From a bacterium (lineage in GTDB: Bacteria > Bacillota_I > Bacilli_A > Izemoplasmatales > Hujiaoplasmataceae), in NCBI GenBank assembly GCA_030684695.1, contig JAUXXX010000035.1:28835-92834 (forward strand): a stretch of DNA of 64,000 nt. The letters run 5' to 3'. Shown here one piece after another: positions 1 to 64,000 of this stretch. The notes below the pieces were generated by a model. That model was given only the letters and a program-made list of their open reading frames with translations. It was not told where the DNA came from and ran no database searches. Made by a program: the position numbers and the translations under genes. Each line of letters opens with the position of its first letter. Positions within the stretch are counted from its first letter, which is position 1.

Positions 1-14
1 TATTATCGGAGGAA

Positions 15-941
15 ATGATAATGTTTCAGTTATTCAAAAGAAAGAAGACAGATGATAGTGTTTCTTTGAAATATAAAACAAATGATATGAAATCATTACG
101 TGAATTTGAAGATCAATTAATACTACTGCAACTGAATTCAATCGTAATCCAACCAAAATTCGACTCGGTTATGAAGTTACCTATTGGTTCATCTAAAATT
201 GGGGGAAAACCTGATTTGCCAATTGACTTTGAGTGGTATTATTATAAAGCTAAATCATTGAATACTGGTATCGAAATAGATCGACCACTATCATTTTTGG
301 CACAATTTAACTTAGAGGAAATTAAGAAGTATGATTTAGATAACAGATTACCAAACACTGGAATATTGTACTTTTTTTATGAAATGGAATCAAATAAATG
401 GGGATTTGATCCCGCAGATAGAGGTTGCGCAAAAGTATACTATTATAATGGGTGTTTTAATAATTTAGTGAGTACTGATTGGCCAAGCGGAATTAGTGAT
501 GAATTTGTTTTTTCTGAAATCAGCTTATCTTTCTCTCCCAAAGTAAGCGCACCATGTTATGAAGAACTATCACCAGATTGGAATTTTGATATAGTGGATG
601 TATATAATGAAGTATTAGAAAAAAAGGGATATACTCATGGTGGCTATTCATCGAAATTACTAGGCTACTCAGACAACATACAAGGCGATATGACTCTAGA
701 GTGCCAATTAGTTTCTAATGGATTATACTGTGGTGATGGAACGGGATATCATTCTCCGAGGAGAAAAGAACTTGAAGCGAATAAAAATCAATGGAAACTT
801 CTATTTCAACTTGATTCAATAGATGAGAAAAAGATTCAGCTCTATTTTGGAGATATGGGAAGATTATATTTTTATATCAAAGAAGAGGATCTGCTAAACG
901 GTAATTTTGATAATATATGGTTTTCATTACAATGCACTTAA
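15..941 (+). CDS. DUF1963 (YwqG-like) family protein
   Basis: 308 aa ORF; motifs KIGGKPDLP, LSFLAQFNL, GILYFFYE, FQLDS...GDMGRLYFYI typical of DUF1963. Confidence 0.85.
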   Translation: MIMFQLFKRKKTDDSVSLKYKTNDMKSLREFEDQLILLQLNSIVIQPKFDSVMKLPIGSSKIGGKPDLPIDFEWYYYKAKSLNTGIEIDRPLSFLAQFNLEEIKKYDLDNRLPNTGILYFFYEMESNKWGFDPADRGCAKVYYYNGCFNNLVSTDWPSGISDEFVFSEISLSFSPKVSAPCYEELSPDWNFDIVDVYNEVLEKKGYTHGGYSSKLLGYSDNIQGDMTLECQLVSNGLYCGDGTGYHSPRRKELEANKNQWKLLFQLDSIDEKKIQLYFGDMGRLYFYIKEEDLLNGNFDNIWFSLQCT

Positions 942-1085
942 TAACAGACCGCATCTGGAATGTGAACTTGTTTTGGTCTGGTATGGTTTTTTAATCAGTG
1001 GGTAGCTCATGATATCATATGGGTAGAAACCCAGGAGAAGAGAAACCATACCAAGAAATAACTCGACTAGTTCAAATACATCCAA

Positions 1086-1113
1086 CAAAAAGATTCTGAA
1101 AAGAATCTTTTTG
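1086..1113 (+). terminator. Rho-independent terminator
   Basis: AAAAAGATTC-tgaaa-GAATCTTTTT perfect hairpin with T-run. Confidence 0.75.
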
Positions 1114-1182
1114 TATAACGGATAGATACAAAAATGTTGCAATAATCAACCGTTTCTCTTATAATGAAATGGGGGAAGAATA

Positions 1183-1500
1183 ATGAAAAAAGATAAAACT
1201 AAGATAGAAAAAATTCTTAAAAATGAGTATCTAATCGATATGGATAAACATTCTAAAGAGTTATGGCTAAGAGCAAAAATAGTGATGCAATTTGTGACGC
1301 TAAGAGAAATACGAAAGTTATCTCAAAATGATGTGGCAATTAAAATGAATGTACTACGTCAACAAATTACTAGATTTGAAAATATGACTAATTCACCAAC
1401 CATTAGTTTTCTTGTTAGGTACGCAACCGCACTCAATACTACAATTGATGTGATTCTAAACGGAGTAGAACTAAAGGGGGCATCTAATGAAGGATACTAA
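1183..1500 (+). CDS. XRE-family HTH regulator
   Basis: 105 aa; LREIRKLSQNDVAIKMNVLRQQITRFEN...TISFLVRYATALNTTIDVIL HTH_3 pattern; overlaps the next ORF by 14 nt. Confidence 0.8.
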   Translation: MKKDKTKIEKILKNEYLIDMDKHSKELWLRAKIVMQFVTLREIRKLSQNDVAIKMNVLRQQITRFENMTNSPTISFLVRYATALNTTIDVILNGVELKGASNEGY

Positions 1501-2362
1501 ATTCGAAATTGTTAAGTTTGTTAATAGTGATGTGGAACTAGACGTAAGTATAAGTCCTAATGATGAAACTGTTTGGTTGTCCCTCGATGAAATGTCTATG
1601 TTGTTTGAACGAGACAGGTCCGTTATTGGGAAGCATATAAGAAAGATCATAAACAGCAATGAGCTTGATGAAAACACATGTAGGGCAAAATTTGCCCGAC
1701 AACTAGAGGATGGTCGAGTTTATCAAATAGATTATTACAATTTAGATGTAATCATTGCTGTTGGATATAGAGTTAATTCAAAGAAAGGTACAATATTTAG
1801 AAAATGGGCAACAACCATATTGAAAGAGTATCTATTAAAAGGGTATAGTTTAAATGAAAATAGAGTTTCTGTTTCAAATGATAATTATATCGAATTGAAA
1901 AATGAAGTGAAATCTATTAATACTAGACTATTAGCAATAGAAAATAAGATTGATTCGAAAGAAATCCCAATTGAGAAAATATTCTTCAATGGTGAGTTTT
2001 ACGATGCGTACTCTTTAATTCAAGACATATTTAGAAAAGCTAACAATGAAATCATAATTATTGATAATTATATCGATAAAACACTTTTAGATCGATTGGT
2101 TGTTAAGAGAAGAAACGTTAGTGTTATCGTGTATCATGATCATACCAAGTCGCAATTATACGGAACGGATATAATAGCATTTAACAAACAATACGGTGGT
2201 TTTAGTAATGTAAATACCACAAAAGTACATGATAGATATGTGATTATTGATAAGGTAATCCTGTATCATATTGGTGCCTCACTAAAAGATTTAGGGAAGA
2301 AGATATTTTCTATCAGCGAATCAAATCCTCAAACTATAAGTACTTTATTAGAAAATCTTTAA
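1487..2362 (+). CDS. RhuM-family protein with C-terminal PLD-like domain
   Basis: N-terminal RhuM signature (WLSLDEMSMLFERDRSVIGKHI, DGRVYQIDYYNLDVIIAVGYRVNSKKGTIFRKWATTILKEYLLKGY); C-terminal EIIIIDNYIDKTLLDRL...VHDRYVIIDK..YHIGASLKDLGKKIF. Confidence 0.85.
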   Translation: MKDTKFEIVKFVNSDVELDVSISPNDETVWLSLDEMSMLFERDRSVIGKHIRKIINSNELDENTCRAKFARQLEDGRVYQIDYYNLDVIIAVGYRVNSKKGTIFRKWATTILKEYLLKGYSLNENRVSVSNDNYIELKNEVKSINTRLLAIENKIDSKEIPIEKIFFNGEFYDAYSLIQDIFRKANNEIIIIDNYIDKTLLDRLVVKRRNVSVIVYHDHTKSQLYGTDIIAFNKQYGGFSNVNTTKVHDRYVIIDKVILYHIGASLKDLGKKIFSISESNPQTISTLLENL

Positions 2363-2542
2363 AACATGAATATATACGCCTCGCGTTATAGAGGTTTACT
2401 TGTTTCCGTATGAAATGTACTTGAATTGTCGCCCTTGCACATCCTGTGCATACAGTTAAAGAGTAGTTTTACAAGGTGCTAAAATCTACACGATTATGTC
2501 AATTATTGAGGAATACTAATTTAAAGGTTAAAATTTAGAGAA

Positions 2543-2578
2543 AAAACCACTTTCCTTATAATTATGGAAAGTGGTTTT
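2543..2578. terminator. Bidirectional terminator hairpin
   Basis: AAAACCACTTTCC/GGAAAGTGGTTTT 13-bp perfect stem. Confidence 0.7.
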
Positions 2579-2901
2579 AAGTTATTCATAGATAAAACAA
2601 ATACATATTGATTTTTATATTCGTTTTTGTATTTGTAGATCGAATATACAATCAGATTCCACATATTTCATCTAGATTGCCTTTTGATAGCACAAATGCT
2701 TGTATGTATCGTTTTATGCTTTTTTAAACCAACATTCTGTTGATTTCAGGTTATATTTCTTTTCTACTTTATACATAATGTTAACTGACTCTTCAAGTGA
2801 TGATTCGATATGTTTAGATTAAAAACTTTGTGGCTTTTATATCAAGAACAACGATTTATTTCGCTCTTGAGATAGTGAAGCTTAAATTACTTGTAATGCT
2901 G

Positions 2902-3408
2902 TTAGGAATCCATCAAGGTTATCAATGCACTTGAAAATACTATGAAAACAACAGCACCAAAGCGATAGTATCGTGTTATAGATGCTGTTTCAAGGTATGC
3001 ATTGTATACATCAATAGCCATTTGTTCATTGGAAAATTCATAAATTCGCCAAACAGCATCTGTTCCCAAGCCTTTTTGATACGCAGAAGTTAGTAATGTA
3101 GTAACCCCTGTTGTTCTTTCAATATGAGACTGTAATCCGCCAAACATGTTGATATGATAGTTTTCATAACTACCACCAAAACCGTTTGATTCCAAAAAAG
3201 CGAGCAAATCAGAGACAGAACTAAAGCGGACTGCAGGGGTGGAAGTAGTGGTAGACAGGGAATCTGGATTAGTCGTATTTTCAGAAGTGCCAGAAATCGT
3301 TGTGTTAGTGGGTTCTAAATAGTTTGATGAACTGGTTGATGAGTCACAAGCCGATAAAAAAATATATAGCAAGCAAAGCAATAAAGTGAAAAGAACTCTC
3401 TTTTTCAT
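2902..3408 (-). CDS. Putative lipoprotein of unknown function
   Basis: MKKRVLFTLLLCLLYIFLSAC lipobox followed by a Ser/Thr-rich linker. Confidence 0.7.
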   Translation of the reverse strand: MKKRVLFTLLLCLLYIFLSACDSSTSSSNYLEPTNTTISGTSENTTNPDSLSTTTSTPAVRFSSVSDLLAFLESNGFGGSYENYHINMFGGLQSHIERTTGVTTLLTSAYQKGLGTDAVWRIYEFSNEQMAIDVYNAYLETASITRYYRFGAVVFIVFSSALITLMDS

Positions 3409-4309
3409 AAAAAACTCCTTTGGTTTTTAATCTTATTTTATCGAATTCAGCATAAACCGTCAACAAGGGTATTATAAATACTTAGATTTCTACTATAATT
3501 TGAGACTAACTATGGAAGTATACCTGTTTTGTTTTTAATAACCCCTAAAAAACCAAGCAGCAAACATCGCTTGACGACATTTTGGATACATAGCAACTTG
3601 GATATTGCAAGACATGCCACTTCTTAAAAATAACTTCCAAAAGTTTATGTATTATACTTATATTTGCATGATATAAAGATATTTACAGAGAGGGCTCAAA
3701 TAATGGACAGAAGGTTATAATATCCGCTTCATTCATTTTTAAATAGACTTACATTTCCTCCTTATCTATTAACTATATCAAAAAAAGTAGACTGTGTTAA
3801 TCTATTTAACGCGTCCGCTTTTACTATACCAGTTTAATTGTATCAGGCCTTTTTATGCAAAAAATTAGGGATATAGACAAAATATGCTAACTTTTAGTCG
3901 ATTTTTGACTTTTTATACTTAGTTGACACTATTTATGAAATTCTAAATTGATAAGCAATAACTGATATCGACCGAACTGTTTATACTATTTGGGTGAGGG
4001 GGTGATAAAACTCTGCACGATTACCTGACTTCTTAGTGATTTCATAGAATCAATCTCAAGTACAAGTTGGATAAATGAATATTCATAATGAATAATAACT
4101 ACAAAAAGTATAACGTGGATTGGCATGGAGTTTGATGAGTGGTCGCATATGAATCATATGCATAGAAAACCGCTTATCAAAATCCATTTGGATTAGCTTT
4201 TCGATTTTGCCATTTTGCTGATGCTGCGCAGTCATTAATTATCATATAAGTAAAACCGTACATGTAGCACTTCCTAATAAGTTCTTATAGAGAAAAGGAA
4301 TGGTTTGAT

Positions 4310-4523
4310 ATGAATAAAGCACGCATAAACATTATCATCAACATTCTTGGAGTATTCATTGTTTTTGTTATTTTTTTCATTCCATGAACTTTTAAATTGG
4401 ATTGTGACCTCCGACGAAGAATATCAGTATTTTTTTACTACCTTGGTGGGGGTGAAGTGCATTGGATTAATATCATTTGAGATCTTATTCTTTTTTGTGT
4501 TTTCAACAAAAATCCGACTCTAA
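4310..4523 (+). pseudogene. Small membrane protein gene interrupted by a frameshift in a T7 run
   Basis: MNKARINIIINILGVFIVFVIFF in one frame, continuing as SFHELLNWIVTSDEEYQYFFTTLVGVKCIGLISFEILFFFVFSTKIRL* in the +1 frame after TTTTTTT; total length is 3n+1. Confidence 0.5.
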
Positions 4524-4678
4524 GCTTATCTGCAAAGGGAACGTTTCGTCCAGTCCTTGACATAGGGTACACATTATCTCCTCAAGTATTAGGCCTTTTT
4601 TATTAATTTTTTATGTTTATTTTGATATAACATAAATAATGACAACGACATAGTCAAGAACTATTCAAAAGGAGCTCT

Positions 4679-5407
4679 ATGCAAAAAACAAAACCGTTAA
4701 CGATTGAAAATAGAGGGGATATTTTATATGTCGATTACCCTGAGGTATACGACGCATTTGCGTCAGTAGTAAAGAAGCCAACCATGATGGAAGCCCTTAA
4801 AAAACATTTTGATCTACAAGACAAAGTGGTTCTAGACATCGGTTCAGGGGCGGGCGATTCAACGTTTCAGTTATCCACCATTTCAAAAGCAGTGATTGGT
4901 CTTGAAATTGAAGACAACATGAGAAGTATCGCATTAAAAAGCATGGAAGAAATGAATATTCAAAATGTATCCTTTAAAAAAGGGACAGCCTTACAAATGG
5001 AATTACCAGATCAATCAGTGGACGTATCGGTTGCGATTACATTACCCTTATTCATTGAAGATGAGATTAGAATGTATGTAAAAGAAACGATTAGAGTCAC
5101 TAAACCTGGTGGAATGGTGATTAATTTAGGGATTGCGCCATACAGCTATGGTGGTGATTTGGCAGAAATCATCTTAGGTCCATCGAAAATCACTGAAGAA
5201 GATACCGAAGGAGTTGTTGACCGAATCCTAAGAGATGAATTTGGATTTGATTATTTTGATTATGAAGCTCTTCAAACGTTTGATTCGGTTGAACACATGG
5301 TTTCCACCTACGGGTTTATCTTTGGACAACAAGTGATTGATTATATCCGTATAAATAACCGAAACCACGTTAATTGGACATATCGTGTGCACTATCTCAA
5401 GAAATGA
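4679..5407 (+). CDS. Class I SAM-dependent methyltransferase
   Basis: VVLDIGSGAGDSTFQLS motif I; 242 aa; preceded by AGGAGCT SD. Confidence 0.85.
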   Translation: MQKTKPLTIENRGDILYVDYPEVYDAFASVVKKPTMMEALKKHFDLQDKVVLDIGSGAGDSTFQLSTISKAVIGLEIEDNMRSIALKSMEEMNIQNVSFKKGTALQMELPDQSVDVSVAITLPLFIEDEIRMYVKETIRVTKPGGMVINLGIAPYSYGGDLAEIILGPSKITEEDTEGVVDRILRDEFGFDYFDYEALQTFDSVEHMVSTYGFIFGQQVIDYIRINNRNHVNWTYRVHYLKK

Positions 5408-5436
5408 AAAATACATCATATGTCCAATACTCAATA

Positions 5437-5548
5437 AAGGAAAAGGGCAACTGGACTGTATAGGATAAATACAACATTTATTCTCGATAGTTCCCTTTGT
5501 TAAGCCATTATTTAGGGGTGCTAAAATTGTATTATAACCCTTTTCCTT
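5437..5548. repeat. Dispersed intergenic repeat with 11-bp terminal inverted repeats
   Basis: AAGGAAAAGGG (5437-5447) and CCCTTTTCCTT (5538-5548); interior resembles 9012-9113. Confidence 0.55.
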
Positions 5549-5722
5549 AGACAATATTGATGACATAGCACCTTGGGTATAACAAATCAGATGTGGTAAT
5601 GTGCCTTCTTTTTGCGCAGCTTAGGAGCTATTATATATAAAAAGAAAAGGGTTCAAAACAGAACAAAGTTACCAAGATGCAAATGTCCAAAACCACTCAT
5701 TAAAACCACTTAATCCAAACAT

Positions 5723-5752
5723 TAAGAGGTGCAAACTTGCATCTCTTTTTTG
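5723..5752 (+). terminator. Rho-independent terminator
   Basis: AAGAGGTGCAA-ac-TTGCATCTCTTTTTTG. Confidence 0.65.
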
Positions 5753-5862
5753 TTTTTTGAACGACATATTGATTTAATGTTTTGCCTTGATATAATGATA
5801 GTAACAATACTTCTCCTGCTTGGAAACAGGGGAGGTATTTATTTTTTCTGGGGGTGTGTTTC

Positions 5863-8800
5863 GTGAAAAAGAATGTTCTATTCATCGGGTTGTTCCTATT
5901 TGTATTCACAAGTTGTCAAAAGACAACGACCACTTCTATTCCAAGCACGACTACAACAGTTCCTGTGGTAACAACCACAACAGTTCCTGTGGTAACAACC
6001 ACAACAGAACCTGAGGTAACAACATCAGTTCCCGTAGTTACAACTACTACAGCTACACCAGCAATCGATGTTAGCTATTTGAGTTATACAACGGTTTCAG
6101 GAACCATTCGAATTCTAGGATTCATTACCGGTCAATCACGAGAACATCTCATCATTCCTGAAACGATTAATCAAATGCCGGTGACGGAAATCGCTAACCA
6201 AGCGTTTCAAGGTAACCTTATAATCAAAACCGTTGTCTTACCAAGTTCACTAACACATATCGGAAATGAAGCCTTTGCTTTAGCCGAAAATTTAGTTTCG
6301 GTTCGGATTGATGGTATTTCTGCCATACGCTATGTCGGCAATCAAGCGTTTAGTGAATGTAAAAAACTCACATCAGCACAACTTGTTACTTCACCGGAAT
6401 TAATAAAATTTTCTCCACAATCACAAGTAATCAGTTTGGCCGATGAAGAAGAAACAGTTATCTTTGGTGAACTGGTATTTTATAAGTGTAACAGTTTAGT
6501 CATATTCGTGGTTCCTGAAGGCACGAAGCGGATTCCTCAAGGCATGTTTACTGACTGTGAAAGCCTCCAGGTTATCGTGATACCGGACTCTGTTGTGGCG
6601 ATTGAAGATTTCGCATTTGCTGGTTGCCAAGGGTTATTGGAAATTCAGCTATCATCCGCTTTGATGAGCATTGGAGCTCATGCATTTAGTGGATGTACCT
6701 CCTTAGCGACCATTTCATTTCCAAGTAGCCTTGTATCCATTGGCGATATGGCTTTTCATCAATGCTACCGGCTAAAAGTAGTTGTCATTCCAATCAACGT
6801 TATATCCATGGGTATGGATGTTTTTGTGCCCAATTTTGAGATCACTCATCCGTTACGAGTTTACATTGAGGCATCAAGTCTCCCAAGTGGCTGGAGCGAA
6901 TTTTTCGCTCCGAGTTATGTGGGAGTGTTTTACGGTTTAGGAACCATTGAAATCATCGATGATTTTATGCTCCTACCCGATGAGAATGGGTGGAGTGTTC
7001 TTGGGTTTGTAGGAGATAGCATGGACCAACTGAACATTCCCGAGATGATTCAAGGGAAACCAGTAATAAGCATTCATTCGCACGCATTTTCATTTCAAAC
7101 ACAAATCAAGATTTTTCACATTCCGAGGACCGTTCAAACCATTGGTGATTCAGCTTTTTATGATTCGGGCATCGAGGTAATACTTTTTGAGGAACAGTCG
7201 CAATTACGGCATTTAGGGGCTCATGTGTTTGAAGCATCGTCTTTCTTTCAAACCCCTTTATTACCAGAAAGCATCCTTACGATTGGGGGCTATGCATTTT
7301 ACCAATGTGATGGCATGACTGGGGAGTTCAAATTTCCTTCTCAGGTCCAAACCCTCGAGTCTTATACATTAGCATACGTGAGCCAGTTACAGTCCATTGT
7401 TTTACCAAAATCTTTAAAACGCATTGAAACTCATTCGATAATTGGTGTTATCGAATTACAATGGATTATTATTCCTCGTTTAGTTGAAGAGATTCAAATG
7501 CAAGGAATTGCGGATTGTCCCAAAGCCATCATTTTGGTTGAAAACAATGCGATTGGTACCAACTGGAACCCAGATTGGAATCCACATAACCGACCAGTAT
7601 ACTTCAATGCACAATCTTTAGTCATAGAATCCGGATTCTTATTCCAAGTGAACCAGAGTCAAGCTACTCTAATCAAGTATCTTGGCGAATGGGATCATAG
7701 TATAGTCGATATTCCACAAATGGTTAAAGGAAAAGTTGTTTCTGTGATTGGCGCAAGCGCATTTGAGTTTCAAACCAATATTACTAAAATCACGTTGCCA
7801 TCATCTGTACAAACCATTGAAGCTTATGCATTTGCAGGATGTAGTCAATTAGAGACATTTGAGATTGCTCCAAACTCGATTCTTCTGGAAATTCAAGAAG
7901 GAGCATTCAAGAATACAACTTCTTTACAAGCTTTTTATCTACCTGACTTTGTTCAAATCATTGGTGATTATGCCTTTGATGGCGCGTCCGAATTAACCAC
8001 TTTCTCCATCTCTTCATCGAGCGATCTTCAATCTATTGGGCGAGAAGCATTCAGTAAAACACGTAAGCTAGCACAGATTTTTATTCCCAACTCGGTTCAA
8101 ACCATTGGATATTATGCTTTTTCTAGGATGCTTTTTGAAGAGGGGAACGATTTCCACGTTAGTTTAACCATTTACGTTGAAGCGACCAATCAGCCACAAA
8201 CTTGGCACGATGAATGGGTCGAGTATGAGTCAAAGCCGATAGCAATTATATGGGATGCCAACCAAATCCTTTATGAAGGAGACTACATCTATCAAATTGA
8301 TTCTTCCGGATATGTTAGGTTACTTCGATACATTGGAGATTCTTCGATAACAAGCATTGTCATTCCTACTCATATTCAAAACCGACTCGTATTGCACATA
8401 GGCAACCGCACTTTTTCTGGTATGAAACATTTGACTTCGGTTACGATACCTGAATCCATCCAAACCATTGGGGAAGGAGCCTTTCTTCGTTGTCAAAATC
8501 TGTCTGTTTTTATATTACCTAATCATCTTCAATGGATTGGAAAAGACGCTTTCGAAACGGAGAGAAATTTGATCACGTTTGTTCGCTCACAAGGGACAGT
8601 CGAGCAAGCCTCTGATTTCACTCCTGGATGGCTTGGATCTTATGGAGTTGCGACATATCGTTATCATATTTTACAAGATGGAAAGAGATTACCGAATATA
8701 TGGCTTGAGGCTGTGGATGTTTCAGAACAAGGATTAACCATTCACCCAACCCTTCAAGACCCCGATCAAATTGGAACTTTCAAGTTCATGGAGTTACTTT

Positions 8801-8973
8801 ATCAAAATCAAGTCATCTATTCTTCCAATCTATGGGGAGAATGGGAAGTTGACCAACTAGTCCCTTCTACTATGTATTTGGTTCGCGTTCAAATCGAATT
8901 TACCATTGCAAATCAAGTGATGATGCGAGACTTTTATTATGCTGTTACGACAGGCTCAATAGAAACACCATAG
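5863..8973 (+). CDS. BspA-like LRR_5 repeat surface lipoprotein
   Basis: Lipobox LFVFTSC then (T)nVPVVTTTT linker and many LRR_5 repeats (IGxxAFxxCxxLxxIxIPxSVxxIG). ORF track starts at 5854, but GTG 5863 follows a GGGGG SD better. Confidence 0.85.
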   Translation: MKKNVLFIGLFLFVFTSCQKTTTTSIPSTTTTVPVVTTTTVPVVTTTTEPEVTTSVPVVTTTTATPAIDVSYLSYTTVSGTIRILGFITGQSREHLIIPETINQMPVTEIANQAFQGNLIIKTVVLPSSLTHIGNEAFALAENLVSVRIDGISAIRYVGNQAFSECKKLTSAQLVTSPELIKFSPQSQVISLADEEETVIFGELVFYKCNSLVIFVVPEGTKRIPQGMFTDCESLQVIVIPDSVVAIEDFAFAGCQGLLEIQLSSALMSIGAHAFSGCTSLATISFPSSLVSIGDMAFHQCYRLKVVVIPINVISMGMDVFVPNFEITHPLRVYIEASSLPSGWSEFFAPSYVGVFYGLGTIEIIDDFMLLPDENGWSVLGFVGDSMDQLNIPEMIQGKPVISIHSHAFSFQTQIKIFHIPRTVQTIGDSAFYDSGIEVILFEEQSQLRHLGAHVFEASSFFQTPLLPESILTIGGYAFYQCDGMTGEFKFPSQVQTLESYTLAYVSQLQSIVLPKSLKRIETHSIIGVIELQWIIIPRLVEEIQMQGIADCPKAIILVENNAIGTNWNPDWNPHNRPVYFNAQSLVIESGFLFQVNQSQATLIKYLGEWDHSIVDIPQMVKGKVVSVIGASAFEFQTNITKITLPSSVQTIEAYAFAGCSQLETFEIAPNSILLEIQEGAFKNTTSLQAFYLPDFVQIIGDYAFDGASELTTFSISSSSDLQSIGREAFSKTRKLAQIFIPNSVQTIGYYAFSRMLFEEGNDFHVSLTIYVEATNQPQTWHDEWVEYESKPIAIIWDANQILYEGDYIYQIDSSGYVRLLRYIGDSSITSIVIPTHIQNRLVLHIGNRTFSGMKHLTSVTIPESIQTIGEGAFLRCQNLSVFILPNHLQWIGKDAFETERNLITFVRSQGTVEQASDFTPGWLGSYGVATYRYHILQDGKRLPNIWLEAVDVSEQGLTIHPTLQDPDQIGTFKFMELLYQNQVIYSSNLWGEWEVDQLVPSTMYLVRVQIEFTIANQVMMRDFYYAVTTGSIETP
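5956..6006 (+). repeat. 24-bp in-frame tandem repeat encoding TTVPVVTT
   Basis: acaacagttcctgtggtaacaacc repeated, followed by degenerate copies. Confidence 0.8.
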
Positions 8974-9011
8974 ATTTTGTCAGAATCGAATGAGGAGGCT
9001 ATTAAGAAATT

Positions 9012-9113
9012 AGACTGTATAGGGAAAATACAATAGTCAATATAGAAATTCACTTTTGTAAAGCTATTTTATAGGGGTATACAAACTGTACTATAACTCT
9101 TTACCTTGGACAT
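9012..9113. repeat. Second copy of the 5437-5548 intergenic repeat
   Basis: gactgtatagg.aaatacaa...aggggt...aaa.tgta.tataac.cttt.ccttgGacat shared in order. Confidence 0.5.
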
Positions 9114-9128
9114 CTAGCTAGAATAGGT

Positions 9129-9162
9129 CTGATACAATAATCAGGCCTATTTTTTGTGCAAA
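9129..9162 (+). terminator. Rho-independent terminator
   Basis: AGGTCTGAT-acaata-ATCAGGCCT followed by ATTTTTTG. Confidence 0.65.
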
Positions 9163-9246
9163 TATTCGACCTATCCTTTTCGTGATGATTTTTTGAACCG
9201 AGATTGGAGTCTTATTCTATCTGAAACTAAAAATGAAGCAGCAATA

Positions 9247-9285
9247 AAAAAGATGGGCTTCTCCATGTGGAGACCCATCTTTTTG
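9247..9285. terminator. Bidirectional terminator
   Basis: AAAAAAGATGGGCTTCTCCATGTGGAGACCCATCTTTTT. Confidence 0.75.
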
Positions 9286-9296
9286 ATGATCAATGC

Positions 9297-9470
9297 TTAT
9301 TCAAATGCTTCTTTGATGGCATTCGAAATGGAATCAAGTAATGCATTTTGATTTAACGGGATTGACTCTGAAGAAGGCGTCGTGGTGTCTTTATTGAGGG
9401 GGTTATTTGTACAGCCAACCAAGACGAGCAAAGATAACAGAATCAAACCAAACAATAGAATCTTTTTCAT
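9297..9470 (-). CDS. Small putative lipoprotein (57 aa), absent from the ORF track
   Basis: MKKILLFGLILLSLLVLVGCTNNPLNKDTTTPSSESIPLNQNALLDSISNAIKEAFE*; lipobox LVGC; starts 2 nt after the upstream gene stop; followed by a terminator. Confidence 0.75.
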   Translation of the reverse strand: MKKILLFGLILLSLLVLVGCTNNPLNKDTTTPSSESIPLNQNALLDSISNAIKEAFE

Positions 9471-9472
9471 CG

Positions 9473-10045
9473 TTATTCCCCACTTCCTGTATACGCTGAA
9501 ATCAGAATTGATAAATCCGTTTCAATCATAAAACTACTAGGTAATGCCTCAAACACTCCACCCTTGTTATCAACGAATCTCCAGGTTCCTAAAGCAATAT
9601 TTTCGATTACAATAAGTTCTTGAGAAACAATCGACAAGTCCTTATGTACTCCAACTAACGGATCGATCAGAATATGCGAGGCAAAACCCCAAGAACGAGA
9701 CACATCAGGATAGAAAGAATAGTTATTCACTAAGAAACGGACCAAATCCGTTCCATCGGATTTAGAAACAATTATGATATTCGCTGAACCAGAAGAAGGA
9801 ACCCCATTGGCAACGAACGATAATGTTCCCACATAAATCGTTAAAACATCATCTACCTCAACCGAACCATATAGTAACGACTCTGAATCTAAAGCACTTA
9901 AGACTTGAACTTCAAACTTGAATGCTTCCACAATGGTAATTGAATCAAACGGATAGTATAAATCTTCCGCCGCTAGATGGAGAGTACGCAGCTGCCAACC
10001 AAATAGCAACAATGCAACCAAAATAAGAACTTTTTTCATATTCAA
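9473..10045 (-). CDS. Hypothetical secreted protein
   Basis: 190 aa with N-terminal signal-like hydrophobic segment; SD aggagg-like sequence upstream. Confidence 0.65.
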   Translation of the reverse strand: MNMKKVLILVALLLFGWQLRTLHLAAEDLYYPFDSITIVEAFKFEVQVLSALDSESLLYGSVEVDDVLTIYVGTLSFVANGVPSSGSANIIIVSKSDGTDLVRFLVNNYSFYPDVSRSWGFASHILIDPLVGVHKDLSIVSQELIVIENIALGTWRFVDNKGGVFEALPSSFMIETDLSILISAYTGSGE

Positions 10046-10293
10046 AAACCTCCCTTATATCTTTATCATAGAACAATCAACTAGGACTGTCAATCACTCA
10101 TACTCCTTCTTTTTAAAAAGAGTTCGTTATTAAACTAAATTTGAAACAAATAGTCCCAAAATTTCAATCACACATCCAAAAGATATATGAAACTGCGATT
10201 AGAATAAATGAAGAACCATCATTACGCAAGTCAATAATGCGGAGTGTGCATATTGGTTTTTAATGGGCATTACCACAAACCTAATATGATTAT

Positions 10294-10328
10294 TGGATCT
10301 GGGATTCGTTATCCCAGATCCATTTTTA
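10294..10328 (+). terminator. Orphan Rho-independent terminator
   Basis: GGATCTGGGAT-tcgtt-ATCCCAGATCC ATTTTT perfect 11-bp stem; no supported + strand CDS directly upstream. Confidence 0.7.
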
Positions 10329-10388
10329 ACAATCAAAACAATATCTTGAGTAATACCTATGTTATAATCTTTTATAGAGGTGATTAAA

Positions 10389-12179
10389 TTGAAGAAGCAA
10401 TTACCAAAACGTCATGAACTCGATGTGAAATACACATGGGATATGACCAACCTATTCAAGAAAGAAGAATTATATATAGAAGCATTTGATGTAGTGGAAC
10501 ATGATGTGGATCTATTTTGTGCGAAGTATGAGAACAAACTACATTCCAAAGAATTAATCAATGAAGCTCTTACTGCGTTTCAAGATATTCAAGCAAGATT
10601 GACAAAAATTGGAGCATACAGTTCCTTACAAGCGAGTTCTGATTCCATTTCTGAAGAAAACCAAATGCGTCAAGGGAAAGCGATGATTCGTTTCCAAAGT
10701 ATTTCTAAAAAGGTAGCATTCTTAACAAACGAGTTAAAACAAGTAGATAATGAAGTGTTATTAGCAGCGGCGGAACTAAGCGATGATAATCGATACTATT
10801 TGAAAGATTTAATTGAAGACAAAAATCACACATTGATCCCAGAAGTCGAAAAAACATTGGTTGCTTTATCGCCGGTGTTAAACGCATCTTATGTCAATTA
10901 CAATCGTTTTAAACTAGCCGATATGAAATTTAATGATTTTCTTGTGGATGGTATCACATATCCCAACTCATTTACCTTGTTTGAAAATGAATATGAACAC
11001 GATGTAAATACACTCGTTAGAAGAAATGCTTATGAAACGTTTTATCAAAAACTTTCCGAATACCAACATGGGTTTGCAAGTAACTATCAAGCTCATGTTC
11101 AAAAAGAAAAAATCATGTCTGAACTACGAGGATATCCAAGCGTATTCGATTATTTACTCCATGATCAAAAAGTATCCAAAGATTTCATGGACCGTCAGAT
11201 TGATTTGATTATGGAAAAACTTGCGCCGGCAATGAGAAAATATGCACTTCTATTAAAGAAAGTCCATGGACTCGATAAACTGACCTACGCAGACTTAAAA
11301 ATCCCTGTGGATCCGACGTTTGAACCCAAAGTATCGATAGAAGAATCCAAGCGTTTATTGATCGAAGGATTGTCTGTTTTGGGTAGTGAGTATAATCAAA
11401 TTGTATCGCGTGCTTTTGAAGAAAGATGGATCGATTTTCCTCAAAGTCTTGGGAAGTCTACGGGAGGTTTTTGTTCTTCTCCATATGGATCAACTTCTTA
11501 TATTTTGATTAATTGGAATGGTCAGATGGATGAAGTAATGGTATTAGCACACGAGATTGGTCACGCAGGACATTTCCAATATGCCAATGCGAATCAAAGT
11601 ATTTTGAACACAAGACCATCCATGTATTTTATTGAAGCACCATCCACAACCAATGAGTTGTTAATGGCGAATCATTTAATCAAGAATGCGAAATCAAAAA
11701 GAGAAAAAACATGGTTACAATCTGTCATGATTTCCAGGACATATTATCATAACTTTGTGACTCATTTGCTTGAAGCCGCGTTCCAAAGAGAAGTGTATAA
11801 TAAAGTGGATAGTTTGCAACCCCTATCCGCTCATATTCTCAAAAATATCAAACTAGATGTGTTAAAGAAGTTTTGGGGAGATGCAGTGGAAATCCCAGAA
11901 TGGGCAGGTTTAACCTGGATGAGACAACCCCATTATTTTATGGGTTTATATCCGTATACATATTCCGCCGGACTTACTCTAGGCACTAAAGTGTCCAGAC
12001 TAATCGAAAACAAGGAGATTTTGCCTCAAGATTGGATTAATGTATTAAAAGCAGGTGGTACAAAAACACCACTTGAATTAGCAAAAATGGTTGGCGTGGA
12101 TTTGACCACAGACACCACGCTTTGCGAAGTGATTGAAGAAATATCAGCCATCATTGAAGATATTATTGCAAACCAGTAA
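10389..12179 (+). CDS. pepF: Oligoendopeptidase F (M3 family)
   Basis: HEIGHAGHFQ zinc motif, 599 aa ORF; TTG start at 10389 after AGGTG SD preferred over the track GTG at 10380. Confidence 0.93.
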   Translation: MKKQLPKRHELDVKYTWDMTNLFKKEELYIEAFDVVEHDVDLFCAKYENKLHSKELINEALTAFQDIQARLTKIGAYSSLQASSDSISEENQMRQGKAMIRFQSISKKVAFLTNELKQVDNEVLLAAAELSDDNRYYLKDLIEDKNHTLIPEVEKTLVALSPVLNASYVNYNRFKLADMKFNDFLVDGITYPNSFTLFENEYEHDVNTLVRRNAYETFYQKLSEYQHGFASNYQAHVQKEKIMSELRGYPSVFDYLLHDQKVSKDFMDRQIDLIMEKLAPAMRKYALLLKKVHGLDKLTYADLKIPVDPTFEPKVSIEESKRLLIEGLSVLGSEYNQIVSRAFEERWIDFPQSLGKSTGGFCSSPYGSTSYILINWNGQMDEVMVLAHEIGHAGHFQYANANQSILNTRPSMYFIEAPSTTNELLMANHLIKNAKSKREKTWLQSVMISRTYYHNFVTHLLEAAFQREVYNKVDSLQPLSAHILKNIKLDVLKKFWGDAVEIPEWAGLTWMRQPHYFMGLYPYTYSAGLTLGTKVSRLIENKEILPQDWINVLKAGGTKTPLELAKMVGVDLTTDTTLCEVIEEISAIIEDIIANQ

Positions 12180-12210
12180 GCATCCAAACATATATAATGA
12201 AAGACGATTT

Positions 12211-12236
12211 AGACTAGGGAATCCCTAGTCTTTTTC
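12211..12236 (+). terminator. Rho-independent terminator of pepF
   Basis: AGACTAGGG-aat-CCCTAGTCTTTTTC. Confidence 0.8.
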
Positions 12237-12651
12237 TTATCATTAGTTTCAACCCCCCTTTTATGGGGTCGCTACTTTATCACACATAGCGATTCATAAA
12301 GGGCTATTAGGCGAATGTAATTTTAAAGTGTAGTGATTTTGCAGGGATTGATTGGATGTATAAATTAATGTTTATTCAAAAGAACAATAAGGAAGCTTAG
12401 TTGAACAAGTGATTCATAAGTCATCAATTTAGTGATAGTTATTGTTTTAATCGAGGAGAGATTACTTCCGAGTAACAACAATTCAGATTTCTTTGAATGG
12501 TGTTATAGACTCAAAATGAAGTAATTAACATCAAGAAATTATTCTAGTTTTCTCCACGATCGAAGTGATGGTTTATGAATGTACAATAAAATTCATCCAA
12601 CCCTTGGTTTTCAAAAGAGGTATGATAGTATATAGATGGGGTGATCAATGT

Positions 12652-13065
12652 ATGGATATTGTCCAATATGTTTCTCAATATGAACCACTACTTCACAATT
12701 TGATCGTTGCTCAAGGGGAGGATTGGTTTGATTATACCTTGGGAGAAAATCGACAAAAATATGCAAATGCCTTGGAGAAATCAATCGTCTATCTAGTCAT
12801 CCAGGATGGGGAATGTGTTGGATATGTACGCTGTGTGAATGATTTTGGCTATGGCATTTACATCTATGATTTATTGGTTCATTCAAAAGTGCGAGGGAAC
12901 CACCTTGGGAAAGCATTGATGGATAGAGTCAAACAAGATTATCCCAATGACATAGTCTATGTTATGTCTGATGTGGATGGGTATTATCAAAAATTAGGAT
13001 ACTCTTTAGAAGGGTCCATCTTTGTTGTAACTACAGATATAAGAGAACAAAGCGAACAAAAGTAG
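12652..13065 (+). CDS. GNAT family N-acetyltransferase
   Basis: YIYDLLVHSKVRGNHLGKALMDRVK acetyl-CoA binding motif; ATG 12652 with SD GGGGTGAT preferred over the upstream start at 12565. Confidence 0.8.
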   Translation: MDIVQYVSQYEPLLHNLIVAQGEDWFDYTLGENRQKYANALEKSIVYLVIQDGECVGYVRCVNDFGYGIYIYDLLVHSKVRGNHLGKALMDRVKQDYPNDIVYVMSDVDGYYQKLGYSLEGSIFVVTTDIREQSEQK

Positions 13066-13109
13066 AATGTTATAGTACAATAAGTGTTATCTAATTATTT
13101 GAGGTTACT

Positions 13110-14333
13110 ATGAAAAAATCGATTATTTTTGCCATCTTGTTTTATTTTATTCAAGGAGTTGTTCATAATCTAGGTCATCCTGTGACACCATCTTTTGTGA
13201 GGGGACAAGGAATTCCTGACTACATGTTTGGTGTCTTTTTTGCTGCAATGAGCTTGGGAATGATGTTTGGAGCGCCGCTATGGGGAATATTAAGTGATCG
13301 TGGGAAAAAGAAAACATATATTGTGATTGGGTTATTGCTATATAGCATTGGTCAGTTTGGATTTGGGTTCATGAATAATTCCATACTGATGGTAATGTCT
13401 CGTTTTATCAGTGGATTTGGTGTATCGAGTGCCGTAACCTTGCTGACAAGCTATGTCATTGAAGAGTCAGATTTGACAACACGTGCAAAGAATCTGGCAT
13501 ATACTGCAGCTTCTGTTGGTTTGGGGGCGTCTGCTGGTTATTGGATTGGAGGATTTATCGCCACCAATCCAATGATTTCTTCACTCTTAGCGACATCTAA
13601 TTTATCGATGGTATTTTTGTATCAATCGGTATTAAACATTGGATATATTTTGGTAATCATGTGGTTGTTTCAAGATAAACCCTTTATTCATTCGCAAACA
13701 AAGAAACAAACGTCTATTTGGCAAGGCTTGAAAGAAATTACCAAAATTGACGTAAGTTTGTTGTTTTTCTTTGGGGCGCTGGTCTTAATGACCATCGGTG
13801 GTATTAATTTAAGTAAGTACATCGATGTTTATTTTGATGAACTTGGGTATAATCCACAAGAACTAGGTACATTTGTGATGGCTTCGGGAATCGTTTCCTT
13901 GTTGGCAAGTGTCTTGATCGTACCATTTGTCTCACGATTTAAACGTCAACTTGGAGTCCTTGCGCTCTTGCATATATGTAGTGCTATTATCGTGTTTTAT
14001 GTGTTCCGTGAAACAGCGTTTCTGCTGGTAATTTATACAGTATACATGATTTACATTGTGTTAAGAACGATTCACCACCCACTAGAACAAAATTATATTG
14101 CCTATAATGTAAAAGATGGCAAGTATGGAGCGATTATGGGAGTAAGGCAATCATTTGTATCCATTGGAATGGTTGTGGGGCCTTTGTTAGGTGGATTTTT
14201 GTATGAAAGAAGTCCTTTGTTGTTATTTGATATGAGTGCATATGCCTTTTTAATAGGAGTGGTTTTTCTTGTTTGCACTGCAATACTGAAGAAAAAATCA
14301 ATAAATGGAGGAAGCAACTATGAAAACAACTAG
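13110..14333 (+). CDS. MFS transporter
   Basis: 12-TM pattern, GxxSDRxGKKK loop 2-3 motif. Confidence 0.85.
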   Translation: MKKSIIFAILFYFIQGVVHNLGHPVTPSFVRGQGIPDYMFGVFFAAMSLGMMFGAPLWGILSDRGKKKTYIVIGLLLYSIGQFGFGFMNNSILMVMSRFISGFGVSSAVTLLTSYVIEESDLTTRAKNLAYTAASVGLGASAGYWIGGFIATNPMISSLLATSNLSMVFLYQSVLNIGYILVIMWLFQDKPFIHSQTKKQTSIWQGLKEITKIDVSLLFFFGALVLMTIGGINLSKYIDVYFDELGYNPQELGTFVMASGIVSLLASVLIVPFVSRFKRQLGVLALLHICSAIIVFYVFRETAFLLVIYTVYMIYIVLRTIHHPLEQNYIAYNVKDGKYGAIMGVRQSFVSIGMVVGPLLGGFLYERSPLLLFDMSAYAFLIGVVFLVCTAILKKKSINGGSNYENN

Positions 14334-14715
14334 TCCTGGCTTTCAAACGATTGAAGAGTACATTGAACTATTTGATGGATTGACAAAGGAGCGTTTGCTT
14401 CTGTTACAATCGCTTATCAAACTTCACGCACCTCTTGCTAAAGAAATGATAAATTACCAGATTCCAACATTTGAATATTATGGGAATTTGGTCCATTTTG
14501 CGGCATTTTCCAAGCACATTGGGTTTTATCCTGGAAGCAGTGGAGTAGAAGCATTTGAAGCATCTTTACAACCATATAAACACGCAAAAGGATCCATTCA
14601 ATTTCTCCTTAGCCAAGAAATGCCTTGGGATTTAATTGCAAGAATTGTTCTTTTCCGTGTTCAAGAAAATGAACAACGGATGGAAATGAAACGTGATCAT
14701 TCCACAACTAAGTAA
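14320..14715 (+). CDS. DUF1801 family protein
   Basis: TIEEYIELFDGLTKERLLLLQSLI...INYQIPTFEYYGNLVHFAAFSKHIGFYPG; overlaps end of the MFS gene. Confidence 0.8.
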   Translation: MKTTSPGFQTIEEYIELFDGLTKERLLLLQSLIKLHAPLAKEMINYQIPTFEYYGNLVHFAAFSKHIGFYPGSSGVEAFEASLQPYKHAKGSIQFLLSQEMPWDLIARIVLFRVQENEQRMEMKRDHSTTK

Positions 14716-15003
14716 CACAGAGTCACTTCATATGCCTAGATATTTTCGCATGTATTTTGGGTTATTCTTTTTAGTGAATAAAGAAAATCACATCATGCTT
14801 TTGTCATCGTAGACTCTAAAATATGATTGATGGGAGGACATAAATTAATAATGATTAATGTAGGAAAATAATCTCTAATGTTTTCTTGATGTTTACAATT
14901 CAAAAAAAGTGACTAGAATTGAAAATTAATAGTGTTAATCGTTTGTCATCTTGAGAAATGATTGTTATAATTCGAAGTAGAAAAAAAGAAATAGGTGGAT
15001 AAA

Positions 15004-16377
15004 ATGTCGAACGAATCATTACCAATCCTCAAAAAAGAAATCGGCTTGTTTGGTGGAGTTTCCATTTTAACAGGAATTATGGTCGGGTCTGGTATCTTTT
15101 TTATTGGATCTTATGTGTTGTTATTTACAGGCTTTTCCGTGGGGTTAGCCATCTTGGTGTGGCTAATTGGTGGAGTACTCACCTTGTTTTCGAGTTTAGC
15201 GTATGCGGAACTAGGGACATCACTTCCTTATAGTGGTGGATACTATGTATATCTGCGTGAAGCGTATGGAAAAGAAGTAGCGTTTATGGGTGGGTTTACG
15301 AACTTCATCTTAGCGAGTTCTGGAAGCATCGCTGCACTTGCCATCGCATTTTCTCAGATTTTATCCAATGTCATACCGGCATTAGGAGGAGATGTATTAT
15401 CAAGTGGTGCTCAAAAAATAATCGCTGCTGGATTGATTATCGGATTAAGCGTCGTGAATTACTTCGGGGTAAAACTGGGGACTTCTATTCAAAAAGTATT
15501 TATTTGGGTGAAAGCCATACCTATTATTTTGGTGTTAATCCTTGGTTTGTTCTTAGGAACACAACAAGTCGATTTTAGTATCACACTTGAAAATGTTGGG
15601 TTTGCTGGGGTAATTGGGATGCTAGGTTTTGGAGTTGTCGCAACGCTTTGGGCATACGAAGGATGGACCAATCTGAATAACCTAACAGAGGAAATGAAGA
15701 ATCCAGGAAAGAATTTGCCAAAAGCATTGGTGTTAACCATTGTTTCTGTGATTTTACTTTATATTTTATATAACATTTCGATTGTTCGAGTGATTCCATT
15801 TGGAACGATTGTTGATAACATTCAAGCGGGGAATATTTACTTAGGAATCACAGCAGCAGCTACTATTTTAGGGCAAGCTGGCATGATTATTGTGCTATTA
15901 ACGATGTTAATTAGTGTGTTTGGGGCGTTGTCTGGATGTATTATGGCATTTCCTCGAGTTTATTATGCAATGGGAAAAGATGGCTCGTTTATTGATGCCT
16001 TTGGTAAAATTGATGCCAAGACAAAAACACCATACATAAGTATCATTGCTTCTGCTGTAGTTAGTATCCTTTTATTGGTTTTTGAATTAGCAGATTTAGT
16101 TTCCTTGGTTGCGTTTGGTGGATTGGTGTTTAATACACTGATCATCTTTTCCGTTTTTTTGTTTCGAAAACGTCATCCAGAGTATCTTCGTCCATACAAG
16201 ATGTGGGGATATCCAGTGGTTCCAATTATTACAATCGTGATGCTTTTGGGTGTGCTTTCAGCAACACTTGTGATGAATGTTGTTCCTTCTTTGATTGGTC
16301 TTGGTGTGATTTTATCAGGGCTACCTGTTTATTACCTCATTCAGTTCATCAAAAAAGCGAAGTTGAAAAAAGAATAA
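15004..16377 (+). CDS. APC family amino acid permease
   Basis: GVSILTGIMVGSGIF motif, 12 TM, LAT-like; ATG at 15004 after AGGTGG SD. Confidence 0.88.
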   Translation: MSNESLPILKKEIGLFGGVSILTGIMVGSGIFFIGSYVLLFTGFSVGLAILVWLIGGVLTLFSSLAYAELGTSLPYSGGYYVYLREAYGKEVAFMGGFTNFILASSGSIAALAIAFSQILSNVIPALGGDVLSSGAQKIIAAGLIIGLSVVNYFGVKLGTSIQKVFIWVKAIPIILVLILGLFLGTQQVDFSITLENVGFAGVIGMLGFGVVATLWAYEGWTNLNNLTEEMKNPGKNLPKALVLTIVSVILLYILYNISIVRVIPFGTIVDNIQAGNIYLGITAAATILGQAGMIIVLLTMLISVFGALSGCIMAFPRVYYAMGKDGSFIDAFGKIDAKTKTPYISIIASAVVSILLLVFELADLVSLVAFGGLVFNTLIIFSVFLFRKRHPEYLRPYKMWGYPVVPIITIVMLLGVLSATLVMNVVPSLIGLGVILSGLPVYYLIQFIKKAKLKKE

Positions 16378-16599
16378 ACAAGCATTCATTTTGAAACCTG
16401 TAAATGTAGAATGTTTCCGATAGAATGGAATATGGAATATTTTCATAAATCGTTACATGTTTATAGTGGTTGATTTAGCATGATAGATTGTGATAAAAAA
16501 GGTTACTTATGAAAATAACTTTCATACTTGCCGTAAGAACGGTTTGTAGTATAATGGTAATAACATTTTAAAAACAATACAGAAAAGAGAGTATACATT

Positions 16600-19116
16600 A
16601 TGCATAAATACGACTGGACGCTCATCGAAAAATTAAACCAAGACATTTCCTCCTATTTTCCGCATTTGTTTTTGATTGATAAATCAATGACAAGAAGCTT
16701 TGAAGGCGTCTCACGTCTTGTTATGCTGGATCGTTATACCCAAAAAGACATTAACCATACCACACTAGGCAATGGAGATTTAGTTGTCTGCGTAGTCAAA
16801 GATGATCCGAAGTTCCCAACTAGAGGAATTGGATACATTACTTCCATTGAAGGGGATAAAGTTCATATCAAACTGGAAGAAGAATACATTGGGATTGCAA
16901 TTGATGTACTTCCAAGCGGAGAAATCATCCGTTTAAAAAATTCAGTGGATAAACCCATGGAAATCTATTATGAGCAAATCGCTCATCGGGTAGCCAATAA
17001 CTTAGGGATTGGCGAAACAGTCGATAAAGTAAAAGAGTTTTATCATGAAATTGCCGAAATGAACTTAGTGCCTGCAGGGCGTGTTTTGTTTGGCGCGGGC
17101 AGTCAAAGTGCGGTAACCTACTTCAACTGCTTTGTAATGCCCTATATTCACGACTCAAGAGCAGGAATCAGTGATCATCGCCAACAAGTCATGGAAATTA
17201 TGAGCCGTGGTGGCGGAGTAGGAACAAACGGTTCAACTCTTCGTCCTAAAAACTCCTTAGCAAAAGGAGTCAGCGGAAAATCAAGTGGTGCAGTAAGTTG
17301 GCTTCAAGATTTAAGTCAATTAACCAATTTAGTCGAGCAAGGTGGATCACGTCGTGGTGCACAAATGATTATGATGGCGGATTGGCATCCAGATATCATC
17401 GAATTCATCATTTCTAAAATGCAAAATCCAAGAATCTTACAGTTCTTAATCGACACGATTAAGGATGAAGATATTGTCAGAGAAGCGAAAGCAAAACTTA
17501 AGTTTATCCCACTTTCTTCTGATGAAGTTGAAATGTATGAGATGTTAAATGACGTTGAAGAAAAGAATCCAGGTTCTTTAAAACCATCCGTATTTAGCAA
17601 AGTCAAAGAGTTCTTATTATATAAGGGGCGTTATGAAGTTAAAAATCCAGAATATTTCAATGGAGCGAATATCTCTGTAGCGATTACTAGAGAATTTATG
17701 GAAGCTGTTGAAAAGGACTTAACGTATGAATTGCGCTTCCCAGATATTGATAATTATACCAAAGGTGAGAAAGCCGCATATGACGAAAAATGGCGTGATG
17801 TGGGCGATGTCCGTGAATGGGAAAAGATGGGGTATGGCGTTCGTACCTATAAAACATTTCAAGCTAAAGAGTTATGGAACCTGATTAATATTTGTGCAAC
17901 TTATTCAGCGGAACCAGGAATCTTCTTTATTGATAACGCCAATGATATGACCAATGCGTTAGGATATAATCAAAAAGTCGTATCCACCAATCCTTGTGGA
18001 GAACAACCACTCGCTCCATATTCTGTATGTAATTTAGCTGCGATTAATTTATCAAACATGGTCGACCACAAAAAGAAACAAGTGGATTGGAATAAACTTC
18101 AAACCACAATTCGCGCAAGTGTTCGCATGCAAGATAATGTCATTGATCGTACGACATACTTCCTTGACCAAAACAAACGTCAAGCATTAGGGGAACGTCG
18201 TGTTGGGTTAGGAATCATGGGTTTGCATGACTTATTAATTTATTGTAATATCCGATATGGGTCGGAATTTGGAAATGAATTTGTGGAACACTTAATGAAA
18301 TTCATTGCTATCAATGCCTACCAAACATCGATTGATCTGGCCAAAGAAAAAGGCTCTTTCCCCTTCTTAGAACAATATGGCTCGAGAGCAAAATTCATTG
18401 AATCTGGTTATATGAAGAAAATGCCAAAAGAAATTAGAGATGGCGTACTCCAACACGGAATTCGCAACTCTCATTTATTAACCATCGCCCCAACCGGTTC
18501 TACAGGAACCATGGTTGGAGTATCCACAGGACTGGAACCTTACTTTGCATTTAAGTATTTCAGAAGTGGACGCTTAGGAAAATACATGGAAGTAGACGCT
18601 CCAATCGTCGAAACCTATTTGCAAATGCATCCAGAATATAGAGGAAAACGATTGCCAGATATCTTCGTTGCTGCGATGGACTTAACCGCTCAAGAACATG
18701 CAGATGTGCAATGTATTATCCAACGTTGGGTCGATTCCTCGATTTCAAAAACCGTGAATGCACCCAAAGGATATAGCGTAGAACAAGTAGAAGAACTCTA
18801 TTTATACCTCTATAAGAATGGTGCCAAAGGTGGAACGGTCTATGTTGATGGAAGTCGTGACACTCAAGTATTGACCTTGAAGAAAGACGATACTTCTGCT
18901 GTTCAACTTGATTTGGTAGATATGGGAATTGAAGTAGAAAAAGGAAAAGTACAAAAAGAGTCCGAAAGCCAATTGCATTTGCGAAGCAAAGCAGGTAAAA
19001 ATATTGGTGTTGAGATTGGCGATATTTGTCCAATATGCTCAGAAGGAACCGTTGAAGATTTAGGCGGATGTCATACTTGTACGAACTGTAATGCACAGTT
19101 AAAGTGCGGATTATAA
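16600..19116 (+). CDS. nrdJ: Adenosylcobalamin-dependent (class II) ribonucleoside reductase
   Basis: NLVPAGRVLFGAGSQ, SRGGGVGTNGSTLRPKN, NPCGEQPLAPYSVCNLAAINLS, C-terminal CPICSEG...CHTCTNCNAQLKCGL. Confidence 0.93.
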   Translation: MHKYDWTLIEKLNQDISSYFPHLFLIDKSMTRSFEGVSRLVMLDRYTQKDINHTTLGNGDLVVCVVKDDPKFPTRGIGYITSIEGDKVHIKLEEEYIGIAIDVLPSGEIIRLKNSVDKPMEIYYEQIAHRVANNLGIGETVDKVKEFYHEIAEMNLVPAGRVLFGAGSQSAVTYFNCFVMPYIHDSRAGISDHRQQVMEIMSRGGGVGTNGSTLRPKNSLAKGVSGKSSGAVSWLQDLSQLTNLVEQGGSRRGAQMIMMADWHPDIIEFIISKMQNPRILQFLIDTIKDEDIVREAKAKLKFIPLSSDEVEMYEMLNDVEEKNPGSLKPSVFSKVKEFLLYKGRYEVKNPEYFNGANISVAITREFMEAVEKDLTYELRFPDIDNYTKGEKAAYDEKWRDVGDVREWEKMGYGVRTYKTFQAKELWNLINICATYSAEPGIFFIDNANDMTNALGYNQKVVSTNPCGEQPLAPYSVCNLAAINLSNMVDHKKKQVDWNKLQTTIRASVRMQDNVIDRTTYFLDQNKRQALGERRVGLGIMGLHDLLIYCNIRYGSEFGNEFVEHLMKFIAINAYQTSIDLAKEKGSFPFLEQYGSRAKFIESGYMKKMPKEIRDGVLQHGIRNSHLLTIAPTGSTGTMVGVSTGLEPYFAFKYFRSGRLGKYMEVDAPIVETYLQMHPEYRGKRLPDIFVAAMDLTAQEHADVQCIIQRWVDSSISKTVNAPKGYSVEQVEELYLYLYKNGAKGGTVYVDGSRDTQVLTLKKDDTSAVQLDLVDMGIEVEKGKVQKESESQLHLRSKAGKNIGVEIGDICPICSEGTVEDLGGCHTCTNCNAQLKCGL

Positions 19117-19126
19117 ATAATTATTT

Positions 19127-19153
19127 AAGGGGACGAATCGTCGTCCCCTTTTC
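19127..19153 (+). terminator. Rho-independent terminator of nrdJ
   Basis: AAGGGGACGA-atcg-TCGTCCCCTTTTC. Confidence 0.8.
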
Positions 19154-19211
19154 TTATACGAATAGTTATGTGCTTGCAATCCATCTAATAATCGAGTAAA
19201 ATATTCCTAAT

Positions 19212-19287
19212 GGGGCTGTAGCTCAGCTGGGAGAGCGCTAGCGTGGCACGCTAGAGGTCGCGGGTTCGATCCCCGTCAGCTCCACCA
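19212..19287 (+). tRNA. tRNA-Ala (GGC)
   Basis: Cloverleaf; anticodon loop GTGGCAC; G3-U70 in acceptor stem (GGGGCTG/CAGCTCC) = Ala identity; encoded CCA. Confidence 0.95.
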
Positions 19288-19299
19288 TTAGTTTGCACT

Positions 19300-19331
19300 G
19301 GTCTGATACGAAATGTATTAGGCCTTTTTTC
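19300..19331 (+). terminator. Terminator after tRNA-Ala
   Basis: GGTCTGATAC-gaaat-GTATTAGGCC TTTTTT. Confidence 0.75.
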
Positions 19332-19437
19332 TTTGCAGAAAGGGCGTTATATCCCTATCTGCCAATTTCAGAATGATATTTTGAGCTAAAATCGGAGTTT
19401 TTACAGGTCAGATATTTTATCGCTATCTAACCAAATA

Positions 19438-19490
19438 ACGATTACCAAACCATTTACACGATTACCTAACATTTGAACGATTTCATGCTA
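19438..19490. repeat. Degenerate ~20-bp tandem repeat ACGATTACCNAACCATTTAC
   Basis: acgattaccaaaccatttac / acgattacctaacatttga / acgatttcatg; related array at 20798-20849. Confidence 0.55.
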
Positions 19491-19605
19491 TCGTATTCAT
19501 GAACAGGATGGATTAATGAATTGGCAAGAGGTATAATAGAAAGTAAGATGGATATATTATAGAGAATGGTAGCAGTTCTATTGCATGCAATGATGGAGGA
19601 TTATG

Positions 19606-20544
19606 ATGATTTCAGAAAGACCTATAAAAAAACTAAAACGTAGTCACTCGGGGGTATCTACACGAGATAAGAAGTCCTATTTTGGCACCAGTTCCGAATC
19701 TATATATGTTTACGATTATCAAACTACTGACCTAATTACAAAATTTCAAGATGTTCCGTATGGAGATAAACTTTTCTTAAATGAAGACAATTCGCTTTTG
19801 GTTGTAAAGGGTACTGCGGGAAAAATTGGAGTATATGATACCAAGTCATTGAAACTTAAATATGTAGTGAAGATGAAAGGGAGTTCACAGCCTCAAGATG
19901 AAAATCTCTGCTTCAGCCTTTGCGGAAAATACCTATACAATATTGTATATGTTGATACTTTGCTATCTCATTTGGTGAAGATAGATTTAGCAGATGGCTC
20001 TTATGAAAACATATACAGTCGACTAAATGAAGTCTACAGTCAAATTCATTTTGTAAAACAACACAATCTCTATTATCTATTTGGCTTCGAACGAGGAAGT
20101 AGTAATCGGTATTTCGTACGTATTCTCAATAGCGACTTTGTCGAATGCAACGAAATAGAATTAGAGAATTCCCCTAGTCAAGTCGAGTATTCTCCAAAGG
20201 AGGATTTATTTTATATCAATTATTTAGGTAATTATTCAGTTAAAGTGTTATCAAAAGACTTTTCAAAAACAATCAAAGAGATTAGCTCACAAACAATCAC
20301 AGAAACCATAAAGGGTAAGCATTCCAAAAGAGAAGTAACGAGTTCAGTATATGGTTATATTATTGGATTTTCATTAAGTACTGATACCTTATACTTGGCA
20401 ATCACATATGTTACAGCTGTTGTTGTATTTGATGATACTGGAAAGGAACAAAGAGTATTCCCCATGCTTTGCGGTTCGGCACGTTTTTTGAACAACAGTG
20501 ATGAAATAATGATCAAAGGTGACATTTATAGAATCATCAAATAA
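19606..20544 (+). CDS. Putative beta-propeller (WD40-like) protein
   Basis: Repeated blade-like strands (SIYVYDYQTTDLITKF, KIGVYDTKSLKLKYVV, YSPKEDLFYINYLGNYSVKVLSKD). Confidence 0.6.
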   Translation: MISERPIKKLKRSHSGVSTRDKKSYFGTSSESIYVYDYQTTDLITKFQDVPYGDKLFLNEDNSLLVVKGTAGKIGVYDTKSLKLKYVVKMKGSSQPQDENLCFSLCGKYLYNIVYVDTLLSHLVKIDLADGSYENIYSRLNEVYSQIHFVKQHNLYYLFGFERGSSNRYFVRILNSDFVECNEIELENSPSQVEYSPKEDLFYINYLGNYSVKVLSKDFSKTIKEISSQTITETIKGKHSKREVTSSVYGYIIGFSLSTDTLYLAITYVTAVVVFDDTGKEQRVFPMLCGSARFLNNSDEIMIKGDIYRIIK

Positions 20545-20797
20545 GATATATCCAAACCATATTCATTTCGATCTGATTTCAAGTCTTGACACCTATTTGG
20601 TTTTCATTTGCCGGAAACGAACCATCCGAGTAAGTTAAGATTGATTTTGCAATTTCTTCTAAGACACCCAAAAGAAGCGGGGCGCGAGATTTTAGCTGGA
20701 GGCGCCAAATTGTATTAAAATAGGATCCTCACACATTGTAGAAGCATAGGTTTGATACAATCGTATCGGAATTTTTTTATTCTCATTTCAGTTTTTA

Positions 20798-20849
20798 AAG
20801 ATTACCGAACAATTTGCACGTTTGCTCAACCATTTATGCGATTACCATG
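20798..20849. repeat. Second copy of the ACGATTACC-type array
   Basis: agattaccgaacaatttgc acgtttgctcaaccatttatgcg attacc. Confidence 0.45.
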
Positions 20850-21036
20850 AAAGTATACAACACTGCCAAAACATGAATATAAACTTAGTCTTGAGATTAA
20901 TTATCCAGATTGAATATTTCAAAAAGATTATATATATATTAGTTTTTGGATTATAGTGGTATTAAAGTTTTTGACATAGCAAGATGGTTATTTAATGAAA
21001 CGAAACAAACATGAATTTTTTGAGAGGGAGAATAAG

Positions 21037-21324
21037 ATGTATAAATTTACACCACCAAAAAAAAATAAGTTCGTCTACATTAGTGTCAATGTTGCGATAT
21101 TAATTGCATTTCTTACATTACGCATAGTTTGTGGTAATGATGAAGTAATATTGGGACTCAATATGGGCATCTTTTGCTTATTTAATGGTATTTGGAGTTT
21201 GAATAAAAAGAACTTTTCATTGATACATAGAGATGATAAAAGATACCAATATGGATGGATATTTGCGTTGATATTAGGTTTTTTAATGATAATCACAAGC
21301 TTAGCGATTTTATTAGTTCAATAA
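21037..21324 (+). CDS. Small membrane protein, unknown
   Basis: GAGGGAG SD then MYKFTPPKKNKFVYISVNVAILIAFLTLRI; 3 hydrophobic segments. Confidence 0.55.
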   Translation: MYKFTPPKKNKFVYISVNVAILIAFLTLRIVCGNDEVILGLNMGIFCLFNGIWSLNKKNFSLIHRDDKRYQYGWIFALILGFLMIITSLAILLVQ

Positions 21325-21808
21325 TTTCGATTAGCAATGAAACGCTAGCAGAAAATAACATACGGTCTCTATATTAACTGTCCATTGTATTTACTTGACT
21401 CATTACGGTTGGGATTAGTGTAAATCTACACAGGGACTTGAATCGTTATTTATAAGTAAAAAAGTATCGTAATAATGTGATATTACACACTCTTTGTATA
21501 ACGTATAAGAAGACAATTCTTAAAGATTGATCATATTTTACAAGATTTGAAGCAAGGGTGCTTAAATTGTATTAATCCCGTATACCTTAAACATACCGAT
21601 GTTATTTTCCATAAAGATATTAATCATTCTAAATTTTCAAGTGGATAGAGATTGCCTAATTTGTCTATAAAAATGAAAGAGGGAATTTATGTGTACAAGA
21701 TGGATTCGAAGGCAATGCATTTTACTAGGTTTACTATTTTGTAGTATCAAGGTATAATGAAACATAACGTAGTCTACAAAATCATATAAGAATTGATAAG
21801 AGGTATCC

Positions 21809-22528
21809 ATGTTGAAAAAAGTGTTTACTATTTTGAAAGTGTTGCTTTTAGCAATCGTTCTACTATTTATACCAAGAGTAGGGACATGGGTTGCCAATAT
21901 GTTCAACTATGACGCAATTGACCCCGATGGTGCTTTCATGTGGATCAGCGTCCACCATATCATTCAAGCACTTATTTTCCTCATTATTATTGTCATTATA
22001 AAAAAGTTTAAGCCAATGAATTTCCATTTAGGCATAGGAAACAAAGAGGTAGGGATTAAGTATCTAAAACGGTTTATGATTATTTTCGCACTTTACACGA
22101 TTATTGCTTTTACAGTCATCTTGTTACTTGATGGATTTGGGGCTTTCCAATATCCATTAAATGCTAGAAATATAATAGGCTACTTAGGATTTCAGCTGTT
22201 GTTATCGGGCCCATCAGAAGAACTTATTTTTAGGGCGTTTGCGATTACCATTTTTGTGACATTCATCTCAAGCAAAAGAGTGGACAAGCACTTAAGTTTT
22301 GCGGTGTTATTCGCAGCAGTCATTTTTGGTATCGCGCATATTCAATTCTCATTTCAACCATTTGGACTTTCCTACTCCTTACAACAAGTGTTTTATGCCA
22401 TCGGATTAGGATATTTTTACGGAGATTGTTATGAAAAATCCAAAAGTGTTATTTACCCCATGATCATGCATAGTTATGTGAATGTATTGATGGTTGGAGT
22501 TACGATCATTCTTTCATTTATATTTTAG
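21809..22528 (+). CDS. CPBP family intramembrane metalloprotease (Abi/CAAX-like)
   Basis: GPSEELIFRAFAI, FGIAHIQF, PMIMHSYVNVLM motifs. Confidence 0.88.
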   Translation: MLKKVFTILKVLLLAIVLLFIPRVGTWVANMFNYDAIDPDGAFMWISVHHIIQALIFLIIIVIIKKFKPMNFHLGIGNKEVGIKYLKRFMIIFALYTIIAFTVILLLDGFGAFQYPLNARNIIGYLGFQLLLSGPSEELIFRAFAITIFVTFISSKRVDKHLSFAVLFAAVIFGIAHIQFSFQPFGLSYSLQQVFYAIGLGYFYGDCYEKSKSVIYPMIMHSYVNVLMVGVTIILSFIF

Positions 22529-22629
22529 GACAATTAGTTTACATATGGTTTTGAATGGTTCGAATTGTATTTCTTAAGGTCGCAAATCAACTTTATAAAC
22601 CATTGATATAAAAATCATACCAAAACAAA

Positions 22630-22682
22630 ATATACCCTGTAAAATGGACACTTTGAAAAGGTCTATTACAGGGTATTTTTTA
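22630..22682. terminator. Rho-independent terminator
   Basis: AATACCCTGTAA.....TTACAGGGTATTTTTT. Confidence 0.7.
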
Positions 22683-22733
22683 AGTTTATAATGATAGAGC
22701 AGAAAAGACCGAGGCTGGATTTAATGTGTTGTT

Positions 22734-23168
22734 TTATTGGGGTTTGAATACCAATTTGAATGTTTCGAAAATGACTAACATATCTTCATCAAAGGTTTTT
22801 CCAATGGTCGCAGCTTCTTCTTGGAAGAATTCGAGATGAACTTCTCTCCAGTAATCAAGGGATTTATCACCTTCTCCTTCAATCATTGCCATTTCAGGAG
22901 TTACATCCTTAAATGGTAATATTTGAACGTTGGTGGTTTGAATGATGCACACAGCCTCATCACTTGAGTTTAAGATTACACTGAAATCACCAATTTGAGG
23001 CATTGGTTCGAAAGTATCAAGGTATAGCTGATGCAAAGAAGCGGTAGCTTGTTTGGTCCCTTCTAGAACAAGAGATGCGAGTTTATTTGGAACTGCTCCA
23101 AATTGCCATGCTGTATAAGGAATGTGCGAATCGGTACAAAAAAGGGCCCAACATTCATTTGCTTTCAT
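22734..23168 (-). CDS. ASCH domain protein
   Basis: GTKQATASLHQLY...PQIGDFSVILNSSDEAVCIIQTTNVQILPFKDVTPEMAMIEGEGDKSLDYWREVH. Confidence 0.88.
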   Translation of the reverse strand: MKANECWALFCTDSHIPYTAWQFGAVPNKLASLVLEGTKQATASLHQLYLDTFEPMPQIGDFSVILNSSDEAVCIIQTTNVQILPFKDVTPEMAMIEGEGDKSLDYWREVHLEFFQEEAATIGKTFDEDMLVIFETFKLVFKPQ

Positions 23169-23197
23169 GATTACCTCCTAAGGAATTTGATAAGTGA

Positions 23198-24247
23198 TTA
23201 TGCTTTGATGGCATACCGAAGTTTGGCAGATCTTGCTCTACTATTGGAATTTTGCTCTTCCATGGAAGGGCGAATGATCTCTTGTGCAATTTCTTGATAG
23301 ACGCCTTGACGGAAGAGGGATTGAAAGCTCTTTTTCACCAGACGATCTTCTCCAGAATGAAACGTAAGTATGGCAACTCTGCCGTTCTTCGCTAAACTAT
23401 CGGGTAATTTATCTAACAATGCTGATAATGCATCATATTCATGATTGATATCAATACGAAGAGCTTGAAAGGATCGCTGACAAGCTTTTTTAATTTCGTC
23501 ATTTCGTAGATGAATGGGGATATGAAACAATGCATCTGCAATGATTTGTTTGAGTTGTAAGGTAGTTTCGATGGTCCCACTTGTCTTTAGAAAACGCAAA
23601 GTGGCTTTTGCAATGACTTCTGCGTTTGGTTCATCGGCGTTTTCTTGTAAGATTGACACCAATTCATCATATGACAATTCGGTTAATCTCTTAGAAACTG
23701 GAATACCAATCTGGGGGTTCATTCGTAAATCAAGAGGACCGTCCATCTTAAAGGAAAATCCTCTAGATGGGTTGTCAATTTGCATGGAGGATACTCCCAA
23801 ATCAGCCAAGATAAAATCAAAAGGTCCTGTATGTTCCACCAATGCATCGATTTCTTTAAAGTTTAAAGATTCGATGGTAAGGATGTCTTCCCCATATCCC
23901 AAATCATGCAATCTTTTTTTCGTACGAGGCAACTCGATAGGATCTGCATCGATGGCATAGAGATGTCCGCTCTTTTGTAAACAAGCAAGCATTTCTTGGG
24001 TGTGACCCCCATAGCCTAACGTACAATCCAAACCAGTTTGTCCTGGTTTGATTTGTAGAATGTTTAATATTTCTTGAACACAAATACTACGGTGCATCCC
24101 AGCAGGAGTATTGCCTTTTTGAATGACTTTAGCGATGGTTTCTTCGTATTTATCAGGCTGAAGTTCTTTATATTTTTCTTCAAATGTTTTGGGATGAGTT
24201 CCAGAATATCGAACTCTTCTTTTTGGTTTCTCAATGGGTTGGGTCAT
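23198..24247 (-). CDS. rsmH: RsmH-like (MraW) rRNA methyltransferase with N-terminal extension
   Basis: DCTLGYGGHTQEML, DADPIEL, FDFILADLGVSSMQIDNPSRGFSFKMDGPLDLRM, FQALRIDINHE, ILTFHSGEDRLVK, NSRARSAKLRYA. Confidence 0.85.
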   Translation of the reverse strand: MTQPIEKPKRRVRYSGTHPKTFEEKYKELQPDKYEETIAKVIQKGNTPAGMHRSICVQEILNILQIKPGQTGLDCTLGYGGHTQEMLACLQKSGHLYAIDADPIELPRTKKRLHDLGYGEDILTIESLNFKEIDALVEHTGPFDFILADLGVSSMQIDNPSRGFSFKMDGPLDLRMNPQIGIPVSKRLTELSYDELVSILQENADEPNAEVIAKATLRFLKTSGTIETTLQLKQIIADALFHIPIHLRNDEIKKACQRSFQALRIDINHEYDALSALLDKLPDSLAKNGRVAILTFHSGEDRLVKKSFQSLFRQGVYQEIAQEIIRPSMEEQNSNSRARSAKLRYAIKA

Positions 24248-24432
24248 TTTGGGTTCCTTTTCAAGTGATTCACATATCCTTCACTATACGAACTAATCAT
24301 ATCAAATCAAGGACTGTTTTACAATAAAATACAAGTTTGGAATACGTAAGTTAAGGATATCTTTGGCAAACATTTAAAAAGGAGTACAAATATGATACTA
24401 TGAAATAAATCACTTGGTAGGAGAACAAATAT

Positions 24433-25410
24433 ATGCCATTATGGATTATTCGACAAGACATCACAAAAGTGAAAGTAGACTGTATTGTAAACTCGGCGAA
24501 TACTCTGCCCATCATTGGCGGAGGGGTCGATCAAGTTATCCATCAAGCAGCTGGGGAACAATTGTTAATGGAGCGCAAGCAATTAGGGTCCATTTCCCCA
24601 GGAAGTGCAAAAATAACAAATGCATATGGATTGCCTGCAAGACATGTCATTCACACGGTAGGTCCACTGTGGGTGGATGGGCATCACGGGGAAGAAAGTA
24701 CTTTGCGTCAATGTTACCAAGATTCTTTACAATTAGCACGAGTTCATGGATGTGAATCCATTGCTTTTCCACTGATTTCCAGTGGTGTTTTTGGTTATCC
24801 CAAAGATAAGGCTCTAGAGTGTGCCATTGAATCCATCAAGCAATTTCTTGATCTACATGATTTGATGGTGTATTTGGTTGTTTATGATAAGAAGTCCTAT
24901 CGAATATCCAAAGAACGAGTAGACTCTGTTCAATCATTTTTAGAAGATCGTGATGTAATAGAAACGAGTTCTTACCGCATGGAAAATCACATCCATCCAT
25001 CGATAAGAAGAAGTGAGTCTGTTCATCGGCACAAATCATTACTTGATGAAATCAATGAATTAGAAGATACTTTTTCCGAGCGTTTACTAAAACAAATTGC
25101 ATTATCGGGTATGTTGGAAGTAGACGTTTACAAAAGAGCCAATATTGACCGTAGATTATTTTCAAAAATTCGCAGTAACAAAGACTACAAACCAAGCAAA
25201 CAAACCGCTGTTGCTTTTGCATTTGCACTTCGTTTGTCACTCGATGATACCAAGGATTTATTGGAAAGTGCCGGTTTTGCACTCAATCGCAGTAGTAAAT
25301 TTGATTTAATCGTTCAATACCATCTCTTACATCGTCTTTATGATATTCATTCCATAAATAGCATTTTATTTGATTATGATCAACCTTTGTTGGGCTCACA
25401 AATGGAGTAG
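24433..25410 (+). CDS. Macro domain protein with C-terminal HTH-like domain
   Basis: Macro: IVNSANTLPIIGGGVDQVIHQAAG, VIHTVGPLW, SIAFPLISSGVFGYP; C-terminus: DVYKRANIDRRLFSKIRSNKDYKPSKQTAVAFAFALRLSLDDTKDLLESAGFALNRSSKFDLIV. Confidence 0.88.
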   Translation: MPLWIIRQDITKVKVDCIVNSANTLPIIGGGVDQVIHQAAGEQLLMERKQLGSISPGSAKITNAYGLPARHVIHTVGPLWVDGHHGEESTLRQCYQDSLQLARVHGCESIAFPLISSGVFGYPKDKALECAIESIKQFLDLHDLMVYLVVYDKKSYRISKERVDSVQSFLEDRDVIETSSYRMENHIHPSIRRSESVHRHKSLLDEINELEDTFSERLLKQIALSGMLEVDVYKRANIDRRLFSKIRSNKDYKPSKQTAVAFAFALRLSLDDTKDLLESAGFALNRSSKFDLIVQYHLLHRLYDIHSINSILFDYDQPLLGSQME

Positions 25411-25501
25411 TCCACGTTTTTTAAATGTCGCAATTCATGCGACCTTATGTGATTTCCTTTTTGGTATGATTAGGGTATCAATGAAATAGGAGGTCCAATT
25501 C

Positions 25502-26149
25502 ATGAAAACAGGAATTACAGAAGTCGTTTTTCTCTTGGATAGAAGTGGGTCCATGGGAGGATTGGAATTAGATACCATTGGAGGGTTTAATTCCATGTTA
25601 CACAAACAAAGACTTATCGAAGGCAAAGTGAAAGTATCGACGGTATTGTTTGATCATCAGTTTGAAGTCATCCATCATCGATTGCCCCTTGTAGAAGTTG
25701 CGGATTTAACCTTGAAAGAGTATTTTGTCCGGGGGTCCACAGCGCTACTAGACGCGATTGGCCGTTCAATCAAAAAGATCGGTTCCATTCAAAAGTATGC
25801 AACAGATGAAAATCGTAGTGAGAAGGTATTATTTGTTATTATTACAGATGGAATGGAAAATGCAAGTACTGAGTTTACTAGCCGACAAATCAAGCAAATG
25901 ATTAAAAATCAGACAGCGGATTATAACTGGGAGTTTCTTTTCATCGGTGCGAATATTGACGCGGTTGAAACGGCAAGATCATATGGTATTAAGGAAAATA
26001 GAGCAGCGAATTATCACCATGATAGTATGGGAACCATGAAAAACTTTGATGCAGTGAATGCCGCCATCGTTCACCTTCGTGATGAAGGGAGCATCAAAGA
26101 CGATTGGAAAGCAGAAATCGATAAAGATTTCGAAACACGAAAACAATAG
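25502..26149 (+). CDS. vWA domain protein (TerY-like)
   Basis: VVFLLDRSGSMGG (DxSxS MIDAS), GSTALLDAIG, FVIITDGMENAS. Confidence 0.88.
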   Translation: MKTGITEVVFLLDRSGSMGGLELDTIGGFNSMLHKQRLIEGKVKVSTVLFDHQFEVIHHRLPLVEVADLTLKEYFVRGSTALLDAIGRSIKKIGSIQKYATDENRSEKVLFVIITDGMENASTEFTSRQIKQMIKNQTADYNWEFLFIGANIDAVETARSYGIKENRAANYHHDSMGTMKNFDAVNAAIVHLRDEGSIKDDWKAEIDKDFETRKQ

Positions 26150-26158
26150 TATTATTAC

Positions 26159-26188
26159 GGGGAGCGCAAAGTTGCACTCCTCTTTTTA
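26159..26188 (+). terminator. Rho-independent terminator
   Basis: GGGGAGCGCAA-ag-TTGCACTCCTCTTTTTAT. Confidence 0.7.
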
Positions 26189-26271
26189 TACATATATTTT
26201 TGATATTTATTATTGTTGACTTGATTTTACAAGAATAATTGGTACAATGATTTTGTAATGGAGGACGAATA

Positions 26272-27072
26272 ATGAGTATAAAACGTAAATGGGTTGGTAT
26301 TTTTGTAATTATTTTAGTCATGATTCTAGCTTCTTGTTCTCAAATGACTGACAATGGACCTCAAGAAGGTGAGTTTGGCAACCTTGTGACATTAAGTGAA
26401 CAAGCACCCAGTAGAAAGATTATTTATAAAGCAACGCTTTCTGTTTACACAGATATATTGAGTAATGCTGTGACGGATGTAAAATCCTTGCTTACAGCAG
26501 AAGACTGGGTTGATAGTGAACAAATCAATGAAACCAGAGCCATTTTAGTGTTGAGAATCAAGACACAGCGACTTGATAGTGTACTAGATGCCATTCGACA
26601 AGAGTATGAAGTATCCTCATTCGAAAAGACAGCTACAGACATTTCATTAAACTATTTTGATAAGACCACACAAGTACTTACCTATCAAGCCGAACAGACT
26701 CGGTTATTAGAATTGTATGAATCAGCTACTTTATCTGAAATGATTTCAATCAATACAAGATTATCTCAACTTGAAGTTTTGATTTCTAAACTTCAAGGAG
26801 AATTAAATGTATTTGATAGTTTGGTGGACTATAGTGAAGTCCATATCACAATATACGGTTCCAAAGCAGCGGCACAAGCGCCGTTTGGGAAAAGTATTGT
26901 TTATTCCTTTTTACTAGGGTTCAATGCCTTAATCAGTTTTTTTAGAGTAATCATCTTAGCATTCGTTGCTTTGCTTCCTTGGGCGGTAGTAATCACGCCT
27001 ACGGTATTTTTGGTTATCTATTTGACAAAGCGCTCAAGAAAGAAAAAAATCAAATCAAAAGAAGTTCAGTAG
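26272..27072 (+). CDS. DUF4349 lipoprotein
   Basis: Lipobox LASC; RKIIYKATLSVYT, coiled-coil LSQLEVLISKLQGELNVFDSLVDYSEVHITIY and C-terminal TM. Confidence 0.85.
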   Translation: MSIKRKWVGIFVIILVMILASCSQMTDNGPQEGEFGNLVTLSEQAPSRKIIYKATLSVYTDILSNAVTDVKSLLTAEDWVDSEQINETRAILVLRIKTQRLDSVLDAIRQEYEVSSFEKTATDISLNYFDKTTQVLTYQAEQTRLLELYESATLSEMISINTRLSQLEVLISKLQGELNVFDSLVDYSEVHITIYGSKAAAQAPFGKSIVYSFLLGFNALISFFRVIILAFVALLPWAVVITPTVFLVIYLTKRSRKKKIKSKEVQ

Positions 27073-27179
27073 TTGTAAATATAAAGCGAAAGTACGTCAA
27101 ACGATGTACTTTTTGTTATCTTTCTAATACAAGTTTATGATATAATCGAATCAGTTCTTTGGACTATTTTGGAGAGTGT

Positions 27180-28349
27180 ATGAAGAAAAAACTACTTTTA
27201 CTTGCTGTGATTTATATCATCTTTATTGCGCTTGGATTACCAGATGCCTTACTAGGATCTGGATGGAATTTGATAAGGGAAGAACTCAATGTCCCATTAG
27301 CAACACTAGGGATTATGACCATTTGTGTGTACTCCATGTCTGTGCTCGCAACCTTTAATGCACCGCGATTACTTCGGTTATTAGAAACCAAGAAAATCGC
27401 GATTATTAGCGTTTTTTTCACTGGTGCTGCTTTGCTTTTAATCAGTCAAGTAAATCAGTTTTATCAAATGCTTTTTTTGGCAATACCTTTAGGGATAGGG
27501 GCAGGAGCCATTGACGTATCACTCAATCATTATTTAGCCGCAAACTATGAAGCAAAGCATATGAATTATCTACATTCATTCTATGGAATAGGAGTAACCT
27601 TAGGACCGACAGTAATGGCGTATACCTTGTCTCAAGATTCGTGGAGAAATGGATATATCATTGTGGGATTGATGTTACTTACCATTGCCTTGATTGGACT
27701 CTTCACCCATAAACTATGGGCCAAGGAACCCAAACAAGAACGAGAAGACACACATGCACATATTCAACTTAAAGACATCTTAAAGACAAAAGGAGCGATC
27801 CCTAGTATCTTGATTTTCTTGTTTTATGTTCATATTGAGTCCTTGGGTGGGGTATGGATTGCCAGTTATTTCTTTATTGAAAAGGGCGTCAGCTACGCGG
27901 TAGCTGCACTTTATACAACTGCTTTTTATCTAGCACTCACAGTAGGTAGGTTGCTTTCAGGGTTTGTATCTTCAAAAGTAAGTCCTCAGTTTTTAGTGAA
28001 GCTGGGTCAAACGTTGATTGTCTTATCGGCGTTTTTATTGTTTGTAGACTTTAGTCAAACATGGGTGTACTTTCTTATTGTCGGATTGTTTGGTCTAGGG
28101 TGTGCACCAATTTACCCCAACATGATGTTCTTAAATTCTGTCTATTTTGAAAAGAAGCAATTAAGTAAAATGGTGTCATTGCAAATGGCACTTGGATATT
28201 TGGGATTTGGAGCGCTTACTCCACTAGCTGGGTTATTATTTGAAAAAACGACAATCGCTTACTTTCCAATCGTATTGATATTGATGAGTAGTGTTTTATT
28301 TGGAATAACGTTATACTTGATGATTTCTAAGAAGCCAAGACTAGTATAA
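27180..28349 (+). CDS. MFS transporter
   Basis: 12-TM; GLPDALLGSGWNLIREEL, GIGAGAIDVSLNHYLAANY. Confidence 0.85.
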   Translation: MKKKLLLLAVIYIIFIALGLPDALLGSGWNLIREELNVPLATLGIMTICVYSMSVLATFNAPRLLRLLETKKIAIISVFFTGAALLLISQVNQFYQMLFLAIPLGIGAGAIDVSLNHYLAANYEAKHMNYLHSFYGIGVTLGPTVMAYTLSQDSWRNGYIIVGLMLLTIALIGLFTHKLWAKEPKQEREDTHAHIQLKDILKTKGAIPSILIFLFYVHIESLGGVWIASYFFIEKGVSYAVAALYTTAFYLALTVGRLLSGFVSSKVSPQFLVKLGQTLIVLSAFLLFVDFSQTWVYFLIVGLFGLGCAPIYPNMMFLNSVYFEKKQLSKMVSLQMALGYLGFGALTPLAGLLFEKTTIAYFPIVLILMSSVLFGITLYLMISKKPRLV

Positions 28350-28605
28350 TTGATTCTTCTTTCGTAGGCGTAATCTGTTTCATTTATAATAATTGTTGTA
28401 AGAATACTTTTTTAATCTGTGTGGAGTTCCTACTTCATCACATTAGTAGAAGACATAGTTGATTTGATTTGCCTAGTAGCTTGAATCTATTATAGATACT
28501 ATTTTGAATTGAAACCAATCTTTTTGGTTTCTTTTTTTCTAAAATGTAATATATAATTGACATATTGTACGCTATAATGTATATTTACGATAAGGACGTG
28601 ATGAA

Positions 28606-28806
28606 ATGAACTTAAATATGAAGCTTGCTCGTATTGAGAAAGGTTATTCACAAGAGGGTTTAGCTATGAAAATTGGTGTAAGCCGTCAAACCATTTTACT
28701 CATTGAACAAGGAGCGTATAACCCCTCCATTCAATTATGTATTGCCATATGTAAAGAACTTGATCGCACACTAAATGATTTATTTTGGGAGGATACTAAC
28801 CGATGA
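28606..28806 (+). CDS. Small XRE-family HTH regulator
   Basis: 66 aa; MNLNMKLARIEKGYSQEGLAMKIGVSRQTILLIEQGAYNPSIQLCIAICKELDRTLNDLFWE. Confidence 0.9.
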   Translation: MNLNMKLARIEKGYSQEGLAMKIGVSRQTILLIEQGAYNPSIQLCIAICKELDRTLNDLFWEDTNR

Positions 28807-30179
28807 GGGACGAACGAATTCAATGGACGAATGGACAAATCAAACAACAGGTTCTATGGATTATCTCAATTTTAGCACTCGTTTCCTTAGGAATCAAACT
28901 GGCACTCTCTTACACAGATATCATTGTAGAGTTGGTATATATAGGTTTGATGACAGTGAACATCATTGGGAGAGTTTTGATTCGATATAATGATCGAATC
29001 ATCGATGAATCTATTCAAAAAAGACGAGGGATATTTACTTCAAAGATGTTTACAATCATCGCCCTTGTTTGTATTGCCTTGTATTTTATTCAGCTGCCTT
29101 ATTTGGAAGTTGAACTCATATTGCCTGCAAATCTTTTTGTCTCTCTTTCGTTGTTTACTGGGATTCTTTCCTATTTTATGATTGCTAGAAAGAAACAGAT
29201 ATATATCAATGCAACGATTATTGATCTCCCATTAAAACAATACCATCGCAGACTATGGAAGCGTGTCGGCATTCTCTTTCTATTTTCTTTAGCCATTGGT
29301 GTACTATCTGGAGGAATCTATTACTTAACTACCTCTATGACTGAAGCCATATGGATGACACTAGTGGTGATATTTTTCTCTTTTGTTAGTGTTTCACTCG
29401 AATACGGATTATTGTCTATTTATGAAAAGTTTCACTCCGATGAGATGTTTGAGCAAATCGATGGAGTTGTACGTTATGTTCCTCGTACGTATGTCTTAAT
29501 TAGTTGCATATTACTATTCTATTACACGTTAAAAACGATTTTGATTGTTTTAAACCAGCTTGATGTACTACAATTATTGCATCGATTTTACTATAATCTA
29601 TTTCAAGATATCGTTGTTTTATTTGATGTGATCTATGGAATTCCATTACAAGTACTCGCATTTATCGGTTTTATTGTTTTGTATCGATCTCAATTGCGTC
29701 AGCCAACCAAAAAACCTTCCTATTTTTCTGTGTTTAAAGTATTAGCACTTCTATCGATGATTTATGGGATTGTAAGTGGACTCATCAATCATATTCTTTA
29801 TTTTATTATACGCTTTGGGAATCCGCAGCAAGGGATGCAATTGCTTGCTTTGAATAGCACAATATCGGTAGCTTTAGCAATGGTTATTTCGTTTATTTCG
29901 TTGATTAGTGGACTCCTCATTTATTCCTACATGGTTCAAAATCACTTTCCTGTATCAAAACTATACTTAGCAATCGTTATAACATCGTTTCTTAGTTTTT
30001 GGGTAACTCGTTTCCTCTACTTTCAATTTTCTTCAAGTATCCAAATACGGATGATGATTTCGTTGGTATCTTCGATTTTTACTTATGTTGTAATGGGAAT
30101 ATTGAGTTTATTATTAATTGTGATACTTTCGAAACGTAAACGAAATATTCTACCAGTAGAAACGGTAGACCAAGGATGA
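28803..30179 (+). CDS. Multi-pass membrane protein, unknown
   Basis: 458 aa with many TM segments; ATGA overlap with both neighbours. Confidence 0.75.
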   Translation: MRDERIQWTNGQIKQQVLWIISILALVSLGIKLALSYTDIIVELVYIGLMTVNIIGRVLIRYNDRIIDESIQKRRGIFTSKMFTIIALVCIALYFIQLPYLEVELILPANLFVSLSLFTGILSYFMIARKKQIYINATIIDLPLKQYHRRLWKRVGILFLFSLAIGVLSGGIYYLTTSMTEAIWMTLVVIFFSFVSVSLEYGLLSIYEKFHSDEMFEQIDGVVRYVPRTYVLISCILLFYYTLKTILIVLNQLDVLQLLHRFYYNLFQDIVVLFDVIYGIPLQVLAFIGFIVLYRSQLRQPTKKPSYFSVFKVLALLSMIYGIVSGLINHILYFIIRFGNPQQGMQLLALNSTISVALAMVISFISLISGLLIYSYMVQNHFPVSKLYLAIVITSFLSFWVTRFLYFQFSSSIQIRMMISLVSSIFTYVVMGILSLLLIVILSKRKRNILPVETVDQG

Positions 30180-30595
30180 AGTATGAAGTGAGTTGTGTGT
30201 TAGATTGCACACTTGAAGTTTCGAGTAAACTATATATCAATCATGAGCTCATGCCCTTATGGGAAGAAGGGTTACAACGCATTGAATGGATTCATGAAAC
30301 TCATAGTCTTGTGGGAAACATCGGATATTTGGTGTTTTTGGGTCCAGAAGGTGAGTTTACAATGAAGTACACAATACAGTCCATTGAACATCCGCATACA
30401 GTGGTTATGATATACGAAATGGGAACGGTATGGAATCGATGCGTGAATCATTTCGCATCCATGGGAGAGCGGACTTCATGGACGATGGAAGTAGAGTTTT
30501 CTGGGATAGAGTCATGGAATCTTCCAAAAGAATCCTTCGTAAAAAAAACAACTGCGGGAATGCAGTTGTTTGTGGACTTTGTAAAAAAAGTATGA
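30176..30595 (+). CDS. SRPBCC-like protein
   Basis: 139 aa; YEVSCVLDCTLEVSSKLYINHELMPLWEEGLQRIEW... helix-grip-like pattern. Confidence 0.6.
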   Translation: MKYEVSCVLDCTLEVSSKLYINHELMPLWEEGLQRIEWIHETHSLVGNIGYLVFLGPEGEFTMKYTIQSIEHPHTVVMIYEMGTVWNRCVNHFASMGERTSWTMEVEFSGIESWNLPKESFVKKTTAGMQLFVDFVKKV

Positions 30596-31179
30596 ACAAC
30601 GATAAACGGAGTCTTTTGGATTCTATTCAGCAAATAAGAGATTTGTTCGAATTGCACCACATCAAATACTTTGTCGGTGGATCGATGATGCTTTATTTGC
30701 GTGGAGTGGAAGTGGATGTTCATGATATTGATATATTGGTTGATCAAATGGATTACATCAGAGCAAGTCGCTTACTAGGTAGTATTGCCAAGCCTGTGGA
30801 AAAAGAGCCAAACAGCATCTATCAAACAACCTACTTTCAAATGTATCAGATGGGGGATATTTCCATTGATATCATGGCGGAATTCAAGGTATCTATTAAA
30901 GATGATGCATTGTTTCATTATCCTTCGCTTATGCTTGTAGGGGATAAAATGGTTCACCCTATTGTTGGAAACATCGAATTGATGCTTCTAGAAGATTGGC
31001 TTGTTATTTATCAATTGATTCATCGGCCTCAAAAAGTACGCGATATTTGCTTGTATTTTGAGACACAGCATCCTACTCTTACACGAATTATGTCGATATG
31101 TAATTGCATTGATAATGCTTTGGTTTCAAAGGAAACTTATCAAGAAGTAATCCAAGCGATTGATTCCATACAATTTTGA
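30592..31179 (+). CDS. Nucleotidyltransferase-like protein
   Basis: MNNDKRSLLDSIQQIRDLFELHHIKYFVGGSMMLYLRGVEVDVHDIDILVD; ATG 30592 with ATGA overlap preferred over the track start 30430. Confidence 0.7.
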   Translation: MNNDKRSLLDSIQQIRDLFELHHIKYFVGGSMMLYLRGVEVDVHDIDILVDQMDYIRASRLLGSIAKPVEKEPNSIYQTTYFQMYQMGDISIDIMAEFKVSIKDDALFHYPSLMLVGDKMVHPIVGNIELMLLEDWLVIYQLIHRPQKVRDICLYFETQHPTLTRIMSICNCIDNALVSKETYQEVIQAIDSIQF

Positions 31180-31233
31180 GCTACGAAGTGAAGTGTTATA
31201 TTGTACTTGCTTTTGAGTGTTCACAATCATAGA

Positions 31234-31267
31234 AGAATCCCTTGACAGAAGTCTTGGGATTCTTTTT
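31234..31267. terminator. Convergent bidirectional terminator
   Basis: AGAATCCC...GGGATTCTTTTTC between the NTase gene (+) and guaB (-). Confidence 0.7.
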
Positions 31268-31279
31268 CATAGATGAAAT

Positions 31280-32752
31280 TTAGCGTTGATAGTTTGGGGC
31301 ACTCGCAGTTAACTCAACATCATGAGGATGATTTTCGATTAATCCTGCATTGGTTATTTGAACAAAGGTGCCTTGCTCTTTTAGTTCCTGAATCGATTTC
31401 GTTCCACAATAACCCATCCCTGAACGCAGTCCTCCTAGGAGTTGATAGACCACGTCTTCTAGTTTTCCTTTAAAGGGAACGCGTGCTTCAATGCCTTCTG
31501 GTACAAGTTTTTTACTTTCGACAGAAGAGTCTTGAAAATATCGATCTCCGGATCCACGTTTCATTGCGGCTAAGGAGCCCATTCCTTGATATGTTTTATA
31601 ACGACGTCCATTGTAAATGATTTCCTCTCCAGGGGCTTCTTCGGTACCAGCAAACATCGAGCCTAGCATGACGCAATCCGCTCCTGCTGCGATGGCTTTG
31701 GTAATGTCACCGGAGTACTTGATGCCTCCATCGGCAATTAAAGAGACAACGGTATTTTTCGTGGCTTGATATACGTCATGAATGGCTGTAATTTGAGGAA
31801 CACCTACACCAGCAATGACTCTAGTGGTACAAATAGAACCTGGTCCAATTCCTACTTTCACTCCATCCACACCAGCTTGAATTAAGTCAAGTGCAGCTTC
31901 TTTGGTAACAATATTTCCTGCAATGATTCCAATGTTTGGATAGAGTTTTCTTATCTGTTTGACAGTATGGATGACATTGTCGGAATGTCCATGGGCGGAA
32001 TCCACGACAATGACATCCACTCCGACTTCGATAAGTGCTTGAACTCGTTTCATGGAAGTAGAATCGATTCCTACAGCGGCCCCAACCAATAGACGTCCAT
32101 AGAAGTCTTTGGCACTCAAGGGATAATCTTTTGCTTTATCGATGTCTTTGACCGTAATCAAACCGATTAGTCGGTTATTTGCATCGACAATCGGAAGTTT
32201 TTCAATGCGATGATCAAAGAGGATTTTCTTCGCTTCTTCTAAGGTGGTCCCAAGTGGAGCGGTAATTAGGTTTTGATGGGTCATAGCATATTCCACAAGA
32301 ACCGTGGTATCTTCCCGATATTTCAAATCCCGATTGGTTAATATACCCACCAAGGTGCCATCCTCTTCAATCACTGGGAGTCCAGAAATCCGATAGGTTT
32401 TCATTAGTTTTAGTGCATCATCTAGGGTGTGGTGTTTGCTTAAGGTGATTGGTTCTGTAATCATCCCATTTTCACTTAGTTTGACTCGTTTGACTTGCCT
32501 TGCTTGTTCTTGAATCGACATATTCTTATGAATGATACCTAGTCCACCTTGTCTTGCTAAGGCAATTGCTAACTCTGCTTCTGTGACAGTATCCATCGCA
32601 GCGCTTAACAAAGGAATTTGCAAACGTATCTTTTTAGTTAGGGAAGTAGAAATATCGACCTGATTTGGTAATACACTAGATTTTCTTGGAACCAATAAAA
32701 CATCATCAAATGTGAGTGCTTGAGTCAGTACTTTACTAGCTAATTGATCCAT
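31280..32752 (-). CDS. guaB: IMP dehydrogenase
   Basis: [18 protein letters not shown] pair, [27 protein letters not shown] 32752 after AGGAGG SD. Confidence 0.96.
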
Positions 32753-32762
32753 AAATTCCTCC

Positions 32763-34298
32763 TTATTCCCACTCAATGGTGGCTGGTGGTTTTGATGTGA
32801 TGTCGTAGACGATACGGTTGACTCCTTGAACTTCGTTGATAATTCTTCTTGAAATCGTTTCTAATATGGGATAGGGAACAGGGTAAAACTGTGCTGTCAT
32901 GCCATCCACAGAATGAACTGCTCGGATGGCTAGGACTTCTTCGTATGTTCTACCATCCCCCATAACACCAACGGTTTTGACTCCCGTTAGTACAGTAAAG
33001 TATTGCCAGACTGTTTCATTCAGTAACGCTTTAGAAAATTCTTCACGTAAGATGAAATCACTTTGCATAACGATACGCAGCCTCGAAGGTGTGACCTCCC
33101 CCATAATCCGTATGGCGAGCCCAGGTCCAGGGAATGGTTGACGATAAACCAAATGATGCTTTAACCCAAGGGCAACCCCAAGTTTTCTTACTTCATCTTT
33201 AAAAAGTGTTTTAAGTGGTTCTACCAAGATGAAGTCCACATCTTTAGGAAGGCCTCCTACGTTATGGTGGCTTTTGATTTTTTGAGCAGTGCTTGTTCCA
33301 GATTCAATGATGTCGGTATATAAAGTCCCTTGAGCAAGATAACGGAATTGGCCTATTTTGCGCGATTCTTCTTCAAAAACGCGGATAAATTGTGTCCCGA
33401 TTATTTTTCTTTTATCTTCAGGATCCGTGATTCCCACTAGTGCTTGTAAGAAACGATCCTTTGCATCAATCTTGATGATATGTAAGTGGGAGTCTTCTAA
33501 GGAAGTCATTACTTCACTTGCCTCATCCTGACGGAGTAATCCATGGTCGATAAACATACAAGTCAGTTTATCTTTTATAGCTTTGTGTAATAAGAGTGCT
33601 GCCACGGAAGAGTCGACTCCTCCGCTTAATCCAAGAAGAACGTGGTGATCTTGGACTTGATCTTGGATTCGTTTCACTTCTTCTTGAATAATGGAATCCA
33701 TCGTCCAACTTTTTGTTGCTTTACAAATCAAAAATAGAAAGTTGGAAAGCAGAGTCATTCCATCATCAGTAGATTGAACCTCGGGATGAAATTGAACTGC
33801 ATACAAGGGAAGTGTTTGATGGTGCATCGAGGCAATCTTACAGGTGGTTGAACTGGAGTCAACGATCCAGGGAAGGTGTATATTTTCCACTTGATCTCCA
33901 TGCGACATTAATACTTTTGTGGGTGAAGGGACATTTTGAAACAATAGACTTGGAGAATGTGTCAATTCAATTTCACTTCGTCCATATTCACGATGAAGCA
34001 CCTTTTTAATGGAAAGACCTGTTTGATAAGCAAGTAGTTGCATTCCATAGCAGATACCAAGGATTGGAATTCCATAGTCTAGTAATTCTATTTCCAAAGT
34101 AGGAGCATTTGACTCATACACACTATTTGGCCCACCACTTAGGATGATTCCCTTGATATGGGGATTGTCTTTTAGTTTTGCACATACATCACTATGATGC
34201 CATAATTCACTGTACACACCTAAGTCGCGAATCCGACGCGTGATTAAGTGATTATATTGACTTCCGTAATCGATGACGATAATGGTATCGTGTAACAT
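32763..34298 (-). CDS. guaA: GMP synthase (glutamine-hydrolysing)
   Basis: GAT: LGICYGMQLL; PPase: LLGLSGGVDSSVAALLL; C-terminal YDITSKPPATIEWE. Confidence 0.96.
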   Translation of the reverse strand: MLHDTIIVIDYGSQYNHLITRRIRDLGVYSELWHHSDVCAKLKDNPHIKGIILSGGPNSVYESNAPTLEIELLDYGIPILGICYGMQLLAYQTGLSIKKVLHREYGRSEIELTHSPSLLFQNVPSPTKVLMSHGDQVENIHLPWIVDSSSTTCKIASMHHQTLPLYAVQFHPEVQSTDDGMTLLSNFLFLICKATKSWTMDSIIQEEVKRIQDQVQDHHVLLGLSGGVDSSVAALLLHKAIKDKLTCMFIDHGLLRQDEASEVMTSLEDSHLHIIKIDAKDRFLQALVGITDPEDKRKIIGTQFIRVFEEESRKIGQFRYLAQGTLYTDIIESGTSTAQKIKSHHNVGGLPKDVDFILVEPLKTLFKDEVRKLGVALGLKHHLVYRQPFPGPGLAIRIMGEVTPSRLRIVMQSDFILREEFSKALLNETVWQYFTVLTGVKTVGVMGDGRTYEEVLAIRAVHSVDGMTAQFYPVPYPILETISRRIINEVQGVNRIVYDITSKPPATIEWE

Positions 34299-34312
34299 GT
34301 TTTTCCTCCTAT

Positions 34313-34439
34313 GAAAAATGCGACGATTTCACGGCACACCGAAATCGTCGCATCATTCATGCGTAAAAAACGATTTCGTAGTCCTAAAATTGCGGTTTCA
34401 GGGTAGAGACAATTGGACCAATTTCCAATCATATACGAA
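34313..34439 (-). promoter_or_regulatory. Purine (guanine-type) riboswitch with intrinsic terminator, upstream of guaA
   Basis: On minus strand: P1 TTCGTA/TACGAA, P2 ATTGG/CCAAT, J2/3 TGTCTCTACC, P3 CCTGAAA/TTTTAGG, L3 CCGCAAT, J3/1 ACTAC (C74); terminator ATGCGACGATTTC/GAAATCGTCGCAT+T5; CGAAATCGT overlapping P1 can pair with ACGATTTCG of the terminator. Confidence 0.85.
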
Positions 34440-34576
34440 TATTTACTACATTCTACATAAAATCCATCTTTAAATCAAGGAAATTCAAATCAGAAAAGGA
34501 AAAGAAGATGTAAAATTACCTTTTTTGGTGGTTTCTATTGTAAAATAGAAGTATATAAGTGTTAGAAGGTGAAAAT

Positions 34577-35350
34577 ATGGCATTAATCAAACATGAAATT
34601 CCGATATTGGAATTCGATAATACGTTCGAAGGATTGATTCACGCACCTCATCACTTTGAAAAAAGTGCCCCAACCCCTTATTGTGTTCTCACATTCTTCA
34701 AAGAAGTCATCGATCATTTAGTGGAAACAAAACAAGCCATTCCGTGGAAGTATTTAACGTCCACTGTCGGAAAACACCCCATCTATTTGGTTACAAAGGG
34801 ATCCATTCAAATAGCACTCGTTCACCCGATGTTAGGTGGTCCCTACGCTGCTGGAATATTGGAAGAATTAATTGCACTTGGATTTGAAAAATTTATTGCT
34901 TGTGGGGGAGCTGGAGTACTGGATAAGTCTATTACCGTGGGTCATTTGATCATTCCTTCTAAGGCACTTCGTGCAGAGGGAACCTCTTACCACTATCTAG
35001 CACCTAGTCGATTTGTGGAAATTCAACCAGAAATTGTATCCAAATTGGAAACAAGTTTACAAATGGCTAATGTTCCTTACTTGGTTGGAACGACTTGGAC
35101 AACCGATGCGTTTTACCGGGAAACTAAAGATATGATTCAACACCGGAAAAACGAAGGGTGTATTTGCGTAGAAATGGAATGTGCATCGTTTTCTGCTGTT
35201 TGTGCATTTCGAAATGTGATGTTTGGTCAAATCCTTTACGGAGGTGACGATATTTCATCGTCGACTTGGGATTCACGGAAGTGGAACTCAAGAAGCGATG
35301 TTCGTCATTCTTTGGTGGATTTGTGTTTTGATGCTGTTGTATCGTTTTAG
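34577..35350 (+). CDS. Nucleoside phosphorylase (PNP/UDP family)
   Basis: VHPMLGGPYAAGILEELIALGFEKFIACGGAGVL, GTTWTTDAFYRET, CVEMECASFSAV. Confidence 0.85.
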   Translation: MALIKHEIPILEFDNTFEGLIHAPHHFEKSAPTPYCVLTFFKEVIDHLVETKQAIPWKYLTSTVGKHPIYLVTKGSIQIALVHPMLGGPYAAGILEELIALGFEKFIACGGAGVLDKSITVGHLIIPSKALRAEGTSYHYLAPSRFVEIQPEIVSKLETSLQMANVPYLVGTTWTTDAFYRETKDMIQHRKNEGCICVEMECASFSAVCAFRNVMFGQILYGGDDISSSTWDSRKWNSRSDVRHSLVDLCFDAVVSF

Positions 35351-35391
35351 AAAGAATCTAAAAAATAAACTCGTTAAAAGGGGCTGATTTA

Positions 35392-36996
35392 ATGAAAAAG
35401 AAGCCGAAAATGGATCATTATCCACATCCAACCATCGATAGTTTGCGAATAATTAGCATTTACATTGTACTAGGTGGACTGTGGATTTTATTGTCTGATC
35501 GTTTTGTGGATCTGTTTTTTGAAGATATAGAAACCATCAGGCGGATACAATTATTCAAAGGTTGGTTTTACGTTGCTTTGACAGCGACGATTTTTTACAT
35601 GATTATTCACTACCGGATTTCGCAATATAAGCTAACGACTGACCAAGTTTCCATGGTGAACGCGCAGTTAACAACTTCCAATGAGCAGCTGTTACAAATG
35701 GAAGCCACATTGTCGAACTTGGCATTTGTGGATGCATTAACGAAACTAGGAAATCGTCATCAATTGGAAGTTAAGTTTACTAAATTTCTTGAACAACATC
35801 AAAGCATTTCCTCTTTGGCGTTTATTTATTTTGATATTGATAATTTCAAACACATCAATGAGACACTGGGGCATGAACGAGGAGATGCTTTATTAATTGA
35901 TGTAGCGGAAGCCTTAAAAGAACTTATTCAAGAGCCTGATATGGTGGCTAGACTTGGTGGAGATGGATTTGCGATGGTTTTAACCCGTGTGGAAAATGAA
36001 GAACAAGCACAACAAACATGCGATAAATTATTTTCATCACTTCGGAAAAAATGGATTGTGGGGACACAAGAGTTCTTTATTTCCATCAGTGTTGGGATTT
36101 CGATGTATCCAGCCAATGGAAAGACATTCACTGAGCTTTTACAAAATGCGGATACAGCCATGTATTTTTCCAAGGATAGTGGACGTGATAAAACATGTTT
36201 TTATGATCCTACGATGCGAGCAAGAACAGAGTCTTATCTTGAAATGAGTTCGTTGTTACGAAAAGCCATTATGAATCGTGAGTTTCATTTGGTATATCAA
36301 CCCAAATACACATTATCGACTCAAGAGATTATAGGCTATGAAGCATTGATTCGTTGGAACCATCCCACAAGAGGTTATATTGCGCCACTAGACTTTATTC
36401 CCTTTGCGGAGCAAATAGGAATGATTCGTCCCATTGAAGACTACGTTTTTGAAGAAGCCTTTCGACAAGGAAAAAAATGGAATATCGCAAAGCTACATAA
36501 AAAGATATCCATCAACTTATCAGCCATAACTCTTTTACAAGAAGATTTTGTGCAATCCATTAAGGTGCTTTTAAAGCAAGTGGATATCGCTGCTTCTTGC
36601 TTTGAAATAGAAGTCACAGAGTCAGCGCTACTTGGAAATATTGATAAAGCGATTTCGATTCTTGAGCAGTTAAAAGACATTGGGTTTACAATAGCGCTGG
36701 ACGATTTTGGGACAGGATATTCTTCTCTTACTTATTTGCAAAAGTTACCCATTGATGTATTGAAGATTGATAAAACGTTTATTCCAGTCAATGAGCATGA
36801 ATTAGAAAAAGTTCAAATCATCAAATCAATTATTGATTTGGCTCATTATTTAAAATTAAAGGTGGTTGCGGAAGGAATTGAATCACTTGAGCAAGTGAGT
36901 ATTCTAACAAATTTTGGATGTGATTGTGCTCAGGGATATTTCTTTTCAAAACCGGTTTTACCAAATGAAATTGAAAAGGGATTGTATCGTTCATGA
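35392..36996 (+). CDS. GGDEF-EAL domain protein (degenerate GGDGF, intact EAL)
   Basis: 2 TM; GGDEF domain with LGGDGFAMVL; EAL domain YEALIRW, DDFGTGYSSLTYLQKLPIDVLKIDKTF. Confidence 0.92.
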   Translation: MKKKPKMDHYPHPTIDSLRIISIYIVLGGLWILLSDRFVDLFFEDIETIRRIQLFKGWFYVALTATIFYMIIHYRISQYKLTTDQVSMVNAQLTTSNEQLLQMEATLSNLAFVDALTKLGNRHQLEVKFTKFLEQHQSISSLAFIYFDIDNFKHINETLGHERGDALLIDVAEALKELIQEPDMVARLGGDGFAMVLTRVENEEQAQQTCDKLFSSLRKKWIVGTQEFFISISVGISMYPANGKTFTELLQNADTAMYFSKDSGRDKTCFYDPTMRARTESYLEMSSLLRKAIMNREFHLVYQPKYTLSTQEIIGYEALIRWNHPTRGYIAPLDFIPFAEQIGMIRPIEDYVFEEAFRQGKKWNIAKLHKKISINLSAITLLQEDFVQSIKVLLKQVDIAASCFEIEVTESALLGNIDKAISILEQLKDIGFTIALDDFGTGYSSLTYLQKLPIDVLKIDKTFIPVNEHELEKVQIIKSIIDLAHYLKLKVVAEGIESLEQVSILTNFGCDCAQGYFFSKPVLPNEIEKGLYRS

Positions 36997-38018
36997 AGAA
37001 GCTACGCAAGATTTTAATCCTATTGATTGCATCCATTGTAGTGTTGATATCCGTATTTTTGATTATTTTTTATACTCCTGACATTTCTTTATCCGACTTA
37101 ATGGATCGGTATTATGGCGAACAATCGCAAATGATCTCGGTTCAGATTGTTTCGTCATCAGATGTTACCTTAGATCTAGACATTCATGTTCAAGATCATG
37201 GAAATCAAGAAAATCCCGTGGTGGTGTTGTTACATGGATTGTTTGCCTCTTCGCATACATTTTTGCCTTGGATCGAACGTTTGGTCGAAGAAAACTACCG
37301 CGTTATTAGCATCGACTTACCAGGGTTTGGATTGTCCACTCCGTTTCCGGATGGAAAAACTTCGACAAAACGGCAATCAGAAGTGGTATTTGAAGTCATT
37401 GAATATTTAGAAATTGATGAATTATTCATTGGTGGAAACTCAATGGGAGGGGGAGTATCGTGGTACTTCTCAAGTCAGTACCACCAACGTGACGTTACTA
37501 TTTTAGGAATCATTTTAATAGACGCTGTTTTTCCAACGCCTATGGATAACTCCTCATCAGAAGCTTCCTTTTTATTCAACGTACTCGCATCTCCACTAGG
37601 TCCTGTTTTATCTAGATTGACACCAAAATTTTTGTTTCAAACAATATTAAATGGGGTATATGGATCGGCTTCTACATTGGAAGAAGAAGCACTGACTCGT
37701 TATTTTGAATTATTACGATATCCCAATCGACGACCACAGTTCATTACACAAGTCAGGTTAGAAGAAATTACTTCGATGACCAATGAAGAGCGTCTTTTAT
37801 TTATCAAGGATGCCAACATTCCGGTATTGGTTCTTTGGGGAGAAGAAGACTCCTGGATTTCCAAAGATGTGACGATCCTGTTTCAAAATGCTTTTGATTT
37901 ATCTGTTGAAAGAGTCATTATTTTTACTGGATTAGGACACGTTCCCATGGAAGAAAATCCAGACTTGACAATTGTCCCAGTGATTGCCTTTTTAAACGAA
38001 TTTAGAAACGAGGATTAA
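36993..38018 (+). CDS. Alpha/beta hydrolase, membrane-anchored
   Basis: VVLLHGLFASSHTFLPW, GNSMGGG nucleophile elbow; ATGA overlap with EAL gene. Confidence 0.88.
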   Translation: MKKLRKILILLIASIVVLISVFLIIFYTPDISLSDLMDRYYGEQSQMISVQIVSSSDVTLDLDIHVQDHGNQENPVVVLLHGLFASSHTFLPWIERLVEENYRVISIDLPGFGLSTPFPDGKTSTKRQSEVVFEVIEYLEIDELFIGGNSMGGGVSWYFSSQYHQRDVTILGIILIDAVFPTPMDNSSSEASFLFNVLASPLGPVLSRLTPKFLFQTILNGVYGSASTLEEEALTRYFELLRYPNRRPQFITQVRLEEITSMTNEERLLFIKDANIPVLVLWGEEDSWISKDVTILFQNAFDLSVERVIIFTGLGHVPMEENPDLTIVPVIAFLNEFRNED

Positions 38019-38020
38019 AC

Positions 38021-38773
38021 ATGAAATTTGTGACTTGGAATGTAAATGGATTACGAGCTTGTATGAACAAAGGATTTATGGATTATTTTCAAGAAATGGA
38101 TGCGGACATGTTTGGTATCCAAGAAACCAAAATGCAAGAAGATCAAAAGTCTTTTGATTTTGAAGGGTACTTTGAATATTGGAATAATGCAATAAAAAAA
38201 GGATATTCGGGGACGCTTGTTTATACGAAGCACAAACCATTGAGTGTACGAAACGGCTTAGAGGATGGGAAATATAACGATGAAGGTCGAATCATTACGG
38301 TGGAATATGAATCGTTTTATTTTGTAACGGTTTATGTTCCTAACAGCAAAGAAGGGTTGGCTCGTATTGATTACCGAATTCAGTTTGAAGCCGATTTTCT
38401 AGCTTATTTAAAACGCCTAGATCAACATAAGCCAGTGATTTTGTGTGGGGACTTAAATGTGGCACATAAAGAAATCGACTTAAAAAATCCCAAAGCAAAT
38501 GAGCAAAATGCAGGGTATTCCGTACAAGAACGAACTTGTTTTCAAGAACTCTTAGACGGAGGGTTTGTAGATACATTCCGGTTGTTATATCCGATGAAAG
38601 TCCAATATACATGGTGGAGTTATATGTTTAACGCTCGAGCCAATAATGCTGGCTGGAGAATTGACTACTTTGTTTTATCAGCTCGTTTGATTGATAAAGT
38701 GAAATCCATTGAAATCCATGATCATGTTCATGGAAGTGACCACTGTCCAGTGGTACTGGAAATGGATCTATGA
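38021..38773 (+). CDS. xth: Exodeoxyribonuclease III
   Basis: MKFVTWNVNGLRACM, FGIQETKMQ, CGDLNVAHKEIDL, GSDHCPVVLEMDL. Confidence 0.94.
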   Translation: MKFVTWNVNGLRACMNKGFMDYFQEMDADMFGIQETKMQEDQKSFDFEGYFEYWNNAIKKGYSGTLVYTKHKPLSVRNGLEDGKYNDEGRIITVEYESFYFVTVYVPNSKEGLARIDYRIQFEADFLAYLKRLDQHKPVILCGDLNVAHKEIDLKNPKANEQNAGYSVQERTCFQELLDGGFVDTFRLLYPMKVQYTWWSYMFNARANNAGWRIDYFVLSARLIDKVKSIEIHDHVHGSDHCPVVLEMDL

Positions 38774-39849
38774 GTGTAGGAGATTTTAGAGCGATAAAAG
38801 CAGAGTTGTTTCAAAAGAGAGTACTAGATTGGTATGACGTATCCAAACGTCAAATGCCATGGCGAGAAACAAAGAATCCGTATTTTATTTGGATATCTGA
38901 AATCATGTTACAACAAACAAGAGTTGAAACTGTCATTCCTTATTATGAACGTTTTATCAAGAATATCCCTACCATTGAAGCTTTAGCACAAATCGATGAA
39001 GATGAATTGTTAAAATACTGGGAAGGTCTTGGTTATTATTCTAGAGCAAGGAACCTACAAAAAGCAGCCAAGCAAATCATAGAAGTACATGCTGGCGTTT
39101 TTCCAAGAAATCGAAATGAATTAGAGAATTTAGCCGGAATTGGGCCATATACTGCTGGAGCAATTTTGAGCATTGCCTTTGATAAAAGGGAAGTTGCTAT
39201 TGATGGGAATGTATTGCGAGTGTTTGCAAGATTATCAGGAATCAGAGAAGATATTTCTAAGCCCGCAACGATCAAACAAATTACTCATTTGGTTGAAGAA
39301 CTCATTCCTTCTTCACGTAATGGAGACTATACCCAATCTTTAATGGAACTAGGCGCAACCATTTGTCTTCCTAATGGCAAGCCACTTTGCAAGCAGTGTC
39401 CTCTTAAAGAGTTGTGTGTTGCAAAGAACGAATCACTACAAGAACTTATCCCATTAAAAACAATGAAAAAGAAACGCACCATTCAACAAAAGACCATTCT
39501 AGTGATCATGAATGAAGATAATCAAGTATTCATTCGAAAACGAATAGAAGATGGATTGTTAAAAGGAATGTGGGAGTTCATGATGATGGATTCTCATTTA
39601 TCTGTAGAAGAGGTAATCACTTCCTTAGAAAAACAATACTTTCAAATAAAGCAAATCCTTCCTCTATTACCCTCTACTCATATTTTCAGTCACTTGGAAT
39701 GGGAAATGAAAGCGTATAAAATAGTTGTGAATCAGTATCCTAAGGATTTGGATGGAATGTTTGTATCGATACAATCCCTGATCAAAGAATACTCGCTTCC
39801 CACAGCACTAAAAGCTTATAAGGATTATGTGAAAGAACAGATGAAGTGA
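38770..39849 (+). CDS. mutY: A/G-specific adenine glycosylase
   Basis: MPWRETKNPYFIWISEIMLQQTRVETVIPYY, FeS CLPNGKPLCKQCPLKELC, C-terminal NUDIX-like. Confidence 0.93.
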   Translation: MSVGDFRAIKAELFQKRVLDWYDVSKRQMPWRETKNPYFIWISEIMLQQTRVETVIPYYERFIKNIPTIEALAQIDEDELLKYWEGLGYYSRARNLQKAAKQIIEVHAGVFPRNRNELENLAGIGPYTAGAILSIAFDKREVAIDGNVLRVFARLSGIREDISKPATIKQITHLVEELIPSSRNGDYTQSLMELGATICLPNGKPLCKQCPLKELCVAKNESLQELIPLKTMKKKRTIQQKTILVIMNEDNQVFIRKRIEDGLLKGMWEFMMMDSHLSVEEVITSLEKQYFQIKQILPLLPSTHIFSHLEWEMKAYKIVVNQYPKDLDGMFVSIQSLIKEYSLPTALKAYKDYVKEQMK

Positions 39850-39924
39850 TTAAATTCATTGTGAAATCATTAAGCAATTGATATAATAATGCTATTAAAT
39901 TTATAAGACTCATGGAGGAAAATC

Positions 39925-40323
39925 ATGGCAGTAGATAATGTAAAATTAAGCTTTAATCCGTCGTTTCAAGGCACAATGACGACACCTACGGGAAGTGTGG
40001 TATTGGGAGATCAAGACAATGGAGTTCAACCATATCATTTGTTATTTGGAGCGTTAGGGTCTTGTTTTTACGCGACATTTTTGTCGATTTCTCTTAAGAA
40101 AAGACTCACCTTTTCGCGTGCTGAACTAGAAGTCTCTGGGACAAAAAGAACAGAGGTTCCGCCTACACTTGAACATACCAAAATTCATTTGGTAGTGTTT
40201 AATCCAAGCGATGAAGAACAACTTATTAAATCAGCGGAACTTGGAGCGAAATTTTGTTCGATTCATGAAACCATTTCAAAAGTAGCGAAAATGGAACTAG
40301 TTGTAGAGTTTAAAACCGAGTAA
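39925..40323 (+). CDS. OsmC family protein
   Basis: PYHLLFGALGSCFYATFLSISLKKRLTF motif. Confidence 0.85.
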   Translation: MAVDNVKLSFNPSFQGTMTTPTGSVVLGDQDNGVQPYHLLFGALGSCFYATFLSISLKKRLTFSRAELEVSGTKRTEVPPTLEHTKIHLVVFNPSDEEQLIKSAELGAKFCSIHETISKVAKMELVVEFKTE

Positions 40324-40520
40324 AGTGCAAAATAGGGCTCTTTATTAGCAATTATTTATTGATTTTCTATTCTATATATTTCAAATGAATACGGAGAAAT
40401 CTAATTCAGTCGATAAAGTGTTCTCTTGGTAAGATAAATCGTATTTTTTATACTTGACTTTGAGTGAACTCTTTAGTAAAATTGATATGCGGAAATATCC
40501 GCGACGTGGATGATCCGTAT

Positions 40521-40596
40521 GGAGGCTTAGCTCAGCCGGGAGAGCATCTGCCTTACAAGCAGAGGGTCGGCGGTTCGATCCCGTCAGCCTCCACCA
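40521..40596 (+). tRNA. tRNA-Val (TAC)
   Basis: GGAGGCT/AGCCTCC acceptor; anticodon loop CTTACAA; CCA encoded. Confidence 0.95.
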
Positions 40597-40597
40597 C

Positions 40598-40673
<76 letters not shown>

Positions 40674-41550
40674 CTTTTATACACAAAAACCGACTTGAGA
40701 TAGTCGGTTTTTTGTTATTTAAGGCTGCCAAGGTTATGACTGAAAGTACAGGTATGGCTTAGAAAAAAGAGAAGGGTCTTTCAATACGTGAGCGTGAAAC
40801 TAGAATTCTCTGTTCTCGGCAAGTGGGACTCATTAGGAACAATATAATATGAATTTATTAGTTCTTTGGAGTTCTTCTGAAAATGCAACTCATGAACTTC
40901 TAGGTGAAAATAGATTGAGTTGTAATTTTTTCTAGTCATATACTTCTAAGTCCTTCATCTAAAAACCACTGACGTTAGAGGCTTTATATAACTTAAGTTA
41001 AATAGGTTTCGCGCTTATATTGATTCTGCGGAAACGTTATATATGTAAACAATATTATTGGAATAAGCCTTCAATTAATGAGTTTTTGTATCACATATCC
41101 ATCATTCATAGGTTCGATTGCCGTAAGGGTAACCAAAGTTATTAGCAAATGCACTTCTCACCCAAGAGAAGGGGTTTTTATCGATGTTCATAAGTGTTTT
41201 TAGAGATTCAAATAACATGTTAATTTAGTAAAGGATTGCTAATAATATAGATTTAGTTAAAATTATGGAAATAGACAAGTTATGTGCATGTAAGTTAAAT
41301 TTGAGCCAAATACAATTAGTCCATGCCATGATTTTAATTTTCATCAAATATAATCAGCTTATATTGGTATAAGATTAGTGCTTTTCATTAAAAAAGATAT
41401 GACTCATATGATAAACTTTACTTGTAGGCGAAGACTTTGTGAGATTATTGTTTTGATACGTAATATTTTTTGAATATATGATTATACAATTTGAAGTGTC
41501 TACACAAGAGTACTTATACCAATACACAATCAATAAGATAGGAGATTATA

Positions 41551-41928
41551 ATGAATAAACCTACAAATTTAAACGAGTATTACAGTAATCTGAATGAATT
41601 AGGTAAAGTTATGTATAATCAAATAAGATCTTTGATTTATCAAGAGAATCCAAATGTTTGTGAAACACTTTTTGTGTCTAATCCGTATTACTATTTAAAA
41701 CAATATGAAGAAATTAAACCCCATTATAGACCGTCTATAATGCTTGTCTTTTATAAGGATCACTTAAACATTTTTGCACACGCAGTCAAGGAGTATAAAT
41801 CCAGATTAGAATTGTATAAGGTAACAGATAAAGAGACTTTGCAGATCTATTATGATAAACCCTTGTTATATGGCATATTAATCGAATTATTTGAGAAGTC
41901 AATGCAACCTCAAGAAGCAAATAAATAG
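41551..41928 (+). CDS. Hypothetical protein, possibly DUF1801/YdhG-like
   Basis: NLNEYYSNLNELGKVMYNQIRSLIYQENPNVCETLFVSNPYYYLK pattern. Confidence 0.55.
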   Translation: MNKPTNLNEYYSNLNELGKVMYNQIRSLIYQENPNVCETLFVSNPYYYLKQYEEIKPHYRPSIMLVFYKDHLNIFAHAVKEYKSRLELYKVTDKETLQIYYDKPLLYGILIELFEKSMQPQEANK

Positions 41929-42075
41929 CTATTTTACCATAGGGTATTTAAAATATAAGTGAAATACAGACATCTATGCTAGTCTAGACTGATTCTCAAG
42001 GGTTTATTACTGAACTACTACGAGTCATCAATTTTTATAGAAGTCCTATTCATAATCGTTATCGGAAACTCGAAA

Positions 42076-42109
42076 CATACAAGAAAACATACAAGAAAAC
42101 ATACAAGAT
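42076..42109. repeat. 12-bp tandem repeat (CATACAAGAAAA, ~2.8 copies) upstream of fic
   Basis: catacaagaaaa at 42076, 42088 and partial at 42100. Confidence 0.9.
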
Positions 42110-42153
42110 AAACTTGTTCGTGGTATAATATACCTAAGAGGAGTTGATGGCAT

Positions 42154-43137
42154 ATGACCTATAAACCACCATACGAAATAAACACATCTATCCTTAACAA
42201 AGTTGCTACTATCATGAAAATGATTGGCAAGTTTTCTTCTTTGAACCATTTATGTAGCCAACCTTTGTTGAGAAGAAAGAACCTAATTAAATCTATTCAC
42301 TCCTCATTAGCAATTGAAAATAATCAATTATCAGAATCTCAAGTGAAAGATTTAATCAATGGTAAACTTGTCATCGGGCCACAAAAAGATATACTAGAAG
42401 TTCAAAACGCAATTAAAGTCTATGAGCATATTCAAGATATTAATCCATACGAGATAAAAGATCTACTGAAATACCATAAGATACTTATGACCTCTCTTAT
42501 CTCTGATGCTGGATTATATCGAAGAGGGCAAGTTGGGGTGTTTGACGATGAAAAAGTAATCTTTATGGCACCACCTGCAGATAAAGTACCAGCTTTAATG
42601 AATGAACTCTATGAATATTTGAATCAAAATGATGAAAACATACTAATCAAATCATGTGTGTTTCATTATGAGTTTGAGTTCATCCATCCATTCAGTGATG
42701 GCAATGGAAGAATGGGTAGACTTTTTCAAACGTGCTTACTTGCAAAGGAAGATGAAATCTTTTACTACTTACCAGTAGAATCGATTATTAAGAAGAAACA
42801 ACAAGCATATTACGATGCAATATCAAAATCGAATCAAGAAGGTGCATCCACCGTATTTATTGAGTTTATGTTAGATGCTATTATTGATACTATGAATGAA
42901 ACATTAAAGCAATCAAATATAGAAAAAGGATTCCTATCTATTCAAGCTAAGAAGTTGTTAGCTATGTTAGAGGAGGGCATACCATACACAACAAGAGAAC
43001 TTATGGATAGGGTGGGTATAAAATCAAGAGCTTCTTTTAAAATGAATTATTTAGACCCGCTTCTCGAATTACGAATGATTGAAATGACACTTCCAGAAAG
43101 ACCTAAAAGTAGAAATCAAAGGTATGTAAAGAAGTAA
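42154..43137 (+). CDS. Fic family protein
   Basis: Fic motif HPFSDGNGRMGR; N-terminal SLAIENN (S/T-xxx-E-[GN]) inhibitory motif; C-terminal winged-helix-like region. Confidence 0.93.
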   Translation: MTYKPPYEINTSILNKVATIMKMIGKFSSLNHLCSQPLLRRKNLIKSIHSSLAIENNQLSESQVKDLINGKLVIGPQKDILEVQNAIKVYEHIQDINPYEIKDLLKYHKILMTSLISDAGLYRRGQVGVFDDEKVIFMAPPADKVPALMNELYEYLNQNDENILIKSCVFHYEFEFIHPFSDGNGRMGRLFQTCLLAKEDEIFYYLPVESIIKKKQQAYYDAISKSNQEGASTVFIEFMLDAIIDTMNETLKQSNIEKGFLSIQAKKLLAMLEEGIPYTTRELMDRVGIKSRASFKMNYLDPLLELRMIEMTLPERPKSRNQRYVKK

Positions 43138-43741
43138 AAAAAACGATAAAGATGAAGTATCACCAAAACAATTTGTGAAATATAGGTATTGATATTAGAC
43201 TAGAGCATAAGTCGCAGAAAAAAACGTGAATCCCAACAAGACACCACCCATAGCCGAGTAATCTAGCCATTATTTTCTCTGTTTTGACGTTTAAGCAAAA
43301 AGTATTGGTATAAACTTCGCATCATCTCTTCGGCACCACTTTTATACACAAAAACCGACTATCTCTAGTCGGTTTTTTTGTTACTTAGGACTGTTAATGT
43401 TATGACTGAGAGTACAGAAATGGTTTTTAAAAAGAGAAGGTTCCAGCAGTACGCAAGCTTGAGTTTTGCATTCTTTAATCATGGCAAATGGGGTTATTTG
43501 AGAACAAACATTCTCCACAATTTGAATTCAGGAAAGTCGGTGACGTCGGTCTGGATTGGTATGGAAGTCAATCAGTGGGTACGATTTGGTATCATATGCT
43601 TACAAGAACACTCATCTAGAACCACTTATTTCACTATTACTAATCAATATAAATAACGATATATGAATAATGTATATTTTTGGATGTCATTTATTGTTTT
43701 CGATATGTTATAATGAATTTTAAAAGAAGGAGGGAATTAAT

Positions 43742-44524
43742 ATGATTCAAGAAAACGCTATTCCGCAAAAAGAAATCAATAGTTCCATTGATCAGTACCA
43801 ACCCGATGAGTCTATGTATCTATGTCGAAGATGGAATATACCGGATACAGAAACTTTCAACCTCAAGATGGGTCCCCTCGAAACGTTTGTTGTCTACAAA
43901 GATAACAAGATATTTGGTGAATATTCGGGCCAACAAAACTTAATTTTGCACGACATATTCAAGGAAAGCGCAGACAAAATCAAACCTCGTGTCAAAGCAT
44001 TCAAGTTTTCAGAGGGAATCACGCTTGCTAAGTCAAATACTGTTGATTTGGAGTTTTCACTCATGGACTTTGTTTATAACGTGAAAATTGGGGTCAAAAT
44101 CAACTTTTCGCTTCGCTATCATTTTTCTGATCGCTTGGTATTTTTGGAGTCGATCATGGGACCCTTGGATTCATTCACCTATTCGAACCTTCAACAAATG
44201 TTTTCCTTTGTCTCGGAGGCTTCCATCAAACGGATGCTGATGAAGGAAATCAAAGACAAAAATATTTCCATATTTGAAATTCCTGTTTTTTATAATGACT
44301 TAAACAACATGATCCAAACCCGGATCAACGAAAAAATGGGTGTATTCGGCGTTGCGTGCAAAGTGCTAATTAATCGCATCAATCTCGTGGAAAACAACCA
44401 ATTAACTGCCTTGAAAGACATCATTACCAAAGCAAACGAGATGAAACAACTTAATTATACCTATGGGGACGAAACATTCATTGATCTCATCGAACTCGTC
44501 GTTCGTCCAGAAAAGGAGGAGTAG
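43742..44524 (+). CDS. SPFH/band-7-like protein (cytosolic)
   Basis: MGPLETFVVYKDNKIFGEYSGQQNLILHDI, VGVKINFSLRYHFSDRLVFLES, FVSEASIKRMLMKEIKDKNISIFEI; family call by pattern only. Confidence 0.5.
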   Translation: MIQENAIPQKEINSSIDQYQPDESMYLCRRWNIPDTETFNLKMGPLETFVVYKDNKIFGEYSGQQNLILHDIFKESADKIKPRVKAFKFSEGITLAKSNTVDLEFSLMDFVYNVKIGVKINFSLRYHFSDRLVFLESIMGPLDSFTYSNLQQMFSFVSEASIKRMLMKEIKDKNISIFEIPVFYNDLNNMIQTRINEKMGVFGVACKVLINRINLVENNQLTALKDIITKANEMKQLNYTYGDETFIDLIELVVRPEKEE

Positions 44525-44526
44525 CT

Positions 44527-45420
44527 ATGTTCTTCGAAACTATTCTCATCATTGGCGTTGTTGCTGCGATTGCATTTGGTCTTTATATCTGGTGGAAACA
44601 TAGTAAAAAACCAGTCTTGGTTGTGGTTTCACCTCCGGAGAAGGATTTGGTATTCAAACGAATTCCCAATCAAATCGAGCATTATGAAAAGTTGAACCTT
44701 CTGCCGAATCCTATGAATACGGTCCTAGTATTCCGGAAAAGTTGTTTGATCGAGACCATCAAAACCGAACAGTTCATCATTAAAGACTATGCGACAGCAG
44801 CCAAGATTAATCTCAAAGATAATGACTTCGCTGAGTTAGATTTTTATTCTTTCAATGGAGATGCACTTGGAAACACCACGATTACTCTTCAGATGCCGAT
44901 TGAAATAAAAGATCCTGTGTATGATCTATTTTTAAAGATCACTCCAAAGGGAGTCTTTCATACAGCCATTGTCGATATTGATGTCTTCTTTCATACTATC
45001 GGCTTATTCCAAGACTTCTATTCTATTGCCCAATTAGAAACTGATCTACGCAGCGAAATCAATTCCTATATTACCAACGGAATTGCCGAATTCGCCTATC
45101 AAAACGAAATCAGTATCTTAGTTCTAAATTACTATTTGGATGAAATCGAAACGTTTTTGAAAGAAAAAATAAACCAATATTTGCATCTAAAAGGAATTCA
45201 AATTGATCATTTCGATTTATCGGATATCTCGTTTGAAGAAACCAAAGAAGTGGCGAATTTAAATGCAGTGTTGATTCGCAAACAAAAATATCTCCTTCAA
45301 GGGTATTCTTATCGCGACGAAAAGAAAAAAGAGTTATTTGATCGAATTCAATTCAAAGCCCAAGCGAAAGTCAATGTTGACTCGATTGTCAAAGACGATA
45401 TTCAAAAGAGCATGCACTAA
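44527..45420 (+). CDS. Membrane-anchored SPFH-like protein
   Basis: N-terminal TM; NTVLVFRKSCLIETIKTEQFIIKDYATA...LRSEINSYITNGIAEFAYQNEISILVLNYYLDEIETFLKEKINQYLHLKGIQIDHFDLSDI; 2 nt after previous stop. Confidence 0.5.
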   Translation: MFFETILIIGVVAAIAFGLYIWWKHSKKPVLVVVSPPEKDLVFKRIPNQIEHYEKLNLLPNPMNTVLVFRKSCLIETIKTEQFIIKDYATAAKINLKDNDFAELDFYSFNGDALGNTTITLQMPIEIKDPVYDLFLKITPKGVFHTAIVDIDVFFHTIGLFQDFYSIAQLETDLRSEINSYITNGIAEFAYQNEISILVLNYYLDEIETFLKEKINQYLHLKGIQIDHFDLSDISFEETKEVANLNAVLIRKQKYLLQGYSYRDEKKKELFDRIQFKAQAKVNVDSIVKDDIQKSMH

Positions 45421-45849
45421 TCGCTTGAATTCTTCATCGAATCAACGATAAGATCTACGAAAGAACGAATTTGAATGAGTCTTCTTAGTTATGTTCTTGT
45501 GCTCGAAAAGCTGCTTGGATTCCTATGTTCGATAATGCATACTTGAATTGCTGAAAAGGAATCCAACGATAAGAAATTAGGCATCATCGAAGTCGATTAA
45601 GCAATATCAATTCATTTTAGTTAAAGGTACCCCCTTAATGGAGTAGCTTTCTCTTAACTGATAGATATCATGAAAACTCTGAATAGATCATTAATTCATG
45701 ATAATCATGTTCGTATTAAACATTTCATATCTCATTTGTTATCGACTTTCAAACCAATAAACAAAACCCAAGGAGAATGAAATAGAACCAAACCTACAAC
45801 GGATAAAAACTGATGGGGAAAGAAATCTCGGTACTCTATGAAAAACTAT

Positions 45850-45960
45850 GATACAACGATTAGTGTGACTAATCCAACCAAAGATGGATACACTTTTGTT
45901 GGTTGGAATCCTGAACTTCCGTATTGAATTCCGGCCGAAAACATGACTGTCACTGCTTGG
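45850..45960 (+). pseudogene. InlB B-repeat (Flg_new) remnant
   Basis: DTTISVTNPTKDGYTFVGWNPELPY*IPAENMTVTAW with in-frame TGA. Confidence 0.7.
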
Positions 45961-46595
45961 TCAAATCGGTTTTGGCTTTCATGGAGGTCGACATGATTGA
46001 TTATTCTGAAAATAAAGGATGACGATTAACGTCAAAAATAGTTATGATTATTACAACAATTTAAATATCTATACAGAATATAACTAAGAGACCAAGATGC
46101 AAATGCACAAAAACCACTAAATCAATTTCGCTTAGTTCATTACGCGATTTGAGTCTATTTGATAAACACTAATATAGTAGTCACCTATACTATAAACTAA
46201 TTGGGTCACCATAATAATCCGTGAAAATATGGACATTCATATCAGACAGATCAGGTTTTCACGGGAAATTTCGTGAGTCTGTACGGGTCACCACACTTAA
46301 CCGAGTAATAAGCCACTTATTGCTCTGTTTTAATGTTCAAACAAAACGTATTGTATAAACTTCGCATCATCTATTCGGCACCACTTATAAACGAAAATCG
46401 ATCCGATAGGTCGGTTTTTTGTTTATTTTAACTTCTATCATTCGTAGAAGACCATATATTCTTGAAATTCGAAGTTCACGTACACAAGACGCGAAATGTT
46501 AAGCAACATGTTGAAGTTCGGTCATTCAACTATGCTATAATGAGTAAAAAGTACTATATAATGAATTATTATCTAGTAGATTAGGATGGTTTAAT

Positions 46596-47453
46596 ATGTC
46601 ATTATTACATGAATTTTATACATTATCCAACGGGATTCGTATGCCTAAAATCGGAATTGGTACCTATAAACTTAAAGCTGGTCAGGAGGCTTATCAAGCC
46701 GTCTTGGATGCATTAACTATCGGAATACGCCATATTGATTCGGGAATTATTTATCAAAATGAGCAAAGTGTTGGACAAGCAATCAAAGATTCAGGCATTC
46801 CAAGAGAGAATATTTTTATTACATCCAAAGTACCTCCTCATATAAAAACATATGAAGGAACACTACGTATGTTTGAAAAATCGTTGTTAAATCTTGGAGT
46901 CGACTATATTGATTTATACATCATCAATGCCCCTACTCCACTTCATGATGTAGGTGGTAATTATGATGTAGCCAATCTTGAAGTATATCGAGCACTGGAG
47001 TATTTGTATCAGGAAGAAAGAGTCGCGGCGATAGGTGTATCTCAATTTCAAATAAAGGACATAGAAAACATTATAATGAACCATCATATAACGCCGCATG
47101 TACAGCAAATTTCTTTTTTTATTGGTCATACACAACAGGAGCTTGTATCTTATTGTAATAAGCACCAAATCCAAATTCAGGCGTTTTCTCCACTTGCAAA
47201 GGGTTATTTACTGAACAATCCCATATTGACTGATATGGCGAAGCGATATAGAAAATCACAAGCACAACTTGCATTAAAGTATGTGATTCAAAAGGGAGTA
47301 GCACCAATTCCAAAATCCTCAAATAAAGAGCATCTATTGTCAAACACCCAGCTTGATTTTGAAATTCATCATTCTGATATGTTGATACTGGATGATATCA
47401 TAGATGACCCAAGAGTATTTGATGATGTAGTTACCCATAAAACATATAGATAA
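46596..47453 (+). CDS. Aldo/keto reductase
   Basis: IRMPKIGIGTYKL, IRHIDSGIIYQNEQSVGQAI, GVDYIDLYIINAP, IPKSSNKEHLLSN. Confidence 0.92.
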   Translation: MSLLHEFYTLSNGIRMPKIGIGTYKLKAGQEAYQAVLDALTIGIRHIDSGIIYQNEQSVGQAIKDSGIPRENIFITSKVPPHIKTYEGTLRMFEKSLLNLGVDYIDLYIINAPTPLHDVGGNYDVANLEVYRALEYLYQEERVAAIGVSQFQIKDIENIIMNHHITPHVQQISFFIGHTQQELVSYCNKHQIQIQAFSPLAKGYLLNNPILTDMAKRYRKSQAQLALKYVIQKGVAPIPKSSNKEHLLSNTQLDFEIHHSDMLILDDIIDDPRVFDDVVTHKTYR

Positions 47454-47519
47454 GTAGAACAATCCATCATAAATTGTTGAAAGTCTGAGCAACACAAAAA
47501 AAAGAATCGATCCAGTAAT

Positions 47520-47586
47520 AAAATCCTCTTAAAGTAGATACTACATTTAATTCATTGTAGATAGTTATAGAAAGAGGATTTTTTCT
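47520..47586 (+). terminator. Rho-independent terminator
   Basis: AAAATCCTCTT....AAGAGGATTTTTTC with nested CTACA/TGTAG hairpin. Confidence 0.6.
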
Positions 47587-47676
47587 TTTTAATTAAATAG
47601 ATACATCCCTCAATAAACCAGTCACTAGAAGTTTGCTGCTTCCGTATGGTAGAATGTAAATGAAGGATGTGGTATT

Positions 47677-48699
47677 GTGAATAAGGTGAAGAATCAAGAA
47701 CTCAACCAAAGAATGAAAGAATGTGGTTTTTCAGGGCTTGTCAGTATTGAGCAACATCAAAAAGTGATATATCAGTATATCAACGGTATGGCAGATAGAG
47801 ACAAAAAGCAATCCATCAATCGGGAAACGCTATTTGCTGTAGCTTCGGGGACCAAATTTTTGACAGCACTTGCAATTGGTCGATTGGTTGATCAATTGAA
47901 GTGTAGTCTAGATACAAAAGCTCAAGACATCTATGATTTGCATTTGGCTTCGATGAACCCCAATATAACGATAAAGCAATTATTATCACATACATCAGGA
48001 ATGTCAGATTATTTGGATGAGGATGAACTGGATGATACAAAGCCTATCTATTTTGATGTACCTTATAAAGATTTAGTAAATCCTAAGGATTTTATCCCTA
48101 TTTTTTCAAAGAAAAAAGCGAAATTTTTACCTGGAGAAAAGTTTAACTATAATAATCAAGCATATGTGTATCTAGCAATCATTATCGAAGAGTTATCCAA
48201 TCAATCGTATAAGGATTTCATTAATGATCAAATTTTAAGGCCGCTACAAATTGAAAGAAGTGGAATTAAGCATTTAACAGACTATCCACCCCATACAGCA
48301 ATTGGGTATTTGAGTCAAAAAGAAAATTCTTTGACAAACATTGGCCTATTACCCTTTCAATCTGGTGGAGATGGAGGAGCTGTTTTTTCGATCGATGACA
48401 TGAAAAAAATATGGGAAGCATTCTTCGATTACAAGATTGTTTCAAAATCAATGGTGGACCAATTTATATCCATTCATGCAGTGGAAGATGAAAACTCTGG
48501 TAGTTATTATGGCTTGGGTATGTGGTTAAAAAAACAAGGTAATATTTTAGTGCCTTATTTGTTTGGTGGAGATCCAGGTATTTCTTTTGTATCAAGCTAT
48601 CAACCAACAACAAAGAAGTTTCTATTTGCAGTATCCAATACTTCTACAGGGGTATGGGATATTTATGATGATATCAACAATATATACAAGAATATGTAA
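47677..48699 (+). CDS. Serine hydrolase (beta-lactamase family, class C-like)
   Basis: FAVASGTKFLTALA (SxxK-like), FNYNNQAYVYLA (YxN), GTG start. Confidence 0.87.
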   Translation: MNKVKNQELNQRMKECGFSGLVSIEQHQKVIYQYINGMADRDKKQSINRETLFAVASGTKFLTALAIGRLVDQLKCSLDTKAQDIYDLHLASMNPNITIKQLLSHTSGMSDYLDEDELDDTKPIYFDVPYKDLVNPKDFIPIFSKKKAKFLPGEKFNYNNQAYVYLAIIIEELSNQSYKDFINDQILRPLQIERSGIKHLTDYPPHTAIGYLSQKENSLTNIGLLPFQSGGDGGAVFSIDDMKKIWEAFFDYKIVSKSMVDQFISIHAVEDENSGSYYGLGMWLKKQGNILVPYLFGGDPGISFVSSYQPTTKKFLFAVSNTSTGVWDIYDDINNIYKNM

Positions 48700-48916
48700 A
48701 GCATCATAAAATATTGGTTTCAAACGATTGGTTTTTATGAAGAGTACTCTAGTAAAATTAAGAAATGTAATATGAAAACTCAATCTAATTTACTATAGTA
48801 GTATGTTATAATGACTATACATTCATTTTTCATTATTTGGTATTTCAACAAGATGTAATGAGCTAACGATTATACCATATCCAAAGCATTTTCAATTACA
48901 ACAGAGGAGTACGTAT

Positions 48917-50086
48917 ATGTTGCCAGAAGGTACTATTTTAAGACTCGTTATATCACAGGTTTTCGTTTTTATATATCTTTTCATCATGACACCAATTATG
49001 AAACCATTCATACGTAATTTAATTATCCTGGCGATTGGTTCAATTATCATTACAGCTATGAATGTAGGGATTATTGTCCAGTTTGGAATTTTATTGTACA
49101 CTCGTTTTTATTTTTTAACACTGCTTTTACCATACATCTTGTTATATTGGTTCTTTGCAATTTATAAGGGTGCCCAGCTAATATTTTCTTTATTGTCCAC
49201 CCAAGTCATCGGAAGCGTTGCTATTCTAAATGGACTTTTCGCATCCTATGTATTTTTTGGTCAGAACACACTGTACATTGATACCATTGCCCGGTCGATT
49301 ACTTATCTACTCTTTTTACCGATTGTATTAAAGTTTATTCGTCCAACCTATGTAAAGATGTTAAATTTGTTTGAAAAAGGATGGTGGGTTTTAAATGTAG
49401 GTTTGATACTTGCCTATGTACTTGCCTATGTCATATTGTTTGTTCCAAATCCTATTTTTGAACGCCCAGTATACTTTATCCATGCCTATGTTGGTGTTAT
49501 TCTTACATCATTAATTTATGTAGTGATTTTCTTCTTGTTTATTCAAGTTCAAACCAAAACAGTTATTGAGCAAGATAAATTAAAATTATCAAGACAAGTG
49601 AATACCTTAGCACAAGAATCTGCCGAGATTAGAAGCATTGCTTACAAGGATTCACTTACGGGTATAAATAACCGATTTTCCTTATTAAGACAGATGGACT
49701 TATTGACTCAAAATGGATATCCATTTTTAATCATTTTTATGGATTTGGATGATTTAAAAGAAATTAACGATACCTATGATCATTCAAAGGGAGATGCATG
49801 TTTGCAGCAGTTCGCTTTGGCACTTCAGCGAACCATAGCTCATCAAGGAGATGCATATCGTTTTGCTGGAGATGAATTTGTTTGTTTAGTAACCAAAAAC
49901 GTAGCTGATTTTAACATGAAACATTTTAGGGAAAATGTGGAAAAAGAAATGCAGACAGACATCCCATACAAAGGTATGAGTTTGGGTATTGCGTATTACC
50001 CAGAAGATGGATCCATTCCGGATGATTTGATTAGTATTGCGGATTTAGCAATGTACATCGAGAAAAAGGAAAAGAAAAGAAGATAG
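48917..50086 (+). CDS. Membrane diguanylate cyclase (AGDEF)
   Basis: Multiple TM + GGDEF domain DSLTGINNRFSLLRQ, YRFAGDEFVCLV. Confidence 0.9.
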   Translation: MLPEGTILRLVISQVFVFIYLFIMTPIMKPFIRNLIILAIGSIIITAMNVGIIVQFGILLYTRFYFLTLLLPYILLYWFFAIYKGAQLIFSLLSTQVIGSVAILNGLFASYVFFGQNTLYIDTIARSITYLLFLPIVLKFIRPTYVKMLNLFEKGWWVLNVGLILAYVLAYVILFVPNPIFERPVYFIHAYVGVILTSLIYVVIFFLFIQVQTKTVIEQDKLKLSRQVNTLAQESAEIRSIAYKDSLTGINNRFSLLRQMDLLTQNGYPFLIIFMDLDDLKEINDTYDHSKGDACLQQFALALQRTIAHQGDAYRFAGDEFVCLVTKNVADFNMKHFRENVEKEMQTDIPYKGMSLGIAYYPEDGSIPDDLISIADLAMYIEKKEKKRR

Positions 50087-50401
50087 AACTTCAATGAGAT
50101 TTGAATAAATAAAGAGTTCCCTATTGTTAATCAATGGGGGACTGTTCTTTTTACTTGATGTAAATACTTATATAATGAAATACACGATGAATTACCTAAG
50201 GTTTTGTGCTACAATGGGAACCGAAGATTGCCAAAATTCATGATAAGCAAGGACAGTATTCAAATAAAAAAGATAATTTCGTTTCAGATGGTCATAGAAG
50301 ACTCGAGGACATTATTCAGATATAGAAAGCTAGACAAGGTATAGATTATTTCGTTTTGTTGGTGTATAGTAAACAATGACTTTGGCATTGAAATAACATT
50401 T

Positions 50402-52123
50402 ATGATAAAGAGGCAATGTATGAAAACGATAGATTCAGTGAAAAATTGGATATTACAATGTGTTTCATCTGTAAAAGATTGGATTCAAGTGGCGACTCGA
50501 TGGGCCAAGGAACATCGCTCTTTATGGTATTATCTGGTTACCATCCTGATCGGATTATTTACCATAGTGGTCATCCTCTATTACATATTTTTTCCTTCGA
50601 GGGGTTATTTTCACGCTGATTCCACAGATACATTGATGTGGGCGGAATCTTTCATTGACGCTAGATGGATCTATAATACGGATTTTGCGTATGCTGCTTA
50701 TTTCCTCTTCGGGGGATCTTTACTGATGATGCCTTTTATTGGAATCTTTGGAGTTTCGATGTTAGCCCATGTACTTGGAATGGGATTATTTTATCTTATA
50801 TTTTACGCAGCGATTCTATTTTTCTGTCGATCAATGAAGGTTTCTTGGATGTGGTCAGTAATCATTGGATTTGTCATCAGTTTTGGTGTTGCCAGTGGAG
50901 AAAAAATCAGAGAAATATTTTACGGTCATGTTATCTATTATAGTTTAGGCATTCTCTTCGTTTTGATTGGATTAGGGCTGCTGTTTCGCATGGAAGAAAA
51001 ATTACAACGTTGGATAGAAGAGAAGAAAAAATCTAAGTTGATTCTTTATCTCATCTTAGGGCCATTGTTTTTCTTATTAGCATCCATCAATGGAATTCAA
51101 TCGATTACCATTTTTGTGGTTCCAGTACTCGGAGCCTTCGTCATTGAGCGATTACTAGATGGTTCAAAACCACTTTTTTCAAAAGAGAATACCCCCGGCA
51201 TTATTGCATCAGGATTAGTGTTGATAGGATCCATCATCGGGATTTTCTTCTACTCGTTGCTTGCAAAGGAAGTTCCACAAGGGTATGCGGATGCTTATTC
51301 AGTCTTTTCCGCTCCCCATGAGTGGATTCTGAATATCAATCGTTTGTTGGAGCATTGGTTTACATTAATTGGTGTTGATGTTGTTTACGGAGATCCCATT
51401 AAATCGATTGAAGGTCTTATTAACCTCATTAGAATCTTGTTTGGTTTTATAATTGCATTCATTCCGTTCATTGCTTTAATCAACTACAGCAAACTTCCAA
51501 ACTCAAAAGTACGAGTGGTTATCATCACACATTGGATTTTATCCTCATTAATCATTCTAGGCTATATTTTCGGATTATTATCATCTGCTTCTTGGCGACT
51601 TTCGCCAATACTAGCATCTTCAATCATCGCATCTGTAGTTTACTTACATTCCTTGTTTCAACAAGTGAATACGAAACGATTTGCGATATTGTTTATGATG
51701 CCACTTGTTATTTTTGGAATGGTCACTTCATATATCATCATCAAGATGCCTCATGATTACAATCTGGAAAACGGTAATTTTGATGGGTATTATTTAGCTA
51801 GAGAACTCGAAAAACTAGATTTGACTTATGGGTATGCGACGTTTTGGAGAGCAAATCTCATCACGGTTGTCTCTGACTCCAAAGTGAAAGTTCGAAGCAT
51901 TACCGCTGATTACGAAATTTATCATTTCCAATCACAGCTTTCATGGTATCAAGAACAAGAAGGCGTTGACCGATATTTTGTTTTGCTTAATCATAGTGAG
52001 TATCGTAATGTCTACACTGCACCATGGTTTGAACTAGAACATACCAAAGTGGTTTTATATGGACCACAAACCTACTATGTACTTATTTTCTCCCAAAATA
52101 TTTTTTATCGAGGTGAATCATGA
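50402..52123 (+). CDS. Multi-pass membrane protein, possibly GT-C-like
   Basis: 573 aa, many TM; adjacent to GtrA. Confidence 0.65.
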   Translation: MIKRQCMKTIDSVKNWILQCVSSVKDWIQVATRWAKEHRSLWYYLVTILIGLFTIVVILYYIFFPSRGYFHADSTDTLMWAESFIDARWIYNTDFAYAAYFLFGGSLLMMPFIGIFGVSMLAHVLGMGLFYLIFYAAILFFCRSMKVSWMWSVIIGFVISFGVASGEKIREIFYGHVIYYSLGILFVLIGLGLLFRMEEKLQRWIEEKKKSKLILYLILGPLFFLLASINGIQSITIFVVPVLGAFVIERLLDGSKPLFSKENTPGIIASGLVLIGSIIGIFFYSLLAKEVPQGYADAYSVFSAPHEWILNINRLLEHWFTLIGVDVVYGDPIKSIEGLINLIRILFGFIIAFIPFIALINYSKLPNSKVRVVIITHWILSSLIILGYIFGLLSSASWRLSPILASSIIASVVYLHSLFQQVNTKRFAILFMMPLVIFGMVTSYIIIKMPHDYNLENGNFDGYYLARELEKLDLTYGYATFWRANLITVVSDSKVKVRSITADYEIYHFQSQLSWYQEQEGVDRYFVLLNHSEYRNVYTAPWFELEHTKVVLYGPQTYYVLIFSQNIFYRGES

Positions 52124-52590
52124 GATTTGATAAAGTACTCGTTCATGAAATCATCCGCTATTTGATTGTGGGAGGAGTCGCCACAATTATTGATTATCTC
52201 TCATTCGCACTTTTTCGATATGTGATTCTTGATCTCACGCTCGAAAATCTATTGATATCGACATCGATTGGCTTTGCATTTGGACTGACATTCAACTATA
52301 TTCTTTCGATTATTTTCGTATTTAAAAATGTCTCAGATCCCAACAAAGGGAAAAAACTATCCTCGTTTATCCTATTTGCAATGATTGGAATCATTGGTCT
52401 AGGGCTCACAGAGTTTGGGATGTGGATATCCTATATTACTCGGTTCTTCATAGGCGACAATGTCTATCAAATTCCTGAAATGTTGATGAAAGTCATTATG
52501 ACAGGAATTGTCCTCATTTGGAATTACGTCGCTCGAAAACTTTTAATTTTCCAACCCCCCAAAAGCGAACACAAGGAGATTACATCATGA
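52120..52590 (+). CDS. GtrA family protein
   Basis: [44 protein letters not shown]-like. Confidence 0.88.
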
Positions 52591-54131
52591 AAAAGGCAAT
52601 TATTATTGGTGCTGGGCCCGCTGGATTAACCGCAGCGTATCAACTTTTAAAAGAAACGGATATTCAACCGATATTATTCGAAAAGTCTTCGATGATTGGA
52701 GGCATTTCTCAAACAGCGATTTATAAAGAAAATCACATTGATCTAGGAGGTCATCGTTTCTTTACAAAGAACAAAGATGTCATGAATTTGTGGCAAGAAT
52801 TGATGCCTTTACAAGGGGCTCCATCCAAAGATGATTTGTTATTAAACCGCGTTCGTGAGTTTCCAGGAAAAGCAGATCCAGAAATGGAAGATGAAGTGTT
52901 GCTAGTACGCAACCGTGTGTCAAGAATTTACTACCTTGCACATTTCTTTGATTATCCTATTTCAATGAAACTTAGTACGTTTGCAAACATGGGACCATGG
53001 AGAACCATCAAAGCTGGGGTTGGGTATATGTATTCTGCGATGTTCAAACGTCAAGAACATAGTCTAGAAGACTTTTACATCAATCGATTTGGGAAACCAT
53101 TGTATCAAATGTTTTTTGAAGACTATACCGAAAAGTTATGGGGAAAACATCCAAAGTATATATCAGCCGAATGGGGAGCACAGCGTGTAAAAGGACTATC
53201 TTTGTCTAAAGCAATCGTATCAGCGATCACAAAACCATTTAAGAAGAAAAATGATAAAGTTGAGACATCCCTCATTGAAGAGTTTTATTATCCCAAAAAA
53301 GGTCCTGGTCAGCTGTATGAAAAAATGGCAGACAAGATCAAAGAAATGGGTGGAGAAATTCATATGAATGCTGATGTTCAAAAAATCAAAATGGAGAACA
53401 ATCACATTGAAGGCATTGAAGTATTCGAAAACGGAAGTATCAACTCATACAATGCTGATTATTATTTGTCATCCATGGCGATTAAAGATTTGGTCATCAG
53501 ATCGACGAATACCAAAGAAGAAGTAAAAGAAGTGGCGACCAACTTGCCTTACCGGGATTTCATTACCGTAGGATTGTTGTTAAAAGATGTGAAACTAAAG
53601 AATAAAACAAAGATTAAGACCTATCATGATGTTTTACCTGACTGTTGGATTTATGTGCAAGAAAGAAATGTAAAAGTAGGTCGAATTCAAATATTTAACA
53701 ACTGGTCTCCTTATATGGTGAAAGATTTTGAAAATACCATTTGGATTGGATTAGAATACTTTTGTTCGGAAGGGGACACTCTTTGGAATATGCCAGATCA
53801 AGAGTTCATTGATTTTGCAATTGATGAGATGGTAACCATCGGAGTCATTGATAAAGCAAATGTACTTGATGCCTTTCGATTAAAAGTAGAGAAAGCATAT
53901 CCTGCATATTTTGATGCTTATGAGCAATTTCCTATAGTAAAAGACTATTTACAACAAATTGATAATTTATATTGTATCGGTCGGAATGGACAACACCGAT
54001 ACAACAACATGGACCATTCCATGCTTACAGCTATGGAAGCGGTTGATTCCATCATCGATCCTAGTAGAGACCGTCGTTTGTTATGGGAAGTGAATGCAGA
54101 AAAAGAGTATCACGAGGAAGCAAAGAAGTAG
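52587..54131 (+). CDS. NAD(P)/FAD-dependent oxidoreductase (UDP-galactopyranose mutase-like)
   Basis: [17 protein letters not shown] dinucleotide-binding motif, [16 protein letters not shown] 52587 ATGA-overlapping gtrA. Confidence 0.88.
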
Positions 54132-54152
54132 TAAATTAATAGATAACGAGTA

Positions 54153-54192
54153 AAAAGAAGGGAAACTTTTCAAAGTTGCCCTTCTTTTTACT
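54153..54192. terminator. Convergent bidirectional terminator
   Basis: AAGAAGGGAAACTTT-tc-AAAGTTGCCCTTCTTTTT. Confidence 0.75.
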
Positions 54193-54216
54193 ATATAACA
54201 TTAATAATATGTTTTG

Positions 54217-55236
54217 CTATGAACTGGTTGTATGATTTGAATTCTTCTTTTTTTTGTTAACCATCATGATCTTATCAGCTCGATCAATCATCCTTAATTC
54301 ATCAACATCCCCGTTTTTAACTTGATCGATACCATATGAGAACTGCAGTTGGTAACGTTGTAGATAGGAATCAGTTAGTAAATCTGTTTGGAGTTGACTG
54401 AGTTTCATATCCGCTTCTTGAAGTGTAACATTTGGAAATACAACAACAAATTCATCGCCCCCATATCGACTTATAAATATGGGATGATCGAGTTTTTTTT
54501 GTATAAAGCTCGAAAACATAATAAGTACTTTATCGCCAACACGGTGACCATATTGGTCATTTACTGCTTTGAATGAATCTAAATCGATGATTGCTAGTGA
54601 GAAAAAAGAGTTTTGAAGACGGTAGTTCTCGATTTGTTCTCGAACAAAGTCAATCATTTTATGGCGATTCGCTAGTTTTGTAAGCGGATCGACATTGGCT
54701 AAAATTTGAAGTTGATGATTCGCTTCTATTAATTGCAAATCTGTTTCAATCAAATCTTGAAACATCTCTATTAATTGAAACTGTTTTTCATCATAGTTTC
54801 GTTCTTTTTGATCAAGAATACAGATGGTTCCAAACACTTGGTTATCTGCCCACTTTAGGGGATATCCAACGTATGAAATCATATGCAGATGAATATCAGG
54901 ATTGGTAGCCCAAGTGGCATCATTTAAGGCATTTGGAACATGTAGACGTTGGTCATATCCAATGGCACTTTCACAATATAGTCCGTGTCCCAATCGATCT
55001 TTTGCTTTTGGAGCATAAGGGTTTCCTGGGTTTTGACTACTGATAAATACTTCCATATCAGTAGGGGTAATTTTCATAATTAATCCTGCAGGTACTTCAA
55101 ATAAATCTGATGCTAGATTCATCAAAGCCTGCCATTTTCTTTTGGTGACTTCACTAATTTCTGGTTTATCTTTACTAGTGATTTCAACTGAAACAAAGTG
55201 TGCTTCTTTTCTTATCTTCACATTGGTTTTTGCCAT
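54217..55236 (-). CDS. GAF-GGDEF diguanylate cyclase
   Basis: GAF-like PAGLIMKITPTDMEVFISSQNPGNPY...; DPLTKLANRHKM, ISRYGGDEFVVVF. Confidence 0.9.
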   Translation of the reverse strand: MAKTNVKIRKEAHFVSVEITSKDKPEISEVTKRKWQALMNLASDLFEVPAGLIMKITPTDMEVFISSQNPGNPYAPKAKDRLGHGLYCESAIGYDQRLHVPNALNDATWATNPDIHLHMISYVGYPLKWADNQVFGTICILDQKERNYDEKQFQLIEMFQDLIETDLQLIEANHQLQILANVDPLTKLANRHKMIDFVREQIENYRLQNSFFSLAIIDLDSFKAVNDQYGHRVGDKVLIMFSSFIQKKLDHPIFISRYGGDEFVVVFPNVTLQEADMKLSQLQTDLLTDSYLQRYQLQFSYGIDQVKNGDVDELRMIDRADKIMMVNKKKKNSNHTTSS

Positions 55237-55281
55237 ATGTCTACCTCAAAAAGTATAATGAGTGGTGTGTTGCGTATCTGT

Positions 55282-56223
55282 TTATACGGATGAGTTTGGT
55301 TCTAAGGAATGATTGAACTTATAATTTCCATCTTTATCCCAAATTCCCCAGTAAGCACCATATTCGCCTTCCACAGTTTGTTTCCATGCTTCATCGAATG
55401 ATGAGAAGTAAAATATCTCGACTTGTTCTTGTATTGCCCATGTTTGAGTTTGAATAAAATAAGTGAGTGCATTTTCATAGGAAGGAGCCGCATCCCCGTA
55501 TGGTTCGCCCTTGGAAGGCCAACCAGTTTCACTAATGATTACTTTTTTATCGCCAACCGCTCTTTTGGCAAAGGCGTACATTTCTTTCATATAAGAAACA
55601 GCAGTTTCAATGTTGGTATATTCCCAGAATGGATAACAGTTTGCAAAAACCACATCACAAACATCAACTATTTCTGGATAATTTTCAAAGGTATAATAGG
55701 CATCAACATATCCCACCTGAATATGGGGTAAAGCATCTTTTACCCTTTGAATGTAGGCAATTAGTTCTTCGACTTCCATGTCTTCTCTTAATAGTACTTC
55801 GTTTCCAACGGCGAGTAAATCGATGTGTCCAGCTTTAGCGATTTCAATTGCATTGTTAATTTCTAACTCATTTGATTCTTTATCGGTTCCGATCCATACA
55901 CCAACCAATGTTTTTAAGCTTTTTTCATGTGCAATTCTTGGAATGGTTTCATTCCCATTGGAACAAGAAAAGGTTCGAATCCATGAGGTGTAAGGTCGAA
56001 TGATTTCCAATCGAGAAGCAATCTGTACATCACTAATTTGTACAAGATCATCTGGATTTTGGCCTTCGAGGTAGGGGCTAAAACTTAAACCATGGATTTT
56101 ATTTTGTAGAATATTTGCCATTTGACTTTCTAATTGTTTGATACTATCATGTTTACTTGACTGTTTGTTTAATGTTTCTTTATCTACGCCTAAATAACGA
56201 ATTCGTTTACGTGGTTTGGACAT
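55282..56223 (-). CDS. Glycoside hydrolase family 17-like protein
   Basis: IHGLSFSPYLEGQ, LLAVGNEVLLRED, VDVCDVVFANCYPFWE, VIISETGWPSKGEPYGDA, WGIWDKDGNYK. Confidence 0.85.
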   Translation of the reverse strand: MSKPRKRIRYLGVDKETLNKQSSKHDSIKQLESQMANILQNKIHGLSFSPYLEGQNPDDLVQISDVQIASRLEIIRPYTSWIRTFSCSNGNETIPRIAHEKSLKTLVGVWIGTDKESNELEINNAIEIAKAGHIDLLAVGNEVLLREDMEVEELIAYIQRVKDALPHIQVGYVDAYYTFENYPEIVDVCDVVFANCYPFWEYTNIETAVSYMKEMYAFAKRAVGDKKVIISETGWPSKGEPYGDAAPSYENALTYFIQTQTWAIQEQVEIFYFSSFDEAWKQTVEGEYGAYWGIWDKDGNYKFNHSLEPNSSV

Positions 56224-56331
56224 AATAGCCTCCTACAAGGTTTTATTTTATTATATCATAGTCATTTCTGTATCCAAGCATTGTATGATTATTCACCAAT
56301 AATTTAGTTATGTAATATGTAGATTATAAAA

Positions 56332-56366
56332 AAATAGATCTCTACATTAGTTGTAGAGATCAAAAA
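56332..56366 (-). terminator. Terminator of the MFS gene
   Basis: Minus: GATCTCTACA-acta-TGTAGAGATCTATTTTTTT. Confidence 0.75.
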
Positions 56367-56379
56367 ATATGGAATCTGT

Positions 56380-58152
56380 TTAGTCCATTTCTACATCAAA
56401 CTGTTCTAGAATAGAGCCTTTCTTGATCACTTCAGCGTCTCCGTGTTTCACAAAGAACATCGAAATAAACGCCAGTCCTACAAAGAACGCTCCATAGGGA
56501 AATAGTAATTTGCGACCCCATTCATCCATCAACATACCAGAAAATATGGGGGTAATGATTTGTGCTGACATGGAAAAGGCATAATAGTATCCCGTATATT
56601 TTCCTACATCACTGCCTTTGGTTAGTTCCACAACCATCGGGTAAGAGTTCACATTGATGGCTGCCCAGCCAACACCAGTAAAGGCAAATATGACGTACAT
56701 AAACCAGCCAACGGTTTCATTTAGAAAATAAACAGATCCAAAACTAATCACAACGAGCACAATTCCCATTAATATAGACTTTCTTCGACCTATCTTGGTA
56801 GCTAAAATTCCTATAGGGATAAAGGAAATTAATGCCGTACCGGATGCGATTAATAAGGGCATAGAAAAACCAAGACCTAAGACTTTTGGGGCATAATCCG
56901 ACAATTTTGTGGTAATGGCATTGTATCCAATAAACCACAAGAAGACCGACAATAAGATTAAGAACAAACTATTTTGTTTGGCTTTATCCAGTTTTTGCTT
57001 GCTTAAGTCTAATGTTTCGTTTGAAGCTTCCACAACATTTTCATATTCTTTATCCGCTATTTCACGTTCTTTTGTCCACTGTAATTCTTTGACTTTCCAC
57101 AAGAAGAATGCGAGTAATAGAATCATCATTATCCCATTCAATAAAAACGCAACGGAGTAATCCACAAAGGATTCATTATCAAGACCAAGAATAGTTAAGA
57201 TTAAAATGGCGATCATTCCACCAATGGTACCCATTAAATTGATGACCGCATTTCCCTTACTTCGCAAGGGTTTTACAATGACATCAGGCATGAGCGCAAC
57301 GGCTGGTGAGCGAAACAAGGACATCGATATCAACGCTAGAAATAAGACGCCGACAAAGACAATAAAGGTGTTGGGATTGGATTGTGTTAATTGCCAAGCG
57401 TCAGCGGATAATTTAGCGTCATGCACTTGATGGTAAATTTCATCTACCCAGAATAAGTAAGCTCTTTGTGAAAGATATCCTTGATTTAGGCTTTGGGTGG
57501 ATAATTCTACCATTGGTTCATAGACAGATAACTCCCAGTTAGTAAAGCGAAGAACACTCCATCTACCTGAATCCCTATGTGCAACGGCTTGAGCATAGAT
57601 GGTGGGGTTTTGAACGGTAATCCATCTTGAAATGATTTGGTCAAATTGAACTTTCCATTCAACATATGCCAAGTCATACGCTTCTATTGATAAGTTTTGT
57701 TTGCGCAATTGATCTTCAATACGTAAAGTATCACCTGTTTTTATGCCATCGTACAAGATATCACGTTCTGCTTGATACAAGGCATATTCTTCTAGTATCG
57801 AGGTATTCTCTTGGATGGATTGACTTTGTCTAGAATCCACAATGGCTAAACCAAAGACCGCAATCGCAGCTAACACAGTACCTAGAATGATAAAAGGAGT
57901 TCGTTTACCAAATTTTGATTTGCTTTTGTCAGATAATCCTCCAAAAAATGGTAACAAAAACAAAGCAAGAACGTTGTCAAGCGCCATTACAATTCCTGAC
58001 CAGGTTTGGTTAAGTCCAAACTTATCGATGAGTATTTTAGTAATAACGAGATCATACGTTATCCAAAACAAGGAAATTAACAAAAAAGCTAAGCCAATGT
58101 ACATCGTTTTCTTGTAATCTAGCTTCATAGATATCCCTCTATCATGGTGCAT
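56380..58152 (-). CDS. MFS/SLC45-like transporter with large internal insertion
   Basis: GIVMALDNVLALFLLPFFGGLSDKSKSKFGKRTPFI; ~150 aa hydrophilic insertion; FRSPAVALMPDV. Confidence 0.85.
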   Translation of the reverse strand: MHHDRGISMKLDYKKTMYIGLAFLLISLFWITYDLVITKILIDKFGLNQTWSGIVMALDNVLALFLLPFFGGLSDKSKSKFGKRTPFIILGTVLAAIAVFGLAIVDSRQSQSIQENTSILEEYALYQAERDILYDGIKTGDTLRIEDQLRKQNLSIEAYDLAYVEWKVQFDQIISRWITVQNPTIYAQAVAHRDSGRWSVLRFTNWELSVYEPMVELSTQSLNQGYLSQRAYLFWVDEIYHQVHDAKLSADAWQLTQSNPNTFIVFVGVLFLALISMSLFRSPAVALMPDVIVKPLRSKGNAVINLMGTIGGMIAILILTILGLDNESFVDYSVAFLLNGIMMILLLAFFLWKVKELQWTKEREIADKEYENVVEASNETLDLSKQKLDKAKQNSLFLILLSVFLWFIGYNAITTKLSDYAPKVLGLGFSMPLLIASGTALISFIPIGILATKIGRRKSILMGIVLVVISFGSVYFLNETVGWFMYVIFAFTGVGWAAINVNSYPMVVELTKGSDVGKYTGYYYAFSMSAQIITPIFSGMLMDEWGRKLLFPYGAFFVGLAFISMFFVKHGDAEVIKKGSILEQFDVEMD

Positions 58153-58411
58153 AATTATTCACATTTTATCACGACAAGATGGACTTATAAAGTGAAATGG
58201 AAAAGAAAAGAGATAGATTTAGTATCCATCTCAATAATTAATGAAACACTAAGGTATTTACAATCGATGCTTCCATAAGAATTTGTCCATAATTTGCTTC
58301 AATAAGGAGTAATTGCAGGTCTAGATTTTAATGAAAGTAGATTGCAGGTCAGTCTTTTACCGATTAATATTGGAGAGATTGATTCACCCATTCAATGACA
58401 TTTCATAGGAA

Positions 58412-59950
58412 CTAGTATTGAACGATAAAGTTGTTTACCAGTTCGAAATTCAACTCTTTTTGTTTTTCAATGTAATCACTTATCAGAGAAGCTAACGAAA
58501 CATCGTATTCCTCGAGCACCACAGCATCAGCGAACATATCGAAATCACCACCACCAGAAGCACGGTAATTATTTAGTACTAATTCAAATTGATCTGTTTC
58601 ATGGATTGGGACACCACTTCTAGTGAAGGAAATGATACGTTCTCCAAAGGGTTTTTTAACATCAATCACGTATTCAATTCCATCAAAAACATCATAATTA
58701 TAGTGTTCTAATTTTGGGGAGATGTAGGCTGAGTTGATCGATAATTGATGATTCGAGATACTAAAGTATTGAGCATTTCTTTCCAATGCTCGTTTTAGGA
58801 TTTTTCCGTTTATTTGAAGTTTTACTAACGTGTTTGGATAAATGAAGTTTGCCATGATTTCTCTTCTTGTAATGTTGTTTGAAAAACCGGGTGGATTGTT
58901 TGGCAAAGATGCGCAACTAATGTGCGCGTTACTAAGAGATAACTGAACATGGTTGATCAGTTGAAACAGAGGATGCTTTTTCGCGCGTGGGTTTAAAGGG
59001 TCGTGAATTGAAAAATCCATGGAGGTTGAACCAATTTTTTGATCAAGCCACGTGTTAACCAACGATTCATAGGGATAAAGCAACTGAATTAACTCTTGGT
59101 CTTCTGGAAATGTGTTTGGAATGATGCGACCATGAATGGAAGAGATGTGATGACTATGATCTATCTTTTCATATTCGATGACAATCTCACCGAAATCATA
59201 AGCATTCAAACTGGTTTGTAAAGTGACACCTTGAGGTAATGAATGTACTTGGGGCGAATGCTGGTGTCCAGTGAGTAACACATTGATTTCTGGAAGTGTA
59301 GAAAGCAAGTAGCCTTGATTTTCATCAGTCATCCTTCCGTGTGGAAGAGTTGTGACCAGATCACGTTCATATCCACCGTGATACATTACAACGATGATAT
59401 CAGATTGATTCTTTACTTCGGGAAGTAAAGATTTTACTGTTTCGTAGGCATCAAGAAACGTAAGATCTTGGATATACTCCTTTTTCTCCCAGTGTGGAAT
59501 ATATTGGGTTACTACACCAATGATCCCAATTCTTAATCCATCTTTTGTTTTGTGAATTGCATAAGGGGTGAATGGACACTCGTGGTCTTTATTTACAATG
59601 TTTGCACATAAAGGAGTTGCGTGAATTTGATCAAGCATTTGGAAAAGATGCGGAAGACCATAGTTAAAATCATGATTCCCAACCACAAGATAATGATATT
59701 GTAAATGATTCATTAATAAGGGAAGAGGATGCTTTGAAACAGGGAGAAACAGTCTTGAATAATCAAGGATAGGGTTCCCTTGAAGAATATCTCCATTATC
59801 AAGAAGTAATACTTCATCAGTTAGTTGATTGAGGTAGGTAGATATCCTTGTTAGTCCACATAAATCCTTGCGTTTAAACGCGTAATTGGTGCCACTCAGT
59901 TGTCCGTGGATATCCGAAGTGTAAATGATTCTAATTTTTTTGGTCTCCAT
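58412..59950 (-). CDS. Metallophosphoesterase / 5'-nucleotidase family (UshA-like)
   Basis: IIYTSDIHGQL, LLDNGDILQGNP, VGNHDFNYG, VLLTGHQHSPQ, NNYRASGGGDFDMF. Confidence 0.9.
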   Translation of the reverse strand: METKKIRIIYTSDIHGQLSGTNYAFKRKDLCGLTRISTYLNQLTDEVLLLDNGDILQGNPILDYSRLFLPVSKHPLPLLMNHLQYHYLVVGNHDFNYGLPHLFQMLDQIHATPLCANIVNKDHECPFTPYAIHKTKDGLRIGIIGVVTQYIPHWEKKEYIQDLTFLDAYETVKSLLPEVKNQSDIIVVMYHGGYERDLVTTLPHGRMTDENQGYLLSTLPEINVLLTGHQHSPQVHSLPQGVTLQTSLNAYDFGEIVIEYEKIDHSHHISSIHGRIIPNTFPEDQELIQLLYPYESLVNTWLDQKIGSTSMDFSIHDPLNPRAKKHPLFQLINHVQLSLSNAHISCASLPNNPPGFSNNITRREIMANFIYPNTLVKLQINGKILKRALERNAQYFSISNHQLSINSAYISPKLEHYNYDVFDGIEYVIDVKKPFGERIISFTRSGVPIHETDQFELVLNNYRASGGGDFDMFADAVVLEEYDVSLASLISDYIEKQKELNFELVNNFIVQY

Positions 59951-60093
59951 CGTTTAGTGACCCTCATTCTTTCTATAGAAATGTCTGTAAAATTTTACAA
60001 ACTTATAAATTCTTTGGTAGACATCAATCTTATTTTATCATATAATCATGTGTGAGAGAACACTCTCACAAATATAACAAGGGGGAAAGTACA

Positions 60094-61200
60094 GTGATTA
60101 AGAAATTTCTTTTAGTGTTTTCATTACTAGCATTATTTGGTCTAGTTTCATGTTCCACTACAGCAGCTCCAACCACAGCAGCCCCAACCACAGTAGCACC
60201 AACCTCAGCTGGAGGAACAACAGCAGCTCCAACTACAGCAATTATTAACCGTCAAAGTTTATCTATTTATTTTGTTCCTTCACGCGATGCAGCACAAATT
60301 CTTGAATTCGTTGGACCTTTAGCAGCAATGTTAAAAGCCGAAATGCTTCTTCAAGGATACAATATTGCAAATATCGTTGTTCAAGTTGGTTCAACGTATG
60401 AAGCAGTTGGTGAAGGCATGGATGCCGGAACCATCGACGTTGGATTCTTACCAGGCGGAACTTATGCAATTTATTCCGCAGATGGCAATATCGATGTTGC
60501 GTTAACTGCAACACGCGCTGGCCTTAACAAAGATTCCGTGAATGCAAAAGATTGGAATGATGGTTTAGCAACTCTTGGCGATTCCAACGCTCAAGTGGCA
60601 TATTATCGTTCTATCGTTGTTGCTGGTCCTAGTGTGAAAGGCCGTGCATTAGCAGCAAAAGTTAACAATAATGAAGCATTAACATGGGCAGATGTAAGCA
60701 GTGCAGTATGGTGTGTACGCTCTTCATCTTCATCAGCTGGTTTCATTTATCCATCCATTTTACTAAGAGGCTTATATAGCAACACTGGTTTATCAGCACT
60801 TGATTCAAGCAAACGGATTCAAACTCCAGGATATGGAGCAAGTATGGCTTCTTTAGCATCTGGTTCTTGTGACGTAGCAACGATTTATGCAGATGCTCGT
60901 CGCGACTACGCAAATGCGTGGACACAAACTGGAGAAGGCGGTTACGGACGCACACAATCCATTTGGGCTGAAACAGACGTTGTATTTGTAACTCCTGGAA
61001 TTTACAATGATACCATTTCCATTTCTAAATTATCAGTGGATCCAGCATTAAAGGCAGCTCTTCAACGCGCGTTTATTAACTTAATCGCTACGGAAGCAGG
61101 AAAAGCAGTCTTTGCGGTTTATAGTCATGAAGGATATGTTGTTGCACAAGATTCTGATTACGATGTAGAACGTCAAGCACAAGCACTTTTAAGAGGATAA
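60094..61200 (+). CDS. phnD: Phosphate/phosphonate ABC transporter substrate-binding lipoprotein (PhnD-like)
   Basis: GTG 60094 with GGGGGAAAG SD; lipobox GLVSC; Thr/Ala/Pro linker; genes PhnC-PhnE-PhnE follow. Confidence 0.85.
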   Translation: MIKKFLLVFSLLALFGLVSCSTTAAPTTAAPTTVAPTSAGGTTAAPTTAIINRQSLSIYFVPSRDAAQILEFVGPLAAMLKAEMLLQGYNIANIVVQVGSTYEAVGEGMDAGTIDVGFLPGGTYAIYSADGNIDVALTATRAGLNKDSVNAKDWNDGLATLGDSNAQVAYYRSIVVAGPSVKGRALAAKVNNNEALTWADVSSAVWCVRSSSSSAGFIYPSILLRGLYSNTGLSALDSSKRIQTPGYGASMASLASGSCDVATIYADARRDYANAWTQTGEGGYGRTQSIWAETDVVFVTPGIYNDTISISKLSVDPALKAALQRAFINLIATEAGKAVFAVYSHEGYVVAQDSDYDVERQAQALLRG

Positions 61201-61230
61201 ACCTTACAAATTATATTTTTAGACTCGATA

Positions 61231-61262
61231 AACAGGCTTGGTAACACTCAAGCCTGTTTTTC
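61231..61262 (+). terminator. Intra-operon terminator between phnD and phnC
   Basis: ACAGGCTTG-gtaacact-CAAGCCTGTTTTT. Confidence 0.75.
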
Positions 61263-61282
61263 AAAACAAATGAGGTGGGAAG

Positions 61283-62053
61283 ATGATTATATTCAATAAC
61301 GTAAGCAAAGTATATCCAAATGGAACTGTTGCGTTGAAAAACGTTTCTTTGCAAATTGCTCAAGGCGAGTTTGTGGCTATTATTGGATTGAGCGGTGCAG
61401 GGAAATCGACGTTAATCAAGTTAATTAATAAGATGATTAGCGTTACTTCGGGATCTATCATGGTCAATCAAGAAAAAGTCGAAGGGTTAAGAGGTAAAAA
61501 TTTACGTCGATATCGTCGAAAAATTGGAATTGTTTTTCAATCCTTTAATTTGATTAACCGAACAACTGTTGTAAGAAATGTATTAGCCTCACGTGTTGCG
61601 GATATGAATATCGTTTCCACTCTGTTTGGAGTCTATTCGAAAGAGGATCAATTATTGGCGTTGGAAGCATTACATAAAGTAGGTATTTTAGAAAAGGCAT
61701 ATACCAGAGCCGATCAATTATCAGGAGGCCAACAACAACGGGTTGCTTTGGCTCGAACACTTGCTCAACGACCTTCTGTGATTTTGGCAGACGAACCCGT
61801 CGCATCACTGGACCCAATTACTGCCAATCAAATTATGAAAGACTTTAAACGGATTAACGTAGATGAGAACATTACTGTGATAGCAAACATGCATCACGTG
61901 GATATGGCATTAAAATATGCAGATCGAGTGATTGGAATTAATAAGGGAGAAATTGTTTTTGATGGACCGTCTTCTCAAGTAAACGAAGAGTTGCTCAAAA
62001 AAATCTATGGACGTGAAATTACTGATGAAGACATCATGTTTAAAGATCAGTAG
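61283..62053 (+). CDS. phnC: Phosphonate-type ABC transporter ATP-binding protein
   Basis: GLSGAGKSTLIKLIN Walker A, LSGGQQQRVALARTL, VILADEPVASLDP. Confidence 0.92.
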   Translation: MIIFNNVSKVYPNGTVALKNVSLQIAQGEFVAIIGLSGAGKSTLIKLINKMISVTSGSIMVNQEKVEGLRGKNLRRYRRKIGIVFQSFNLINRTTVVRNVLASRVADMNIVSTLFGVYSKEDQLLALEALHKVGILEKAYTRADQLSGGQQQRVALARTLAQRPSVILADEPVASLDPITANQIMKDFKRINVDENITVIANMHHVDMALKYADRVIGINKGEIVFDGPSSQVNEELLKKIYGREITDEDIMFKDQ

Positions 62054-62068
62054 TCGAGGAGACAACGT

Positions 62069-62995
62069 ATGCTAAGTCAAGAAAACTCCTCTATTTTCCA
62101 AAAAATACTCCATTTCTTTGAGCGAATTTGGTTGTCCATCAAGTCTTATTTTCTTCGATCAGTGATTCAAACAAAAGCAGCTCGTAAGACCGTATTAGCT
62201 GATGGTGTTTCGATTACGAAACCTTATTCCTTTGGGTTGCTTAATATGGTTATTTTGTTCATCATCACATTTTATTTTTGGGATTTGATTGTTACAACGT
62301 ACTTTACAGTTACTCCTTTTGAACTGTTTGTCAGACGGATCCCAAATTTCACAAACATCTTATCAAAAATGATAACGGATTTTAAACCCGATTACCTTCC
62401 AACGGTGATTCCTCCGCTGATTGACACCATTCAAATGGCCATCATTGGAACATTCATCGGAGCGTTCTTGGCTTTACCAGTAGCGTTTCTTGCTTCTCAA
62501 AATCTAGTAAAAAGCAAGATTATTACAAACTTCATTAAATTAATCCTGTCATTTATTCGAACCATTCCAACACTGGTTTACGCAGCGATTTTAGCGTTTG
62601 CGTTTGGATATGGAACGTTAATTGGGGTGATCGCGACCGCGATTTTTACCTTTGGAATTTTAACAAAAATGCTTTATGAAGTGATTGAAACCATCGACTT
62701 AGGAGCTTTCATGGCCATTGAGTCCACTGGCGCTACCAAAACAAAAGCATTTATTACATCGGTTATTCCTCAGATTATGGGAACATTCCTATCCTTTACG
62801 TTGTATAGCTTCGAAATTAACATCCGCTCATCCGCTATTTTAGGTTATGTGGGCGCGGGTGGTATCGGAATCTTATTAGACGACCACATGACGTGGCGTG
62901 AGTATGGGCATTTAGGTCTCATTTTGGCAGTATTGCTTGTTGTGGTATTTGTCATTGAAAACATCTCACGTTTTATAAGAAAGAAGATGAGCTAA
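62069..62995 (+). CDS. phnE: Phosphonate-type ABC permease
   Basis: FIRTIPTLVYAAIL, GAFMAIESTGATKTKAF, ILGYVGAGGIG. Confidence 0.9.
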   Translation: MLSQENSSIFQKILHFFERIWLSIKSYFLRSVIQTKAARKTVLADGVSITKPYSFGLLNMVILFIITFYFWDLIVTTYFTVTPFELFVRRIPNFTNILSKMITDFKPDYLPTVIPPLIDTIQMAIIGTFIGAFLALPVAFLASQNLVKSKIITNFIKLILSFIRTIPTLVYAAILAFAFGYGTLIGVIATAIFTFGILTKMLYEVIETIDLGAFMAIESTGATKTKAFITSVIPQIMGTFLSFTLYSFEINIRSSAILGYVGAGGIGILLDDHMTWREYGHLGLILAVLLVVVFVIENISRFIRKKMS

Positions 62996-62996
62996 G

Positions 62997-63815
62997 ATGA
63001 ATCAAGAAGTATTGTTAATGTATGAGAAAAGACCTAAAACACTCGTTAGAAACATTATTATGTTGGTTTTCTTTGCCATTGTTATCATATGGAGTACAGA
63101 TACGATGCAATTTAGTGGGATTAATCCCAATGGAATTGTGATATCTAGAAGTATACTTGATGCATTGACCAAACCGAATTTAGAATGGCTATTCAATTTT
63201 GGTACAGGAACCAGTATTCCTAATTTGATGCTAGAAACAGTTGCGATTGCTTTTCTAGGAACTATTTTAGGAGCTATCTTAGCAGTTCCATTTGCCTTTA
63301 TCAGTGCACGAAATATTACGGGAAAGATTGCAAGCTTTCTTGGTAATACGGTCATTGGTATGATTCGAACTTTTCCAATTTTTATCTTAGGTTTGATGTT
63401 TATTCGTGTTACTGGCCCAGGGCCACTAGCAGGAGTACTGACCATTGGAATATCATCCATCGGAATGATTTCAAAGCTCTATGTAGAGATTATTGAAGAC
63501 ATCGATGGTGGAATCATTATGGCACTGGACGCCACAGGCGCCAATGCCATACAACGGATTCGCTATGGGATTATTCCACAACTTACCCCGAACTTTATCT
63601 CAACAGCGATTTATCGATTTGAGATCAATGTGCGAAACGCTACGATTTTATCGTTGGTTGGTGCGGGCGGAATTGGGTTCACTCTGACAGCTGCGTTGGC
63701 TGTATATCGATGGACAGATGCCGCTGCAGCGTTGTGGGGAATCGTCATTGTTGTGCTGTTCATTGAATTTGTTTCTAACAAGATTCGAAATAGTTTAGTA
63801 TCAGGAAACCAATAA
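62997..63815 (+). CDS. phnE: Phosphonate-type ABC permease
   Basis: MIRTFPIFILGLMFI, IIMALDATGANAIQRIRYGIIPQL, ILSLVGAGGIGF. Confidence 0.9.
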   Translation: MNQEVLLMYEKRPKTLVRNIIMLVFFAIVIIWSTDTMQFSGINPNGIVISRSILDALTKPNLEWLFNFGTGTSIPNLMLETVAIAFLGTILGAILAVPFAFISARNITGKIASFLGNTVIGMIRTFPIFILGLMFIRVTGPGPLAGVLTIGISSIGMISKLYVEIIEDIDGGIIMALDATGANAIQRIRYGIIPQLTPNFISTAIYRFEINVRNATILSLVGAGGIGFTLTAALAVYRWTDAAAALWGIVIVVLFIEFVSNKIRNSLVSGNQ

Positions 63816-63830
63816 TTTATTGATAAAATA

Positions 63831-63885
63831 AAAGGTCCCTTTCACAAATGACTAGTAGTAGTCGATGAATTCGGGACCTTTTTTT
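63831..63885. terminator. Convergent terminator
   Basis: AAAGGTCCC....GGGACCTTTTTTT. Confidence 0.7.
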
Positions 63886-64000
63886 AATGTTTAAAGTATC
63901 GTTTCTTTGTGAAAACCATGGAGATGTTGTATGCATTACATTGTTCAATGACTTCTTTATCATTGACTGAACCACCTGGTTGAATAATGGCTTTGATTCC
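63884..64000 (-). CDS. purH: PurH C-terminus (truncated by window edge)
   Basis: Minus translation [38 protein letters not shown]. Confidence 0.88.

Follow-up and report, generated by a model that had tools for sequence, protein, structure and literature searches.

The window analyzed here, a stretch of 64,000 nucleotides from a bacterium of the family Hujiaoplasmataceae, holds two adjacent genes on a small islet at the 3′ end of a tRNA gene, and the question raised by this locus is what such a pair does for its host. Both genes are intact open reading frames (ORFs) on the forward strand with a gap of 2 nt between them: gene 1 (43742..44524, +) encodes a protein of 260 aa, and gene 2 (44527..45420, +) encodes a protein of 297 aa. 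In agreement with the earlier note, the gene 1 product was found to be cytosolic, with no transmembrane (TM) segment (best 19-residue hydropathy, 1.19), and the gene 2 product carries a single N-terminal TM segment (about residues 1 to 23; 44527..44595, +; hydropathy, 2.35). This segment is followed by the positively charged motif KHSKK, which, according to the positive-inside rule, would place the SPFH domain of gene 2 in the cytosol, the same compartment as that of gene 1. Each gene is preceded by an AGGAGG ribosome-binding site (43728..43733, + for gene 1; 44514..44519, + for gene 2), and because the second site lies inside the 3′ part of gene 1, translation of the two genes may be coupled. 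A promoter scan returned fewer sites than expected by chance.

Both products had been described as SPFH-like but as belonging to no recognized named family. The SPFH assignment was confirmed by matches to Pfam Band_7_1, by a lineage profile, and by the alignment of both proteins along the SPFH region, and the family does have a name, Band_7_1 (PF13421), the group of Bacillus subtilis YdjI. Gene 2 scored above the curated Pfam cutoff of 24 (E value, 2.4e-6; 27.8 bits) and gene 1 below it (E value, 7.2e-4; 19.7 bits). The lineage profile, built from 44 relatives chosen by similarity to one Band_7_1 protein, gave 83.7 bits for gene 2 (residues 97 to 279; 44815..45363, +) and 52.5 bits for gene 1 (residues 105 to 251; 44054..44494, +); these scores are not wholly independent because resemblance to the window genes had been the initial reason for including many of the loci, whereas the Pfam result is independent. 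Compared directly, the two proteins showed a weak likeness to each other (19%; E value, 0.10). Alignment with the relatives revealed two short proteins without the Zn ribbon that most relatives carry and without their WGT motif; with two cysteines in gene 1 and one in gene 2, neither has the C-terminal Zn finger expected of a YdjI protein. NCBIfam and PHROGs searches of both genes returned nothing convincing, and a sequence search of solved structures with the gene products gave no meaningful match. The single-sequence AlphaFold models of the two proteins were poor (pLDDT, 40 and 38), and a PDB fold search with these models was uninformative. The paired, Zn-ribbon-less, and self-anchored form found in the islet is an uncommon variant within a known family.

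A tandem pair of SPFH paralogs is also the layout of HflK/HflC (PMC11260169, PMC12048511), and the pair could thus be an HflK/HflC-like adaptor that forms a cage around a membrane protease (e.g., FtsH) or regulates it. However, Band_7_1 fits better than the general Band_7 model, which matched gene 2 at an E value of 0.0061 and did not match gene 1. Moreover, HflK and HflC both have a TM segment and reach into the periplasm; the gene 1 product lacks such a segment, and a cytosolic orientation is predicted for the gene 2 product. An adaptor role of this type is, in our view, quite unlikely.

YdjI-type genes were patchily distributed across the genomes sampled, with a Band_7_1 match in 37 of 90 genomes of the order and in 102 of 392 genomes of the phylum; a further member of about 433 aa is encoded on another contig (C52) of the window genome itself. 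The usual relative is a soluble SPFH protein of 350 to 400 aa with C-terminal Zn ribbons, and its gene is often followed by a gene for a 4-TM protein and one for a Zn-ribbon/TM protein. No gene for a 4-TM or YdjG/H-type membrane partner was found beside the pair in the islet. The earlier note had counted core-gene homologs in constant, nonmobile surroundings as evidence against its reading; YdjI-type relatives do occur in chromosomal operons, but they are patchy, and the paired form does not occur in this way. At two loci (L074:4501-6098 and L105:456-2233), SPFH/Zn-ribbon genes share operons with genes for a vWA-like protein and for small charged proteins (names assigned by eye), which look like a different stress module. 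Close-relative scans, which require exact short peptides and therefore miss distant relatives, found no close homologs of the pair in GTDB genome contigs or viral contigs.

The claim that the pair resides in a tRNA-end islet was borne out. Downstream of tRNA-Val (40521-40596) and tRNA-Thr(UGU) (40598..40673, +), the latter being the insertion target, two islets lie in tandem, delimited by repeats of the tRNA-Thr 3′ end at 43327 and 46372. The first copy of the att-like repeat core (40662..40695, +) covers the tRNA-Thr 3′ end and the start of its terminator; the second copy (43327..43360, +), at the border between islets 1 and 2, is identical to the first over 34 nt, and the third copy (46372..46386, +), at the right border of islet 2, has 1 mismatch in 15. 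The right ends of the two islets (43138-43321 in islet 1; 46190..46371, + in islet 2, approximate borders) have about 180 nt in common, with an alignment score of 142 versus a shuffled maximum of 57, and the left ends (from about 40696 in islet 1; 43361..43500, + in islet 2, approximate borders) are also alike, with a score of 128 versus a shuffled maximum of 102. No further copies of these end sequences were present elsewhere in the genome. The cargo differs: islet 1 carries DUF1801-like and Fic genes, and islet 2 carries the SPFH pair. As previously stated, the pair is the sole intact cargo of islet 2, the remainder of which is noncoding or decayed. This remainder includes a decayed Flg_new (List_Bact_rpt, Listeria-Bacteroides) repeat (45835..45912, +; E value, 4.4e-5; 23.9 bits, below the cutoff of 27), which is probably the remnant of a surface protein. 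Neither islet contains an integrase ORF, and a scan of six among the reading frames of their noncoding stretches detected no integrase remnant. The window genome encodes two tyrosine recombinases, both of which look like the housekeeping XerC and XerD on the basis of sequence and neighbors. The islets, which share their ends, have exchanged cargo, and lack an integrase, raise a second question beyond that of the pair.

In 16 of 20 relatives of the host family, the tRNA pair is directly followed by the gene for a conserved membrane protein of about 465 aa, MATE-like in our reading by eye, which has no match within the window. One relative (G002) carries an insertion of about 12.4 kb between tRNA-Thr and this membrane-protein gene (L148, − strand, about 300-12790), two others (G007 and G008) have other genes after the tRNA pair, and one further contig ends there. 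On this evidence, tRNA-Thr serves as an insertion site within the host family.

The decayed sequence adjoining the pair and the absence of integrase ORFs from the islets are in line with a scenario in which the two genes are stranded, fast-diverging paralogs without a present function in a decaying islet, and so are the very long branches of the two proteins and the failure of the genome-contig scans to find a close homolog. However, both frames have stayed intact over 557 codons while the neighboring sequence decayed, and the strong ribosome-binding sites and the 2-nt spacing also argue against this scenario, which we therefore regard as unlikely.

Codon usage provides a separate view of the origin of the pair. 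When the 44 ORFs of the window are ranked by how atypical their codon usage is, gene 1 comes first (z, −3.7; GC3, 0.47) and gene 2 third (z, −1.7), whereas the Fic gene of islet 1 is ordinary. The pair was thus probably acquired from another lineage, independently of the islet 1 cargo. A lateral origin of the pair is thus inferred from its atypical codon usage together with the tRNA-Thr islet borders. No candidate donor emerged: searches of phages, plasmids, and viral contigs turned up no relatives, and those of genome contigs turned up no close ones. An ORF of 156 aa (52120-52590) ranks between the two genes in codon atypicality, second in the window (z, −2.6).

Phage defense was one of the functions suggested in the earlier note: as a mobile anti-phage system, a membrane-anchored SPFH pair would sense membrane damage or block phage entry. 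The tRNA-end islet and the atypical codon usage would fit such a system, and so would the sister islet, in which the Fic-domain protein (42154-43137) matches Pfam Fic/Fic-like_C and PADLOC SoFic (1.3e-47). The Fic gene is a candidate defense gene of islet 1 and, by context, gives a weak hint of defense for the pair. Nothing direct was found, however. PADLOC returned no match for gene 1 and, for gene 2, only PDLC03061 (type I specificity subunit; 0.0011), which is not credible, and the absence of relatives from phages, plasmids, and viral contigs does not favor this function either. A lone Fic neighbor does not make a defense island, and our literature search yielded no SPFH anti-phage system. 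We consider phage defense improbable for this pair.

To place the tandem arrangement itself, 392 genomes of the phylum were surveyed with a 30-sequence profile (A1). Among the matches listed, two full SPFH matches lay side by side in just two genomes, that of the window and one other (G213); further pairs may exist because scoring covered about five candidates per genome and the listing covered some of the weak matches. The G213 pair (L174:1437-3701), which belongs to the SPFH type seen in the window, likewise combines a gene for a soluble protein with a neighboring gene for a TM-bearing one, but its soluble member (355 aa) has kept the Zn ribbon, and its TM-bearing member (398 aa) has two TM segments at the C-terminus. 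The 398-aa protein drew no SPFH match from Pfam, its recognition relying solely on the lineage profile (35.5 bits), and both G213 proteins are themselves rows of A1, so that their profile matches arise by construction, whereas their adjacency does not. Two tandem tyrosine-recombinase-like genes adjoin the G213 pair; its mobile origin is nevertheless not established because an apparent exopolysaccharide cluster comes after it. In the IQ-TREE phylogeny, the window pair grouped together and the G213 pair grouped together, with weak support (76 each) and long branches. This clustering of each pair with itself suggests that two independent tandem duplications may have occurred.

In B. subtilis, YdjI is a soluble protein with a Zn finger that needs YdjG/H for its membrane localization; YdjI is required for PspA localization, and membrane fluidity drops when YdjI is lost (PMC8581546). 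An SPFH protein can, as YdjI illustrates, connect damage of the membrane with its repair, yet YdjI depends on membrane partners. Cages of two SPFH paralogs are also known, as in HflK/HflC (12+12) and Flotillin-1/2 (22 pairs) (PMC11260169). Against this background, we propose, with a confidence of about one half, that the pair is a laterally acquired, two-subunit, membrane-anchored YdjI-type (Band_7_1) SPFH scaffold. The N-terminal helix of gene 2 would anchor it in the cytoplasmic membrane, the SPFH domain presumably pointing toward the cytosol, and the anchorless gene 1 would be held at the membrane through assembly with gene 2 in a mixed ring or cage, for which HflK/HflC and Flotillin-1/2 may serve as precedents. 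By analogy with paralogs that form mixed cages elsewhere, a soluble and an anchored SPFH protein made as a unit would, in the simplest reading, give rise to a mixed, membrane-tethered assembly. The TM segment of the second SPFH protein would then take over the anchoring role of YdjG/H, and the assembly may delimit or stabilize a membrane patch under envelope stress. The membrane stress scaffold put forward in the earlier note fits the nearest characterized relative, YdjI; the role in membrane stress is a conjecture. A YdjI-style role in PspA localization is unsupported here because no PspA (PF04012) match was found in the window genome, which is 87% complete. The other function that had been suggested, a toxin-antitoxin-like pair, would suit two small neighboring genes on an islet but is highly improbable, given that both genes are members of one scaffold family and that no match to toxin or antitoxin families was obtained with either.

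A more specific version of the scaffold proposal can be offered tentatively, and we hold it to be doubtful: a minimal, self-contained SPFH membrane scaffold carried on tRNA-Thr islets that lack an integrase, formed when a YdjI-type protein was duplicated, gained its own anchor, and thereby took the place of the separate membrane partners of the Psp system. If true, an islet-borne two-gene version with a built-in anchor would provide a small system for studying SPFH co-assembly and what the subunits protect.

Among known systems, the pspA-ydjGHI operon of B. subtilis is close to the pair in SPFH family, in the solubility shared by YdjI and gene 1, and in the expected role as a membrane scaffold. 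Unlike that system, the pair lacks the Zn ribbon and YdjG/H-type neighbors, no PspA was found in its genome, and two SPFH genes are present, one of them bearing its own TM segment. HflK/HflC resembles the pair in comprising two tandem SPFH paralogs, with a hetero-oligomer expected here as well, but belongs to a different SPFH subfamily; in the window, the TM segment is confined to gene 2, and the predicted location is cytosolic rather than periplasmic. The Flotillin-1/Flotillin-2 cage, likened to the proposed assembly by architecture, also consists of two SPFH paralogs co-assembling on a membrane, although these are eukaryotic and much longer proteins. PaFlo5-6-7 of Pseudomonas aeruginosa is a multigene SPFH operon with a patchy distribution that was probably laterally transferred (PMC13086221); compared by description, it shares with the pair both the multigene SPFH organization and the patchiness, but has three genes and an unrelated host.
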